Of a stretch of 51,538 bases of DNA, positions 1-51,538 are shown one piece after another. Every line of letters begins with the position of its first letter. The first letter of the stretch is position 1. Made by a program: the position numbers and the translations under genes. This stretch comes from Phycisphaerales bacterium. Its GTDB lineage: Bacteria > Planctomycetota > Phycisphaerae > Phycisphaerales > SM1A02. Under the pieces are notes generated by a model that worked only from the letters and a program-made list of their open reading frames with translations, had not been told where the DNA came from and made no database searches. The DNA is taken from positions 40,392-91,929 of the forward strand of contig JAKVBX010000019.1 in assembly GCA_022446795.1 (NCBI GenBank), given 5' to 3'.

Positions 1-237
1 TTGTTGTCCGATCCCCAGTGGTCCATGGCGACGGTGTTGCCCGACGGGACCTACGACCCCCAGCCCAATGACTGCCCGGCCGACTTCAATGACAATGGCG
101 CGGTCGATGTCGATGATGTCCTGACCATTCTCGCCGCGTTCAATACCACCGGTCCCACCGGTGATCTGAACGACGACGGCATCGTCGACGTGTCGGACAT
201 CCTGATCCTGCTGGCGGCCTACGGGAACTGTCCCTGA
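1..237 (+). CDS. C-terminal fragment of a secreted protein with dockerin-like module (5' cut by window edge)
   Basis: The frame is open from the first base and stops with TGA at 235-237, so only about 78 C-terminal residues are visible; the TTG at position 1 is probably an internal codon. The fragment has two EF-hand-like dockerin repeats. The first runs CPADFNDNGAVDVDDVLTIL and the second has the pattern DLNDDGIVDVSDILILLAAY, ending GNCP at the C-terminus. In the dockerin family such duplicated D-x-N-D-x-G loops bind calcium. Paired with a signal peptide they are typical of planctomycete secreted proteins, but here they need not mean a cellulosome, since no cohesin is seen in the window. The catalytic or binding part of the protein lies upstream of the window, so its function cannot be read. 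Confidence 0.75.
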   Translation: MLSDPQWSMATVLPDGTYDPQPNDCPADFNDNGAVDVDDVLTILAAFNTTGPTGDLNDDGIVDVSDILILLAAYGNCP

Positions 238-245
238 CCAGTGCG

Positions 246-704
246 TCAGCCGCCACCCTGCTCGCGGGTCGCGATTCGATCGTCACGATCGATGACCACC
301 AGGGCCAGCAACGCGCCGCTGAAGTACATGAAGAGATCGGCCGCTGCGCCAAACTCACCCGAGAGCCTGGAACCGAATCCCAGGGCGAGGAACAGGAACA
401 GGCTTCCCACGAGGGTCAGTTTCAGGATCGGTGCCCGGGTGCCCAGGCACTCGCCGGAGAACAGGCTCACGACGGCGCCGATGCCCAGGAGCGTCTCGAA
501 CAGTGCAATGCCCACGAACTGTGGCGTCAAGGGCAGCCATCCCAGCATGGTCTCGCCGAACTGATCCACGAACCACTCCGGCGCCCCGCCGAGCCGGCCG
601 ACATCGATCCACTTGTCGATCCCCGCCAGCAGGAAGGTCACCAGGAACAGCAGCGTGACGGCCAGCCGCATCAGGATCATCACGAGCCTCTCGTTCTGAA
701 ACAT
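246..704 (-). CDS. DoxX-like four-helix membrane protein
   Basis: Predicted 152-residue integral membrane protein. Four hydrophobic segments are visible (about residues 10-27, 60-80, 88-108 and 118-135). The first contains LLFLVTFLLAGIDKWID, resembling the start of DoxX/DoxD-type proteins, in which a conserved lysine or glycine follows helix one. The C-terminus is short and charged (DRDDRIATREQGGG). The ATG at 704 was chosen because GAAGGAGG lies 5-6 nt upstream; a longer frame to 818 has no ribosome site and is not hydrophobic. The DoxX family is associated with thiosulfate oxidation or respiratory quinone contexts in some bacteria, but many members have no known role and the neighbours here do not help. 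Membrane topology is well supported; the family name is less certain. Confidence 0.6.
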   Translation of the reverse strand: MFQNERLVMILMRLAVTLLFLVTFLLAGIDKWIDVGRLGGAPEWFVDQFGETMLGWLPLTPQFVGIALFETLLGIGAVVSLFSGECLGTRAPILKLTLVGSLFLFLALGFGSRLSGEFGAAADLFMYFSGALLALVVIDRDDRIATREQGGG

Positions 705-786
705 GACTGCCTCCTTCACGCGGACCATACCACGCCCGGCAGACCGGACGTGCAGGCGCCATGAGGGCATCGATTTCCAGTCGGAC

Positions 787-1374
787 TCAACGCCGTCGGC
801 GACGCGAACCCAGCGCACCGGCCAGCCCCACGATCGCCAGTGCCGCCGGCGCCGGAATCGTGGTCTCGGTCAGGGTCGAGTAGTGGATCCAGAAGAGGTG
901 CTCTTCGCCATCACTGCCGGTCGTCCGCCAGTTGGGCAGGCCATAGGACCAGTAGTCCGAATCGTCATAGGGTTCCGTCACATCCAACAGGCCGAGCGTG
1001 GACTCACCGGCATGCGGCCATTCGAATCCGCCGACGGGAAAGATCACGGAGTGATCCCAGATCATGTTGCTGTCGTCCTGGTAGCCGCGATTGGCCACCG
1101 CGAGGCCCTCGAACTGCAGCGGGATATCCCACATGTCGTAGTAGTCGACGTAATCAACCGTCAGGGCGACGTTGTAGGACTGGTCATCCAGCATCTCGCC
1201 GACGTGATTGACACCATAGACGATCAGCGAAACGCTTCCGCCAATCTGGCCATCGTCCGAGTAGCCGCCGTCATCTTCCGACACGCTGAAGTCAAAGGTC
1301 ATCAGGACATCGGCGGCACCCATGCCGGACATCGCCATGACCACGCTCATGCAGACAGTCGCTCTGATCATCAC
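787..1374 (-). CDS. Secreted PEP-CTERM-like anchored protein of unknown function
   Basis: 195-residue protein with an N-terminal signal peptide (two adjacent ATGs, then CMSVVMAMSGMGAADV) and a C-terminal sorting-like tail: IPAPAALAIVGLAGALG followed by RRRRR. This Pro-x-Pro, hydrophobic helix, poly-Arg arrangement is the PEP-CTERM type, which exosortase/archaeosortase enzymes process during export to the cell surface. The mature domain (residues about 22-168) is acidic and rich in Asp, Tyr and Trp; I do not recognise a domain, though beta-sandwich PEP-CTERM proteins often look like this. GGGAGGAG precedes the start. A -10-like TAGGCT lies on the same strand at 1436-1441. No exosortase gene is in the window. 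Location is well supported, function unknown. Confidence 0.75.
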   Translation of the reverse strand: MMIRATVCMSVVMAMSGMGAADVLMTFDFSVSEDDGGYSDDGQIGGSVSLIVYGVNHVGEMLDDQSYNVALTVDYVDYYDMWDIPLQFEGLAVANRGYQDDSNMIWDHSVIFPVGGFEWPHAGESTLGLLDVTEPYDDSDYWSYGLPNWRTTGSDGEEHLFWIHYSTLTETTIPAPAALAIVGLAGALGSRRRRR

Positions 1375-1435
1375 TCGCTCCTCCCAACCCCCGGCCCCAC
1401 GTCACGCCCAACGTGCCTGAAGCCGGCGGACTCGC

Positions 1436-1441
1436 AGCCTA
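1436..1441 (-). promoter_or_regulatory. -10-like element TAGGCT for the PEP-CTERM-like gene
   Basis: The minus strand reads GCTAGGCTGCG about 60 nt upstream of the start at 1374. It matches the TANNCT pattern seen before many genes here. No good -35 is visible. Confidence 0.35.
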
Positions 1442-1522
1442 GCAGCAGATCAGGCCTCTTCAGCATGGGCTTCCCCGGACTTCCATGAAATCGTCCGTGG
1501 GCTGTCACAGGGCCCCTGTTGC

Positions 1523-1558
1523 CGCGATCCCAGGCAAGATTTCTTGCATCGCGATCCC
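1523..1558. promoter_or_regulatory. Perfect palindrome flanked by direct repeats upstream of the esterase gene
   Basis: GCAAGATTTCTTGC at 1534-1547 is a perfect 14-nt inverted repeat. It is bracketed by two exact copies of CGCGATCCC at 1523-1531 and 1550-1558, 27 nt apart. It lies in the divergent gap between the PEP-CTERM-like gene and the esterase gene, about 50 nt before the latter's start. The symmetry suggests a binding site for a dimeric regulator; the regulator is unknown. Confidence 0.4.
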
Positions 1559-1594
1559 CGACTCGCTTCAATGGGAGACATCGAAGGGGGATCC

Positions 1595-2923
1595 ATGAGT
1601 ACCCATCTTTTTGCCTTGACGCGGAACCTCTCGCTCGTCGCGATGGCCTCACTGCTGATGACGACCAGCCCGGCCGTGGCCTATCAAAGCTGTGGCGCCG
1701 ACTGGCCCTGCTGGGACATGTACCCGTATGCCGAAGTCCCCGTGTGGACCAACGATGATCCGGGCACGCCTGGGTTCTACGACCCGGATGTTCCATCCCC
1801 CGTCATGATCTACCTGCACTCCAACGGACCGTACGGAGGCACCGGTGTCAGCGAAGAGGAGTACTGGCTCAAGCTCTGGCCCGCCGGCTATGACGGGCAC
1901 GAGTACTACGCGGGGCTCCGCAACTGGCCCGTCGAGTTCCTTCCTCCGGACGGCAGCCCGCCACGCGAGACGGGCTGGATCTACGTCCTGCCCAATGGGG
2001 CCGTCGACACGCCTGCCAACGCGACCTGCGCGGACGTGGGCAGCTGGGCCTATTGGCGATATTGGAATGCCACGCCCAACTGCTGCGCCTACAACTGGTA
2101 CGTCGAAGGCAGCTATACCGAGGTGAGCTGGGAAGCACCCGATCACACGACCTACCTCAACAATCTCATCGCCTGGCTCAAGCTGAACTACAACGTCGAC
2201 GAGAACCGGGTCTACATCTACGGCTATTCCAACGGCGGCTACATGTGCCATCGCATGGCCTGCGAGAATGGAAACACCGGCTACTACGGATATCCCGACT
2301 ATGACGTCGATCCCGGCGGCGGCGTGATTCCCCCGCAGGCGATCGCCGCCGTGGGAACCTATGCCGGCGTCACGTTCATGGATCCGGAAAACTGCAACGG
2401 CGTCTGGCCGACCAACGTGCTGCACACGCATGACATGGGTGACCAGGCCTGCCTCTATGCCGGCGGACTGGACCTGGACTTCGCCGGAGAGTGCTACCCG
2501 GGACTGCCCCGCCCCTACCCGGGCGCCATCGCGACCGTCAGTTCCTGGATCTTCATGAACCAGACCAACGGCGACGGGGTCATCCTGCCGCCCGTTGAAC
2601 CCTTTGACCTCGCCGTGCCCTACAGCACGGCCCAGGTCATCGACTGGCCGGGTGGCCGATTCGGTTCACGCGTCCAGCATTGGCGAGGCATCTTCGGGTC
2701 CCATGGGGCCACGTTCTCCAATGCCTATCGCAATCGACTGGTGGATTGGTTCCTGCACAACCCACGGCCTGACTATCCGATGGAGGCCCCATGCCCCGCG
2801 GATATCGATGGCAGCGGCGTCATTGACGTGAACGATGTCCTGACGATCATCGCCGGCTGGGATGACCCGTACGGAGTCGACCAGTTGCTGGCGGTGCTCA
2901 AGGCCTGGGGCGAGTGCGCCTAG
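1595..2923 (+). CDS. Secreted alpha/beta-hydrolase (PHB depolymerase/feruloyl-esterase-like) with C-terminal dockerin-like tail
   Basis: 442 residues. ATG at 1595 is preceded by GAAGGGGG, and a signal peptide follows (hydrophobic LVAMASLLMTTSPAVA, likely cleaved after AVA). The body is an alpha/beta-hydrolase of the polyhydroxybutyrate depolymerase/feruloyl esterase (LpqC-like) type: the nucleophile elbow YGYSNGGYMCHR puts the catalytic Ser near residue 212, and FGSHGATFSN gives a plausible catalytic His near 370. The region after the elbow is rich in Cys, Tyr and Trp, consistent with disulfides. From about residue 400 comes a dockerin-like tail (CPADIDGSGVIDVNDVLTII) with a degenerate second repeat ending in GECA. 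Expected role: extracellular hydrolysis of a polyester or ester-linked polysaccharide side chain. The fold is clear; the substrate is not. Confidence 0.7.
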   Translation: MSTHLFALTRNLSLVAMASLLMTTSPAVAYQSCGADWPCWDMYPYAEVPVWTNDDPGTPGFYDPDVPSPVMIYLHSNGPYGGTGVSEEEYWLKLWPAGYDGHEYYAGLRNWPVEFLPPDGSPPRETGWIYVLPNGAVDTPANATCADVGSWAYWRYWNATPNCCAYNWYVEGSYTEVSWEAPDHTTYLNNLIAWLKLNYNVDENRVYIYGYSNGGYMCHRMACENGNTGYYGYPDYDVDPGGGVIPPQAIAAVGTYAGVTFMDPENCNGVWPTNVLHTHDMGDQACLYAGGLDLDFAGECYPGLPRPYPGAIATVSSWIFMNQTNGDGVILPPVEPFDLAVPYSTAQVIDWPGGRFGSRVQHWRGIFGSHGATFSNAYRNRLVDWFLHNPRPDYPMEAPCPADIDGSGVIDVNDVLTIIAGWDDPYGVDQLLAVLKAWGECA

Positions 2924-2965
2924 GCCGCCGATTGAACGAGTATTCACACTCGGCAACGAACGACA

Positions 2966-2989
2966 GAACCCCGCCGTGAAGCGGGGTTC
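2966..2989. terminator. Hairpin between esterase gene and tRNA-Val
   Basis: GAACCCCGC (2966-2974) pairs with GCGGGGTTC (2981-2989) in a 9-bp stem with a 6-nt loop. It lies 40 nt after the esterase stop and 10 nt beyond the tRNA 3' end, so it may end both transcripts. No T-run follows on either strand. Confidence 0.5.
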
Positions 2990-2998
2990 GTCTCTCAG

Positions 2999-3072
2999 TG
3001 GGCCATACTGGACTTGAACCAGTGACCTCTTGTGTGTCATACAAGCGCGCTAGCCAACTGCGCCAATGGCCC
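2999..3072 (-). tRNA. tRNA-Val (anticodon GAC)
   Basis: The minus strand folds as a complete 74-nt cloverleaf. The acceptor arms are GGGCCAT (5') and ATGGCCC plus discriminator A (3'), the D stem is GCGC/GCGC, and the anticodon arm is CTTGT-ATGACAC-ACAAG with GAC at positions 34-36. The T arm is ACTGG-TTCAAGT-CCAGT. CCA is not encoded. The first 23 nt of the tRNA overlap the 3' end of the membrane-protein gene 3050-3550 on the same strand. Confidence 0.95.
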
Positions 3073-3550
3073 TGAGCTCCCAGGACGCGCGACCGAACCC
3101 GGGCGCCAGAGTGTACCCGCCCCCGCCCTGGGACAAAAGGCCCGGCTCGGAACGCACCAGGACCATGCTCCCGTGGCCACTGGGGGCCGCCCCAGCCTCG
3201 ACCTCCTCGCGGGTGCCCAGCAGGATGGCAAGCAGGATCATCGCGATCCACGTCAGAACAGTGAAGACCAGGGCGACCAGCAGCGATCGGCCGATCGTGA
3301 AGGCCATGAACATGCTGATGACGACGGCCCAGATGAAGAAGCTCACGATGATCTGCAACACCGCCCCACCAGCATCAGGCTCGAACATGCCGGTCATGCC
3401 CAGCAACCACTCGGCCACCAGGGCGACCAGCGCGGTCTTGAACGCGTCGCCGTAGTCGGGGTGCTGCTTGAAGACGATCTTCACCGCAACCATCAGGACC
3501 AGGGCCAGGATGGCCGCGACAATCAGGACGCCGATCAACTGAAAGACCAT
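3050..3550 (-). CDS. Small multi-pass membrane protein, unknown function
   Basis: 166 residues from the ATG at 3550, which is preceded by GGAAAGGTGG; a GTG at 3559 is an alternative start. Hydrophobic segments lie at about residues 2-25, 40-55, 66-88 and 91-114, followed by a soluble Gly/Ser-rich tail ending in IGAVG. I recognise no family. The last seven codons and the TAG stop are read from inside the tRNA-Val gene, so either the true C-terminus is supplied by tRNA sequence or the protein's end evolved there after a rearrangement. It is transcribed divergently from the MazG-like gene, with a -10-like TAGGCT at 3596-3601. Confidence 0.6.
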   Translation of the reverse strand: MVFQLIGVLIVAAILALVLMVAVKIVFKQHPDYGDAFKTALVALVAEWLLGMTGMFEPDAGGAVLQIIVSFFIWAVVISMFMAFTIGRSLLVALVFTVLTWIAMILLAILLGTREEVEAGAAPSGHGSMVLVRSEPGLLSQGGGGYTLAPGFGRASWELRAIGAVG

Positions 3551-3595
3551 GGCAACCACCTTTCCGACGGCGACCCCTGATCACCGTCGACGGAC

Positions 3596-3601
3596 AGCCT
3601 A
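3596..3601 (-). promoter_or_regulatory. -10-like element TAGGCT for the small membrane-protein gene
   Basis: The minus strand reads GGTAGGCTGTCC, 46 nt upstream of the ATG at 3550. It is the same hexamer as before the PEP-CTERM-like and lipoprotein genes. Confidence 0.4.
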
Positions 3602-3637
3602 CCGGTCTCTTGTCCTTCATGGCCCGAGTGAACCCAG

Positions 3638-3643
3638 TATCCT
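3638..3643 (+). promoter_or_regulatory. -10-like element TATCCT giving a leaderless start
   Basis: AGTATCCT ends 6 nt before the ATG at 3650. With normal spacing transcription would begin at or next to the start codon. There is no Shine-Dalgarno sequence, which fits a leaderless mRNA. Confidence 0.5.
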
Positions 3644-3649
3644 CCTGGC

Positions 3650-3946
3650 ATGGCCACTGATTCAACGCTGAGAGACTTCCAGGCCCTCATCCGGGAGCGG
3701 TACTACGCCACCGATTCGGCCCGTGGCGTGCCGGGGACCTTTCTCTGGTTCTCCGAGGAAGTCGGCGAACTGGCCGAAGCGCTGGGCAAGCGCGAGCGCG
3801 GCGACGGCGATGACGCCAACCTCCGCGAGGAGTTCGCCGACGTGATGGCCTGGCTGGCCACGCTGGCCAATATCACCGGGGTGGACCTGGTCGATGCGAT
3901 CCACGAGAAGTACCTCGCCGATGGCGGGCCCGACGGAACGAAGTAA
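3650..3946 (+). CDS. MazG-like nucleotide pyrophosphohydrolase
   Basis: 98-residue all-helical protein of the MazG/NTP-pyrophosphohydrolase superfamily. The metal-binding pattern is visible: EEVGELAEAL (about residues 36-45) and later EEFADVMAWL (about 60-69), matching the ExxE...ExxD arrangement that coordinates magnesium. Enzymes of this family hydrolyse (d)NTPs to the monophosphate and pyrophosphate, often to remove aberrant or excess nucleotides. It is single-domain and short, like the stand-alone MazG-like group, not the two-domain E. coli MazG. It lies 13 nt upstream of trpA on the same strand, so the two are probably co-transcribed. The start is supported by the TATCCT element placed 6 nt ahead. 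Confidence 0.8.
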   Translation: MATDSTLRDFQALIRERYYATDSARGVPGTFLWFSEEVGELAEALGKRERGDGDDANLREEFADVMAWLATLANITGVDLVDAIHEKYLADGGPDGTK

Positions 3947-3959
3947 GGTTGCACCGCGC

Positions 3960-4772
3960 ATGTCACGCATCGACGACATCTTCGAATCACATCGCCGCGA
4001 GGGCACGCGGGCGCTGATGCCCTTCCTCACGGGCGGATATCCATCGCTTCCCGATACCGAACGGGCCTTGTTGGGCATGGCCGATGCCGGCGCCAGCATC
4101 GTCGAGATCGGGTTCCCCTTCTCCGACCCCATCGCCGATGGCCCCGTGATCGCCTCATCCATGCACGAGACCCTCGAGCGGGGGCTTCGGATCGAGCAGT
4201 TGTTTGCAATGGTCGCTGGTGTCCGCGATCGCACCACGCTTGGCCTGGTGGCCATGACCAGCGATTCCATCCTGGAACGAATGGGCACGGAACGATTCTT
4301 CGCCCGCGCCGCGGAAGCCGGATTCGACGGCCTGATCGTGCCCGACATGGACCTCTCCAAGGCCCGCGGGCTGGGCGACCTGGCCCGGCAGCATGACCTG
4401 GCCCTGACCTTCCTCATCGCTCCGACGACCGCACCGGATCGGGCCGCCGAGATCCTCGACGCCTGCCGCGGCTTCGTCTACCTGCTGGCCCGGACCGGGC
4501 TCACGGGCGAACAACAGGACGCCCCCGAGATCGAGCGACAGGTCGAGATGATCCGCTCCCGCAGCAGCCTGCCCATCGCCGCTGGCTTCGGCATCGCCAC
4601 ACCGGAGCACGTCCGGATGGTTACGGCACATGCCGATGCCGCCATCGTCGGCTCCGCCCTGGTCCGACGAATGGGCCTGGCAGATGATCCCGCCAGTGCC
4701 GCCCTTGAGTTCACCCGGGAACTCGCCTCAGGCTTGGCAGGAGCGACCCCCACGAGTTCACCCCCTCGCTGA
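3960..4772 (+). CDS. trpA: Tryptophan synthase alpha chain
   Basis: 270 residues, the usual length. TrpA is the TIM-barrel subunit that cleaves indole-3-glycerol phosphate to indole and glyceraldehyde 3-phosphate; indole then passes to TrpB. Family landmarks are all present: FLTGGYPSLPDTE near the N-terminus, VEIGFPFSDPIADGP holding the catalytic Glu and Asp (about residues 44-58), the loop ARTGLTGE, and the phosphate-binding AAGFGIATPEHV and AIVGSALV. The start at 3960 (MSRIDDIFE) is the standard TrpA N-terminus; an upstream frame extension into the MazG-like gene is not credible. No other trp gene is in the window, so the pathway is dispersed or continues elsewhere. Confidence 0.95.
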   Translation: MSRIDDIFESHRREGTRALMPFLTGGYPSLPDTERALLGMADAGASIVEIGFPFSDPIADGPVIASSMHETLERGLRIEQLFAMVAGVRDRTTLGLVAMTSDSILERMGTERFFARAAEAGFDGLIVPDMDLSKARGLGDLARQHDLALTFLIAPTTAPDRAAEILDACRGFVYLLARTGLTGEQQDAPEIERQVEMIRSRSSLPIAAGFGIATPEHVRMVTAHADAAIVGSALVRRMGLADDPASAALEFTRELASGLAGATPTSSPPR

Positions 4773-4807
4773 GGGCCTTTACGATGGCCTCGTGAGGGGC
4801 GATCTGG

Positions 4808-4813
4808 TACCCT
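4808..4813 (+). promoter_or_regulatory. -10-like element TACCCT for tig
   Basis: GGTACCCT lies 51 nt before the trigger factor ATG. The same octamer precedes the ClC gene at 14035-14042. Confidence 0.4.
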
Positions 4814-4864
4814 TTCCCGCTCATCTGCGGCCCTTCGTCGCAGCCAGAAGGACGGAGTACAACC

Positions 4865-6409
4865 ATGTCCGATTCCACTGCGACAACCGACGCATTCGAC
4901 ATCAAGGTCGAGGATGCCGGACCGGCTCGCAAGCGGATTACCATCACGGTCCCTGCCGCCACCATCGAAGAGAAGAAGCAATCCTCGATGGGCAACCTCC
5001 AGGCGGAGGCTGTGCTCCCCGGCTTTCGCAAGGGCAAGGCTCCCAAGCACCTTCTTGAACGTCGATTCGGCTCGGCCATGGATGACGAGACCATCCAGAC
5101 ACTGGTTCGCGAGGGATATGGAAAGGCCGCCGAAGACAACGACTTCGTCGCCCTCGGCGATGGTGAAATCGATGGCGGCATCGAGAACCTGAAGATCGAG
5201 GATGGCAAACCCCTCACCGTGGTCGTCGAAGTGGACGTTGTCCCGGACTTCGAACTGCCGGACTTCAGTAGTTTCGAGATCGTCCGCCCCCTCCTGGAGG
5301 TCGAGGACGAGCACATCGACGCGGAACTGGGCCGACAGTGCCTCCGAGCAGGCAAGGCCGAGCGGATCGAGGATGGCTTCCTGCCGACGGATCGAATGCT
5401 TGGCAGCATTACCGTGGATGCCAAGGGCGAGGATGAACCCATCTTCAGCCACGACCAGGCACTGGTCGTACTGCCCGAGGCCGGCGAGAACGGGCAGGTC
5501 CTTGGCCTGGTCATTCCCGACATGGCATCGATCTTCGCCTCCTCCAAGGTTGGCGACACGGTCACCATGAATGCCTCCGGTCCCGATACGCACGAGCGTG
5601 AGGAGTTCCGAGGCAAGGACCTCACCATCTCGTACACGATCCACCTCTGCGAGCGAATCAACCCCGCGACCCAGGAGGAACTGATCGAGCAGTTCAATCT
5701 CGGCAGCGAAGACGTGCTCCGGGAGCAGATCCGACTCGCCTTGGAACAGCGGCGTGACGAGGAACAGGCTTCCGTGCTTCGCCAGCAGGGGCTGGAGAAG
5801 ATCGTCGAGGCCGTGGATTTCGAATTGCCCGAGGAGTTCTCCGGAAAGCAGATCCAGCAGGAAATCGACCGGACCCGTCACGAGTTGATGTCCTCCGGCA
5901 ACCTCGACCCCGATGAGGTCGAGGTGAAGATGGCAGAGATGCGAGATGACACTGAGACGGGCATTCGTCGCCGCCTGAAGGCCTTCTTCATCCAGCAGCG
6001 ACTGGCCAATCACTTCGAGGTCCAGGTGAACGAGAACGAGATCAACTCGCGAATCGTCGCCGTGGCCATGCAGCGTGGCCTCCGCCCGGAACATGTCCGC
6101 AGCGAACTGGCCAAGAGCGGCCAACTCCACACGCTCGGCGGACAGGTCCGCGATGACAAGGCCACCGATGCCATGGTCGCCCAGATGACCATCACCGACA
6201 TGCCGGTGGACGAGTGGAATGCGCTTCACGCCGAGGGCAAGGCACCCTCCGGCGCCGCCAAGAAGAAGACATCGACCAAGAAGACCGCCAAGAAGGCGTC
6301 AAGCAAGAAGGCCCCGGCCAAGAAGGCGTCAAGCAAGAAGGCTTCGACCAAGAAAGCCTCCACCAAGAAAGCCTCCACCAAGAAGGCCTCTAAGAAGAAG
6401 CCCTCCTAG
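4865..6409 (+). CDS. tig: Trigger factor with lysine/alanine-rich histone-H1-like C-terminal tail
   Basis: 514 residues. Trigger factor is the ribosome-bound chaperone at the nascent-chain exit. The ribosome-docking signature GFRKGKAP is at residues 53-60. It is followed by a divergent FKBP-like prolyl isomerase region (about 150-260, including GDTVTMNASG) and the helical C-terminal substrate-cradle domain (about 265-455, EELIEQFNLGSEDVLREQI and similar). Unlike ordinary trigger factor (about 430-450 residues) it carries an extra tail from residue 466 made of repeated KKASS/KKAST/KKAPA pentapeptides. Such tails resemble eukaryotic H1 and bacterial histone-like proteins and would bind nucleic acid, probably rRNA. 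The DNA of the tail is a degenerate 15-nt tandem repeat. The start has GGACGGAG upstream. Confidence 0.93.
   Translation: MSDSTATTDAFDIKVEDAGPARKRITITVPAATIEEKKQSSMGNLQAEAVLPGFRKGKAPKHLLERRFGSAMDDETIQTLVREGYGKAAEDNDFVALGDGEIDGGIENLKIEDGKPLTVVVEVDVVPDFELPDFSSFEIVRPLLEVEDEHIDAELGRQCLRAGKAERIEDGFLPTDRMLGSITVDAKGEDEPIFSHDQALVVLPEAGENGQVLGLVIPDMASIFASSKVGDTVTMNASGPDTHEREEFRGKDLTISYTIHLCERINPATQEELIEQFNLGSEDVLREQIRLALEQRRDEEQASVLRQQGLEKIVEAVDFELPEEFSGKQIQQEIDRTRHELMSSGNLDPDEVEVKMAEMRDDTETGIRRRLKAFFIQQRLANHFEVQVNENEINSRIVAVAMQRGLRPEHVRSELAKSGQLHTLGGQVRDDKATDAMVAQMTITDMPVDEWNALHAEGKAPSGAAKKKTSTKKTAKKASSKKAPAKKASSKKASTKKASTKKASTKKASKKKPS
6260..6406 (+). repeat. Degenerate 15-nt tandem repeat encoding the (KKASx)n tail of tig
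   Basis: About nine units of AAGAAGGCNTCNANC-like sequence encode KKAST, KKASS or KKAPA. Adjacent late units (AAGAAAGCCTCCACC) are identical, a sign of recent slippage. Copy number may vary between strains. Confidence 0.8.
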
Positions 6410-6427
6410 GCTGAATCACACCCAGCG

Positions 6428-6724
6428 ATGATCCCCTTGACGATCCCTACCCTGATCGGCTCAACGACTCCGGACAGCACCGGGTTCATCAATGCTGAAG
6501 TAATCATCTGGCTGGTCATCCTCCTGGCGGTTGTCGTCGGCGGCGCCTTGCTCATCGTGTTCGTCCGGCGGCGAATGAACCCGGAGGATGGTGCCGCTCC
6601 CCGGTTCTCCTTCAACCTCGAAACCCTTCGAGAAATGCGGGACAAGGGCGAACTCACGGAGGAGGAGTTCAAGAAAGCCTGCGACCACCTGCGGCGTGAC
6701 GCCGAGGGTGGCGGAACCGAATAA
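6428..6724 (+). CDS. Small SHOCT-type membrane protein
   Basis: 98 residues. One transmembrane helix (about residues 25-46, VIIWLVILLAVVVGGALLIV) is followed by basic RRR and a cytoplasmic C-terminal helix-turn-helix segment, LREMRDKGELTEEEFKKAC, a typical SHOCT-like short C-terminal domain. SHOCT domains are small oligomerisation or protein-interaction motifs found at the ends of many membrane proteins; no enzymatic role is expected. It starts 18 nt after the tig stop and is probably co-transcribed with it. It sits where clpP is found in the common tig-clpP-clpX order. Function unknown. Confidence 0.7.
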   Translation: MIPLTIPTLIGSTTPDSTGFINAEVIIWLVILLAVVVGGALLIVFVRRRMNPEDGAAPRFSFNLETLREMRDKGELTEEEFKKACDHLRRDAEGGGTE

Positions 6725-6905
6725 CCGGACCCTTCGATCAAATGCAGAATCCGCCTGATGCAAGCGGTTTTGTGCCGTCTTCAGCCAATCTGATTTGCCT
6801 ATCCTCCCGGATATGCAGTCGCATCAAGGCCGAATCGTGGCACAGTTGAGGCGGATAGAGGGGGCGTAGACGCGATTCCCGCCGATTGACCACCCCCGAA
6901 CGCGG

Positions 6906-6911
6906 TACACT
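6906..6911 (+). promoter_or_regulatory. -10-like element TACACT for clpX
   Basis: GGTACACT lies 38 nt before the clpX ATG. A TTGACC at 6886-6891 resembles a -35, but the spacer is only 14 nt. Confidence 0.4.
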
Positions 6912-6949
6912 GCCCCCGTCCACGGGACGAAGAGATCAGCAAGAAGACG

Positions 6950-8401
6950 ATGCCTCGAGAACACGATAACCAGAACGACCCATCGCTCGACTCAATCCTC
7001 GAGTCAGCACTCAACGGACCACGATCGAGTGACGGCCCCGGCGGCCTCTCCGGCGGCTCCGGCGATGGTGGCAGCCAGGATGGTGGCGGTGGCGCGGGTG
7101 GTTCCGGTGGCGATGGCGACGACGGAGGCTTCCGCGGTCGCCGGGTGACGACGTGCTCGTTCTGCGGCAAGACCTCCCGCGAGGTCGGCCCGATGGTCGA
7201 AGGCCCCAACGACATCTACATCTGCTCCAACTGCACCGACCTGTGCCAGAACATCTTCCGGCAGGAAAAGCGTCGGATGAGCAGTTCGCGGCCGTTGTTC
7301 ACGACGATCCCGTCGCCCCGCCAGATCAACGAGTTCCTGGACCAGTACATCATCGGGCAGCGAGAAGCGAAGCGAACGCTCTCGGTCGCCGTGCACAACC
7401 ACTACAAGCGGCTGAGCCACCTCGAGAACGAGGAATCGACCGTTGAACTGGACAAGTCCAACGTCCTGATGGTCGGCCCGACCGGAACCGGCAAGACGCT
7501 GCTCGCCCGAACGCTGGCCAAGATCCTGAACGTGCCGTTCGCCATCGGTGACGCGACGACGTTGACCGAGGCCGGCTACGTGGGTGAAGACGTTGAGAAC
7601 CTCCTGCTGAAGCTGCTCCAGGCCGCCGACTACGATCTGGATGCCGCCCAGCGAGGCATCATCTACATCGATGAGATCGACAAGATCGGCAAGACCTCGA
7701 ACAACGTCTCGATCACCCGGGACGTGTCGGGCGAAGGCGTCCAGCAGTCCCTGCTGAAGATGCTCGAAGGCGTCGTGGCCAACGTTCCTCCCCAGGGTGG
7801 CCGAAAGCATCCGGAACAGCAGTACATCCAGATGGACACGACCCACATCCTGTTCATCTGCGGCGGCTCGTTCGAGGGCATTGGCGAACTGATCCAGCGG
7901 CGACTTGGCCGGCAACGGATCGGCTTCTCGCCAGATGCCGCACCGACCGCCTCCAGTTCGAACACCGTCCAGAGAGACTCGGCCGAGATGCTGGAGCAGA
8001 TCACTCCGCAGGACGTCCTCCAGTTCGGGCTGATCCCGGAACTGGTCGGCCGCCTGCCGGTCCTCACGCCGCTCATGCCCCTCTCTGCGGAGCACATGGT
8101 TCAGATCCTGACCGAGCCCCGGAATGCCATCGTGAGGCAGTACCAGCACCTGTTCCAACTGGAGGGTGCCGGCCTGGAATTCACCGATGATGCCCTGGTC
8201 CTGCTGGCCAAGCGAGCCATGGAGCGTGGAACCGGGGCACGGGCCCTCAGGGCCGTCCTGGACGAGTACATGCTCAACCTGATGTACGACCTCCCGGACC
8301 TGGATAACGCCGGTGTGACCTACGTCCTGGACGCTGACTCCATTGAACGTGGCCTCGCCATCGAGGAATTGGCCCGGAGAACGGCCAAGGAATCGGCCTA
8401 G
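6950..8401 (+). CDS. clpX: ATP-dependent Clp protease ATP-binding subunit ClpX
   Basis: 483 residues, longer than the usual 410-430. ClpX is the hexameric AAA+ unfoldase that feeds substrates to ClpP. The N-terminal zinc-binding domain has C69-x2-C72 and C92-x2-C95. Walker A GPTGTGKT is at 176-183 and Walker [10 protein letters not shown] at 237-245. The pore RKH loop is at 285-287, and the ClpP-docking IGF tripeptide at 324-326 is intact, so a ClpP partner should exist elsewhere in the genome. The extra length is an N-terminal extension (residues 1-65) dominated by Gly/Asp/Ser (from about 27 to 62), ahead of the zinc domain. Only a weak purine-rich ribosome site precedes the start. Confidence 0.95.
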
Positions 8402-8515
8402 GGCCCCCTCGCCAGCCAGCCCAATCAGCACCCCCCCTCTCGACGCCGAGGCTGCTGCCTGCTAGAGTGCCTGATTCGAGACCCCGCCCGCCATTGCGGG
8501 CCTGGAGACCATGCC

Positions 8516-8791
8516 ATGCCTCGCGTCTGCCATTTCACCGGTGCCAGGACCAGTACGGGACGCAAGATCCGCTACCGCGGTCGCCCCAAGTACCAGGGCG
8601 GAATCGGCCTGAAGGTCTCCGGCCTGAGCCGTCGGAAGTTCAAGCCCAATATCCAGCGGGTGATGGCAGTCATCGACGGCAAGCCTGTCCGCGTGAAGGC
8701 CTCCACACGAGCCATCCGTGACGGCAAGGTTATCAAGCCGCTGAAGCGAAAGTACGGCTATACCCGGCTCCAGAAGCAGGCCTCCGCCTGA
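8516..8791 (+). CDS. rpmB: 50S ribosomal protein bL28
   Basis: 91 residues, basic, with the bL28 pattern: N-terminal MPRVCHFTGARTSTG (cf. the family's CxxTGK), then KFKPNIQRVMAVIDGKPVRV and STRAIRDGKVIKPL. It is a component of the large ribosomal subunit near the E site. The start at 8516 gives the expected MPRVC N-terminus; an ATG five bases upstream at 8511 is out of frame. It stands alone between clpX and a strong terminator, without the usual rpmG partner, so it is probably monocistronic or co-transcribed with clpX. Confidence 0.93.
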   Translation: MPRVCHFTGARTSTGRKIRYRGRPKYQGGIGLKVSGLSRRKFKPNIQRVMAVIDGKPVRVKASTRAIRDGKVIKPLKRKYGYTRLQKQASA

Positions 8792-8809
8792 TCCGGACCC
8801 GGCACGAAA

Positions 8810-8858
8810 TGGCCCCAGGCAGCTTTGCCCCGGGGCCAAGGCTCACTTTTTTGTGTTT
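8810..8858 (+). terminator. Rho-independent terminator after rpmB
   Basis: TGGCCCC (8810-8816) pairs with GGGGCCA (8832-8838), with an inner GGCA/TGCC helix. T-rich sequence (CACTTTTTTGTGTTTT) follows. Confidence 0.85.
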
Positions 8859-8908
8859 TCTCGGACGGTATCGGCCCAACTCGGTTGCTCGAGCGCCAAC
8901 CCGGAATA

Positions 8909-8917
8909 TGTTATAAT
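8909..8917 (+). promoter_or_regulatory. Extended -10 promoter (TGTTATAAT) for dnaG-rpoD
   Basis: TGT followed by a perfect TATAAT (8912-8917) is a textbook extended -10 and the only consensus TATAAT I noted. TTGCTC at 8885-8890 is too far (21 nt) to be a standard -35. Transcription would start near 8924, giving a leader of about 320 nt to dnaG. Confidence 0.7.
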
Positions 8918-8931
8918 TGTAGCAGCCGAAG

Positions 8932-8967
8932 GCACCCAGGGGTGCATCCCGGCAGGCCCCACGGGCC
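8932..8967 (+). promoter_or_regulatory. Two short GC hairpins at the start of the dnaG leader
   Basis: GCACC/GGTGC (8932-8945) and GGCCC/GGGCC (8955-8967, then TTT) lie immediately after the inferred start site. They could stabilise the transcript or act as an attenuator; nothing shows which. Confidence 0.3.
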
Positions 8968-9245
8968 TTTCACGGGACTCCCACCACATATCCGACTCAT
9001 CGGCTCGCACTCATTTCGACCTTGCTTGATCCCCGGGGACGATGTCGCTCCGCCAGAAGTCATCGCCAACCGGATCTTGACGTGTTCCCGAATCCAGCCG
9101 GACGCCTGGGTTGCGGTGATTTGCGAACGAGCCTGCCCCCGGCAGCTCATTGGGACTGGGACCAGATGGAGACACCAAGCGGATTACCTGCGCCGTGCTG
9201 AAAACGGAGTCTCCCTCGCTCCCGGCAGGCCATCCAAACAGCATC

Positions 9246-11078
9246 ATGTTCGATCGAACGGATATCGACCGTATTCGCGAGATGACTGATCTCGCAGCCC
9301 TCATCGGCGAACACGTCGTGCTGACCGCCCGCGGTCATGAGCACGTCGGTCTGTGCCCGTTTCATGATGACAAGAACCCCTCCTTCGCGGTCGTGACCCA
9401 CAAGGGGAATCACTTCTACAAGTGCCACTCCTGTGGCGAGAGTGGTGACTGCTACACCTTTGTTCAGAAGTTCCTCCAGCAGGACTTCACCGAGGCCGTC
9501 ACGTTCCTTGCCGAGCGTGCGGGCTATCAACTCGAACGCGTGACCGGTGCGAATCGCACCCAGTCGGACCGCAAGGCCTGGCTGCGTCGGGCGGCTCGAG
9601 CCGCGCAAGAGTTCTTCCGCGAGACGCTCCAGGGCGAAAAGGGTGAACTGGCCCGACGGACCATCGAGCAACGGAACATCGCCCCGGAGATGGTGGACCG
9701 GTTCGAACTGGGCGCCGCCCCGGCTGGCTGGGAGAACCTTCGACAGGCCATCATGGCTCCGGATCTCCCGGAGAAGGTCCTGGTCGCCGCTGGCCTGCTC
9801 AAGGAGCGGTCCGAGGGCACTGGCTCCTACGACGCCTTCCGAAATCGCCTGATCTTCCCGATCCATGATGACTCGGGCAATCCCATCGCATTCGGCGCCC
9901 GGGCCATGGATGACGACGACCAGCCCAAGTACCTCAACTCCTCGGAGCACGACCTCTTCCACAAGGGGCAGACGCTCTATGGCATGCACCTGGCCCGGCC
10001 GACCATCGTCAGGACCAGGCAGGCCATCGTGACCGAGGGCTATACCGACGTGATCGCCTGCCACGCCGCCGGCTTCGAGAATGTCATCGGAACCCTTGGC
10101 ACCGCGTTGACTGATGATCATGTCCGCCGCCTGTCACGGCTGTGTGACACGATCGTCCTGGTCTTTGACGGTGATGAGGCCGGGCAGAAGGCCGCCGAAC
10201 GCGCCATCCGGATCGTGTTCCGGCACCCCGTCGACGTGAAGATCTGCGTCCTCGACGATGGACAGGATCCCGACGACCTGCTCCGCCAGGCCGACGGCAA
10301 TGATCGCTTCCAGGCCTCCATTGAATCGGCAAGCGATACGCTTGACTACCTGGTGGCGCGGTTCCGTGGCCGACTCGATGATGCAGAGGGGCTCTCCGCA
10401 CGACAGCGGACCCTGGAGCAGTTCATCGACATGCTTCGCGGCCTTGGGCTTGATGAGGCCGAACCGATGCGACGGTCCATGCTTGTCAACCGGATCGCCG
10501 AACTCACCGGCGTTGCGGCGCGTGACATCGAATCACGCCTGCGTCGCCCCTCCGGCCCCGCGACCCCGGAAACGAACGTAGAAGCGGTGCCGGAAACGGC
10601 CAGCGGCGCTCGCCAGATCGCTGAGCGCGACATCCTGGCGGTGGTGCTGTACCGCACCGAGAGCGTGTCCGAAGCGGGCCTGAGCCCGCGTGATGCCCTG
10701 GGCGGTGATCGATTCCTGGACACGGCCCACCGAATACTGGCAGACACCCTCCGTGACCTTCTCCAGTCCAATCCCCCCACCATGCAGGCCGTGCTTGGCC
10801 GGCTGGAGGACGAGAACCACCGCGAGCTGGCCTCCCGGCTGTACTTCATCGGGGAGCGACTGGTGAGCGACAGCGCGGAGGACGGCGGAGAACACCCCCT
10901 TCGACGGGCCATCACGGCCCTCGAGGACTGCGTGCAGGAACATGAACTTCAAAGAGACCTGGCCGACTGGAAGAACCGGGACGCCACCGACGACCGCACC
11001 GCTGCGGACGTCATCAGGAATTTAGGCAGCCGGAAGCGCAGGCCCAGCGCTATCCTCAGGACTGGCGAACGTGACTGA
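9246..11078 (+). CDS. dnaG: DNA primase DnaG
   Basis: 610 residues. Primase synthesises RNA primers at the replication fork together with DnaB helicase. The zinc-binding CHC2 domain has C37, H40, C60 and C63 (CPFHDDKNPSF...YKCHSCGESGDC). The RNA polymerase core and TOPRIM fold follow, with VTEGYTDVIA (catalytic Glu near 264) and LVFDGDEAGQKAAE (Asp 308 and 310) for metal binding. A C-terminal helicase-interaction region occupies about 450-610. The start at 9246 (MFDRTDIDRIRE) matches the usual DnaG N-terminus; an upstream TTG at 9150 would add 32 unconserved residues. No good ribosome site precedes it. It is followed by rpoD after 81 nt, preserving two genes of the classical macromolecular-synthesis operon; rpsU is missing. 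Confidence 0.95.
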   Translation: MFDRTDIDRIREMTDLAALIGEHVVLTARGHEHVGLCPFHDDKNPSFAVVTHKGNHFYKCHSCGESGDCYTFVQKFLQQDFTEAVTFLAERAGYQLERVTGANRTQSDRKAWLRRAARAAQEFFRETLQGEKGELARRTIEQRNIAPEMVDRFELGAAPAGWENLRQAIMAPDLPEKVLVAAGLLKERSEGTGSYDAFRNRLIFPIHDDSGNPIAFGARAMDDDDQPKYLNSSEHDLFHKGQTLYGMHLARPTIVRTRQAIVTEGYTDVIACHAAGFENVIGTLGTALTDDHVRRLSRLCDTIVLVFDGDEAGQKAAERAIRIVFRHPVDVKICVLDDGQDPDDLLRQADGNDRFQASIESASDTLDYLVARFRGRLDDAEGLSARQRTLEQFIDMLRGLGLDEAEPMRRSMLVNRIAELTGVAARDIESRLRRPSGPATPETNVEAVPETASGARQIAERDILAVVLYRTESVSEAGLSPRDALGGDRFLDTAHRILADTLRDLLQSNPPTMQAVLGRLEDENHRELASRLYFIGERLVSDSAEDGGEHPLRRAITALEDCVQEHELQRDLADWKNRDATDDRTAADVIRNLGSRKRRPSAILRTGERD

Positions 11079-11159
11079 CCGACTACCCCGTCGCCGCGTA
11101 CCGACGGAACAGAACGAGAGATCCCCCCGGGCCCTGGATCCGACGAGGAAGGACGAACC

Positions 11160-12965
11160 GTGAAGATGACCCTGCCTCCCATGCACCCAACCATCCGCGA
11201 CCTGCTGCGCCATGGCGCAAAGCGAACGTGGGTGAGTTACGAGGAAATCAATACGGCCTTGCCGGACGAGATGGTCCGACCTGACCGAATTGACGAACTT
11301 CTGGAGCTCATGGAGCAACTGGAAATCGAGTGCATCAACTACGAGGATCCCCGGCTGCGACGGGGTGAGCCGTTCTACGCCCCACTGCAGACGAACCTGA
11401 AGTTCAAGCGGGACAGCCCGTACCGGACCTTCGGGATCGCCAACCTGCAGGTCGAGGAAACGCGATCGGATTCTGATGAAGAAGGCAGCGACGGCCACGT
11501 CATCGATGCCAACGACGAACTGCTCGATGAATCCGAAGCCGCCGAGATCACCGAGAACATGGAAGCCACGGGATCGAAGCGAATTGATGATCCCATCCGG
11601 ATGTACCTCACGCAGATGGGCACCATCCCGCTGCTGACCCGCGAAGAGGAAATCCGGCTGGCCAAGAAGATCGAGACAACACGGATGATCTTCCGCCGCA
11701 AGGTGCTCGAGTGCGACTATGCCGCCGCCCAGGCGGTCGAGGTCCTTCAGCAGGTCCACGAGGGCAACCTGCCATTCGACCGCACCATGCGTATCTCCAC
11801 GGCCGAGAGCAACGCCAAGGAGAAGGTCGCCAAGCGGATCCCGATCAACCTGATCACGATCCGAGCCCTGCTCAAGGGGAACGAAGAGGACTGGGAACGA
11901 CTGGAAGCCGGCGAGCATGGCAACGAGCAGATCCTCCTGCGAATGAACCAGCGGCGACGCAAGATCGCCACGCTGCTTGAGGAGTGCTGCCTGAGGACCG
12001 CGAGGATCCAGCCGCTGCTGCGGAAGATCCAGTCGATTGCCCGCAAGATCAATGAACTCATCCGGGAACTGGGCAAGGCCGAGAAGTACCCCGACCGGTA
12101 CCACCCGGAAGACGTCCAGGCCATGCGGGAGGAGTTCTCCGGGCTTCGGAGCCTCGTCCAGGAGACCCCCGAGGAACTGAAGTCCCGCCTGCAGCGAGTC
12201 GAGGAAGTCTTCGAGGAATACGAGCAGGCCAAGCGAGACCTCAGTGGAGGCAACCTGCGACTGGTGGTCTCGATCGCCAAGAAGTACCGCAACCGTGGCC
12301 TCCCCTTCCTCGACATCATCCAGGAAGGCAACACCGGCCTGATGCGGGCCGTTGACAAGTACGAGTACATGCGTGGCTACAAGTTCTCGACGTACGCCAC
12401 GTGGTGGATCCGCCAGGCGATCACGCGTGCCATCGCGGATCACGCCCGTACGATCCGCGTCCCGGTCCACATGATCGAGACGATGTCCAAACTCCGCACC
12501 ATTCAGAAGCGACTCCTGCAGGCCATCGGTCGAGAACCGACGATCGAGGAACTCGCCGAACAGGCCAACATGAGCGTCGAGGAAACTCGCCGCGTCATGA
12601 AGATCTCGCGGCATCCCATCAGCCTTGATCGCCCCGTGGGCGAATCGGAAGACTCGCAGTTCGGAGACTTCATCGAGGATGATCGCCAGGAGACGCCCTC
12701 TGAAACGGCCACCGGCGAGATGCTGCGAAGCCGGATCAACGATGTTCTCAAGACATTGACCTACCGCGAACGCGAGATCCTGAAGCTCCGCTACGGGATC
12801 GGCGACGGGTATACGTACACGCTGGAGGAAGTCGGCCGGATCTTCAAGGTCACCCGCGAGCGGGTCCGCCAGGTCGAATCCAAGGCCATTCGCAAGCTTC
12901 AGCATCCTGTCCGTCGACGCCGGCTCTCGAGCTTCATCGACGAGCAGCAGAAAGAGCAGGAATAG
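11160..12965 (+). CDS. rpoD: RNA polymerase primary sigma factor RpoD (sigma-70)
   Basis: 601 residues. The GTG at 11160 is preceded by GAGGAAGGA at good spacing; an ATG two codons later is possible. Region 1.1-like sequence (1-100) is followed by an acidic linker, region 1.2 ([17 protein letters not shown], about 144-160), a long non-conserved insert, region 2 ([19 protein letters not shown] through [14 protein letters not shown], about 361-430) with -10 recognition residues, region 3, and region 4 ([13 protein letters not shown] and [17 protein letters not shown], from about 534). Complete regions 1.2, 2, 3 and 4 identify it as the housekeeping sigma factor, not an alternative one. The unusual -10 motifs in this window are presumably read by this protein. 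A strong hairpin lies 29 nt after the stop. Confidence 0.95.
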
Positions 12966-12993
12966 TCACTGCTCCATCAAGGGTGAATTGAAG

Positions 12994-13023
12994 CGGCCCC
13001 GGGTGTGAAGACGCCCGGGGCCG
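12994..13023. terminator. Bidirectional hairpin terminator between rpoD and coaC
   Basis: CGGCCCCGGG (12994-13003) pairs with CCCGGGGCCG (13014-13023). Three further pairs close a GAAG loop, giving a 13-bp stem. It lies between convergent genes. No T-run follows. Confidence 0.7.
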
Positions 13024-13057
13024 TCTACATGATGTCCCACACGATGGTCGACTCGCC

Positions 13058-13627
13058 CTATGCCAAGGCGGAATCAATGGACGCGACCAGCTGATCTGCC
13101 TCCGGCAGGCGACCGGCGCCGTCCGCCCGACAGGCCTGCCAGCCCGAGCCGGGATCGACCAGGCTGAAGCCATCGCTGGCCAATGTCTGCAGGTTCCGTT
13201 GCGTCGCAGGCTGGTTGAGCATCGTCTCGTTCATGGACGGCGCCAACAGGACCGGACAGCGTGAGCGATCGATGGACGCCACCAGGAGGCTCACCGCATC
13301 ATCCGCCCGCCCGGCGACGAGCCTGGCCGCCATGTCCATCGTGCATGGTGCCACGAGCATCAGGTCGGCTTCCTTCGCCAGGGCGATGTGCGGCGACTCC
13401 GGTGACTCTGGGTGGCGCCATGGATTTACGAAGACCGGCCGACCGGAAAGTGACTGGAAGGTCGCGATCCCGACGAAACGTCGGGCATCACGGGTCATCG
13501 CCACGGTGACATCGTCACCGCGCTGCACAAGCGTGCTGACAACCTCGGCCACCTTGTAGGCAGCGATACCGCCACAGATCCCGATCAGGATCCGCTTCGA
13601 CGACTTGGATGATGCTGGCGCGGGCAT
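13058..13627 (-). CDS. coaC: Phosphopantothenoylcysteine decarboxylase (stand-alone CoaC flavoprotein)
   Basis: 189 residues. The FMN-dependent decarboxylase converts 4'-phosphopantothenoylcysteine to 4'-phosphopantetheine in coenzyme A synthesis. Motifs: GICGGIAAYKVAE with the family's active-site region downstream, LVAPCTMDMAARLVAG, the PSMNETM motif (PxMNxxM), and the substrate-recognition clamp GWQACRADGAGRLPE. In most bacteria this domain is fused to the CoaB ligase; here the frame stops after the decarboxylase, so CoaB must be encoded elsewhere. The start at 13627 (MPAPASS) is 14 nt after the rpoZ stop; the longer frame overlaps rpoZ. The rpoZ-coaBC neighbourhood is conserved across bacteria and supports the call. 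Confidence 0.88.
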   Translation of the reverse strand: MPAPASSKSSKRILIGICGGIAAYKVAEVVSTLVQRGDDVTVAMTRDARRFVGIATFQSLSGRPVFVNPWRHPESPESPHIALAKEADLMLVAPCTMDMAARLVAGRADDAVSLLVASIDRSRCPVLLAPSMNETMLNQPATQRNLQTLASDGFSLVDPGSGWQACRADGAGRLPEADQLVASIDSALA

Positions 13628-13641
13628 GATGCCCCGCGGGG

Positions 13642-13893
13642 TCAGGAGGCCTCGATGGGCCACCCGGCGCCGCCGGTTCCCTTCTCGTCGGTCGCATCGA
13701 CCCACTCGGGCACAACCTTGCCCTGGAGGATCTCCTCGATGACCAGTTCCAGGTCCGTCCGACCCGCCCGCTCGACGAGGGGGCGAGCCCCATCAACGAC
13801 CAGTTCCTTCATCCGCCGCTGAATCAGGGCGCAGAGTTTGAACCGGCCGCCGAGCTTATGGACGATCTCGTCGCTTCGAAGTGCCTCAATCAT
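13642..13893 (-). CDS. rpoZ: RNA polymerase omega subunit
   Basis: 83 residues from the ATG at 13893 (MIEALRSDEIVHKL), which has GGAG 9 nt upstream; an alternative ATG at 13929 would add 12 residues. Omega is a small subunit that chaperones the beta' subunit. The segment KLGGRFKLCALIQRRMKELV with GARPLV matches the omega fold as seen in planctomycetes (RxGGRFKLxxLxQxR). The C-terminal EEILQGKVVPEWVD is acidic. It heads a two-gene unit with coaC. A -10-like TAGGAT is present on the minus strand at 13976-13981, back to back with the ClC promoter. Confidence 0.8.
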   Translation of the reverse strand: MIEALRSDEIVHKLGGRFKLCALIQRRMKELVVDGARPLVERAGRTDLELVIEEILQGKVVPEWVDATDEKGTGGAGWPIEAS

Positions 13894-13975
13894 GTGCTGA
13901 CGCTCCAACCGTCCGCCTGGGCTGGCCATGGCGGGCCTCTGGGTGGCGAAACGGCCCCGATGGGCCAAGCCGGGC

Positions 13976-13981
13976 ATCCTA
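13976..13981 (-). promoter_or_regulatory. -10-like element TAGGAT for rpoZ-coaC
   Basis: The minus strand reads GGGATAGGATGCC about 83 nt upstream of the rpoZ start. It fits TANNNT but not the commoner TANNCT. Confidence 0.3.
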
Positions 13982-14036
13982 TCCCAACTGGCCCCCATTG
14001 TCGATCCCGATACTGTCCAGAATGCCGCTGGAGTGG

Positions 14037-14042
14037 TACCCT
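14037..14042 (+). promoter_or_regulatory. -10-like element TACCCT for the ClC gene
   Basis: GGTACCCT is identical to the element before tig. It lies 51 nt before the ATG at 14094 and downstream of the alternative ATG at 14022, which favours the 14094 start. Confidence 0.4.
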
Positions 14043-14093
14043 GCCGGCCTTTTGGTCGATACCCGACCGGAGTTTTTCACGGAACGTCGACTC

Positions 14094-15911
14094 ATGGCCC
14101 GTAGTACGACCAGGCTGATCCGCCGGGTAAGCCACCGGCTGGGCTTTCGCCGAGACTGGCACCTGCTGGTCGCGGCTGTCGTTATCGGATTGCTCATGGG
14201 CGTGGTGGCCACACTGTTCATCGCCCCGCTTCGCTGGGCTGAGAGTGCCGGCGAATCACTGGCTGACTCCCCTGTCTTCTGGCTGCTGATCCTCCTGGCC
14301 CCGGCCGTAGGCGGCCTGCTCGTGGGGCTGGTCCGCAGCATCATTCGAGCCCCCCACGTCGGCCCCGGCGTCACCACGATCATCTACGGCGTTCGTCGCC
14401 AGCGTGGTCGGATCAACTTCCGCGTGGCCATCCAGCAGTGGATCAACTCGTCATTGACGATCGCCTCCGGCGGATCCGCCGGGGCGGAAGGACCCATCGC
14501 CACCATCGGCGGTGTGGCCGGGTCCAAGGGCGGCCAACTCATGCATTCCAGCACCCAGGCCACGACCACGCTGCTGGGCTGTGGTGCTGCAGCTGGCATC
14601 TCGGCGGTGTTCAACGCCCCCATTGCCGGCATCTTCTTCGTCATGGAGATCCTGCTGCGGGACTTCTCGCTCCGGACATTCACCCCGATCGTGATCTCCT
14701 CTGTCGTCGCCGCCGCCGCGACCCAGGGCATCCTGCATGACGAGGCCATCTTTGAACTGGCACCCGGGTTCGCCGATCGCGAAGGTAGCTTCCACATCGC
14801 GTTGCTGCCGCTGTACCTGCTCCTGGGCGTTCTCTGCGGACTGGCTGCCGTCAGCTTCATTCTCAGCCTGCAGGCGTCGTTCAACTTGTTCGATCGACTC
14901 CGGATCCCCGGCCTGGTCAAGCCCGCCCTGGGCGGACTGCTCCTGGGCGTCCTGGGCGTTGCCACGATCACCGTCGCGGGCAGTTCCGGCGTCCCGGACT
15001 TCTACGGCAACGGCTACTCGATCATCACGGGCCTTCTGGAACCGGACCTCTATGAATCCGGGGATACCGGACAACTCACCGATGGCGCGGGGCTCCTGGT
15101 ACTGCTGATCCTGGCGACGTTCATCCTGAAGCTGATCGGCACCTCGCTGACCGTCGGTTCCGGTGGCGCTGGTGGCCTGTTCGCCCCCTCGCTGCTGATG
15201 GGCGCCAGTGTCGGCGCCGCTGTCGGTATCGCCGTGGAAGCAATGGGCTGGCTTCCCCATGGCACACCGGCCCAGTTCGCCCTCGTGGGGATGGCTGCGG
15301 TCGTCGCCGCCACCACGCATGCCCCCCTGACCGCGATCCTGATCGTGTACGAGTTGACCCGCTCCTACGAGGTCATCATGCCGCTGATGTTCGCCGCGGT
15401 CGTGAGCACGCTGCTGGCCCGATGGCTCTGCCGCGACAGCGTCTACAGCGCCAAGTTGCGGGCCGCCGGGCTGCGGTCCGGATCGATGGGTGACCTGACC
15501 ATCCTGCGGAGGCTCACCGTCTCGGATCTGGCGCTCGCCAAGCCCGCCTGCGTTCCCAGCACGGACAGCGCCGCATCCCTGCTCCGCCTGACGGAACACA
15601 GCGGCGCCCGGGACTTCGTCGTCACCGATGAAGAAGGCGCCTACGCCGGGCTCGTGACCGCCGAGGATCTCAAGGCTGCGCTGGTGTACCGGGAAGCCAT
15701 TCCCCTGCTCCAGGTCAATGAACTGCAGCGAACCAACCTGCCCACCATCGAGTCCGAGGAAACGCTCGATGTCGTGCTGGAGAAGTTCTCGCAATGCGAT
15801 GCCGACTCGCTTGCCGTCCTGGAGAACGGCGACATTCACCGGATTGCCGGGATGGTGACCCGCTCCCAACTCATGCGCCAATACCAGGGTGCGCTGGACC
15901 GGGACGAGTGA
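14094..15911 (+). CDS. ClC-family chloride channel/H+ antiporter with C-terminal CBS pair
   Basis: 605 residues. The membrane domain (about 1-445) has many hydrophobic helices and ClC selectivity-filter motifs. GGSAGAEGPI (about residue 125) carries the gating glutamate in the GxEGP position, suggesting proton-coupled transport. GSGGAGGLFAPSLLMG (about 356) is the GGxFxPxL motif. The first canonical motif GSGIP is replaced by GPGVT, so anion selectivity may differ. Two CBS domains follow (about 475-600, with VPSTDSAASLL and DADSLAVLE), which bind adenine nucleotides in related proteins and may regulate the channel. The start at 14094 is chosen because a GGTACCCT element lies between it and an upstream ATG. 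It stops 2 nt before rnpA. Confidence 0.85.
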   Translation: MARSTTRLIRRVSHRLGFRRDWHLLVAAVVIGLLMGVVATLFIAPLRWAESAGESLADSPVFWLLILLAPAVGGLLVGLVRSIIRAPHVGPGVTTIIYGVRRQRGRINFRVAIQQWINSSLTIASGGSAGAEGPIATIGGVAGSKGGQLMHSSTQATTTLLGCGAAAGISAVFNAPIAGIFFVMEILLRDFSLRTFTPIVISSVVAAAATQGILHDEAIFELAPGFADREGSFHIALLPLYLLLGVLCGLAAVSFILSLQASFNLFDRLRIPGLVKPALGGLLLGVLGVATITVAGSSGVPDFYGNGYSIITGLLEPDLYESGDTGQLTDGAGLLVLLILATFILKLIGTSLTVGSGGAGGLFAPSLLMGASVGAAVGIAVEAMGWLPHGTPAQFALVGMAAVVAATTHAPLTAILIVYELTRSYEVIMPLMFAAVVSTLLARWLCRDSVYSAKLRAAGLRSGSMGDLTILRRLTVSDLALAKPACVPSTDSAASLLRLTEHSGARDFVVTDEEGAYAGLVTAEDLKAALVYREAIPLLQVNELQRTNLPTIESEETLDVVLEKFSQCDADSLAVLENGDIHRIAGMVTRSQLMRQYQGALDRDE

Positions 15912-15913
15912 TC

Positions 15914-16261
15914 ATGCCATTCGGATTCGACCGATCCCGACGACTGCGCCACCGCACGGAATTCGACCTGGTGTATGCCGACGGACGCGTGGTGCGGCGA
16001 GGCCCGGTCCGGATCCACGGCCTGGCCAACGGCCTTGACCATCATCGCCTGGGACTCTCCGTCCCCCGCCGGGCGGGCAATGCCGTCCGCCGCAATCGAA
16101 TGAAGCGTCTGCTCCGGGAGGCGTTTCGACGGATGCAGGATGACGGCCCACGAGGATACGATCTGGTGATCACGCTCGGCCCCCATGAGCCCCACCTGCT
16201 GGCGGAGTACCAGAAGCTCCTGGCCCGGGCCGTGCAGGAGATGAACCGGGCCGCGTCATGA
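15914..16261 (+). CDS. rnpA: Ribonuclease P protein component
   Basis: 115 residues, basic, with the RNase P protein signature RRAGNAVRRNRMKRLLREAFR (RNR-x-KR-x-x-RE core near residues 55-72). It binds the catalytic M1 RNA and the 5' leader of pre-tRNA. The N-terminal FGFDRSRRLRHRTEFDLVY is typical. ATG at 15914 lies 2 nt after the ClC stop, and the TGA overlaps the yidD ATG as ATGA. In most bacteria rpmH precedes rnpA; it is not found here and a ClC gene takes its place. Confidence 0.9.
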   Translation: MPFGFDRSRRLRHRTEFDLVYADGRVVRRGPVRIHGLANGLDHHRLGLSVPRRAGNAVRRNRMKRLLREAFRRMQDDGPRGYDLVITLGPHEPHLLAEYQKLLARAVQEMNRAAS

Positions 16262-16560
16262 CCACCCCCAGACCATCCCAACCACCTCGACGCGTGGGGC
16301 CCGCCGCACGGCTCTGCATCCTGTTCGTCCGCCTGTACCAGGTGACACTGAGTCCGTTCATGGGCGGCCACTGCCGCTACCAGCCAACCTGTTCCCACTA
16401 TGCCATCGACGCCCTGAAGACCCACGGCGCCATCCGTGGATGTTGGCTGGCCTTTCGACGGCTCGCCCGCTGCCATCCACTGGGCAGCGCTGGATATGAT
16501 CCCGTCCCGGACACTCGATCTCCCCGAACTCCTGATCCACTGGACGTGAATGACTCATGA
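16258..16560 (+). CDS. yidD: Membrane protein insertion efficiency factor YidD
   Basis: 100 residues. The YidD pattern is clear: FVRLYQVTLSPF, then CRYQPTCSHYAIDALKTHG, and RLARCHPLGSAGYDPVP. The conserved Cys and aromatic positions are all present. YidD is a small membrane-associated protein that assists YidC-dependent insertion. It overlaps both rnpA and the downstream enzyme gene by 4 nt (ATGA), indicating translational coupling. yidC, which often follows, is absent here and replaced by a fumarylacetoacetase-family gene. Confidence 0.9.
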   Translation: MTTPRPSQPPRRVGPAARLCILFVRLYQVTLSPFMGGHCRYQPTCSHYAIDALKTHGAIRGCWLAFRRLARCHPLGSAGYDPVPDTRSPRTPDPLDVNDS

Positions 16561-17210
16561 CGCCACCACCCGCCATCCTGTGCATCGGTCGCAACTATGA
16601 AGCCCACGCAGCGGAGATGGGCGCCAGTGCGCCGGACGCGCCAACCGTCTTCATGAAGAACCCGGCTTCGGTCATCGCGAACGGTGAGCCGATCGTGATC
16701 CCCGGCATCTGCAATGCCCAGGGCCCCGAGGTCGACTACGAGGGCGAGTTGGCCGTGATCCTGGACCAGGACCTCCGGAACGCCACACCCGAGACGGCCA
16801 TGGCGGCCGTCGGTGGCTACGCCGTTGCCAACGATGTCTCAGCTCGCTGGTGGCAGAAGAAGGGATCCGGCGGCCAGTGGATTCGCGGCAAGAGCTTCGA
16901 CACCTTCTGCCCCATGAGCACGCCAGTCCCGGCAGCGTCCATCCCCGATCCCCAGTCACTTCAGCTCGTGACGCGCCTCAATGGTGACGTAATGCAGGAG
17001 GCCTCCACCGCCGACATGATCTTCGGCGTGCAGGATCTGCTGGTCGACCTGAGCCGGGACATGACGCTGCTGGCGGGAACCGTACTGCTGACCGGGACGC
17101 CCGCCGGCGTCGGCGCCGGGCGGACACCGCCCCGATTTCTCCAGGACGGCGACGTCGTCGAGATCGAGATCGAACGGGTCGGAAGCCTGTCAAACCCAGT
17201 TACCGGCTGA
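16557..17210 (+). CDS. Fumarylacetoacetate hydrolase (FAH)-family protein
   Basis: 217 residues, the size of single-domain FAH/FahD-type enzymes. Visible motifs: CIGRNYEAHAAEMG at the start, FMKNPASVIANGEPIVIP, the metal-binding VDYEGELAVIL (ExE), ANDVSARWWQKK, GKSFDTFCPM and LLTGTPAGVG. Members hydrolyse or decarboxylate beta-diketo acids such as acylpyruvates or oxaloacetate using Mg2+ or Mn2+. The precise substrate cannot be read. The start overlaps the yidD stop by 4 nt. The stop lies 1 nt from the stop of the convergent minus-strand gene at 17212, with no hairpin in between. Confidence 0.87.
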   Translation: MTPPPAILCIGRNYEAHAAEMGASAPDAPTVFMKNPASVIANGEPIVIPGICNAQGPEVDYEGELAVILDQDLRNATPETAMAAVGGYAVANDVSARWWQKKGSGGQWIRGKSFDTFCPMSTPVPAASIPDPQSLQLVTRLNGDVMQEASTADMIFGVQDLLVDLSRDMTLLAGTVLLTGTPAGVGAGRTPPRFLQDGDVVEIEIERVGSLSNPVTG

Positions 17211-17211
17211 C

Positions 17212-19194
17212 TCAACGTCCCTCGGACTTCACCTTGGCGCCGACATCCATGCCGGCCTGGGCTTCCTGCTCGGCCAGACGTTCCGCCGCGATCTTCTGCC
17301 GGAAGGCCTCCAGACCAGGCGGTTGCGAAAAGGCCTCTTCCAGGGGAATCGCCTGCGACAACTCGGACATCGCGTACTGGGAGGCCAGTGACCGGATCAT
17401 CTGGTCGTAGACCCGCAGTCGCATTTCCGGCTCCAGGTCATCGACCTGGGCCCAGATCGTCATTCGCTCTTCGAACGGAATGGCCGGATCGAGCATCAAC
17501 TGAAGGAAGGCGATTTCGGCACTGCGGTCAAGCGTACTCAGGACATCACGCAGTCGACCGACACCCATCTTGGTCGTGAAGTTGACGTTATCGCTGCTCC
17601 GGAAGAAGTTCGTCACCCACTTGGCGAACTCTGTTGCTTCCTTGTAGACCTCGGGACGGTTCTCACCCACCCCGACACGGAAGCCGTAGCGGAGCGCACC
17701 GACCACGTCGCTGGGCGCGATGTGCGGCTGGCGTTCATACTCGCCCTGCGTCTCCTGTGCGACGAAGACGTCCAGGTCGACGGCGTACTGGTTGTTGGGC
17801 GGGAAGCCACCGCGGCCGAAGCGGGAATCGAGCAGATCCAGGAGTTCCTGGGCACGCTCGGTCTCGCCCTGCCGGAAGAGCTCGCGGATCGCGGACGAGA
17901 GGAAGTTCTTGATGAACGCGATGAAGGTCTCACCGCCGGCGCCCTTGGCGTCGTAGTACTTGACGTAGAACCGCTCGAAGTGGTCATCGATCGTGTCAAT
18001 GAAACGAGGTTCCGGCGAGCGGCCGGGAAAGCCCGAGGAGAACGGATCGAAGTGCATGCGACCGGTCCGCGCCAGGGCCTGGAGGGCATGGGCCTGCTGC
18101 CGGTCGTTGTTGATCCGGCGGGTTTCATCTCGCTCCGAAAGCGAACGGAACTCCGCGAGGTCGGACCCGCGGCGGGCCCAGTAGTAGGAGTGTGCCTGGG
18201 GATGGCGCCAATCCAGGGGCCCGATCTCCCGGGTGTAACTCGCCATCAGCTCCGGGTCCATGTTGTAGTCGTCTTCGAGCACCTGCTTGCGGGCGAAGGC
18301 CAGGAGCTCGCGCCAGGCATCGGTGAAACGCGGATCGGCATGGAGTTCGTCGAAGAGCCGGAACATCCGTGACCCCTGCGCATCGAGCTTGTCCTTGTAG
18401 CCCAGTTGCTCGGCGACGAAAGACTGCTGATTGACCGCATCCCAGAAGGCATGCAGTTCCAGGAAACGGCTGTCCGGTTGGAACTCGAACTGCTCGTCAA
18501 TCTCCGTCATGCCATCCTGCAGCCGCTCCATGAGCTCGGCGGCTTCCGGCGTCCGCTCGATGACGGAATCAAGGGTATCCGGTGCGTCAGCGACTTCCTG
18601 GATCCACTCGACGCGAGACTCCTGGTCCATCGGCGGCTCACCGAGCAGGTTGTGCCACTCACGAGCCCATTCCCGCTTGTAGAACAGGTGCGCATCATCC
18701 GAAACGCCACCGACCTTGTGTCCCAGCCAGAAGGCCAGATCCTTGTGCAGCAGCAGGTCGTTCGGGTTGTACCGGAGTCCCCGGTTACGAACGAGATCGA
18801 TCCCGGCCTTGACCCATTCCCAGCGTTCCATCGGGGTGTTGGTCGCGACCGAGATGTTGTAGGCCATGTTGTGGCCATGGAAGGTCCATACGGGCGCAAA
18901 GCGTGGCTGCAACTTGGTGATGAGATCCGTGTCCTCCATCACCTGGTAGTACTTGCCCTGCTCCACCATCAGGTTGGCCTTGATCCACAGGTAGTCGACG
19001 ATCAGGCCACGGAAGGCCCCGATCGCCGTCCCGAGCGCCACGAATGGCGGCATGTTCTCATCGGCGTTGTCCGTGTACCGAAGCGCCTTCCGCTCTGACG
19101 TCTGGATGAGGCTGCCGAGCAGCACACCGCCGGTGGCGATGCCGCCGATCACGACCAGGCACATGGCCAGTTGGATGATTCGATCACGTCCCAT
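17212..19194 (-). CDS. Large membrane-anchored protein of unknown function, last gene of the SPFH-ABC operon
   Basis: 660 residues. A single N-terminal transmembrane segment (about 7-29, LAMCLVVIGGIATGGVLL) is followed by a long soluble, helix-rich region. Distinct sequence: GAFRGLIVDYLWIKANLM, ITKLQPRFAPVWTFHGHNMA and GLRYNPNDLLLHKDLAFW (residues about 58-155). I recall similar segments in unannotated proteins of planctomycetes and relatives, sometimes called TPR-like, but no named domain is certain. The C-terminal tail is Glu/Ala-rich. The topology suggests most of the protein is on the far side of the membrane or peripheral to it. It begins 24 nt after the permease stop, so a role with the ABC transporter is the natural inference. 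Confidence 0.7.
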   Translation of the reverse strand: MGRDRIIQLAMCLVVIGGIATGGVLLGSLIQTSERKALRYTDNADENMPPFVALGTAIGAFRGLIVDYLWIKANLMVEQGKYYQVMEDTDLITKLQPRFAPVWTFHGHNMAYNISVATNTPMERWEWVKAGIDLVRNRGLRYNPNDLLLHKDLAFWLGHKVGGVSDDAHLFYKREWAREWHNLLGEPPMDQESRVEWIQEVADAPDTLDSVIERTPEAAELMERLQDGMTEIDEQFEFQPDSRFLELHAFWDAVNQQSFVAEQLGYKDKLDAQGSRMFRLFDELHADPRFTDAWRELLAFARKQVLEDDYNMDPELMASYTREIGPLDWRHPQAHSYYWARRGSDLAEFRSLSERDETRRINNDRQQAHALQALARTGRMHFDPFSSGFPGRSPEPRFIDTIDDHFERFYVKYYDAKGAGGETFIAFIKNFLSSAIRELFRQGETERAQELLDLLDSRFGRGGFPPNNQYAVDLDVFVAQETQGEYERQPHIAPSDVVGALRYGFRVGVGENRPEVYKEATEFAKWVTNFFRSSDNVNFTTKMGVGRLRDVLSTLDRSAEIAFLQLMLDPAIPFEERMTIWAQVDDLEPEMRLRVYDQMIRSLASQYAMSELSQAIPLEEAFSQPPGLEAFRQKIAAERLAEQEAQAGMDVGAKVKSEGR

Positions 19195-19218
19195 GGCGAC
19201 CCCTGGATATCCGGTTCA

Positions 19219-21291
19219 TCAGGACTGCCCGCCGCTGTAGATGGCCAATTGGCGGGAACGGAGGACCAACCACCCCAATACGAGGGTGATGCCACCCCAG
19301 ATCACTTCAAGTCGCCAGAAACTGGACAGAACGACCCGCCAGCCCACGTTACGCCCTTCCACGAGGTCCCCGACCGGGTGGTATTCGCCGAAGGCCCCCA
19401 GCATGAAGACCATGCCCTGGGCCAGCCCCCGGATAGTGGACTCGAAGCCCCATTTCATGACCTGCCCCATGTTGTCCCAGTCGACGTCATCGACCTTCTC
19501 GGGGAAGTACAGCGTGAGCGAGTCCGCCAGGTAGGGTGCCATCTGGCCACCGACGAAGACGGTGAAGGCACTCAGGCAGGCCACGGGGAAGTTCAGGAAG
19601 GTGGCGAAGAAGACGCCCAGCCCGGCCAGCACGCCCAACTTGATGAGAAGCACCAGCATGGCCCGGAGGAAGTTCGTCTCGAATCCGCCAACGCGGTACA
19701 GGATCTCGAACCTCCCCTGCTCGAAGAAGATCTGACCGAAGTACCGGCCCGGCGGTGGTTCGAAGTAGTTCAGGATGGTGATGTCGAGCGTGCCATCAGG
19801 ACGTACAAGCCCTGGCGGTATCCGAATCACCTGCGGCACCGTGGGGATGTACTCCCGGAGCAGAACATTCTCCCGATCATCATTGAACAGGAAGCCAGCC
19901 ACGTACCGTTCGTGCTCATCGGCCTGTCGGATGATGAACTGGTAGGACAGCGTGAGGGGCGAGAGACCGGTGCGGGCCTCCTGCAGGCCTTCGAAGCGGA
20001 ACGTCCGGCCCCCGGGCTGGCCATTGCGGCCCGGTGGAATGGTCCGCTGCTGTCGCTCCAGGTTCTCCAGCAGGTCCTTTCGCAGGCGCCACCGGACCTG
20101 GGGCAGGATGCCCTCCTCGCCATAGGTCGAGTACGCCGAGTCGTTCGCGATGATCCGATCGATCTCGGCGTCGATCTCCACCTCGTCAGGTGTCGCCATG
20201 ACTGGCTGGGTGTACTCCCTCGCAGCCAGAATCTCCTCGGCTACGACGAATCGATCCTCGTCAGCCGCCATGCCGGTCGAGACGTTCGTCGTTCGCAGGT
20301 ACTGGATGTACAGGAAGACCGAGACACCGGCGACCGCCAGGACGCAGCCATTCAGCAGGACGATGCCCAACCACTTTCCCACCAGGTACTGGAACTGCCC
20401 GACCGGCTTGGACATGACATGCCAGATATGCCGGTCTCGGATCTCGAAGGCAACGGTGCCACACGCCAGCAGCAATGTCATGCACGCCGCCAGCGCGAAG
20501 GTGTACTCCAGGCTCCGGCTCATGAAGTTCTGGACCTGGTATCGCAATGCCGAATCCGCATCCAGCGTCAGCGGGAGCAGCGGCAGCAGAATCAGGATCA
20601 CGATGATGAAGAGCACCGTCAGCCTGGTTCGCGACGCTTCCTTGATCACCGTATGGGCGACCGACATCACCTGGTTGGGCCAGGAGAGAATGACCAGGAG
20701 CAGGCGAACCAGGAGCAGGAAGGTAAAGGTCAACAGTCCGATGCCGGCGATGCCCAACTGCAGGTCGGACAATCCGAGCCAGCCCGTCAGCAGATAGAGC
20801 CCCAGCGTCGCGCCGACCGTGATGAGGAACGGGACGATCAGCCCGATCCAGGTGATCATCCACAACCACGCCAACGTCAGGCCGCCAACCACCCACGTCG
20901 TATCCGGCTGGGTCACGAGCCATCGCGGTGCCCACTCCAGCATCGCCTGAAAATCCTCCTGGAGCGCCAGGAAGACCGTGAACTGGGGATTGATCAGTTG
21001 CCCCTCTTCATCGAAGAGATCAGGCATGAACCGTTCATCAATCTCGTAGACCCGACCCGTCGTGACGATGGTGCCCGTCTCGCGGAGAACGCGCTGATTC
21101 TCCTCCGCCTCCGGTCCCATGAGGGCCTCGAAGATGACGCTTCGCTCCCGATCAGCCTCGTAGCTGAACGTCAGGATCGGAATGAAGTACCCCGCGCAGG
21201 CGGCGAGCGCGAGGACGCTCAGCACGATCCGCATCCACAGGCGTGACTGGAGCAACTGGAGGCGGCGATAGAACCCGACGATCGACTTCAT
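19219..21291 (-). CDS. ABC-2-type transporter permease with large extracytoplasmic insert
   Basis: 690 residues. One N-terminal helix (about 20-43) is followed by soluble sequence, then three or four helices (about 140-245), two more around 265-300 with the segment HVMSKPVGQFQYLVGKWLG, a long soluble region (about 350-540), and helices near 555-600 and 645-680. The KPVxxxxxxxGKxxG pattern is typical of ABC-2 permeases and recurs in the 27436 permease (SKPVGRPIFVIGKFIG). The ATG overlaps the stop of the ATPase gene by 4 nt (ATGA), so the two are translationally coupled and form one transporter. The large soluble insert is unusual for ABC-2 exporters and could contact a periplasmic partner. Substrate unknown. 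Confidence 0.75.
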   Translation of the reverse strand: MKSIVGFYRRLQLLQSRLWMRIVLSVLALAACAGYFIPILTFSYEADRERSVIFEALMGPEAEENQRVLRETGTIVTTGRVYEIDERFMPDLFDEEGQLINPQFTVFLALQEDFQAMLEWAPRWLVTQPDTTWVVGGLTLAWLWMITWIGLIVPFLITVGATLGLYLLTGWLGLSDLQLGIAGIGLLTFTFLLLVRLLLVILSWPNQVMSVAHTVIKEASRTRLTVLFIIVILILLPLLPLTLDADSALRYQVQNFMSRSLEYTFALAACMTLLLACGTVAFEIRDRHIWHVMSKPVGQFQYLVGKWLGIVLLNGCVLAVAGVSVFLYIQYLRTTNVSTGMAADEDRFVVAEEILAAREYTQPVMATPDEVEIDAEIDRIIANDSAYSTYGEEGILPQVRWRLRKDLLENLERQQRTIPPGRNGQPGGRTFRFEGLQEARTGLSPLTLSYQFIIRQADEHERYVAGFLFNDDRENVLLREYIPTVPQVIRIPPGLVRPDGTLDITILNYFEPPPGRYFGQIFFEQGRFEILYRVGGFETNFLRAMLVLLIKLGVLAGLGVFFATFLNFPVACLSAFTVFVGGQMAPYLADSLTLYFPEKVDDVDWDNMGQVMKWGFESTIRGLAQGMVFMLGAFGEYHPVGDLVEGRNVGWRVVLSSFWRLEVIWGGITLVLGWLVLRSRQLAIYSGGQS

Positions 21292-22475
21292 GACCGCTCG
21301 GACTCCTTGTCATCCGATCCCGGGGACAGGAGATCGTCGATCAGGCCTCGGTCGACATCCTCGGGTGCATCCGGGACGTCACCGGCCTCGACCTTCGCGA
21401 CGGGTTCCTCCGCCGTGAGCTCCTCCAGGACCGCATCGCGGACACCTGCGTCGGCCGCGGCATCAGCAGATTCCGTGGGCAGGGCTGCGCGGGCCGGTTC
21501 GTCATCCTCCCGGACCAGGGATTCGATCAGGGCCTCGGAGCCTGGCTCTTCACGCAGGAACGACGCCGTGGCACCACCTTCGCCGGCACCGGATGTTGCG
21601 ACCTTCTTGGCCTTCGCCTGCTCGACGACCTTCATGAAGACGTCCTCGAGTCGCTGGCGGGGCTCGCGGACCCGATCAATCGCGACGCCCTCCATGGACT
21701 GGATGACTTCCTCGACCTTCGCGATCGTCTCGGGCTTGAGCCGAGGCGCCTCGATGATCGTGTGATCCGCATCCTTGAGCATCTCGTCGACCGTGCCCTC
21801 CGCCTGGATGGTGCCGCCATAGAGCATCACCATCCGGTCACACACATCCTGGACATCCGAGAGCAGGTGAGAGCTCAGCAGGATCGTCTTCTTTCGGGCA
21901 CGCAGTTCCAGCAGCAGATCCTTGACCTGCTTGGTCCCGATGGGATCGAGCCCGGACGTGGGCTCGTCGAGAATCAGGAAGTCCGGATCATTGACCAGTG
22001 CCTGCGCGATGCCGATGCGGCGGGTCATGCCCTTGGAAAACTCTCCGATGGGCCGGTGGGCCACGTTGGCCAGGCCGACCATCTCGAGCAGTTCCTCGGT
22101 CCGACGATTGCGGGTGCTCCGGTCCAGTTGAAACAGGCGACCGTAATAATCGAGCGTCTCCCGGGCATTCAGGAACCGGTAGAGATAGGACTCCTCCGGC
22201 AGGAATCCGATGCGACGCTTGATGGCGACATCGGAGGGGTTCTTGCCAAAGACAACCAGGCGACCGGATGTCTTGTGCAGCAGCCCGAGGATCATCTTGA
22301 TGGTGGTGCTCTTGCCCGATCCGTTGGGACCGAGCAGCCCGAAGATCTCACCGGGCTCGATGTGAAAGTCGATGCGATCGACCGCAAGCGCCTTGGTCCG
22401 CATCCAGAAGTCGCGGAAGACCTTGGTCAGGCCAACGGCCTCGACCACCAACTCGTTTGCCGCATGACGAACCAT
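21288..22475 (-). CDS. ABC transporter ATP-binding protein with acidic C-terminal extension
   Basis: 395 residues from the ATG at 22475 (GGAG upstream); an in-frame extension to 22613 lacks support. Walker A GPNGSGKST is at about 49-57, signature FSKGMTRRIGIAQAL at about 147-160 (SKGM variant), and Walker B LILDEPTSGLDP at about 167-178. An H-loop follows in LLSSHLLSDV. It resembles the CcmA/NatA-type ATPases that pair with ABC-2 permeases. After the ATPase core the protein continues for about 120 residues of Ala/Glu/Asp-rich sequence ending SDDKESERS, which I cannot assign. It follows the hflK-like gene by 40 nt and overlaps the permease gene. Confidence 0.88.
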   Translation of the reverse strand: MVRHAANELVVEAVGLTKVFRDFWMRTKALAVDRIDFHIEPGEIFGLLGPNGSGKSTTIKMILGLLHKTSGRLVVFGKNPSDVAIKRRIGFLPEESYLYRFLNARETLDYYGRLFQLDRSTRNRRTEELLEMVGLANVAHRPIGEFSKGMTRRIGIAQALVNDPDFLILDEPTSGLDPIGTKQVKDLLLELRARKKTILLSSHLLSDVQDVCDRMVMLYGGTIQAEGTVDEMLKDADHTIIEAPRLKPETIAKVEEVIQSMEGVAIDRVREPRQRLEDVFMKVVEQAKAKKVATSGAGEGGATASFLREEPGSEALIESLVREDDEPARAALPTESADAAADAGVRDAVLEELTAEEPVAKVEAGDVPDAPEDVDRGLIDDLLSPGSDDKESERS

Positions 22476-22515
22476 CCGCCGCTGCTCCTGTCCTCGGGGA
22501 ACCGAGTTCCTCGTT

Positions 22516-24006
22516 CTATTTGCGTTGCTCGTCCCGCATGCCCTTGACGGCGCCCGTCTCGGAGTCGATGTTGAGCTGCCTCTGGGCCTTGCCCAGCGTG
22601 ATCTCATCCGCACGCATCATGTAGTCGGACGCAGTCCCCGACAGCAAGCTTGAATCGCCACGCTTCCTCGCTTCCAGGTCCGCCCGTCGGCGGATGTCAC
22701 GAACGGATTCAAGGCCGGAGATGTCGATGCCCATCGAGCCCAGCCCGGATGGCACGTACATGATCTCGGCATCCGGCTGTCCCATGACGCTGCCATAGGC
22801 CTCCAGCCACTTCTCAGCGATCACGAGCTCCGGGTGCTTGCGATAGGCCGGGAGCAGACCGGCGAACCGCCGCGCTTCCCGCCCGAGCGTCTGGTCGATG
22901 AGCGATTGGAATCGCTGCGCCGAACTGATGGCATTGGCCGCCTGGCCGGCGATCTCGTCGCCGTCGAAGAAGGCATTGATGGCGGCCAACCGGTCGCCGG
23001 CATCTGGAAGGTCCTGCTCCCAGGCCTCCTCGTATTCACGCATCAGCTTCGCCAGGGTGTTCACATTCTGCCCCGCGGCAGTGATCAGAACATCAGAGGC
23101 CTTCGTCTCGGCTCGATTGACCCGGGCCGCGGCATTCTGCTTGGCTTCGCTGAAGTTTTCCTGCAGCCGCTGGATGTACAGCGGCGGCTGGATCTCGTTG
23201 ACCACCATGACCGAGGTAATCCGCATTCCGCTCTCGATATCGTTGAGCACGGTCTGGGCCGAGTCACCGATGAGCTCCTGGACTTCCTCGTTGGAGAGTG
23301 ACTGAAGGTTCTCGAGCGTCTGTGACAGGCCCACATGGACTACCGCTCGCTCGACCGCCACTCGGACGATCGAATCGGCCGAACCGTCTGGAACCGACCG
23401 CAGGAACTTCACGGGATCGACGACGCTGTACTCGGTGCGAACCCGGACATGCGCGATCTGGCCACCCTGTGTCAGGAACGACCCGTCCTGGCCCGGCAGC
23501 AGCTGGTCCATCTGCGAGGCGTCCTGCATGCCCTTCTCGATGCCCTTCTCGACCATCGCCCGGGACATGAACGCGTTGAAGCCATCCACTTCCCGTCCAT
23601 CGGACTTGAACAGGACAAACTCGCCGATCGGCGGCGGCCAATTCATCTGCAGGCCTGGCTGAAGCCCCTCGCGATCGACGATTCGACCCCAGACCGTGGC
23701 CACGCCACTCTCCGCGGTGCCGACCGTCTTGAAGCCGGAGAACACGAACAGCACGAGCAGGACAACGATGACCAACTGAAGCACACGGAAGCTCAGCTGG
23801 AGCGCATCGGTCAGTGACCGGTTCGCCGGGTCCATCGCCTCTCGCAGTGCCGCAGCGGATCCGACATCCGCATCGACAACCAACTGGGCCGAGGCTGACC
23901 GGCGTGCCGGCTCGACTTCCATCGGCAGTTCTTCAACAGGGACGTCCGAGGCCGGTCCGTTGCCAAGCCCGTCCTGGTCCTGTTGGATATCGCGTTCGTC
24001 GCTCAT
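22516..24006 (-). CDS. hflK: SPFH/band-7 protein, HflK-like
   Basis: 496 residues. A long acidic cytoplasmic N-terminus is followed by one transmembrane helix (about 73-90, LQLVIVVLLVLFVFS) and an SPFH domain opening TVGTAESGVATVWGRIV, with DREGLQPGLQMNWPPP as in HflK. A coiled region rich in Ala/Glu (about 285-340, NAAARVNRAETKASDV) follows. The C-terminus is longer than in E. coli HflK (about 420 residues). HflK and HflC form a membrane cage around the FtsH protease in model bacteria; no ftsH is present here. It lies 1 nt downstream of the hflC-like gene and upstream of an ABC ATPase. The symbol reflects family position, not proven function. Confidence 0.8.
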   Translation of the reverse strand: MSDERDIQQDQDGLGNGPASDVPVEELPMEVEPARRSASAQLVVDADVGSAAALREAMDPANRSLTDALQLSFRVLQLVIVVLLVLFVFSGFKTVGTAESGVATVWGRIVDREGLQPGLQMNWPPPIGEFVLFKSDGREVDGFNAFMSRAMVEKGIEKGMQDASQMDQLLPGQDGSFLTQGGQIAHVRVRTEYSVVDPVKFLRSVPDGSADSIVRVAVERAVVHVGLSQTLENLQSLSNEEVQELIGDSAQTVLNDIESGMRITSVMVVNEIQPPLYIQRLQENFSEAKQNAAARVNRAETKASDVLITAAGQNVNTLAKLMREYEEAWEQDLPDAGDRLAAINAFFDGDEIAGQAANAISSAQRFQSLIDQTLGREARRFAGLLPAYRKHPELVIAEKWLEAYGSVMGQPDAEIMYVPSGLGSMGIDISGLESVRDIRRRADLEARKRGDSSLLSGTASDYMMRADEITLGKAQRQLNIDSETGAVKGMRDEQRK

Positions 24007-24007
24007 C

Positions 24008-25003
24008 TCAGGATCCTTGGTCAGCTCGACTCAGGGGCTTGCTGTCATCCTCGGCGTCGTCACCCGGCCGGGCGGCGTCGATGGGGTTCATGTACGCATC
24101 AGGCTGGGGAATCTCCAGACCGCCCTCGGGGGCCTCGGCCTTCATGAGATGCCAGGGCGCGAAGTCCGTATCGAGAATCACGGTCGTGTTCTTCGCCAGC
24201 GCCTTCTCCAGCGTGTCGATCCAGATCAGGAAGATCGCCAGTTCCTCGTCCTGGCTCATCTCCTCGAGGTACCGGGCCCCCCGCTCGTCCGCCCGCGTCC
24301 GGATCTCCTGGGCCCGCTGCTCGGCGAACGCATAGATCTTGTCGCGGATCGTCTGGGCCTCGGACCCAATACGCTCGGCCTCGGCTTCGCCCCGGGCTCG
24401 TTCGTTCTCGGCCAGGGTATTGCGTTCAGCCTGCATGCGATCAATCACCTGCGTGGTGGTCTTCTCGCGAAGCAGGATTCGACTCACGCCGGCGGAGACC
24501 GGCTTGACGCCCTGCGCGACACTGGCCTGCATCCGCTTGAGGATCTGACCCTCGATCTCGTCCAGCGTGCTGCTGGGGCCGAGCAGATCGCTGAACTCGT
24601 ACTCGCTCACGACGGAGACCGCATCACGGAACTGTGAGAACAGGGCCGCACGAGCGTCCATCATCTCGGGGTAGGACTGGTAGAAGTGAAGCGGGCCTTC
24701 ACCTTCCTCGTCGACCTTCCACAGCAGGAAGGCCTTGACGACGACCTGCAGGCCATCCGTCGTCTGGAGGTTCTCCTCACCAGTCTCCAGGAGCTGAACC
24801 CGCTTGTCGTAAGTCGTCACGCTGTCCGCAAAGAACGGCCAGCGGAAGTGGAGCCCGGGCTCGCGAATGATGCTTGATGCGTCAACCTTGCCGAAGTGGC
24901 TCTTGAGCGCCACTTGGTTGAAACCGACGGAGTAAGTCATGCTGAACAGTACAAGGACGAACAGGATGACCAGGCCGACGATGATTGCTACTGCCTTCTT
25001 CAT
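24008..25003 (-). CDS. hflC: SPFH/band-7 protein, HflC-like
   Basis: 331 residues, the HflC length. One N-terminal membrane helix (about 4-25, AVAIIVGLVILFVLVLFSM) leads into SPFH sequence: QVALKSHFGKV, EPGLHFRWPF and TYDKRVQLLETGEENLQT, all recognisable HflC features. The coiled segment RARGEAEAERIGSEAQ and the C-terminal DEELAIFLIWIDTLEKAL (cf. the HflC DPELA-F-R-LEAL region) confirm it. It starts 2 nt after the stop of the polytopic SPFH gene. The tail (about 295-331) is acidic. Confidence 0.87.
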   Translation of the reverse strand: MKKAVAIIVGLVILFVLVLFSMTYSVGFNQVALKSHFGKVDASSIIREPGLHFRWPFFADSVTTYDKRVQLLETGEENLQTTDGLQVVVKAFLLWKVDEEGEGPLHFYQSYPEMMDARAALFSQFRDAVSVVSEYEFSDLLGPSSTLDEIEGQILKRMQASVAQGVKPVSAGVSRILLREKTTTQVIDRMQAERNTLAENERARGEAEAERIGSEAQTIRDKIYAFAEQRAQEIRTRADERGARYLEEMSQDEELAIFLIWIDTLEKALAKNTTVILDTDFAPWHLMKAEAPEGGLEIPQPDAYMNPIDAARPGDDAEDDSKPLSRADQGS

Positions 25004-25005
25004 GG

Positions 25006-27216
25006 CTATGGAGAGTCCTCATCGGTCAGGAGGGTGTCACTGTAAATCGTGCCCGGCGAGGCATACTCGCTGAGGCTCACGTTCACTTTCATGCGCTCGG
25101 GGGAGATCCCCACGATGTACTTGCGGAGATTGCTGAAGTTGCGGTTGTAGGCCTGCATGATCCACCACTGCCGGTAGAGCTCCGGAGCGGCGCGATACGC
25201 GGACATCTGCCCTCGGATCCGACTCGCCTGGGTTCGCTGCTCCATCAGGTCGACCCAGCGATCACGCTCTGCCCTGGCGATGAGCTGTGCCGCACCCCCG
25301 CCGCCGCGGCGGACCAGCGTTGCGGCGTCAAGCGTCTTCTGCTCGCGGACCTCAGCAGCATCCTTGGCTTCCTTGGAGTCCTCGCCATGGGTATCGACAG
25401 CCGTGTCATAGGCATCTTCCGCAGCATTCACGGCATCGATGGCCGCCAGGACCTCGTCGACCATGCCGGGATTACCGACCGCCTGCGTGAGCACGATCAC
25501 TCGACGCCGCTGCGCCTCCGCGATCTCCGTGTCGCTCTGCTGCATGGCGATATCCAGGTCCTCGAAGGAAGACGCCAGGTTGGCCACCGGACTGACACTC
25601 GGAAGCGTGACGGCGAGCAGTTCGACGCCGGTGTCATGCTCATCAAAGGCCTTCCGGATCCGTTCCAGCAACTGGCCGGACAACTGGGCCCGCTCGGCAG
25701 AGAGCACGTCATCCAGGCCCAGTCCGCCAAAGAACTTCGTGGCCTCGGAAACGGCCACCGCCTTGAGCGCCCGTTCCCGTTCGGTCAGACGGCTTCCGCG
25801 AATCCGCTGCTCGGAGCCGAAGGACAGGTACTGGAGCAGCCCCTCCTCCTCGCCTTCACCGGCCGCTCGGATTCGATAGGACAGTCCAATCTGGATGTCG
25901 ACCAGGGCATGAATCGAACCAAACCCGGCATCAGCCTCGGTATCGACGCCGGCCTCGTCCAAGGCCAGTCCGACGCTGTTGACCTCGTCACCGGCCATCG
26001 AGGATCGACCGACGATGAACGGTTCCATGACGTCGCCGGCGACCAGCTTGATCTCGTCCTTACCCCAGAGCGAGCGGGTCGGCGGCTCCTTCTCCTGTCC
26101 GTTCAACGGCAGGTCCCGCTCAACCGTCACGTCATAGAGACTCGCGGATTCCAGCGGCCAGGGGAGCTTCCAGAACAAGCCAGAGTCGTGCACCTGCTGC
26201 CCATCCGAGGCGGCGATGATCTCACCATGCCGGAGCCGCAGCCCCTCTTCGCGGCCGTCCACGACCACCATGGTGCTCAGGCTGACCAGGGCCAGGGCAC
26301 CCAGGACCAGCAGCCAGCCACCGCTTCGAAGGACCAGCTGGTATCCCCACGAACTGGAGATGTCGAAACCGAACTGGTAGTTGACCGCATCGTTCATGGA
26401 TCGCACGAACGAGTCGGGCTGCGCCAACAGGCTCAAGGCCCTGGAGTCGAATCCGGGCCTCGGGTAGTCACCCGCCACGCGGGGACGGTAGATATTCAGG
26501 ATGATGTTGAGGACCACCTCGGCAGCAGCCACGAGCATGAAGATCGGAATGCTCCAGGCCACGACTTCCAGCACGTCCTCGACATGGAAGAAGCGGAAGA
26601 TCACGCCCACCGCGACAGCCAGCAGGACCAGGGCGTTGCCGACCATCACGCCAGCACCGGCACGCAGGTTCTGCCACGCCTTCAACTCCGCCATGCCGTT
26701 GAGGTAGCGAGAGAAGATGAAGGTCACCGCGGTAAAGCTCAGGCACAGCGCGACAAGCCAGCCCTTGCCATCGGTCTTGATGAACTGCACGTCGGTCGCA
26801 TCGTCCGTCGTTCGCCCCAGCCAGTCCAGCATCTGCCAGGCCAGGACGCCCATGGAGGCCACGTACAGCACGCTCGTGATGGGCAGGGCCCACCGATACA
26901 GGAGGCGAAGTCGTCGAGCAGCAACCCGGACCTCATCCCCCGCACGATCGAAGATCGACTCGCCGGCAATGCCACCGGCAGCGAGTTCATCCTCCTCGAG
27001 TGCCTCGAGACGCTCGAGCTTGTGCTGGTTGAAGACGATGATCAGACCGATCCACACCAGCAGTGGCGGGAAGGCCCAGATGGAGGCCATCATCGACGGA
27101 CTGTCCCCAACGGCCAAGCCGTAGACCAGGAAGGTCAGGGCAACGACCAATTGCAGACAGAAGCCGAATGCGGCGACGTTTGTGGCCCTCTGGTAGGCCA
27201 GGTGATCGACTCTCAT
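25006..27216 (-). CDS. Polytopic membrane protein fused to an SPFH/band-7 domain
   Basis: 736 residues from the ATG at 27216. The N-terminal half has about six hydrophobic helices (near 14-35, 45-62, 112-132, 155-175, 190-210 and 215-237), and a seventh at about 298-320 precedes a divergent SPFH domain. Its opening, GEIIAASDGQQ then HDSGLFWKLPWPLES, corresponds to the PGLHFKLPWP region of stomatin/HflK proteins. A long Ala/Glu-rich coiled region with AEAQRRR follows, then a C-terminus with RAAPELYRQWWIM. It differs from usual SPFH proteins, which have one membrane segment. It is the first gene of the operon. A TACGAT element 8 nt before the ATG suggests a nearly leaderless mRNA; there is no ribosome site. 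Confidence 0.78.
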   Translation of the reverse strand: MRVDHLAYQRATNVAAFGFCLQLVVALTFLVYGLAVGDSPSMMASIWAFPPLLVWIGLIIVFNQHKLERLEALEEDELAAGGIAGESIFDRAGDEVRVAARRLRLLYRWALPITSVLYVASMGVLAWQMLDWLGRTTDDATDVQFIKTDGKGWLVALCLSFTAVTFIFSRYLNGMAELKAWQNLRAGAGVMVGNALVLLAVAVGVIFRFFHVEDVLEVVAWSIPIFMLVAAAEVVLNIILNIYRPRVAGDYPRPGFDSRALSLLAQPDSFVRSMNDAVNYQFGFDISSSWGYQLVLRSGGWLLVLGALALVSLSTMVVVDGREEGLRLRHGEIIAASDGQQVHDSGLFWKLPWPLESASLYDVTVERDLPLNGQEKEPPTRSLWGKDEIKLVAGDVMEPFIVGRSSMAGDEVNSVGLALDEAGVDTEADAGFGSIHALVDIQIGLSYRIRAAGEGEEEGLLQYLSFGSEQRIRGSRLTERERALKAVAVSEATKFFGGLGLDDVLSAERAQLSGQLLERIRKAFDEHDTGVELLAVTLPSVSPVANLASSFEDLDIAMQQSDTEIAEAQRRRVIVLTQAVGNPGMVDEVLAAIDAVNAAEDAYDTAVDTHGEDSKEAKDAAEVREQKTLDAATLVRRGGGGAAQLIARAERDRWVDLMEQRTQASRIRGQMSAYRAAPELYRQWWIMQAYNRNFSNLRKYIVGISPERMKVNVSLSEYASPGTIYSDTLLTDEDSP

Positions 27217-27224
27217 GGATCTGG

Positions 27225-27230
27225 ATCGTA
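27225..27230 (-). promoter_or_regulatory. -10-like element TACGAT for the SPFH-ABC operon
   Basis: The minus strand reads GTTACGATCC with 8 nt between the hexamer and the ATG at 27216, so transcription would start within a nucleotide or two of the start codon. Confidence 0.4.
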
Positions 27231-27277
27231 ACTCAGCAATCGGGGACCATTGTGGAGGGACGCCCTCCTGATACGGC

Positions 27278-27373
27278 CCCCCGCGGGGGAGATGTTCTGA
27301 CGCTGTGCAAAATATCAGCTTCCCCCGAACCATGCTGCCTCAAGGGGGGGTACCCCGCGATAGCGGGCCCTTG
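27278..27373. promoter_or_regulatory. Palindromes in the divergent gap between the SPFH operon and the ABC permease gene
   Basis: CCCCCGCGGGGG (27278-27289) and GGGGTACCCC (27347-27356) are perfect palindromes. The second lies within a larger hairpin in which CAAGGG (27341-27346) plus CCCGC (27354-27358) pair with GCGGGCCCTTG (27363-27373). They could be shared operators for the two divergent units. Confidence 0.3.
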
Positions 27374-27377
27374 GCGG

Positions 27378-27383
27378 TACCAT
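27378..27383 (+). promoter_or_regulatory. -10-like element TACCAT for the 27436 permease gene
   Basis: GGTACCAT lies 52 nt before the ATG. It has the same GG-TAC start as the tig, clpX and ClC elements but ends AT instead of CT. Confidence 0.25.
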
Positions 27384-27435
27384 CCCGACATCTCGTTACC
27401 GGCCCCGACCCGTCGGCCCCCCACCCACCGAACCC

Positions 27436-28569
27436 ATGATCCAGCAACTCCTCGCCATCATCCGGAATACGTTCTTCGAGAGCGTCCGCCAGCCCGTGGT
27501 GCTGGTGGTCCTGATGGGGGCCACGCTCCTGATCATCCTGAGCAACCCCCTCTCGGCCTTCACCATGGACGAGAACCAGCGGATGCTCATCGATATCGGG
27601 CTCGCAACGATCTTCCTGGCCGGTGCCCTGCTGTCGGGCTTCATCGCCACGAGCGTGCTGGGCCGGGAGATCAGCAACAAGACGGCGCTGACCGTGATCT
27701 CCAAGCCGGTGGGCCGACCGATCTTCGTCATCGGCAAGTTCATCGGGGTCTCGCTGGCGATGATGCTGGCGACCTTCTTCCTCTTCCTCGTGTTCATGAT
27801 GGTGGAGACCCACGCGGTCCTCGAGAACGTCCGTGATCCAATCCACGTTCCGGTCGTGGTCTTCGGCGTCGGCGCCTTCATCCTGGGCTGGGCCGCTGCA
27901 GCCTGGTGCAACTACTTCTACAACATGGTCTTCACCAGTTCGGTGATCTTCTTCACCACGCCCCTGCTGTTCGTCGGGTGGTTGATAGCGATCAACTTCG
28001 GTCCCGACTTCAGCCCCCGCCCCATCGGACTGGGCCTCAAGCCTGACTTCTGGCTGGCCATCCTGGCGATGCTGATGGCCATCTTCATGATGTGCGCCAT
28101 CGCCGTGGCCATCAGCACCCGCGCCGGACAGTTGATGACGATCCTGCTGACCATCGCCCTGTTCCTGCTGGGCCTGCTGTCGGACTCGATCTTCCTCTCG
28201 GGCATGAAGGGACTCGAGAACCGCTGGCTGGATTCCGCCCGCGAACAAGGCCTCACCCAGCGGGAGGAAGTCGTCTCCTCCATCACGTTCACCACGGGCG
28301 AGATCGAAGAGCTCACCAACGTCGTGGACGTGTCCACGGTGCCACTGACCGACCTGGCCTCTTCCGGCGAAATCGCGCTCTACTGGACCTACCAGGTCGG
28401 CTATGCCGTCCTGCCGAACTTCCAGGCGATGTGGTTGACCGACGCGATCACCCAGAAGCACTCGGTCCCACCGGGCTACGTCTGGGAAGCAGCCCTGTAT
28501 GCCGGAGCCTATTCCTGCGCCATCATCGCGGTAGGCATCATCCTGTTCCAGCGGCGCGAAGTCGGCTGA
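27436..28569 (+). CDS. ABC-2-type transporter permease
   Basis: 377 residues with about six helices: near 20-36, 55-73, 105-125, 135-175 (two), 195-240 (two) and 350-370. The segment EISNKTALTVISKPVGRPIFVIGKFIG (residues about 77-103) is the conserved cytoplasmic region of ABC-2 permeases and matches the equivalent region of the 19219-21291 permease. No ATPase gene adjoins it; the ATPase at 21288-22475 is the nearest candidate partner, across the divergent gap. No ribosome site precedes the ATG. Substrate unknown. Confidence 0.75.
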   Translation: MIQQLLAIIRNTFFESVRQPVVLVVLMGATLLIILSNPLSAFTMDENQRMLIDIGLATIFLAGALLSGFIATSVLGREISNKTALTVISKPVGRPIFVIGKFIGVSLAMMLATFFLFLVFMMVETHAVLENVRDPIHVPVVVFGVGAFILGWAAAAWCNYFYNMVFTSSVIFFTTPLLFVGWLIAINFGPDFSPRPIGLGLKPDFWLAILAMLMAIFMMCAIAVAISTRAGQLMTILLTIALFLLGLLSDSIFLSGMKGLENRWLDSAREQGLTQREEVVSSITFTTGEIEELTNVVDVSTVPLTDLASSGEIALYWTYQVGYAVLPNFQAMWLTDAITQKHSVPPGYVWEAALYAGAYSCAIIAVGIILFQRREVG

Positions 28570-28624
28570 CGACGAGCATCACCCCGCTCCACAACTTGAT
28601 CACCTGTCACCGAAGCGGCCCGAC

Positions 28625-28630
28625 TATCCT
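28625..28630 (+). promoter_or_regulatory. -10-like element TATCCT giving a leaderless uvrA
   Basis: ACTATCCT ends 6 nt before the GTG start at 28637, the same hexamer and spacing as before the MazG-like gene. No Shine-Dalgarno sequence is present. Confidence 0.5.
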
Positions 28631-28636
28631 GTAGTC

Positions 28637-31546
28637 GTGACCGCCCCCACCCGTTCCATCACGATCACCGGCGCCCGCGAGCACAACCTGCGGGAGATCG
28701 ACGTGTCGATTCCCCGGGATCAACTTGTCGTGGTCACCGGCGTCTCCGGATCCGGCAAGAGTTCGCTCGCCTTCGATACGGTCTTCGCCGAGGGCCAGCG
28801 CAAGTACATGGAGTCGCTCAGCGCGTATGCCCGCCAGTTCCTGCAGCAGATGCAGAAGCCGGATGTCGAATCCATCGCAGGCCTGCCGCCGACCATCGCC
28901 ATCCAGCAACGTGGTGGCGGCCACAACCCTCGGTCCACCGTGGCGACCACGACCGAGATCTGGGACTACCTGCGGCTGCTGTTCGCCCGATGCGGACGGC
29001 CCACCTGCTGGAAGCCACTGCGCAAGGGAACCTGCGGCCAACCGATCTCCGGCGCCAGCCCAAGCCAGATCGTGGACCGTCTGCTGACCCTGTCCGAGGG
29101 AACCAGGCTGATGATCTGTGCCCCGGTCGTCCGCGGCCGGAAGGGCTTTCACCGCGATGTCATCGAGAGCCTGCAGAAGGCCGGATTCGTCCGGGCCCGG
29201 GTCAACGGCGAGATCGTCGACATCCGAGACGCGCTTTCCCAGGGCGGCGAGAACCCGCTGCAGCTGGGCCGCTACGAGATGCATGACATCGAAGCCGTCG
29301 TGGATCGTATTGCGGTCAAGGCCTCCTCACGATCGCGACTGACCGAGTCCATCGAGACCGCCCTTCGAGCCGGCAGCGGACTGGTCACCGTCCTGGAGGA
29401 AGACCCGAAGACCAAGGAATGGCACCCCCGGAAGTTCAGCGAACACCTCGCCTGCCCCGACCACCCCGAGTGCAGCCTCGGCGAGATGGAGCCGCGGCTG
29501 TTCTCATTCAACTCGCCCCATGGGGCCTGCGATGACTGCGACGGACTCGGCACCATCATGGCCTTCGACGAGGGGCTGGTGGTTCCCGAGCCCGACAAGG
29601 GAGTCGGGGAAGGTGCCATCGCGCCCTGGACCCGGAACGGGCGACGACTCAACACGTGGTATGCCCGGCAACTCCGCCGATTCTGCGAGGCCGTCGAAGT
29701 CACCAAGGCCACGCCCTTCTCGACCCTGACCGCTTCTCAGAAACGAGTTCTCCTGGAGGGCAGTACCACCCAGGAGGGCTTCCGCTTCGAGGGCGTCCTG
29801 CCGAACCTGCAACGCCGCTACCTGGAGACGGACAGCGATCGCGTCCGGGAGCGGCTCGCCGGCTACCAGAGCTCACGTCCCTGCCCGACCTGCAAGGGCA
29901 AGCGACTCCGCCCCGAGGCGCTGCATGTCGTGCTGGAAGCCGATGGCGAACTCGTGAGCATTGCAGACGTGGCCGGCATGACCATCGAGGATGCCGAGAA
30001 GATCACCGGATCACTCACCCTGGACCCCGCCGAGACCAGCATCGCCGAACCGATTCTCCGCGAGATCCGGGCCCGGTTGGGCTTCCTGCGGAGCGTCGGC
30101 CTGGGCTATCTCACGCTTGATCGAAGCAGCACGACACTCTCCGGCGGTGAGGCCCAGCGGATTCGCCTGGCAACGCAGGTCGGCTCCGGCCTGGTGGGCG
30201 TCTGTTACGTGCTGGACGAACCGACCATCGGCCTGCACCAGCGTGACAACGACCGGCTGATCGCCACCCTGCGACAACTGTCACTGATCGGCAACACGGT
30301 GCTCGTCGTGGAACACGACGAGGGCATGATCCGGGCGGCCGATCACGTCGTCGACATCGGCCCGGGCCCGGGACGCCATGGCGGTCAAGTGGTCGCCCAG
30401 GGGACGATTGACGATCTGGTCGACTGCGAGCAGTCGCTCACCGGCGACTACCTCTCCGGCCGCCGGAAGATCTCGATGCCCGAGACCCGCCGACCGATGA
30501 GCCCACGCAAGGCCATGACCATCAAGGGTGCTGCTGCCCACAACCTCCGGAAGATCGACGTCACGATTCCGCTGGGCGGGATCGTGTGCGTCACCGGGGT
30601 GTCCGGATCAGGCAAGTCGACCCTGGTCAGCGACATCCTCTGCAAGGCCGCCCGCCGACATCTCAACGGCTCCGGCCCCCGACCAGGTCGGCACTCCCGG
30701 GTCACGGGGCTCGGCAAGATCGACAAGATCATCGAGGTCGACCAGTCCCCCATCGGCCGGACGCCCCGGTCGAACCCCGCCACCTACACGGGCGTCTTCG
30801 ACGGCATCCGGAAGCTGTTCACCCAGACCCGCGAGGCCAAGATCCGCGGCTATGCCCCCGGCCGGTTCAGCTTCAACGTCAAGGGGGGACGGTGCGAAGC
30901 CTGCCAGGGCCAGGGCGTCTGCAAGATCGAGATGCACTTCCTGCCGGACGTATTCGTCACCTGCGATACGTGCCATGGCGCGCGGTACAACCGCGACACG
31001 CTGGAGGTCACCTGGAAGCACCAGTCCATCGCGGATGTGCTGGGCATGGCCGTGGAGGATGCCGCCGGGTTCTTCGAAGCCCACCAGGCGATTCACCGCA
31101 TGCTGACCTGCCTGAATGACGTGGGCCTGGGGTACCTGGAACTCGGCCAGCCCTCCACGACGCTCTCGGGCGGAGAGGCCCAACGAGTGAAACTGGCCCG
31201 CGAACTGGGCACGCGAAGCACCGACCACACGCTCTACATCCTCGATGAACCGACCACCGGTCTGCACTTCGCCGACGTCGATCGACTGGTCGATGTCCTC
31301 CAGCGGCTCGCTGACCGTGGCAATACGCTGGTCATCATCGAGCACAACCTCGAGGTCATTCGCAACGCCGACTGGATCATCGACCTGGGGCCCGAGGGCG
31401 GCGCCGCGGGCGGGATGGTCATCGCGGAAGGCACGCCCGAGCAGGTCGCCAAGGTCAAGGGAAGTTTCACCGGGCAGTACCTCGCCGCATCCGGCGTCGG
31501 TGCCAGGCCTCGCCGGTCACGCAAGCGGACGCCGGCACCGGCCTGA
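28637..31546 (+). CDS. uvrA: Excinuclease ABC subunit UvrA
   Basis: 969 residues. UvrA dimers find DNA damage and load UvrB in nucleotide excision repair. The first ATPase has Walker A GVSGSGKSSLAFDT (about 34-47), ESLSAYARQFLQQM and HNPRSTVATTTE. The second has GVSGSGKSTLVSDIL (about 655-669), DQSPIGRTPRSNPATYTG and the C-terminal zinc finger CEAC...CDTC. Signature and Walker B sequences (TTLSGGEAQR, YVLDEPTIGLH and YILDEPTTGLH) are intact. In the first zinc module the usual CxxC is CPDHPEC (C273, H276, C279) with CDDC downstream, so the metal ligands may differ. The GTG start is supported by a TATCCT element 6 nt ahead. It follows the permease gene by 67 nt. Confidence 0.96.
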   Translation: MTAPTRSITITGAREHNLREIDVSIPRDQLVVVTGVSGSGKSSLAFDTVFAEGQRKYMESLSAYARQFLQQMQKPDVESIAGLPPTIAIQQRGGGHNPRSTVATTTEIWDYLRLLFARCGRPTCWKPLRKGTCGQPISGASPSQIVDRLLTLSEGTRLMICAPVVRGRKGFHRDVIESLQKAGFVRARVNGEIVDIRDALSQGGENPLQLGRYEMHDIEAVVDRIAVKASSRSRLTESIETALRAGSGLVTVLEEDPKTKEWHPRKFSEHLACPDHPECSLGEMEPRLFSFNSPHGACDDCDGLGTIMAFDEGLVVPEPDKGVGEGAIAPWTRNGRRLNTWYARQLRRFCEAVEVTKATPFSTLTASQKRVLLEGSTTQEGFRFEGVLPNLQRRYLETDSDRVRERLAGYQSSRPCPTCKGKRLRPEALHVVLEADGELVSIADVAGMTIEDAEKITGSLTLDPAETSIAEPILREIRARLGFLRSVGLGYLTLDRSSTTLSGGEAQRIRLATQVGSGLVGVCYVLDEPTIGLHQRDNDRLIATLRQLSLIGNTVLVVEHDEGMIRAADHVVDIGPGPGRHGGQVVAQGTIDDLVDCEQSLTGDYLSGRRKISMPETRRPMSPRKAMTIKGAAAHNLRKIDVTIPLGGIVCVTGVSGSGKSTLVSDILCKAARRHLNGSGPRPGRHSRVTGLGKIDKIIEVDQSPIGRTPRSNPATYTGVFDGIRKLFTQTREAKIRGYAPGRFSFNVKGGRCEACQGQGVCKIEMHFLPDVFVTCDTCHGARYNRDTLEVTWKHQSIADVLGMAVEDAAGFFEAHQAIHRMLTCLNDVGLGYLELGQPSTTLSGGEAQRVKLARELGTRSTDHTLYILDEPTTGLHFADVDRLVDVLQRLADRGNTLVIIEHNLEVIRNADWIIDLGPEGGAAGGMVIAEGTPEQVAKVKGSFTGQYLAASGVGARPRRSRKRTPAPA

Positions 31547-31557
31547 GCGTCTTCGTG

Positions 31558-31563
31558 TAGGCT
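31558..31563 (+). promoter_or_regulatory. -10-like element TAGGCT for the small lipoprotein gene
   Basis: TGTAGGCTCTGG lies 29 nt before the ATG, just after the uvrA stop. Confidence 0.4.
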
Positions 31564-31592
31564 CTGGCGCACCCGCATCCAAGGAGATCGCC

Positions 31593-31973
31593 ATGACCCG
31601 CATCGCCCTGTCACTGCTTGCCGGTACGCTTCTGGCCATCGCCGGCTGCGCCGAGCCTGAGTCGGTCACGCGAGCAGACATCGAGGTCTCCAAGGGTCCC
31701 GACGGCGAGGTCATCTACCTCCCCCGGAACCATTCGACGGCCACCAGCGCCCTGGCCCAGTACCTCCAGTTGGAAGCCGACTTCGCCGGGATTTCCAAGG
31801 ATGGCTACTTCCTGGACACGCAGTTGGCCAACCTGCATTCCCAGGAGCGGCTGCTGCATCGCGCCGAGCACTTCCACTGGCGATGGCAGGATCTCGACGG
31901 CAACCAGATCGATATCGAGGCGAGGATGGCCGCCGTGAAGTCGAAGCTCGAGAAGCTCAACGTCGTGGGCTGA
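31593..31973 (+). CDS. Small lipoprotein, unknown function
   Basis: 126 residues. The start at 31593 has a perfect AAGGAGA 6 nt upstream. A lipoprotein signal peptide with lipobox IAGC places the lipidated Cys at residue 19. The mature part (about 20-126) is polar and mostly helical, with repeated aromatic and Leu positions and a C-terminal segment AAVKSKLEKLNVVG; no domain recognised. It probably sits on the membrane surface. The last 17 nt overlap the 3' end of the convergent glycosyltransferase gene. Confidence 0.75.
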   Translation: MTRIALSLLAGTLLAIAGCAEPESVTRADIEVSKGPDGEVIYLPRNHSTATSALAQYLQLEADFAGISKDGYFLDTQLANLHSQERLLHRAEHFHWRWQDLDGNQIDIEARMAAVKSKLEKLNVVG

Positions 31974-33072
31974 ACACGAAGATCCGACTGCATCCCCAGT
32001 TGAAGAACAGGCTGAGAATGGACGCCACGGCGGCACCGATGACGCCTGCCAGCGGCGTGGCCATTTCGTCATCAACGATGAAGTACCGCGTGACGAAGAA
32101 GTTGGCGATGACCGGGATCGAACAGATCACGATGAAGGACAGCAACTGCCGCCCCGTCTGATCCTGTGGCGCCCACCAGAACGCCAGCTTTCGATCCAGG
32201 AAGAAGTTGAAGCACATGGTCAGGGCGATCGCCAGGACGATGACGAGGTCATTGCCGATGAAGCGACCGAACAAGCTCTCCAGGATGGCCAGCAAGGCCA
32301 CGTAGACGCCGATCCCCATGGCCCCGACGACGGCGAAGGGAACGAAGCTGGATCGCTCGGGATACTTCCAGCGAGCCAGGCGGAGGATGTGACGCAGGTA
32401 GTCGCGTTGCACCTTCAGGGTGAGCTTGCTCTCCCCGTGCCGCCGCGTGCTGAAGTGAATCGGAACCTCGACCACGTTCTGGCAGCGGCACTTCACGATC
32501 AGTTCCAGGCCGATCTTGTAGCCCACCGGATCAAGGTCCGCCGCCGACTGCCAGGTCTCTCGACGAAGGCCGAGGAAGCCGCTCATCGGGTCCTTCACCC
32601 GGGTGAAGGGACGAGCCATGACAGTGGCAACCTTTGAGTTGATCCAGCGGAGTACACCCCAGCCGTCCTCGGTCGACCCTCCCGGGACATAGCGTGAGCC
32701 CACGACGAAGTCAGCGCCGTTGTCCAGCGCGGAGACGAACTCCGGGATCGCCTCCGGCGGATGGCTCAGGTCCGCATCCATCACAACCATGATTTCGTGC
32801 TTGGCCTCGGTCAGGCCGTGGATGACCGCCGTGCTCAGGCCCCGGTCCTCCCGACGGACGATCAGCCGGATCCAGTCGCATCCCCGCGCCTCGATCATCT
32901 CGATGGTGCCGTCATTGGAGTCGTCATCGACAATGAGCAGTTCAAGATCCCACCCCACGGAACGAAGCCCCTCGAGCCGGTCGATCATGCTGGGCAGGCT
33001 GTCCGCTTCCTGGTAGGTCGGGATGATGATGGACACGGACCGCGGGCCACCCTCCTCGGGGCCCTGGGCCAT
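31957..33072 (-). CDS. GT2-family polyprenyl-phosphate glycosyltransferase with C-terminal GtrA-like domain
   Basis: 371 residues. The N-terminal domain is a dolichol-phosphate-mannose-synthase-like GT2: SVSIIIPTYQEADSLPSM, LLIVDDDSNDGT, and the DxD-type VVMDADLSHPPE (about residues 90-101), then DPMSGFLGLRR and RRHGESKLT. The C-terminal domain (about 245-371) has four helices of the GtrA/DPMS type, which flip or present lipid-linked sugars. Such fusions transfer mannose or glucose from a nucleotide sugar to a polyprenyl phosphate for later transfer to surface polymers or proteins. The start at 33072 has AGGAAA upstream; an ATG at 33135 would add 21 residues. It is the last of three minus-strand genes after ispD, though a 148-nt gap may hold its own promoter. 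Confidence 0.85.
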   Translation of the reverse strand: MAQGPEEGGPRSVSIIIPTYQEADSLPSMIDRLEGLRSVGWDLELLIVDDDSNDGTIEMIEARGCDWIRLIVRREDRGLSTAVIHGLTEAKHEIMVVMDADLSHPPEAIPEFVSALDNGADFVVGSRYVPGGSTEDGWGVLRWINSKVATVMARPFTRVKDPMSGFLGLRRETWQSAADLDPVGYKIGLELIVKCRCQNVVEVPIHFSTRRHGESKLTLKVQRDYLRHILRLARWKYPERSSFVPFAVVGAMGIGVYVALLAILESLFGRFIGNDLVIVLAIALTMCFNFFLDRKLAFWWAPQDQTGRQLLSFIVICSIPVIANFFVTRYFIVDDEMATPLAGVIGAAVASILSLFFNWGCSRIFVFSPRR

Positions 33073-33220
33073 GGCGCGATTTCCTGTTGCATCCGTGAAC
33101 ACGGACGGGGTACTCCGGGAAAGGACGCCTCGCATCCCGGTACGAGGCCTTGCCCTATTGTCGGTTCATCGGGGGGCGGAGTATTGCAGGATCGTCTTCC
33201 AGAGGCAACGAGCCACCTGC

Positions 33221-34015
33221 TCAACCGCCCAACAGCGGATCCCGGGGTCGGCGAGGCGCTGCCAGCCCAAGCAGGGCCGCTGCCAGCCTGAGATCCTCGG
33301 CAGTGGTGATCTTGATGTTCGTCGGCTCACCCTCGATGGCATGGACCGTGTGACCCTGCTGCTCCAGGACCTGGGCATCATCGGTCACACCCTCAAGGGG
33401 CCCTCCCTCGTAGGCCTCCAGCAGCAGTTCACGCCGGAAGACCTGGGGCGTCTGGGCCATGGCATAGCGGGAGCGATCCACCGTCCTGGTGATCGGTTGG
33501 GCATCAACCTTCAGCCGCCCCGCCTCGCCCAGGATCGAATCAACGACGAGATCCTCCCCCTCGCCGGCATCGACTCCGGCCTCGGGGTCGATTTCCTTGA
33601 GGGTGGAGGACATGCTCACGGTCGGCACGATGGCATCGAGTGTCTCCGCCGCGGTCATGATCCGATCCAGCAACGCATCCGAAACCAGCGGCCGAGCAGC
33701 ATCGTGTACGGCGACATGCGTGCAGGTCGGATCGACGACCTGCAGGGCCTTGTGGACCGTCTCCCACCGATCGCGACGTCCGCCCTCGACCACGCTGACG
33801 CCATGGAAGCCCAGCCCGGCGCCAAAGCGGTCCTTGAAGGAGTCGAAGTCATCCGGTGGCCCCGCGACAATCACCTGGGACACCTCCTCGCGCCGAGTGA
33901 AGATCTCGACCGTCCGCAGCAGAACCGGTCGACCGCCGAGATCGGCGGCCAGCTTGTCCCCACCGTGGAATCGAGTCGACGCTCCTGCCGCGGGCAGGAT
34001 GACACACAGTTTCAC
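33221..34015 (-). CDS. ispD: 2-C-methyl-D-erythritol 4-phosphate cytidylyltransferase
   Basis: 264 residues, starting with GTG at 34015 and overlapping the stop of the DUF1573 gene as GTGA. IspD transfers CMP from CTP to methylerythritol phosphate in the MEP isoprenoid pathway. Motifs: CVILPAAGASTRF with the nucleotide-binding Lys a few residues on, GGRRDRWETVHKAL (the family's GGxxRxxSVxxGL, with Ser replaced by Glu-Thr), VAVHDAARPLVS, MAQTPQVFRR, TDDAQVLE and the C-terminal EPTNIKITTAEDL. An insertion around residues 140-170 (EIDPEAGVDAGEGEDLVVDSI) makes it longer than the usual 230. The fold and active site are clear. Confidence 0.9.
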   Translation of the reverse strand: MKLCVILPAAGASTRFHGGDKLAADLGGRPVLLRTVEIFTRREEVSQVIVAGPPDDFDSFKDRFGAGLGFHGVSVVEGGRRDRWETVHKALQVVDPTCTHVAVHDAARPLVSDALLDRIMTAAETLDAIVPTVSMSSTLKEIDPEAGVDAGEGEDLVVDSILGEAGRLKVDAQPITRTVDRSRYAMAQTPQVFRRELLLEAYEGGPLEGVTDDAQVLEQQGHTVHAIEGEPTNIKITTAEDLRLAAALLGLAAPRRPRDPLLGG

Positions 34016-35256
34016 GACGCGTCGCCCTCTTCCGTGGATGGGCGATTGACGTAGCCAATGATGACGAGCGGCGCCCGATGTTCATCCGAGACGAATTCGA
34101 TGACGCCCTGGATCGGCCCTTCGACGCCTGGCAACGGTGTAATCCGAACCTCGGCCTTCGACTTGCGACCATCCAGTTTCATTCCGACGAGCTCGGCAGA
34201 AAAGTCCGGTGATGTTGATACGACTTCGCGGATCTGCTGGCTTCCCACGCCTTCCCGGTTCCAGATCAGCGGAAGCTCGAAGGTCGTGGAGCCTCCGGGA
34301 TCGACAGGATCGACGACCACCCGGTTTTCGACGAAGACCCAGTTCCGATCCGCCTCACGCCGCTTGGGCCGGTGCACCTGGTGCATCAGCCGGACTTCCA
34401 CGACGGGGGCATCGGGATGATCCGTCTCGAAGACCCAGAACGGATCGAGCAGGTTGCCATCGGGATCCAGCAGGCTGTCGCGATCATGGTCGCCGAGATC
34501 GACGGCGACCTCATGCTGGATCGACGAGATCATGGGATCACCACCGGATCCAGGCCAGGCGATGGCTGGCCGGCCTCCAGCAGACAGGATGCGAATGGGA
34601 CGACCGTCAATGGAACTGACCCGGATCCTTCCCTTGTCTCGAAGGACCGGGCCGTCGTAGCCGGATTTATGCATGCGAAACTCGGCCGGATCCGCTCGGA
34701 CGGCCCGGGACACCTTGGCATACATCTGGAGATCGACACTCTTGTGCTTCTCGAAGACGACCTTGACCTTGTTGGTCTTGGTCGTCGGCGTCAGCCCGGC
34801 GGTGAACACCGTTGTCAGTGGACGGCTTCCACCAGGCGGAATGATCCCGGGTTCATACTCGACTTCCGTACATGAGCAGCCCTTTTTCACCTCGGTGAGT
34901 TTCATGGGAACATCCGAGTTGTTGGTGATCTGGACCGTGTTTCGTCGGACACCGCCAGGGTCGACGTATCCCATCTGGACCGAAGCCGGTGTCAGCCGGA
35001 CATTCGCCTCCAGCTTCTCTTCCTCCGGGATTTCCGTCACCGGCGGAGGTGTCGGCGTTGTCCGGGCCGGCCGGGGCGGTGCTGGTGTGGCTGCCTGCTG
35101 GCCCGACGCCACGGGGGATGCCGGTTCAGGCCGCGGCTCCTGTGGCGAGTTGGAGCCGGCCAGCATCCAGGCAATGACGCCAATGACGACGACGATGCCA
35201 AGAATCGGGGCCGCGGGGCTGGCGGCCAATCCACTGCGATCTGAGTTATCTGCCAT
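34012..35256 (-). CDS. Membrane-anchored DUF1573-domain protein
   Basis: 414 residues from the ATG at 35256. A short N-terminus leads to one membrane helix (about 17-35, PILGIVVVIGVIAWMLA), a Pro/Thr-rich linker (about 45-80) and a DUF1573-type immunoglobulin-like domain with KLTEVKKGCSCTEVEY. The conserved CxC and following IPPGGSRPL are the hallmark of that family. The remaining 250 residues appear beta-rich, with further possible Ig-like domains. DUF1573 proteins are common in planctomycetes and Bacteroidetes and are exported, with unknown function. It is translationally coupled to ispD downstream, probably by chance of operon structure. A TACACT element 6 nt before the ATG suggests a leaderless mRNA. 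Confidence 0.75.
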   Translation of the reverse strand: MADNSDRSGLAASPAAPILGIVVVIGVIAWMLAGSNSPQEPRPEPASPVASGQQAATPAPPRPARTTPTPPPVTEIPEEEKLEANVRLTPASVQMGYVDPGGVRRNTVQITNNSDVPMKLTEVKKGCSCTEVEYEPGIIPPGGSRPLTTVFTAGLTPTTKTNKVKVVFEKHKSVDLQMYAKVSRAVRADPAEFRMHKSGYDGPVLRDKGRIRVSSIDGRPIRILSAGGRPAIAWPGSGGDPMISSIQHEVAVDLGDHDRDSLLDPDGNLLDPFWVFETDHPDAPVVEVRLMHQVHRPKRREADRNWVFVENRVVVDPVDPGGSTTFELPLIWNREGVGSQQIREVVSTSPDFSAELVGMKLDGRKSKAEVRITPLPGVEGPIQGVIEFVSDEHRAPLVIIGYVNRPSTEEGDAS

Positions 35257-35262
35257 ACCCCA

Positions 35263-35268
35263 AGTGTA
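35263..35268 (-). promoter_or_regulatory. -10-like element TACACT giving a leaderless DUF1573-ispD mRNA
   Basis: The minus strand reads AGTACACT and then TGGGGT (6 nt) before the ATG at 35256. This is the third gene with exactly this spacing. Confidence 0.5.
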
Positions 35269-35353
35269 CTCGTCCAACGCAGCCGATTGACCAGATCCTC
35301 TTGGCAGAGGATCATGCCACGCAGTTGAGCCGGGCTTTCCCAGGCTCTGCGAA

Positions 35354-35438
35354 GCCGAAGTGGCGGAATTGGCAGACGCGACGGATTCAAAATCCGTTTC
35401 CCGTTAAGGGAGTGTGGGTTCGAGTCCCACCTTCGGTA
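35354..35438 (+). tRNA. tRNA-Leu (anticodon CAA)
   Basis: 85-nt class II tRNA. Acceptor GCCGAAG pairs with CTTCGGT (first pair G-U), followed by discriminator A. The anticodon arm ACGGA-TTCAAAA-TCCGT has CAA at 34-36. The long variable arm (TCCCGTTAAGGGA) and T arm GTGGG-TTCGAGT-CCCAC are complete. CCA is not encoded. Confidence 0.96.
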
Positions 35439-35519
35439 TTGCCTCGGAACCGACCTGGGTACGGGAGGCTGGTCCTGTCACGGGGCCAGTCCTGCACCGT
35501 CTGCCACTTGATCTGCCAC

Positions 35520-35690
35520 ATGCCCATCACCCCCGCCAAGCGTGTCGCTCGACTGATCGGATGGATCCTTGTCGCCCTGGGAGCGGTCCTGATTCTGATT
35601 GGCGCCATTTATGTGCTGTCGATTTCCTCGGACGACGAGGCTCAAGAACCCGTTGAAGTGACGGGCTCTTCCGCCTTCACTGCCCCCTAA
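35520..35690 (+). CDS. Tiny single-pass membrane protein (tentative)
   Basis: 56 residues: a basic N-terminus (MPITPAKRVAR), one hydrophobic helix (about 12-34, LIGWILVALGAVLILIGAIYVL) and an acidic tail ending SAFTAP. The positive-inside pattern is credible for a real small membrane protein. There is no ribosome site before the ATG, and the frame is open upstream through the tRNA-Leu, which is not coding. No homologue comes to mind. It lies alone between the tRNA and the ArsR-family gene. Confidence 0.35.
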   Translation: MPITPAKRVARLIGWILVALGAVLILIGAIYVLSISSDDEAQEPVEVTGSSAFTAP

Positions 35691-35824
35691 ACGCATATTT
35701 CGATTGAATGTCGAACTCCCACGCACCCCACAGGGCCGCTTGCCGTACCTGCAGGAACGTTGTTCGGGGTCTATCTGACCAGTAGACCGCACCCGGCGGC
35801 GTCCCCACCGCGAAGGGAATTGAA

Positions 35825-35849
35825 GGAAGGTGGCCTTTTGGCCACTTCC
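35825..35849 (+). promoter_or_regulatory. Hairpin/dyad upstream of the ArsR-family gene
   Basis: GGAAG(G)TGGCC (35825-35835) pairs with GGCCACTTCC (35840-35849) around a TTTT loop, with one bulged G. It lies about 55 nt before the regulator's ATG. It could be an operator for autoregulation or a terminator of upstream transcription. Confidence 0.4.
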
Positions 35850-35902
35850 CGCACATAAGGCTGCCGGATCCCCGCACCGGCACCTGCGTTGGGAGGAAAC
35901 AC

Positions 35903-36370
35903 ATGAGCATGTGCAGCAATGGAATCGGCGGGGGGGGGATCGTCAATCAAGGCAGCCTCACACGGGTTCTCTCCCTATTGGGTGGCCCCGTTCGGCTGGA
36001 AATCATTCGGTACCTGGCCCTGGGCCCGAGGCCCGTTGGACAGTTGGCCGAGGAGACCGGGCAGAGCATCGGTCTCGTCAGCCACAATCTGAGGTTGCTC
36101 CGCGAGGCCAATCTCGTGGCCTGCACCCCGAGGAGCCGGCAACGGATCTACTCGCTGGCCTCCAGCATCCGCGTCCGCTACGGCGACCAGTCGCTGGATC
36201 TCTCGGTCCAGGCCGCGGCCGAGGGAAGCCTGACCCTGAGCGTGCCAGCCCCGGCGCTGTCGCCCGCTGAGCCCGCCCCGGCCACGATCCAGGTCAACCC
36301 TGGCCTGACCGAGCAGTTGGATCAGAGCGGCGCCCTGGAGGCCCCCGACCGGCTCGCCAAGGGGGCCTGA
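35903..36370 (+). CDS. ArsR-family winged-helix transcriptional regulator
   Basis: 155 residues. A strong GGGAGGAAAC ribosome site precedes the ATG. Residues about 20-90 form an ArsR-type winged helix: LSLLGGPVRLEIIRYLALG, PVGQLAEETGQSIGLVSHNLRLLREANLV and a wing with RSRQRIYSL. The usual metal-binding ELCVCDL motif of ArsR/SmtB proteins is absent from the recognition helix; two Cys lie elsewhere (residue 4 and about 75), so metal sensing is uncertain. The C-terminal 55 residues are Ala/Pro-rich and look disordered. It is followed after 166 nt by the first of the giant secreted-protein genes, a possible target. Confidence 0.8.
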   Translation: MSMCSNGIGGGGIVNQGSLTRVLSLLGGPVRLEIIRYLALGPRPVGQLAEETGQSIGLVSHNLRLLREANLVACTPRSRQRIYSLASSIRVRYGDQSLDLSVQAAAEGSLTLSVPAPALSPAEPAPATIQVNPGLTEQLDQSGALEAPDRLAKGA

Positions 36371-36405
36371 ACTCGGCCTTCTCCAGATCTAGGGGCAAAT
36401 CTCAA

Positions 36406-36425
36406 CGGTTCCGGCCTTGGAACCG
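36406..36425 (+). promoter_or_regulatory. Inverted repeat before the -10 of the lamin-tail protein gene
   Basis: CGGTTCC (36406-36412) and GGAACCG (36419-36425) form a perfect 7-bp dyad with a 6-nt centre. It ends 13 nt before the TACTCT element at 36439. It may be an operator or a weak terminator of the ArsR-family gene. Confidence 0.35.
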
Positions 36426-36438
36426 GCCAGCTCCGAGG

Positions 36439-36444
36439 TACTCT
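36439..36444 (+). promoter_or_regulatory. -10-like element TACTCT for the lamin-tail protein gene
   Basis: GGTACTCTACG fits the TANNCT pattern and lies 92 nt before the ATG at 36537. Confidence 0.35.
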
Positions 36445-36536
36445 ACGAGGACATGACACCACAGTTTCCGTCACAGGCGGAAGCTGTTGGTGCATGGTGA
36501 ATCGGCTGTCACAAATCCCTGGAGAGGAGAAGGAAC

Positions 36537-39500
36537 ATGGCCTCGAGTCGCCCCACCGTACGTGGTCTTACCACGTCTTCGTTGGTTATCGGTCTTTCAT
36601 TTGCCGCTGTTGCACTGGGCCGCCCTGGTGAATTGACGAGTTCATCCTCGGATGGCCAGCCGCCCTACCGTGGCGCCGGCATGCCAGTCTGCGACAGCAG
36701 CAATACGGTCGTGACCGAATCCACTGACCTGGACACCCTCAATGGGACCGTCGTCTGCTCCGGCAGCGCCGGCACATCCGACCACTACTACGGTCGCAGC
36801 CATGATCTCTCGACCCTCGACGCCGGCGGTAATGAGATCGTCCTTGAGTGCGTCAAGTGGGGCATATACAGCAACGATCTCGAGGTCACCGCCACGATCA
36901 ACATCTTCAGCGATGACGATGGCGATCCATCGGGTGGCATGTCGCTCCTGGGCAGCCTCTCCGACACGATTCCAGTGAGCAGCGAGCCATTCTTCATGAC
37001 CTTCACCGGTGATGGCTCCATCGTCCTGCCGCAGGGGTTCATCTTCGTTGAGATGTTCATCCCGGGCTCCAGCCTGTCCGAATCACACTTCGTTGGCGGC
37101 AATAACGGCGGACAGTCCTCTCCAAGCTGGATCCGTACCGCTGACGCCAGTTGTGGCATCGGCGCCTGGACCGAACTGGACAACATCGGCTGGGAAAGCG
37201 TCAACTGGGTCGAGGCCATCGAGGTCTCCATCGAAGCCCCGGGCGATCCCTGCGACGAGGCCCTCCCGGATTGTCCCGCCGACGTTTCCGGCCCCTCGAA
37301 CGTACCGGACAACGTGGTCTCGGTGGATGATGTCCTCAAGATCATCGCCAACTACGGCCAGGTCGGTGATGGCACCTTCCGCCCCGTTGGCGACTGCCAC
37401 CCCGCACCCAATGGCGACTGTGACGTCGACGTCGACGACCTCCTCGAGGTCATCGGTGCCTTCGGCGCGGTCTGTGAGGACCCCGCGCCGGAACTGGCGA
37501 TGAACGAGGTCCGGACCAATCACGGCGGCTTTGATACCACCGAGTACATCGAGCTCATCGGTGAGCCCGGCGCATCACTCGATGGCCTGTCCTGGATCGT
37601 CATCGGCGACGGTTCCGGTGACAGCTCCGCCGGGCACCTCGAGACCGCGGTGTCGCTCGACGGCGCGTCCCTCGACGCCAATGGCCTCTACTCCGTCATC
37701 CTTGAGAACCTGTTCGAGAACAGCGACCCCGTGACCCATGCCGTGGTTCGAAACCTGAACTACAACGGCAGCGGCACGGTCGATCTCGATACGAATGACG
37801 ACGGCGAACTCGACGTGGTCCTTTGGGACGAGATCATCGACTGCGTCTCACTCATCGGCGAGGGCGATGACGCCCTGGCCTACTGCTCCGCAACGATCGG
37901 CCCGGACGGCCCCTTCGTGGCCGTCGGCGGCTACCGGTGCCCCGACGGCATCGGTGACTGGGTCATGGCGCCGTTCGACCTGTCCTGCCTCGATACGCCG
38001 GGTGCCCTGAATGCCTGCAATGAGCCCGACTCTGACAATGACAATGTCCCGGACTGTGCCGACAACTGCGTCGACACCCCCAACGAGGACCAGGCCGACT
38101 GCGACAACGATGGCGAAGGCGATGCCTGCGACCTCGTGACCGACTGCAACCTCAATGGCATCCCGGACGTGTGCGAGACTGACTGCAATGCCAACGGCGT
38201 GCCTGATGACTGCGATGTCAACGATGGCAACTCCTTTGATTGCAACGAAAACGGCATCCCGGACGACTGCGAGAATGACTGCAACTCCAACGGCGTCCCT
38301 GATGACTGCGACATCGATAATGGCGACTCCGACGACGGCGACGGCAACGGCATCCCCGACGAGTGCGAAGGCAGCGTCATCGTCATCAACGAGATCCAGT
38401 TCGATCCCGCCAGTGACATCTCCGGTGATGCCAACGGCGACGGCGTCCGCGACGGCTCACAGGACGAGTTCGTCGAGATCGTGAACAAATCCGGCGCCGA
38501 CCTGTGCCTCGGTGGCGGCACGATCTCCGATGCTGCTGGTCTTCGTCACGTGTTCCCGCCGGACACACCCGCCCTCGGAGATGGCTGCGTCATCGTGGTC
38601 TTCGGTGGTGGCGACCCGGCCACGTTCGCGGCTGACTTCGGCGACGCGGTGATCCAGGTGGCCTCCACCGGCTTCCTGGGCCTCAACAACGGTGGCGACA
38701 CCGTGACTCTCGCCCTGGCTGACGGGACCGTCCTGGATCAGCACACGTACGATGGCAACGGTGGCCAGGATCAGTCCATCACTCGTTTCCCGGACGTCTA
38801 CGGCGTGGACTTCTTCGATCACAGCGTGGCTTCGCCCGGCGGATTCCTGTTCTCGCCAGGCACGACGATCAATGGCACCACCTTCGGTGGCAGTGACTGT
38901 GGCGCCGCCAGTGGTTCCGATGCCGACAGCGATGGCGTCCCGGACGGATGCGACAACTGTGAGCTCTTCAACCCGGGCCAGGAGGACTGCAACGACAATG
39001 GCGTCGGTGATGCCTGCGACATCAACAATGGCGACAGCCAGGACGCTGACTCGGACGGTATCCCGGACGAGTGCCAGGTCGTGGCGAGCGGAGCCTGGAT
39101 CAACGAGTTGCACTATGACAATTCCGGCGGCGACATCGATGAGATGATCGAGGTGGTCATCCAGGATGGCACCGATCCCAATAGCGTGACCGTGACGCTG
39201 TACAACGGCAACGGCGGGAACCCCTACGGGTCCGCCATGGTCGTCGGGACGGACTTCACGGCCGGTGAGAGTGGAAGCGGATACACGATCTACTCGATCA
39301 TCCTGGCTTCCAACGGGCTCCAGAACGGAGCACCCGATGGGCTGTGCATCGATGTCAATGGCAACGTTGCCGAGTTCCTCTCCTATGAGGGCACGATTAC
39401 GGCCGCCAGTGGCCCCGCCGCGGGGATGACCTCCGTTGACATCGGCGTTTCCGAAAGCAGCCAGACGACCGTAGGTAGCTCCCTGGGCCTCACAGGCACA

Positions 39501-39590
39501 GGAAGCGGCCCTGGCGACTTCGTGTGGAGTGTCCTGGCGGATTCCGCCAACCCGGGTAATACCAACGTGGGGCAGACCATCAGCCCCTGA
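36537..39590 (+). CDS. Giant secreted protein with lamin-tail-like domains, thrombospondin-3 repeats and a dockerin-like module
   Basis: 1017 residues. The ATG follows AGGAGAAGG, and a signal peptide is visible (LVIGLSFAAVALG). Residues about 30-240 form an unassigned beta-rich domain. A divergent dockerin-like module with two EF-hand-like helices (VSVDDVLKII and VDVDDLLEVI) occupies about 246-315. Three lamin-tail-domain-like modules open LAMNEVRTNHGGFDTTEYIE (about 320), VINEIQFDPASD (about 613) and WINELHYDNSGGDIDE (about 855). Between them lie calcium-binding thrombospondin-type-3 repeats (DxDxDGxxD and NGxPDDC units, about 495-612 and 793-849). Such proteins are surface-displayed, calcium-stiffened adhesins or structural proteins in planctomycetes. 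It ends ISP without a sorting tail. A strong terminator follows. Confidence 0.8.
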   Translation: MASSRPTVRGLTTSSLVIGLSFAAVALGRPGELTSSSSDGQPPYRGAGMPVCDSSNTVVTESTDLDTLNGTVVCSGSAGTSDHYYGRSHDLSTLDAGGNEIVLECVKWGIYSNDLEVTATINIFSDDDGDPSGGMSLLGSLSDTIPVSSEPFFMTFTGDGSIVLPQGFIFVEMFIPGSSLSESHFVGGNNGGQSSPSWIRTADASCGIGAWTELDNIGWESVNWVEAIEVSIEAPGDPCDEALPDCPADVSGPSNVPDNVVSVDDVLKIIANYGQVGDGTFRPVGDCHPAPNGDCDVDVDDLLEVIGAFGAVCEDPAPELAMNEVRTNHGGFDTTEYIELIGEPGASLDGLSWIVIGDGSGDSSAGHLETAVSLDGASLDANGLYSVILENLFENSDPVTHAVVRNLNYNGSGTVDLDTNDDGELDVVLWDEIIDCVSLIGEGDDALAYCSATIGPDGPFVAVGGYRCPDGIGDWVMAPFDLSCLDTPGALNACNEPDSDNDNVPDCADNCVDTPNEDQADCDNDGEGDACDLVTDCNLNGIPDVCETDCNANGVPDDCDVNDGNSFDCNENGIPDDCENDCNSNGVPDDCDIDNGDSDDGDGNGIPDECEGSVIVINEIQFDPASDISGDANGDGVRDGSQDEFVEIVNKSGADLCLGGGTISDAAGLRHVFPPDTPALGDGCVIVVFGGGDPATFAADFGDAVIQVASTGFLGLNNGGDTVTLALADGTVLDQHTYDGNGGQDQSITRFPDVYGVDFFDHSVASPGGFLFSPGTTINGTTFGGSDCGAASGSDADSDGVPDGCDNCELFNPGQEDCNDNGVGDACDINNGDSQDADSDGIPDECQVVASGAWINELHYDNSGGDIDEMIEVVIQDGTDPNSVTVTLYNGNGGNPYGSAMVVGTDFTAGESGSGYTIYSIILASNGLQNGAPDGLCIDVNGNVAEFLSYEGTITAASGPAAGMTSVDIGVSESSQTTVGSSLGLTGTGSGPGDFVWSVLADSANPGNTNVGQTISP
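38025..38373 (+). repeat. Thrombospondin-3 type coding repeats
   Basis: Repeated units encode CNANGVPDDCD, CNENGIPDDCEN and CNSNGVPDDCDI with related GAC-TGC-AAC DNA. They are calcium-binding rod repeats within the 36537-39590 protein, not a DNA-level array such as CRISPR. Confidence 0.7.
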
Positions 39591-39621
39591 GTGCCCGAAA
39601 ATCCACTTTCGAGGTTATCCA

Positions 39622-39657
39622 CAGGCCCCCGACGGCGTACCGTCGGGGGCCTGTTTT
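39622..39657 (+). terminator. Rho-independent terminator after the lamin-tail protein gene
   Basis: A perfect 14-bp stem (CAGGCCCCCGACGG with CCGTCGGGGGCCTG) closes a CGTA loop and is followed by TTTT. It starts 31 nt after the stop codon. Confidence 0.9.
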
Positions 39658-39770
39658 CAAAATCATCACCTAGGCAGCCCCTTTTTAGGCCTGCCAGCCG
39701 CCTCATTGCCGCCTGGTATCAATCAGGCGGGTTATGCCGGATTTCCTTGTTTTGAATGCCCGACAACTCC

Positions 39771-39799
39771 TTGACAACAACGAGCTTGTTGGCCACATT
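39771..39799 (+). promoter_or_regulatory. Candidate sigma-70 promoter for the GACC-repeat protein gene
   Basis: A consensus -35 TTGACA (39771-39776) is followed 17 nt later by a weak -10, CACATT (39794-39799). The leader would be about 260 nt. Confidence 0.4.
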
Positions 39800-39920
39800 G
39801 GAGGGGTATCCGACCTGTGGAAAGGGCCGGAGATCGAGAGGGAAGGTGCCGTCTCGGGCAGGAGAAGTGCCCGGCGTGCACGCAGGAGAGGAGAAGACTC
39901 CTGAGTCCCATAGTGATTGG

Positions 39921-39948
39921 CTTGTGCATGCCTGACGGCATGCCCAAG
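39921..39948 (+). promoter_or_regulatory. Strong leader hairpin upstream of the GACC-repeat protein gene
   Basis: CTTG-T-GCATGCC (39921-39932) pairs with GGCATGC-C-CAAG (39937-39948) around a TGAC loop: 11 pairs with a single mismatch. A GT-rich single-stranded stretch follows. It could be an mRNA-stabilising or regulatory element. Confidence 0.5.
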
Positions 39949-40064
39949 TGTTTCGTGTGTTTGTTCGTGTGTGTCTGTGTGGGGGGAGTGTGAGGCTTCA
40001 CCCCGCGTCCCGGCGCGAGCCGGTTCGCCAAACCCGTGTTCCCGATTGGAGGGGAATAGAAGAA

Positions 40065-42752
40065 ATGAAAACCCTACCGTCTTGTCTTTGTTTTTTGGGT
40101 CTCGCAGCTGGCACGGCCATGGCTGGAAGCGCAGTCATCATGGACCAGATCGGTCCGGATGATGGTGCTGACATTGATACCAGCAACATCCTGGCCAACC
40201 AGATCTTCGAGGCCGGCTTTGCTCAGTACGACATCGCAGTAATCGACGACTTCGAAGGCACCGGCCTTCAGGGCTCGTCCATGGCGTTGGTCGTCAGTGG
40301 TTGGAACGGTTATGCCGGCATCGCCGGTATCTCCGCCCTTCAGGTCAACTTCTACCAGACATTTGAGGACGCTGGCGTCAGCCTGGTTGGCTACGTCAAT
40401 GACTCCGTCGCAGGTACGCCGGATGCAGACCCCAACTGGGGCCTTGCCGGTTATGACCTCATCGGAATGACTGCCACGTCCACGCCGTGGGCCATCGGCC
40501 TCGGCACGCAGTGGGCCGGCATGATCCCGACCAACGAGTTCGGCACCAACGGTCAGACCGGTGTTGCGATCTCCACCGTCGGCGACCTCGTCGCCTACCA
40601 GTGCAACCCCGCTGGCGGATTCGGCTTCGGCCCCTTCCAGCAGGTTGCCTACAACGCTGCATTCCGCGTTCTCGGCGGCACCGGCAATGCCTGCGATCTG
40701 CCGCTTCCGACCGAGTGCAACGCTGACGTCAGCGGTCCCTCCGGTGTCCCGGATGGTGTCGTGGGCGTCGACGACGTCCTCGCGATCATCGGCACCTACG
40801 GCGAAGTCGGCGACGGCACCAGCCGCCCGCAGGGCGACTGCTTCCCGCTGCCTGACGGCAACTGCACCGTCGACGTGGATGACCTCCTTGAGGCCATCGG
40901 CCAGTACGGCAATGACTGCCGTCCGCTCGGTGCTTGCTGCTTCGGCGTCGACGGATGCCAGGAGAACGAGCTCGAGTCCAACTGTGAAGCCCTCGGTGGC
41001 GATTGGCTCGGCGGCGGCTCCGCCTGTGCTGCATGCGTCAGTGGCGCTTGCTGCCTTGGCGACGGCTCCTGCATCCAGGCCACTCCTGAGGACTGCACGG
41101 GCGCCTACCAGGGTGACAGCACCGACTGCGGTTTCGTCACCTGCGTCCCGGCACCTGACAACGACACCTGCGACGGCGCAGAGGTCATCGGCAATGGCGA
41201 CACCGGTATTGACGTCACCTATGCCCTGACCAATGGTCCGGCCGACTTTGATGGCACGCTCTGTGCAAACTTCAGTGTCGACCAGATCTTCAACGATGTC
41301 TGGTACTCCTACACCGCAGATTGCGACGGCAGCCTCGAGATCAGCCTGTGCAACCAGGTCGACTTCGACAGCCGTATCGCCATCTACGATGCTTGCGGCG
41401 GCACCATGCTCGCCTGCAACGACGATGCTGACAGCGGCCTGTGCGGACTCACGTCCGAGCTGGTTTACGCGGTCGCCGCTGGCGACTCCGTCATCATCCG
41501 CGTCGGTCGGTACTCCGAAGGCGGCGGCACGCCGAGCACGGGCGTCATGTCCGTCAACTGCGTGATCCCGTCCGAGGGTGCTTGCTGCGTCGGTGAGACG
41601 TGCTACGACCTGCTCCCCGATGACTGCACCGCCTTCGGCGGCAGTTACGAGGGTGCTGGAACTGACTGCCTCGGCACTCAGTGTGGCGTCACCAACAATG
41701 ACTGCGCAAGTGCAGAGACCGTTGACTGCAGCGGCTCGGCCTTGTTCGACACGTCCAACGCTTTCGATAGTGGCTTCGGTGAGCCCGATGCCACGCAGTG
41801 CGATGGTACGTACCTTGACTGGGGCGCCAGCCCTGACGTCTGGTTCGTGACCACGCCTGATATCGACGGCACCATGGACATCAGCCTCTGCGACGCTGCC
41901 TCCTACGACACCTCCCTGGTGCTGTACGAAGGTAGTGATTGTGGTTCCCTCGTCCAGGTCGCCTGCAACGGTGACAGCACGGTCGAGAGTGGATGCCAGT
42001 CCTACTACTCCGGCATCTACGGCCACCCCGTCACCTCGGGTAATTCCTATTACATCCGTATCGGTGGCTGGAACGGCGCAACTGGTCCTGGCAACCTGAC
42101 CCTGACCTGCCTCGACAGTGGTGCCACTGGCGCCTGCTGCGTTGGCGGTGCCTGCGTTGCTGATGACTACACCGCTGATCAGTGTGCTACCTCTGGTGGT
42201 ACCTGGTACGCCGGTGAAGCCTGTGCTGATGTTGACTGCCCCGATGACGTCGCCTGCACCACCGGAAACGGTGCCAACACCGTCCTTCCGGACGGCGCTT
42301 GGATCGCTGGTACGGCTGACTCGGGTGCTGGCTACTTCCGTGCCGCTTGGGTCTCCGCTCCGGCGGTCTCATCCATGTCGGTCACGGGCCTGAGCCTCAT
42401 CTACAACGCTGGTTGGAGCGCCTGCTCCGACGCCAGCACGCTGCCCATGGGCTACAACCTCATGGACGGTGGCTACGGCAGCCTCAACGGTGGCTCTGGT
42501 GCCAACTATGCACCAACCAACCTGAGTTACGCTGGCGTGTACCCGCTCAGCATCTGGGACTTCGCATGCAATTACGACGGCTCTCTCGGCAGCGTCGTCT
42601 ACGCGGGTGCGAACTCCGAGTCCAACGGCACCGGCGAATGCTGGTTCCTGTGGATGTCCTCCACCGCTGACGGTGAAGGTCAGTCATCGCTCGATGACGG
42701 CACCGGTTGGGTCGAAGAAACCTTCGGTCTCAACTACTGCATCACTGAGTGA
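40065..42752 (+). CDS. Giant secreted Cys-rich protein with four GACC repeats and PPC-like domains
   Basis: 895 residues from the ATG at 40065 (GGAGGGG upstream; a longer frame lacks a ribosome site). A signal peptide is visible (LCFLGLAAGTAMA). Residues about 25-215 form an unassigned N-terminal domain. A divergent dockerin-like module occupies about 218-285. Then come four Cys-rich repeats beginning GACCFG, GACCLG, GACCVG and GACCVG (residues 289, 327, 505 and 689), each with later spaced Cys and a GG motif. Two beta-sandwich domains (about 366-500 and 545-683) resemble bacterial pre-peptidase C-terminal domains: DVWYSYTADCDGSLEISLC and DVWFVTTPDIDGTMDISLC. The C-terminus (about 740-895) is Gly/Tyr/Ser-rich. 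Codons favour GGT and GCT more than neighbours, which may reflect high expression. Likely an abundant surface structural protein. Confidence 0.8.
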   Translation: MKTLPSCLCFLGLAAGTAMAGSAVIMDQIGPDDGADIDTSNILANQIFEAGFAQYDIAVIDDFEGTGLQGSSMALVVSGWNGYAGIAGISALQVNFYQTFEDAGVSLVGYVNDSVAGTPDADPNWGLAGYDLIGMTATSTPWAIGLGTQWAGMIPTNEFGTNGQTGVAISTVGDLVAYQCNPAGGFGFGPFQQVAYNAAFRVLGGTGNACDLPLPTECNADVSGPSGVPDGVVGVDDVLAIIGTYGEVGDGTSRPQGDCFPLPDGNCTVDVDDLLEAIGQYGNDCRPLGACCFGVDGCQENELESNCEALGGDWLGGGSACAACVSGACCLGDGSCIQATPEDCTGAYQGDSTDCGFVTCVPAPDNDTCDGAEVIGNGDTGIDVTYALTNGPADFDGTLCANFSVDQIFNDVWYSYTADCDGSLEISLCNQVDFDSRIAIYDACGGTMLACNDDADSGLCGLTSELVYAVAAGDSVIIRVGRYSEGGGTPSTGVMSVNCVIPSEGACCVGETCYDLLPDDCTAFGGSYEGAGTDCLGTQCGVTNNDCASAETVDCSGSALFDTSNAFDSGFGEPDATQCDGTYLDWGASPDVWFVTTPDIDGTMDISLCDAASYDTSLVLYEGSDCGSLVQVACNGDSTVESGCQSYYSGIYGHPVTSGNSYYIRIGGWNGATGPGNLTLTCLDSGATGACCVGGACVADDYTADQCATSGGTWYAGEACADVDCPDDVACTTGNGANTVLPDGAWIAGTADSGAGYFRAAWVSAPAVSSMSVTGLSLIYNAGWSACSDASTLPMGYNLMDGGYGSLNGGSGANYAPTNLSYAGVYPLSIWDFACNYDGSLGSVVYAGANSESNGTGECWFLWMSSTADGEGQSSLDDGTGWVEETFGLNYCITE

Positions 42753-42813
42753 TCCAGTAGTGCCGATCGGATGAGATCGTCCTCGGACGATTGACTCCAA
42801 ACGCACCTTCTAC

Positions 42814-42850
42814 ATCCCCCCGATCTTCGGATCGGGGGGATGTTCTTTTT
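42814..42850 (+). terminator. Rho-independent terminator with UUCG loop
   Basis: ATCCCCCCGATC pairs with GATCGGGGGGAT (12 bp) around TTCG, closed by C-G, then GTTCTTTTT. It is the clearest intrinsic terminator in the window. Confidence 0.95.
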
Positions 42851-42917
42851 GCCCCCTTCAGCGATGCCATGAGGCCCGCCCGCCGTCATCACGTTGATGA
42901 ACAGCGGATGGACGGTC

Positions 42918-42923
42918 TATGCT
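42918..42923 (+). promoter_or_regulatory. -10-like element TATGCT for the kinase gene
   Basis: GGTCTATGCTGAGG fits TANNCT. It overlaps the upstream alternative ATG (42919), so transcription would begin after it; this favours the ATG at 42943. Confidence 0.4.
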
Positions 42924-42942
42924 GAGGCCCCGGGGATGCGAC

Positions 42943-45363
42943 ATGCCTGATGATCGCGACGACAACCTCACCCCTCCGTCGGGCACGCCCGAGGACGATC
43001 AACCAACCGTCCAGGATGACTCCTCGTCATCAGCAGGACAGGACTCGGCGGATCTCGTTCGAGGCATTGCGGATACCCCCACGGTGATCATGCAGCCGGG
43101 CGAGCAGCCTCGGGAGTTGATCGGCCAGACCATCGAGGGCTTCACCATCACTCGGATGATCGGCGCCGGGGGCATGGGAGCCGTCTACGAGGCTCACCAG
43201 GAGCACCCCAGGAGAAGCGTGGCCCTCAAGGTGATCCGGCCCGGCCTGGCCTCCCCTGCACTCCTGAGGCGATTCCAGTACGAGGCCGAGGCCCTGGCGA
43301 AACTGCAGCACATCGGCATCGCCAGGATCTATGCCGCTGGCACCTGGGATGACGGCAGTGGTGCCACGCCCTGGTTCGCCATGGAGTACATCGCGGACGC
43401 GGAACTGCTCACGAGCTATGCCCGCAAGCGATCCCTGTCGATCGCCGATCGCATCACCCTGTTCCGGAAGGTCTGCGATGCCGTCCACCACGGCCACCAG
43501 AAGGGCATCATCCATCGCGACCTGAAGCCGGGCAATATCCTCGTCGACGCCAACGGACAGCCCAAGATCATCGACTTCGGCGTCGCCCGCAGTGTCGATT
43601 CGGACCTGACCGTGACGACGATCCAGACCGATGCCGGCGCGTTGATCGGAACGCTTCAGTACATGAGCCCCGAGCAGGCCAAGGCCAACCCGGATGAGAT
43701 CGATATTCGAACGGACGTCTACGCCCTTGGCGTCATCCTCTACGAGTTGCTCTGTGACGACTTGCCGTACAACGTCCGACAACTGGCCATTCATGAAGCG
43801 GTCCGGGTGGTCATTGATGAAGACCCCCGCCGCCCCAGCACGGTCAGTCGACGGCTGAGGGGCGACCTGGAGATCATCACGCTCAAGGCCCTTGAAAAGG
43901 AACCGCGGAGGCGCTATCAATCCGCCCTGGAACTGGAGCAGGACCTGAGCCGCCATCAGGCCGGCGAGCCGGTCAGCGCGGTCCCGCCGAGCCTGGTCTA
44001 CCGTGCCGGCAAGTTCATTCGGCGCAACAAGCTGGGTGTCACGGCTGCCAGCCTGCTCCTGGCCATCGGGATCGTTGTACTGGTCGCCGCCTGGCAATGG
44101 TCGCGTGCCGACGCCGCCAGGCAGGAACGAAACCGCATGGTGCGGGAACTGATCGACTTCTACATGGTCGATCACTTCCAGTCGATCTCGAGACTGGCCA
44201 ACAGCCAGGAGGCCCGCGAACACATCATCGAGCAGAGCCTGGACTACCTGCAGCAGTTGGAGCAGGACGCCAGCGATGACCCGGACCTGAAGCTGGTCCT
44301 GGCCGAGGGTCTGCAAGCGGTGGGCAACAACCACTGGTCGATGCAGATGGGCAGCCGTGGACAACTCGAGGAGGCCATTGCGGCCTGGGAGAATTCCCGC
44401 GCGGCCCTGGATGAACTGAACACGCGTGACCCGGGCAACCAACGCCTGCTGGAAGCCGGAATCAGGACCCGCACGCTGCTCATGGATGCGTATCGCCGCG
44501 CCGGCCGCCTGGACCAGGCCCGGGAGATCAACCGGCAGGCCACGGCCATGCTCGCCAGGCTCACCGGCACCGAGGCCAGCCTCAAGCGGAGCCGGCTGGA
44601 ACTTGAGGTCCTGCTGGACCAGGCGACGCTGGCCGAGACACCCGAGTCCAGTCTCGAGATCCTGGATCAGGCCATGACGGTGGCCAGGCGGACACGATCA
44701 AACTGGCCCGAAGACAAGATGGTCCAGCGCGACGTCTCACTGCTTCACAATCGCATCGGCAGCCTGCTGCTCCAGGGCGGAGACCCCGCGGCCGCCAGGG
44801 ACCAGTTCGAGCAGGCCCTGGCAATACGCCTGGACCGACTGGCGATCGACCCCGACGCCAATACGGAGCGGCGCGATGTCCTGCTGTCTCATCGGTACAT
44901 CGCCCAGTGCCTCGTGGCGCTGGACCAGCGAGACGACGCCATTGCGCGATACCGGGACCAGGTTGTTCCGGCCGCCCGGTCACTGGTCGAGTTGAACACG
45001 ACCACGGACGGTGTCACTGATGTCCGTGCCACGCGAGATCTCGCCACGGCTCTGCGCGAACTGGGCGAACTGCTCATGCAGTTCAACCGAACCCAGGACA
45101 GCATTCCCGTGCTGCAGGAAGCCATGGTCGTTTCAGAAACACTTGCATCCGATGAGCCCAGCAACATCACCGCAGCGAGAGATGCCGCACGCTGCGGCGC
45201 CTCACTGGCAACCGCACTCATCTCATTGCAACGCACAACCGATGCGAATGCCATCCTGGAACAAGTCATCGCAGCACTTGAGCAGTTGCCGGTGACCCCG
45301 CTCCCAGCCGATTGCCAGCAGGTTCTCGACTACTGCCGAGGACTCCAGCGGCAGATCGAATAG
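42943..45363 (+). CDS. Transmembrane Ser/Thr protein kinase with C-terminal TPR-like region
   Basis: 806 residues from the ATG at 42943; an in-frame ATG at 42919 would add eight residues. An acidic N-terminus is followed by a Hanks-type kinase domain: glycine loop IGAGGMGAV (73-81), VALKVI with catalytic Lys96, HRDLKPGN (191-198), IDFGVAR (DFG at 211-213) and GTLQYMSPEQ. All catalytic residues are present. A transmembrane helix at about 363-385 (AASLLLAIGIVVLVAAW) separates it from an extracytoplasmic region (about 400-806) of helical repeats, probably tetratricopeptide-type. Planctomycetes have many such receptor-like kinases; the ligand or target is unknown. A hairpin without T-run follows the stop. 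Confidence 0.88.
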   Translation: MPDDRDDNLTPPSGTPEDDQPTVQDDSSSSAGQDSADLVRGIADTPTVIMQPGEQPRELIGQTIEGFTITRMIGAGGMGAVYEAHQEHPRRSVALKVIRPGLASPALLRRFQYEAEALAKLQHIGIARIYAAGTWDDGSGATPWFAMEYIADAELLTSYARKRSLSIADRITLFRKVCDAVHHGHQKGIIHRDLKPGNILVDANGQPKIIDFGVARSVDSDLTVTTIQTDAGALIGTLQYMSPEQAKANPDEIDIRTDVYALGVILYELLCDDLPYNVRQLAIHEAVRVVIDEDPRRPSTVSRRLRGDLEIITLKALEKEPRRRYQSALELEQDLSRHQAGEPVSAVPPSLVYRAGKFIRRNKLGVTAASLLLAIGIVVLVAAWQWSRADAARQERNRMVRELIDFYMVDHFQSISRLANSQEAREHIIEQSLDYLQQLEQDASDDPDLKLVLAEGLQAVGNNHWSMQMGSRGQLEEAIAAWENSRAALDELNTRDPGNQRLLEAGIRTRTLLMDAYRRAGRLDQAREINRQATAMLARLTGTEASLKRSRLELEVLLDQATLAETPESSLEILDQAMTVARRTRSNWPEDKMVQRDVSLLHNRIGSLLLQGGDPAAARDQFEQALAIRLDRLAIDPDANTERRDVLLSHRYIAQCLVALDQRDDAIARYRDQVVPAARSLVELNTTTDGVTDVRATRDLATALRELGELLMQFNRTQDSIPVLQEAMVVSETLASDEPSNITAARDAARCGASLATALISLQRTTDANAILEQVIAALEQLPVTPLPADCQQVLDYCRGLQRQIE

Positions 45364-45370
45364 CCATGAA

Positions 45371-45388
45371 TGCCCTGAAAACAGGGCA
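45371..45388 (+). terminator. Hairpin after the kinase gene
   Basis: TGCCCTG (45371-45377) and CAGGGCA (45382-45388) form a perfect 7-bp stem with an AAAA loop, 7 nt after the stop. No T-run follows, so it may be a processing or Rho-dependent signal. Confidence 0.45.
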
Positions 45389-45495
45389 CTGAGAACTGGT
45401 CTCAAGATGACGGCGCCGATTTCGTGCGCCGTGCCTTTCTCCATCTTCGACCACGTGTCATAATCAAGACGGAAGAAGAGACAGGGGTTCCGGGG

Positions 45496-48400
45496 ATGCG
45501 TCCACGGAGATTCAACACGATTCGAATGGCTCGACGACCGTTGTCGACTGCGATCATGCTGCTGGTCCTGTGCAGCAGCCGGGCCTGGTCCGCGGACACC
45601 AGCGTGATCCAGGCGCTGATCGACACCGCCTCGCCCGGCGATTCGATCAACATTCCGGCCGGTACCTACACCGGCAACACCCTGGACATCAACAAGTCAC
45701 TCGTGCTTGTCGGACAGATCGACGGCAACGGTGATCCAACTACCATCATTGATGGCGAAGGCACTGGAGAGTTGGTTCGCATCCATGCCTATCTTGATGA
45801 TGGCCAATGGGCTGCTGATGGCGGAGATCACCAGGTCCGCTTCACGAACATCATCCTTCGCAATGGCAACAACTGGACAGAAGCGACCGACGGCCCATTG
45901 GAAACTGGCGCGGGCGGCGCCATCAGTATTCGCACGATTGGTTCCTGCCAGAGTCCAACCGCCCCCCCGGAGCACCTCCTGATCAACCTGGCCAACTGTC
46001 GTGTGGAGGATTGCTGGGCCAACCAGGGTGGTGGCGGCATCGCCAATACCGACTTTTCCTCAAGCGCCAGTGGATGCGACGCTGGCGAAACACACTTGCC
46101 TGTCCGCATCGACCTGGGCATATCCGAATGCACCTTCACCGGAAACGGCAGCACCTATGGCGGCGACATCGCCTTGACCTGGGCCGGCGAGATCATCCTG
46201 GGCAACAGCACCTTCGAAAATGGACGTGGGGGCGGTTCACTGAGCATCAGCAAGGGTGAAGACAGCTGCACGCTCATCAGGAACGTTCGCCTGCTCGACA
46301 GCCTCGGAACCGCGTTGACGCAGTACGGCGGCACGCTCTTCGTGGGCAACACGGTCATCACGGGCCACAAGCAGGGCATCCTGGCCGTCAATAACTGCGA
46401 TGTCCGGGTCCTGCACTCGACCATTGCCGACAACATCCGGGATGACATGCAGGCAGCCGGCGTCATGATGAGCGCTGGTGGCGGCCCCACGACCCTGGCT
46501 ATTCGCAACTCGATCCTATGGGGCAACACCAATATCAATGGGATGGATGAAGAAGCGCAGTATGACCACGCGCACCCTTCGGGCACGGTGGATGTCGACT
46601 ACTCCACGATCCACGGTGCCTTTGGTGCCCAGAACCCGCTCTTCACGGATCCGCTTGGTGCTGATGGACTCGCTGGTGGTGCTGATGCGGATTATCGACT
46701 GCTCCCTGGCAGTCCAGCCGTTGATGCCGCCGACAGTGCGCTGACCTACCTGGGCTGGGACTGGCCGGCATCGGGCCTTCCCATCGTGTCCTTCCAGTGT
46801 CGTGATGGACTCGATGGTGTCTCGAATCTCTATGACGGCCCGATGTACACCGGCGGATCTGGATCAAGCTATGCCGGCGTCGTCTGGTCAGACCAGGGAC
46901 CGCTCCCGTGTGGCATTGCACAAGCCGATGACACGGATGGCACCGCAACCGCACCGGACCTGGTGTGGTGGGCCAACGGCACCACCGACAACTGGAGTGA
47001 TGCAGACAACTGGCTTTGGAGCGACGTCCCTGCTGGTGCCGGACAGGGTGCCATCCTCGGACCGCAACCCAGCACGGATCCCATCATTGATGGCCCCAGG
47101 ACAGTCGAACGCCTGACGGTCACCCAGTTCCCGTGGTCCCCCACCTTCAATGGTGAACTGACGATCACCGGCGATCGCGGCTTGCGCATCGGCGGATCCC
47201 TCGATGACCTGGTTGGTCCGACCACGCTTCCCGCTCTCGAGATTTCAGACGGCCCCGCCCCTCGACTGATCGCATTGGGCGGTGGCGAGATCGGCCTGGG
47301 CGGAACCCTTACCGTCGGCCCGACCGCCCAGGTCCAGTTGAATGATCAGTTCCGCCTGCTCGATGGCGGCACGCTATCCATCGAGACTGGCAGTGATGTC
47401 AATGCCCTGGGCACGATCGCCAACCATGATGGCATCATTGATCCCACTGGCGCAGCGACACTCAGCGGTGGCGGGACCCTCGAACTCACTGGTCTGCGAG
47501 GCGCCAGCACCTATGTGTCAGGCAAGATCCTGTTGGATCTGACCGAGGGCGACTCGCTGCATGTCAACGGCGATGTGACCCTGGGCGGCGTCATCAAGAT
47601 CCAGGTTCCCAAGGGCCACTCCATCGTGGCCGGGGACGTCTTCACCCTGCTCTCCTGCTCGGGATCAATGTCCGGCCCGGTCGTGATCGAAGCGGACTTG
47701 CCTGGTGACGGACTGATGTTCCGAGTTCGACGATCGAGCACCTTCCGCGGCGGTGACGCCCTGGTCGCCGAAGCCGTCGAGATCGGAAGTTACCTCTCCA
47801 TGCAGCAGGCCGAGGATGCGACCACGTCGACCAACATCAACGATGCCATCCTGGCCGATGTCGACTTCGACCAGTCGGCCGATACGAATGGTGACGGCGT
47901 TGGCGACACGAGCCTGCCTGACCTGGTGATCTCAGCCTCGGGCACGACCGAGGATGCGGTCCATGTTCTCCTGAACAAGGGCGACGTCGATGGCGACGAC
48001 GTCTGGGATGGGTTTGACACGCAGGTGACCCAGGTCTTCCCCGCCGGCGATACGCCCATGGGACTCGCCGTCGGCAACCTCAGCGGACAACCCGTCTCGG
48101 AAACGGACCTTCCGGAGATTGCCGTAGCCCTACGGCACGTACCGGCGATCGTGTTCCTGAACTTCACCGGCGGCAGCCTGAGCGAGTTCGATCGCATTCT
48201 CGTGGAGTGCCGGGATGGGACCGATGCGACCGATGGCGACTGCGGCGACCTGGGCATGCCCGAGCCGATCGATGTCGTGTTCTGGAACCTCAATCCAGAG
48301 GGGCCTGACGGGATTCCGGGGAATGGCGATGACAACACCAGGCAGGACATCGTCGTCACGTGCTGGGGCGACAGCAGCTACCGAACCTATGAGACAACGG

Positions 48401-51400
48401 AAACCACCGCCAACCGTGGGTTCGCCTTCGAACGGCGAACCGTCACCGTGGTCAATACCCCGCCCTGGGGAATCGATCCCACGGAAGACGAGGACACCAA
48501 GAACAACACGGCGCGGGCCATGTCCACGAATCCCGACCCGTTCCAGGCCGAGTTGTCCGTGCTGGACCGAGGTCCACTGATCGATCCCTTCACGCTCCAG
48601 GTCGACACCATCCCCCTGGCTGATCCTGGAACGGACCTGCCGATGGCGGTCGGCGACCTGGACAACAACGGCTTCGGAGACCTGGTCGTGGCCCAGCGGG
48701 ACGCCGGGGCGATCGAGATTGTCCTGACCGATGACAATGGCGAACCGACCGGCGCCATGACCATCCCGTCACCAGGATCCGACCCCCAGTCGATTGCCCT
48801 GGGTGACTTTGATGACGACGGCGACCTGGATATCGCCGTGATCGTCCTGGGCACCGGCGGCGCCAACGAGACCCGTCTGCTGCGAAGTGACTTCATCGAA
48901 AGTGGCGGCAGCGTCGTCTCCTTCACCGATACCGGCGAGACGTTCGACACCGAGGGCCCACCGGTTCGGGTGCTGGCTGACAATGTCGATGATGTCGTCG
49001 GTGATTCGCCCGCCGATGATGCCGTGATCCTGACCACGGGCACGTCGCTGCGGGGTGCCATCACCATTGTTGAACCCAACATCGATGGCCCCATCAAGGT
49101 GTCCACCGTGCAGGAACTGGAAGACGCGGTCAGTTCGGCTCCCGACGGCGGTGAGATCCGCATCGCCTCCGGCACGTACCAATTGACCGACTCGATTGAC
49201 ATCACTGATCGCGACATCATGATCAGCGGTCCCAGGCCGGAACGTGGCACGCCCACCGTCACGCTCGTAGCCGCACCGGGCGACCGGGTCTTCCGTTTCA
49301 ACGGCGGCCAGAGCGATGCTACCCGGCTCGAGAATCTGATCATTGAGGGCAATGATGCAGGAGGTGGTCTGCTTGTTCAGGAGACCAGCGGTGATGGCCC
49401 TGTCATCGAGGACTGCATATTCCAGAACTGTACATTTGGGTATGGCGCAGCCATTTATCTTGGTAACTCAGATTCCACCAAAGAGCACAAGTTGACGGTC
49501 CGCAGGTGCTCCTTCGGGCTCAATGAAGCCGACTCCCACAGCAACGAAGGGGTACCGCAGGGCGACGGCGGCGGCATCTATGCATGGCACGCAGACCTCA
49601 CGGTGGTTGATTGTGCCTTTGTCGCCAACTCGGCTGTGGATGATGGCGGCGCGATCCTCAGTCGCAGCAGTGTCGTGACATTGACGGAATCGATCTTCCA
49701 AATGAACAACACGCCTTCAGCCGGCGGTGCTATCTACGCCTTCGCCCCCGACGACGAAACTGGGAGCATGGTGGCCGAGAATTGCATCTTTGGTGCGGAC
49801 GATGGCCAGCCCATGGGCGGCCAACTCTCCAACACGTGCGGGGTTGACGGCGGCGCGATCTATGCCACGAGCACCGGCAACTCGCTTCTGCTGATTGGTT
49901 GCGACTTCCGAGACAACGATGCCGCACGACGTGGCGGAGCCGTCATCGCGCGTGACGGCGCGAGCTTCGCGGCCTACCACAGCCTGTTCGAAGCGAACAC
50001 CACAAGTGGCTACGGCAGTACGGAAGTTCGTGGCGGAGCCATCTATACCTACAACTGTGAGCTCTTCAACCTCAACAACTGTGATTTCTTTGATAACGAG
50101 TCACAGGTCGGCGGCGCGGTACGCCAAGGGGGCAGCGACCCCACCGACGCCACGATCACCGATTGTGAGTTCCGTGGCAATCGGGCGATGTCCTCCAATG
50201 GCGGGGCCGCGTACGGCGGAGCGATGCATCTGTATCAATCCACGCCCTGCATTCTGACGCGATGCACGATCGTCGACAACGAGGCTGGTGACTTCGGCGG
50301 AGGTCTCCGGGTCGATACCAACACCCCGGTGTGGTTGAGCGACTCGATCGTCTGCAGCAACAGCCCCGATCAGATCTTTGGCACCACCACCAACGTCGAC
50401 GGCACTTGGATCGCTGAGACCTGCGATCTCGACGGCGACGGCATTCCCGACAACGAGGACTCCTGGCCCTATGGCCCCAACCCCGAGATCGCTGGAAGCC
50501 TACAGCAGGCCGTGGACAATGCCGCGGACGGAGACACCATCACGCTGGCCGCGGGCATCTATACGGCGTCTCCCGGCGCGGCGGCCGTCATCGAGATCAC
50601 CGGCAAGGAGATCAGCATCATTGGACAACTCGGCCCGGACGGCATCCCGACGACCATCCTCGATGGCGAGGATGTCCGCAAGGGAATCACGGTCGACGAC
50701 GTCGACGGCACCGGCACGCCGATCTTCCGCAACCTGCTGATTCAGAACTGCCTGGGCAGTTACGGCGGCGGCTGCAACATCCAGTTCGCTTCACCCCGTT
50801 TCGAGCAGTGCTGGTTCGCAGACAACACCGCGGTCGAGACCGGCGGCGCCGTGCACATGGGACACACGAGCGCCTCCTTCATCGACTGCGTCTTCGTCCG
50901 CAACCATGCCGATCGCGGCGGCGCCGTCATGGCCTCCAGCGAGTGCGATCCCCTCTTCGAGGGCTGCAGTTTCGGTCTCTCGACCGATGCGGCCTCGGGC
51001 AACAGCGCCGATGGCTCCGGCGGCGCCATGTTCCTCGACTACGGCCTGGATTCACCACCGTGCGTGGTGACCGATTGCGACTTCTTCTCCAATTACGCCG
51101 CCACTGGCGGTGGTGCGATCCGCCTCTACCGCGAGGATGCCATCCTGACCGGGTGTCGCTTCGGGTTGGAAGGCTCACCAACCACCGGCAACACGACTTC
51201 AACACCCGTTTACGCAGGTGGTGCCATTACAGCCAACGATGGTTCACTCCAACTCACCGATTGCCAGTTCCATCACAACCTCTCCCACTACGGCGGCGGC
51301 GTGTACGTCAACGACTGCCACGAGAGCCTCGGGCACAGCGTTTCGATCCAGTCCTGCCGGTTCACGAACAACGACGCAGCCAGCGGCGGCGGCTTCGTTG

Positions 51401-51538
51401 GACACGACTCGACGATCACGATCAACGACACGGACTTTGAAGCCAACAACTCCATTGCCAGCAATGGAGCTGGAGGCGCATTGTACCTGCGATCGTGGCT
51501 GGATCAGGAACTTCCGTCGGAACTGACGATGACCGGCT
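45496..51538 (+). CDS. Giant secreted beta-helix/FG-GAP protein (3' cut by window edge)
   Basis: The frame is open from the ATG at 45496 to the last base, at least 2014 codons. A signal peptide comes first (AIMLLVLCSSRAWSA). Three right-handed beta-helix modules each open with a pectate-lyase-like motif: VIQALIDTASPGDSINIPAG (residue 37), VQELEDAVSSAPDGGEIRI (about 1205) and LQQAVDNAADGDTITLAAG (about 1669). Each is followed by CxFxxNxAxxGGAI repeats. Between the first two lie a WSDADNW domain (about 491), as in autotransporter- and PEP-CTERM-type proteins, and FG-GAP-like repeats (DTNGDGVGD about 795, DFDDDGDLDIAV about 1104). A calcium-type linker DLDGDGIPDNEDSW precedes module three. It is probably a cell-surface adhesin or polysaccharide-binding protein. 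The C-terminal anchor is unseen. Confidence 0.85.
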   Translation, partial: MRPRRFNTIRMARRPLSTAIMLLVLCSSRAWSADTSVIQALIDTASPGDSINIPAGTYTGNTLDINKSLVLVGQIDGNGDPTTIIDGEGTGELVRIHAYLDDGQWAADGGDHQVRFTNIILRNGNNWTEATDGPLETGAGGAISIRTIGSCQSPTAPPEHLLINLANCRVEDCWANQGGGGIANTDFSSSASGCDAGETHLPVRIDLGISECTFTGNGSTYGGDIALTWAGEIILGNSTFENGRGGGSLSISKGEDSCTLIRNVRLLDSLGTALTQYGGTLFVGNTVITGHKQGILAVNNCDVRVLHSTIADNIRDDMQAAGVMMSAGGGPTTLAIRNSILWGNTNINGMDEEAQYDHAHPSGTVDVDYSTIHGAFGAQNPLFTDPLGADGLAGGADADYRLLPGSPAVDAADSALTYLGWDWPASGLPIVSFQCRDGLDGVSNLYDGPMYTGGSGSSYAGVVWSDQGPLPCGIAQADDTDGTATAPDLVWWANGTTDNWSDADNWLWSDVPAGAGQGAILGPQPSTDPIIDGPRTVERLTVTQFPWSPTFNGELTITGDRGLRIGGSLDDLVGPTTLPALEISDGPAPRLIALGGGEIGLGGTLTVGPTAQVQLNDQFRLLDGGTLSIETGSDVNALGTIANHDGIIDPTGAATLSGGGTLELTGLRGASTYVSGKILLDLTEGDSLHVNGDVTLGGVIKIQVPKGHSIVAGDVFTLLSCSGSMSGPVVIEADLPGDGLMFRVRRSSTFRGGDALVAEAVEIGSYLSMQQAEDATTSTNINDAILADVDFDQSADTNGDGVGDTSLPDLVISASGTTEDAVHVLLNKGDVDGDDVWDGFDTQVTQVFPAGDTPMGLAVGNLSGQPVSETDLPEIAVALRHVPAIVFLNFTGGSLSEFDRILVECRDGTDATDGDCGDLGMPEPIDVVFWNLNPEGPDGIPGNGDDNTRQDIVVTCWGDSSYRTYETTETTANRGFAFERRTVTVVNTPPWGIDPTEDEDTKNNTARAMSTNPDPFQAELSVLDRGPLIDPFTLQVDTIPLADPGTDLPMAVGDLDNNGFGDLVVAQRDAGAIEIVLTDDNGEPTGAMTIPSPGSDPQSIALGDFDDDGDLDIAVIVLGTGGANETRLLRSDFIESGGSVVSFTDTGETFDTEGPPVRVLADNVDDVVGDSPADDAVILTTGTSLRGAITIVEPNIDGPIKVSTVQELEDAVSSAPDGGEIRIASGTYQLTDSIDITDRDIMISGPRPERGTPTVTLVAAPGDRVFRFNGGQSDATRLENLIIEGNDAGGGLLVQETSGDGPVIEDCIFQNCTFGYGAAIYLGNSDSTKEHKLTVRRCSFGLNEADSHSNEGVPQGDGGGIYAWHADLTVVDCAFVANSAVDDGGAILSRSSVVTLTESIFQMNNTPSAGGAIYAFAPDDETGSMVAENCIFGADDGQPMGGQLSNTCGVDGGAIYATSTGNSLLLIGCDFRDNDAARRGGAVIARDGASFAAYHSLFEANTTSGYGSTEVRGGAIYTYNCELFNLNNCDFFDNESQVGGAVRQGGSDPTDATITDCEFRGNRAMSSNGGAAYGGAMHLYQSTPCILTRCTIVDNEAGDFGGGLRVDTNTPVWLSDSIVCSNSPDQIFGTTTNVDGTWIAETCDLDGDGIPDNEDSWPYGPNPEIAGSLQQAVDNAADGDTITLAAGIYTASPGAAAVIEITGKEISIIGQLGPDGIPTTILDGEDVRKGITVDDVDGTGTPIFRNLLIQNCLGSYGGGCNIQFASPRFEQCWFADNTAVETGGAVHMGHTSASFIDCVFVRNHADRGGAVMASSECDPLFEGCSFGLSTDAASGNSADGSGGAMFLDYGLDSPPCVVTDCDFFSNYAATGGGAIRLYREDAILTGCRFGLEGSPTTGNTTSTPVYAGGAITANDGSLQLTDCQFHHNLSHYGGGVYVNDCHESLGHSVSIQSCRFTNNDAASGGGFVGHDSTITINDTDFEANNSIASNGAGGALYLRSWLDQELPSELTMTG

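Follow-up and report, generated by a model that had tools for sequence, protein, structure and literature searches.

A third SPFH protein with a predicted CDF-fold membrane module in a conserved HflC/HflK locus of Planctomycetota

The closest described counterparts of the protein analysed here are HflK and HflC of E. coli, an assembly reported as 24 alternating subunits surrounding FtsH (PMC12048511) and as facing the periplasm (PMC2636767). A survey of SPFH proteins distinguished 12 subfamilies, and it lists no type 3 (HflK/C) member for the three planctomycetes that it covered (PMC2636767). Other SPFH assemblies are joined by a further membrane protein, as in the E. coli QmcA-YbbJ complex and in stomatin, which associates with AQP1 and UT-B according to a report whose title uses the word 'encapsulates' (PMC12407830). 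CDF transporters (YiiP/FieF, ZnT/SLC30) have a six-helix transmembrane fold, and their domains are described with both termini in the cytoplasm (PMC1868760).

Here we describe a 736-residue protein, referred to as Poly, encoded on the minus strand at 25006-27216 of a 51,538-nucleotide stretch of a Phycisphaerales genome (the window; GCA_022446795.1, contig JAKVBX010000019.1, positions 40,392 to 91,929), which combines an HflK-type SPFH part with an N-terminal six-helix module of predicted CDF fold. Poly resembles E. coli HflK in its SPFH domain, HflK-like C-terminal region, co-directional neighbours and position on the K side of the tree, but it has seven membrane segments rather than one, is the third SPFH gene of its operon and, like the operon's own HflK-like protein, scores under the TIGR01933 cut-off. 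With CDF transporters the module has in common the six-helix fold and a similarity at the profile level; unlike them, Poly lacks the metal ligands, the signature, the C-terminal domain and a PF01545 match, and its chain runs on into an SPFH domain. Stomatin and QmcA also bring an SPFH assembly together with another membrane protein, but in those cases the other protein is a chain of its own, whereas Poly carries a transporter-fold module inside the SPFH chain. SPFH and CDF proteins are each known; the literature searched, which included few subscription journals, yielded no polytopic SPFH protein, no CDF-SPFH fusion and no case of the two combined in a conserved third subunit. The preliminary description of this gene had observed the membrane helices fused to an SPFH domain, an observation that is confirmed, and had interpreted the protein as a possible third, membrane-embedded subunit of an HflC/HflK cage, an interpretation that is partly supported and extended; the CDF-fold module without a metal site and the exporter setting of the locus had been missed.

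Poly and its gene neighbourhood

The Poly frame is open on the minus strand from 27216 to 25006 (736 aa and a stop), and its start at 27216 is supported because the initial methionine is common to 41 of 44 diverse relatives; an alternative in-frame ATG lies 39 codons upstream (27333) and is not needed. A plus-strand ORF over the same region (24985-27231) was rejected as an antisense shadow frame because, of 151 genomes searched in the order, 150 contain a relative of the minus-strand protein. These matches reach E 2.1e-34 or lower in 148 genomes and are weak in two (E 1.7e-6 and 1.5e-7), while one genome has none. The best 80 of 276 relatives are labelled Phycisphaerales, Phycisphaerae, Planctomycetota or similar, with one labelled just 'bacterium', and a plasmid collection gave no match. 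Across the phylum, a profile of the membrane module (A7) matches 83 of 392 sampled genomes, a count that may be too low because the profile was built from 33 of the 44 diverse rows (A2), leaving out the ten most diverged and L111.

As had been described, Poly leads its operon directly ahead of HflC-like and HflK-like genes, at the head of a minus-strand run, and it stands first in the co-directional triplet in 40/40 loci of the order. The HflC-like SPFH protein (24008-25003, minus strand, 331 aa) matches Band_7 at E 2.3e-19 and TIGR01932 with 100.8 bits, below the cut-off of 134.4; the HflK-like SPFH protein (22516-24006, minus strand, 496 aa) matches Band_7 at E 1.3e-8 and TIGR01933 with 56.8 bits, below the cut-off of 159.4. 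They are followed on the same strand by an ABC exporter ATPase (21288-22475; ABC_tran E 1.4e-32, best NCBIfam match TIGR01188 drrA, below cut-off), whose frame opens at 22613 and whose start we place near 22475, and by a 690-aa ABC-2-like permease (19219-21291), assigned from a weak ABC2_membrane_2 match (E 0.31) and synteny; two relatives of this permease match the same family at E 4.9e-5 and 3.7e-8. The last of the seven locus genes, P660 (17212-19194, minus strand), encodes 660 aa with one or two N-terminal hydrophobic segments and a mean column identity of 53% over 22 rows; it is present in 38/40 order loci, matches no Pfam family at E 0.01 and yielded none shared among 22 relatives. The remaining member is a divergent ABC-2-like permease on the plus strand (27436-28569; ABC2_membrane_2 E 3.6e-5, below cut-off), found in 39/40 order loci. 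Elsewhere on the plus strand of the window lie two large proteins (36537-39590 and 39948-42752), of which one matches a lamin tail domain and the other a T9SS-associated galactose-binding-like domain, and a protein kinase domain (42919-45363; Pkinase E 7.3e-43) with TPR-like matches further on.

Conservation of this order was assessed in 40 order loci (L035-L074), chosen non-randomly from the 150 genomes with a match, in 40 phylum-wide loci (L105-L144), chosen non-randomly from the phylum match list, and in 80 named loci. Co-directional Poly-HflC-HflK, in that order, occurs in 40/40 order, 35/40 phylum-wide and 73/80 named loci, and in the seven named loci without it the stretch ends within 1.13 kb past the Poly match. 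All seven locus genes are present in 38/40 order, 60/80 named and 15/40 phylum-wide loci. The phylum-wide exceptions to the triplet comprise L113 (no HflK seen), L122 (Poly alone), L144 (a 3.9 kb contig), L133, an ordinary single-anchor HflK/HflC pair counted in the Poly set, and L131, which by the triplet criterion has only a P1B ATPase, along with a 1162-aa SPFH frame. The latter frame (L131:8375-11860) lies near the ATPase with no separate HflC or HflK match, and is possibly a fusion or a misread frame.

A P1B heavy-metal ATPase is present in 35/40 phylum-wide loci, counted with a model built from 4 of those 40 loci, and in 29 of the 35 it directly follows HflK (L108, L109, L115, L117, L119, L121 and L124-L130 among the examples). 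Three of these ATPases were scanned, and all scored above the TIGR01525, TIGR01512 and TIGR01511 cut-offs, so the metal is not told. The ATPase is found in 9/40 order loci and in none of the 80 named loci; P1B-type matches occur in 51/51 genomes of the window's family, but with the gene outside the operon, and the best match in the window's genome lies on another contig (C34) with 42% identity. An ArsP_1-type permease precedes Poly in three loci, L124, L127 and L130, confirmed by Pfam in the two scanned, and none of the ABC genes of the Poly locus was recognised in these three. The frames ahead of the strongly diverged Poly in these loci are 525-557 aa long (L124:7168-8763, L127:8040-9614 and L130:6654-8324).

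The SPFH part and its HflC and HflK partners

Hydropathy and the predicted model place an anchor helix at Poly residues 299-319 (26260-26322, minus strand), followed by the SPFH (Band 7) domain at residues 320-545 (25582-26259), which includes a poorly conserved insert at about 371-436, and by long helices with an HflK-like C-terminal region at residues 546-713 (25078-25581), assigned from the model and a weak sequence match. HDSGLFWKLPWP, the stretch by which the SPFH-like segment had been recognised, sits at residues 343-354. The band-7 similarity claimed for the part beyond residue 320 is borne out by a Pfam Band_7 (PF01145) match at residues 480-570 (E 3.5e-10; score 40.6 bits, cut-off 23.6), and the same family matches 43/44 diverse relatives at E 0.05. 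Poly further matches hflK TIGR01933 at residues 478-582 (E 1.2e-11; 44.5 bits, under the equivalog cut-off of 159.4) and hflC TIGR01932 at 308-365 (E 0.0037, below cut-off), and residues 637-702 weakly match HflK 7vhq_E by sequence (E 0.0049). Structure prediction of the monomer, which had been proposed as a check, likewise points to an SPFH fold: the model aligns with the mouse stomatin SPFH domain 4fvj at Z 12.6 (2.2 A over 113 residues), and the top Foldseek match for the SPFH part is HflK 7vhq_E (E 3.4e-10).

We then placed Poly relative to its partners in a midpoint-rooted SPFH tree of 88 rows (28 Poly, 30 HflC and 30 HflK), which includes some long rows and thirteen rows of deviating composition. 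Separate clades were recovered for Poly (98/99), HflC (100/100) and the 28 operon-type HflK rows of the phylum (98/94). Poly falls on the K side (100/100) with E. coli HflK, yet in a clade separate from the operon's HflK. Two K-side rows, E. coli HflK itself and the ordinary HflK found in L133, belong to neither clade. HflK as a whole forms one group in only 22% of 200 bootstrap trees, and the tree gives no settled order among Poly, the phylum's HflK and E. coli HflK. On visual inspection, each of the three clades repeats lineages present in the others, suggesting joint inheritance of the genes for Poly, HflC and HflK from an early planctomycete. The suggestion of a third SPFH protein beside HflC/HflK partners thus holds, the protein being of HflK type, with its own clade (98/99) and within a conserved triplet.

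The window's genome, which is about 96% complete, contains three Band_7 matches, all in the Poly operon, and one FtsH (M41) match, so any HflK/C-type partner of FtsH would have to come from this operon. These matches make FtsH control a serious alternative, albeit one that we consider unlikely: just as E. coli HflK/C surrounds FtsH (PMC12048511), Poly, HflC and HflK would enclose FtsH in a quality-control dome. The pseudo-transporter module would then recruit or shield membrane substrates, a task that inactive members of membrane-enzyme families perform in other systems. However, the ftsH match lies on another contig (C1), a single-sequence search of 160 loci (E 1e-3, with a query frame containing HExGH and Walker A) found no FtsH, and the conserved neighbours of Poly are exporters. 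E. coli hflK and hflC likewise do not adjoin ftsH in the stretch examined, and therefore unlinked genes say little against this alternative.

The membrane module, its CDF fold and its metal site

The N-terminal part of Poly consists of a CDF-like transmembrane domain of six helices that has lost the metal-site residues (residues 1-243; 26488-27216, minus strand) and of the most conserved part of the protein, a linker that is probably cytoplasmic (residues 244-298; 26323-26487). Hydropathy segments lie at residues 14, 44, 109, 154, 189 and 218, with the anchor at 301, the anchor region corresponding to helix 289-315 of the predicted model; the six or seven helices described ahead of the SPFH-like segment are accordingly six plus the anchor by both hydropathy and model. 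Within the first 340 residues, seven segments were counted in 37 and six in 3 of the 40 order loci. In the 40 phylum-wide loci, where starts are less sure and the set includes the ordinary single-anchor HflK of L133, seven were counted in 21, six in 11, five in 5, and eight, four and one in one locus each. Six helices and one anchor would be compatible with both the CDF and the HflK/C topologies. Mean pairwise column identity over 53 Poly rows is 0.784 for the linker, 0.489 for the module, 0.389 for SPFH2 and 0.18 for the insert.

The full-length AlphaFold2 model of Poly has a mean pLDDT of 80.5 and a pTM of 0.52, so the arrangement of the domains is uncertain although the single domains are usable, and residues 1-298 modelled alone reach a pLDDT of 80.7 and a pTM of 0.78. 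For the full-length model, the first 13 structure matches listed are all CDF transporters, and the QmcA-YbbJ entry 8z5g is among those listed. The model of the module alone aligns with YiiP 8f6k_B at Z 18.2 (2.9 A over 201 residues), and CDF proteins fill the top 31 places among the 50 matches listed (Z 18.2 to 9.0), ahead of the first unrelated entry at Z 8.3. The aligner re-ranks Foldseek matches only, and helical bundles may reach a Z of about 13-14 through arrangement alone; the CDF match stands above this level, both by its Z of 18.2 and because a single family occupies the top of the list without interruption. Foldseek itself gave none for the module at E 0.001, its best CDF match being at E 0.079 with probability 1.00. 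On the predicted model, the membrane module of Poly has the CDF (YiiP/ZnT) transmembrane fold. The CDF cytoplasmic C-terminal domain is absent from the model, in which helix 6 leads through a linker of about 55 residues to the anchor and the SPFH domain.

Relatedness to CDF proteins was also evaluated independently of structure by profile comparison, with hhalign E-values that refer to single comparisons rather than database searches. Against 26 CDFs (A6, E. coli FieF and 25 from the order, out of 31 available rows), the 44 diverse Poly sequences scored 95.7% (E 1e-8, Poly residues 1-239) and a set of 32 rows 92.2% (E 5.8e-7, residues 1-237), while the narrow 53-row Poly profile gave just 28.4% (E 6.1e-4). 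Against the CDF membrane domain, realigned module sets scored 93.1% (44 rows), 95.0% (34) and 94.4% (19 from outside the order), and ten control pairs, of reversed sequences or two ABC permease families, stayed at 0.2-1.2%. The ten strongly diverged Poly rows scored 1.4% against CDF but 97.5% against the remaining Poly rows. Pfam PF01545 was unmatched by Poly at E 1 and is absent from the nine families listed for the 44 relatives at E 0.05; Pfam matches on the module are at chance level (DUF2569, E 0.58), and NCBIfam gave no match inside it ahead of the anchor. The profile comparisons nonetheless provide computational support that the module is related to CDF proteins.

In the 44- and 32-row alignments the register of FieF helix 2 to Poly is +2, and in all three alignments that of helix 5 is +37; in the narrow 53-row alignment FieF D49 stands opposite a gap. 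FieF D45, D49, H153 and D157 thereby correspond to Poly residues 47, 51, 190 and 194. At these four positions D, E, H or C occurs three or four times in 26/26 CDFs, whereas 32 of the 44 Poly rows have none and 12 have one; when a shift of one residue is allowed, the counts become 25 rows with none, 17 with one, and one row each with two and three. The published CDF signature (PMC1868760) was found in 0/80 Poly-set frames, which include the ordinary HflK of L133, and in only 14/26 CDFs. Glu233 in helix 6 is invariant (44/44 Poly rows), and an invariant intramembrane residue of this kind could mean that ion chemistry is kept. Poly might then still be a transporter of protons, monovalent ions or another solute through an altered site that includes Glu233, with the SPFH dome gating or collecting the flux, a reading that the good conservation of the module (0.489, 53 rows) and a reported CDF protein with Na+(Li+,K+)/H+ antiport (PMC6440370) would favour. 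We judge it quite improbable in view of the CDF ligand set being found in 0/44 rows, the signature in 0/80 against 14/26 CDFs, and the CDF C-terminal domain being absent from the model. It is very improbable that the module is an unrelated helix bundle merely resembling CDF proteins, since the Foldseek E-values of 0.079 and up, the one weak profile comparison (28.4%) and the frequency of middling scores among helical bundles are set against a Z of 18.2, 31 CDF entries ahead of any unrelated one among the 50 listed, and profile-level CDF matches with clean controls.

A candidate role in organising exporters

In the reading that we prefer, and to which we give an even chance of being correct, an HflK/C-type assembly organises exporters and has Poly as its third subunit, a pseudo-transporter. 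The elements of this reading that computation supports are the CDF fold and profile relatedness of the module, its missing ligands, the K-type nature of the SPFH part and the HflC/HflK gene order. The N-terminal membrane part of Poly would derive from a CDF transporter that lost its metal site and cytoplasmic C-terminal domain. Poly would join HflC and HflK in an HflK/C-like periplasmic dome, with its six-helix module sitting in the membrane floor of that dome, and the module and conserved linker may serve as a docking or positioning collar, a pseudo-transporter scaffold, for the co-encoded exporters. Inactive relatives of membrane enzymes have become adaptors elsewhere, which provides an analogy for such a module. 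Exporters are the candidate cargo because the conserved neighbours of the locus are exporters, and for the window's order the docked exporter would be the ABC-2 system, whereas for most of the other lineages sampled it would be the P1B heavy-metal ATPase. A fuller version, possible but tentative, is that a three-subunit SPFH dome is old in Planctomycetota, has one subunit in which a complete CDF fold is reused as an inactive floor or as a ring for docking, and houses a P1B heavy-metal ATPase, an ABC-2 exporter or both.

Domes of SPFH proteins are described as able to surround membrane proteins (PMC12048511, PMC12407830), and the cargo that they recruit is often unknown. The Poly locus makes cargo selection by SPFH proteins testable, because Poly carries a transporter-derived domain and candidate cargos can be named from the genes around it. 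Poly is thus a candidate pseudo-transporter and, if this is true, the planctomycete assembly would be a transporter compartment built partly out of a dead transporter.
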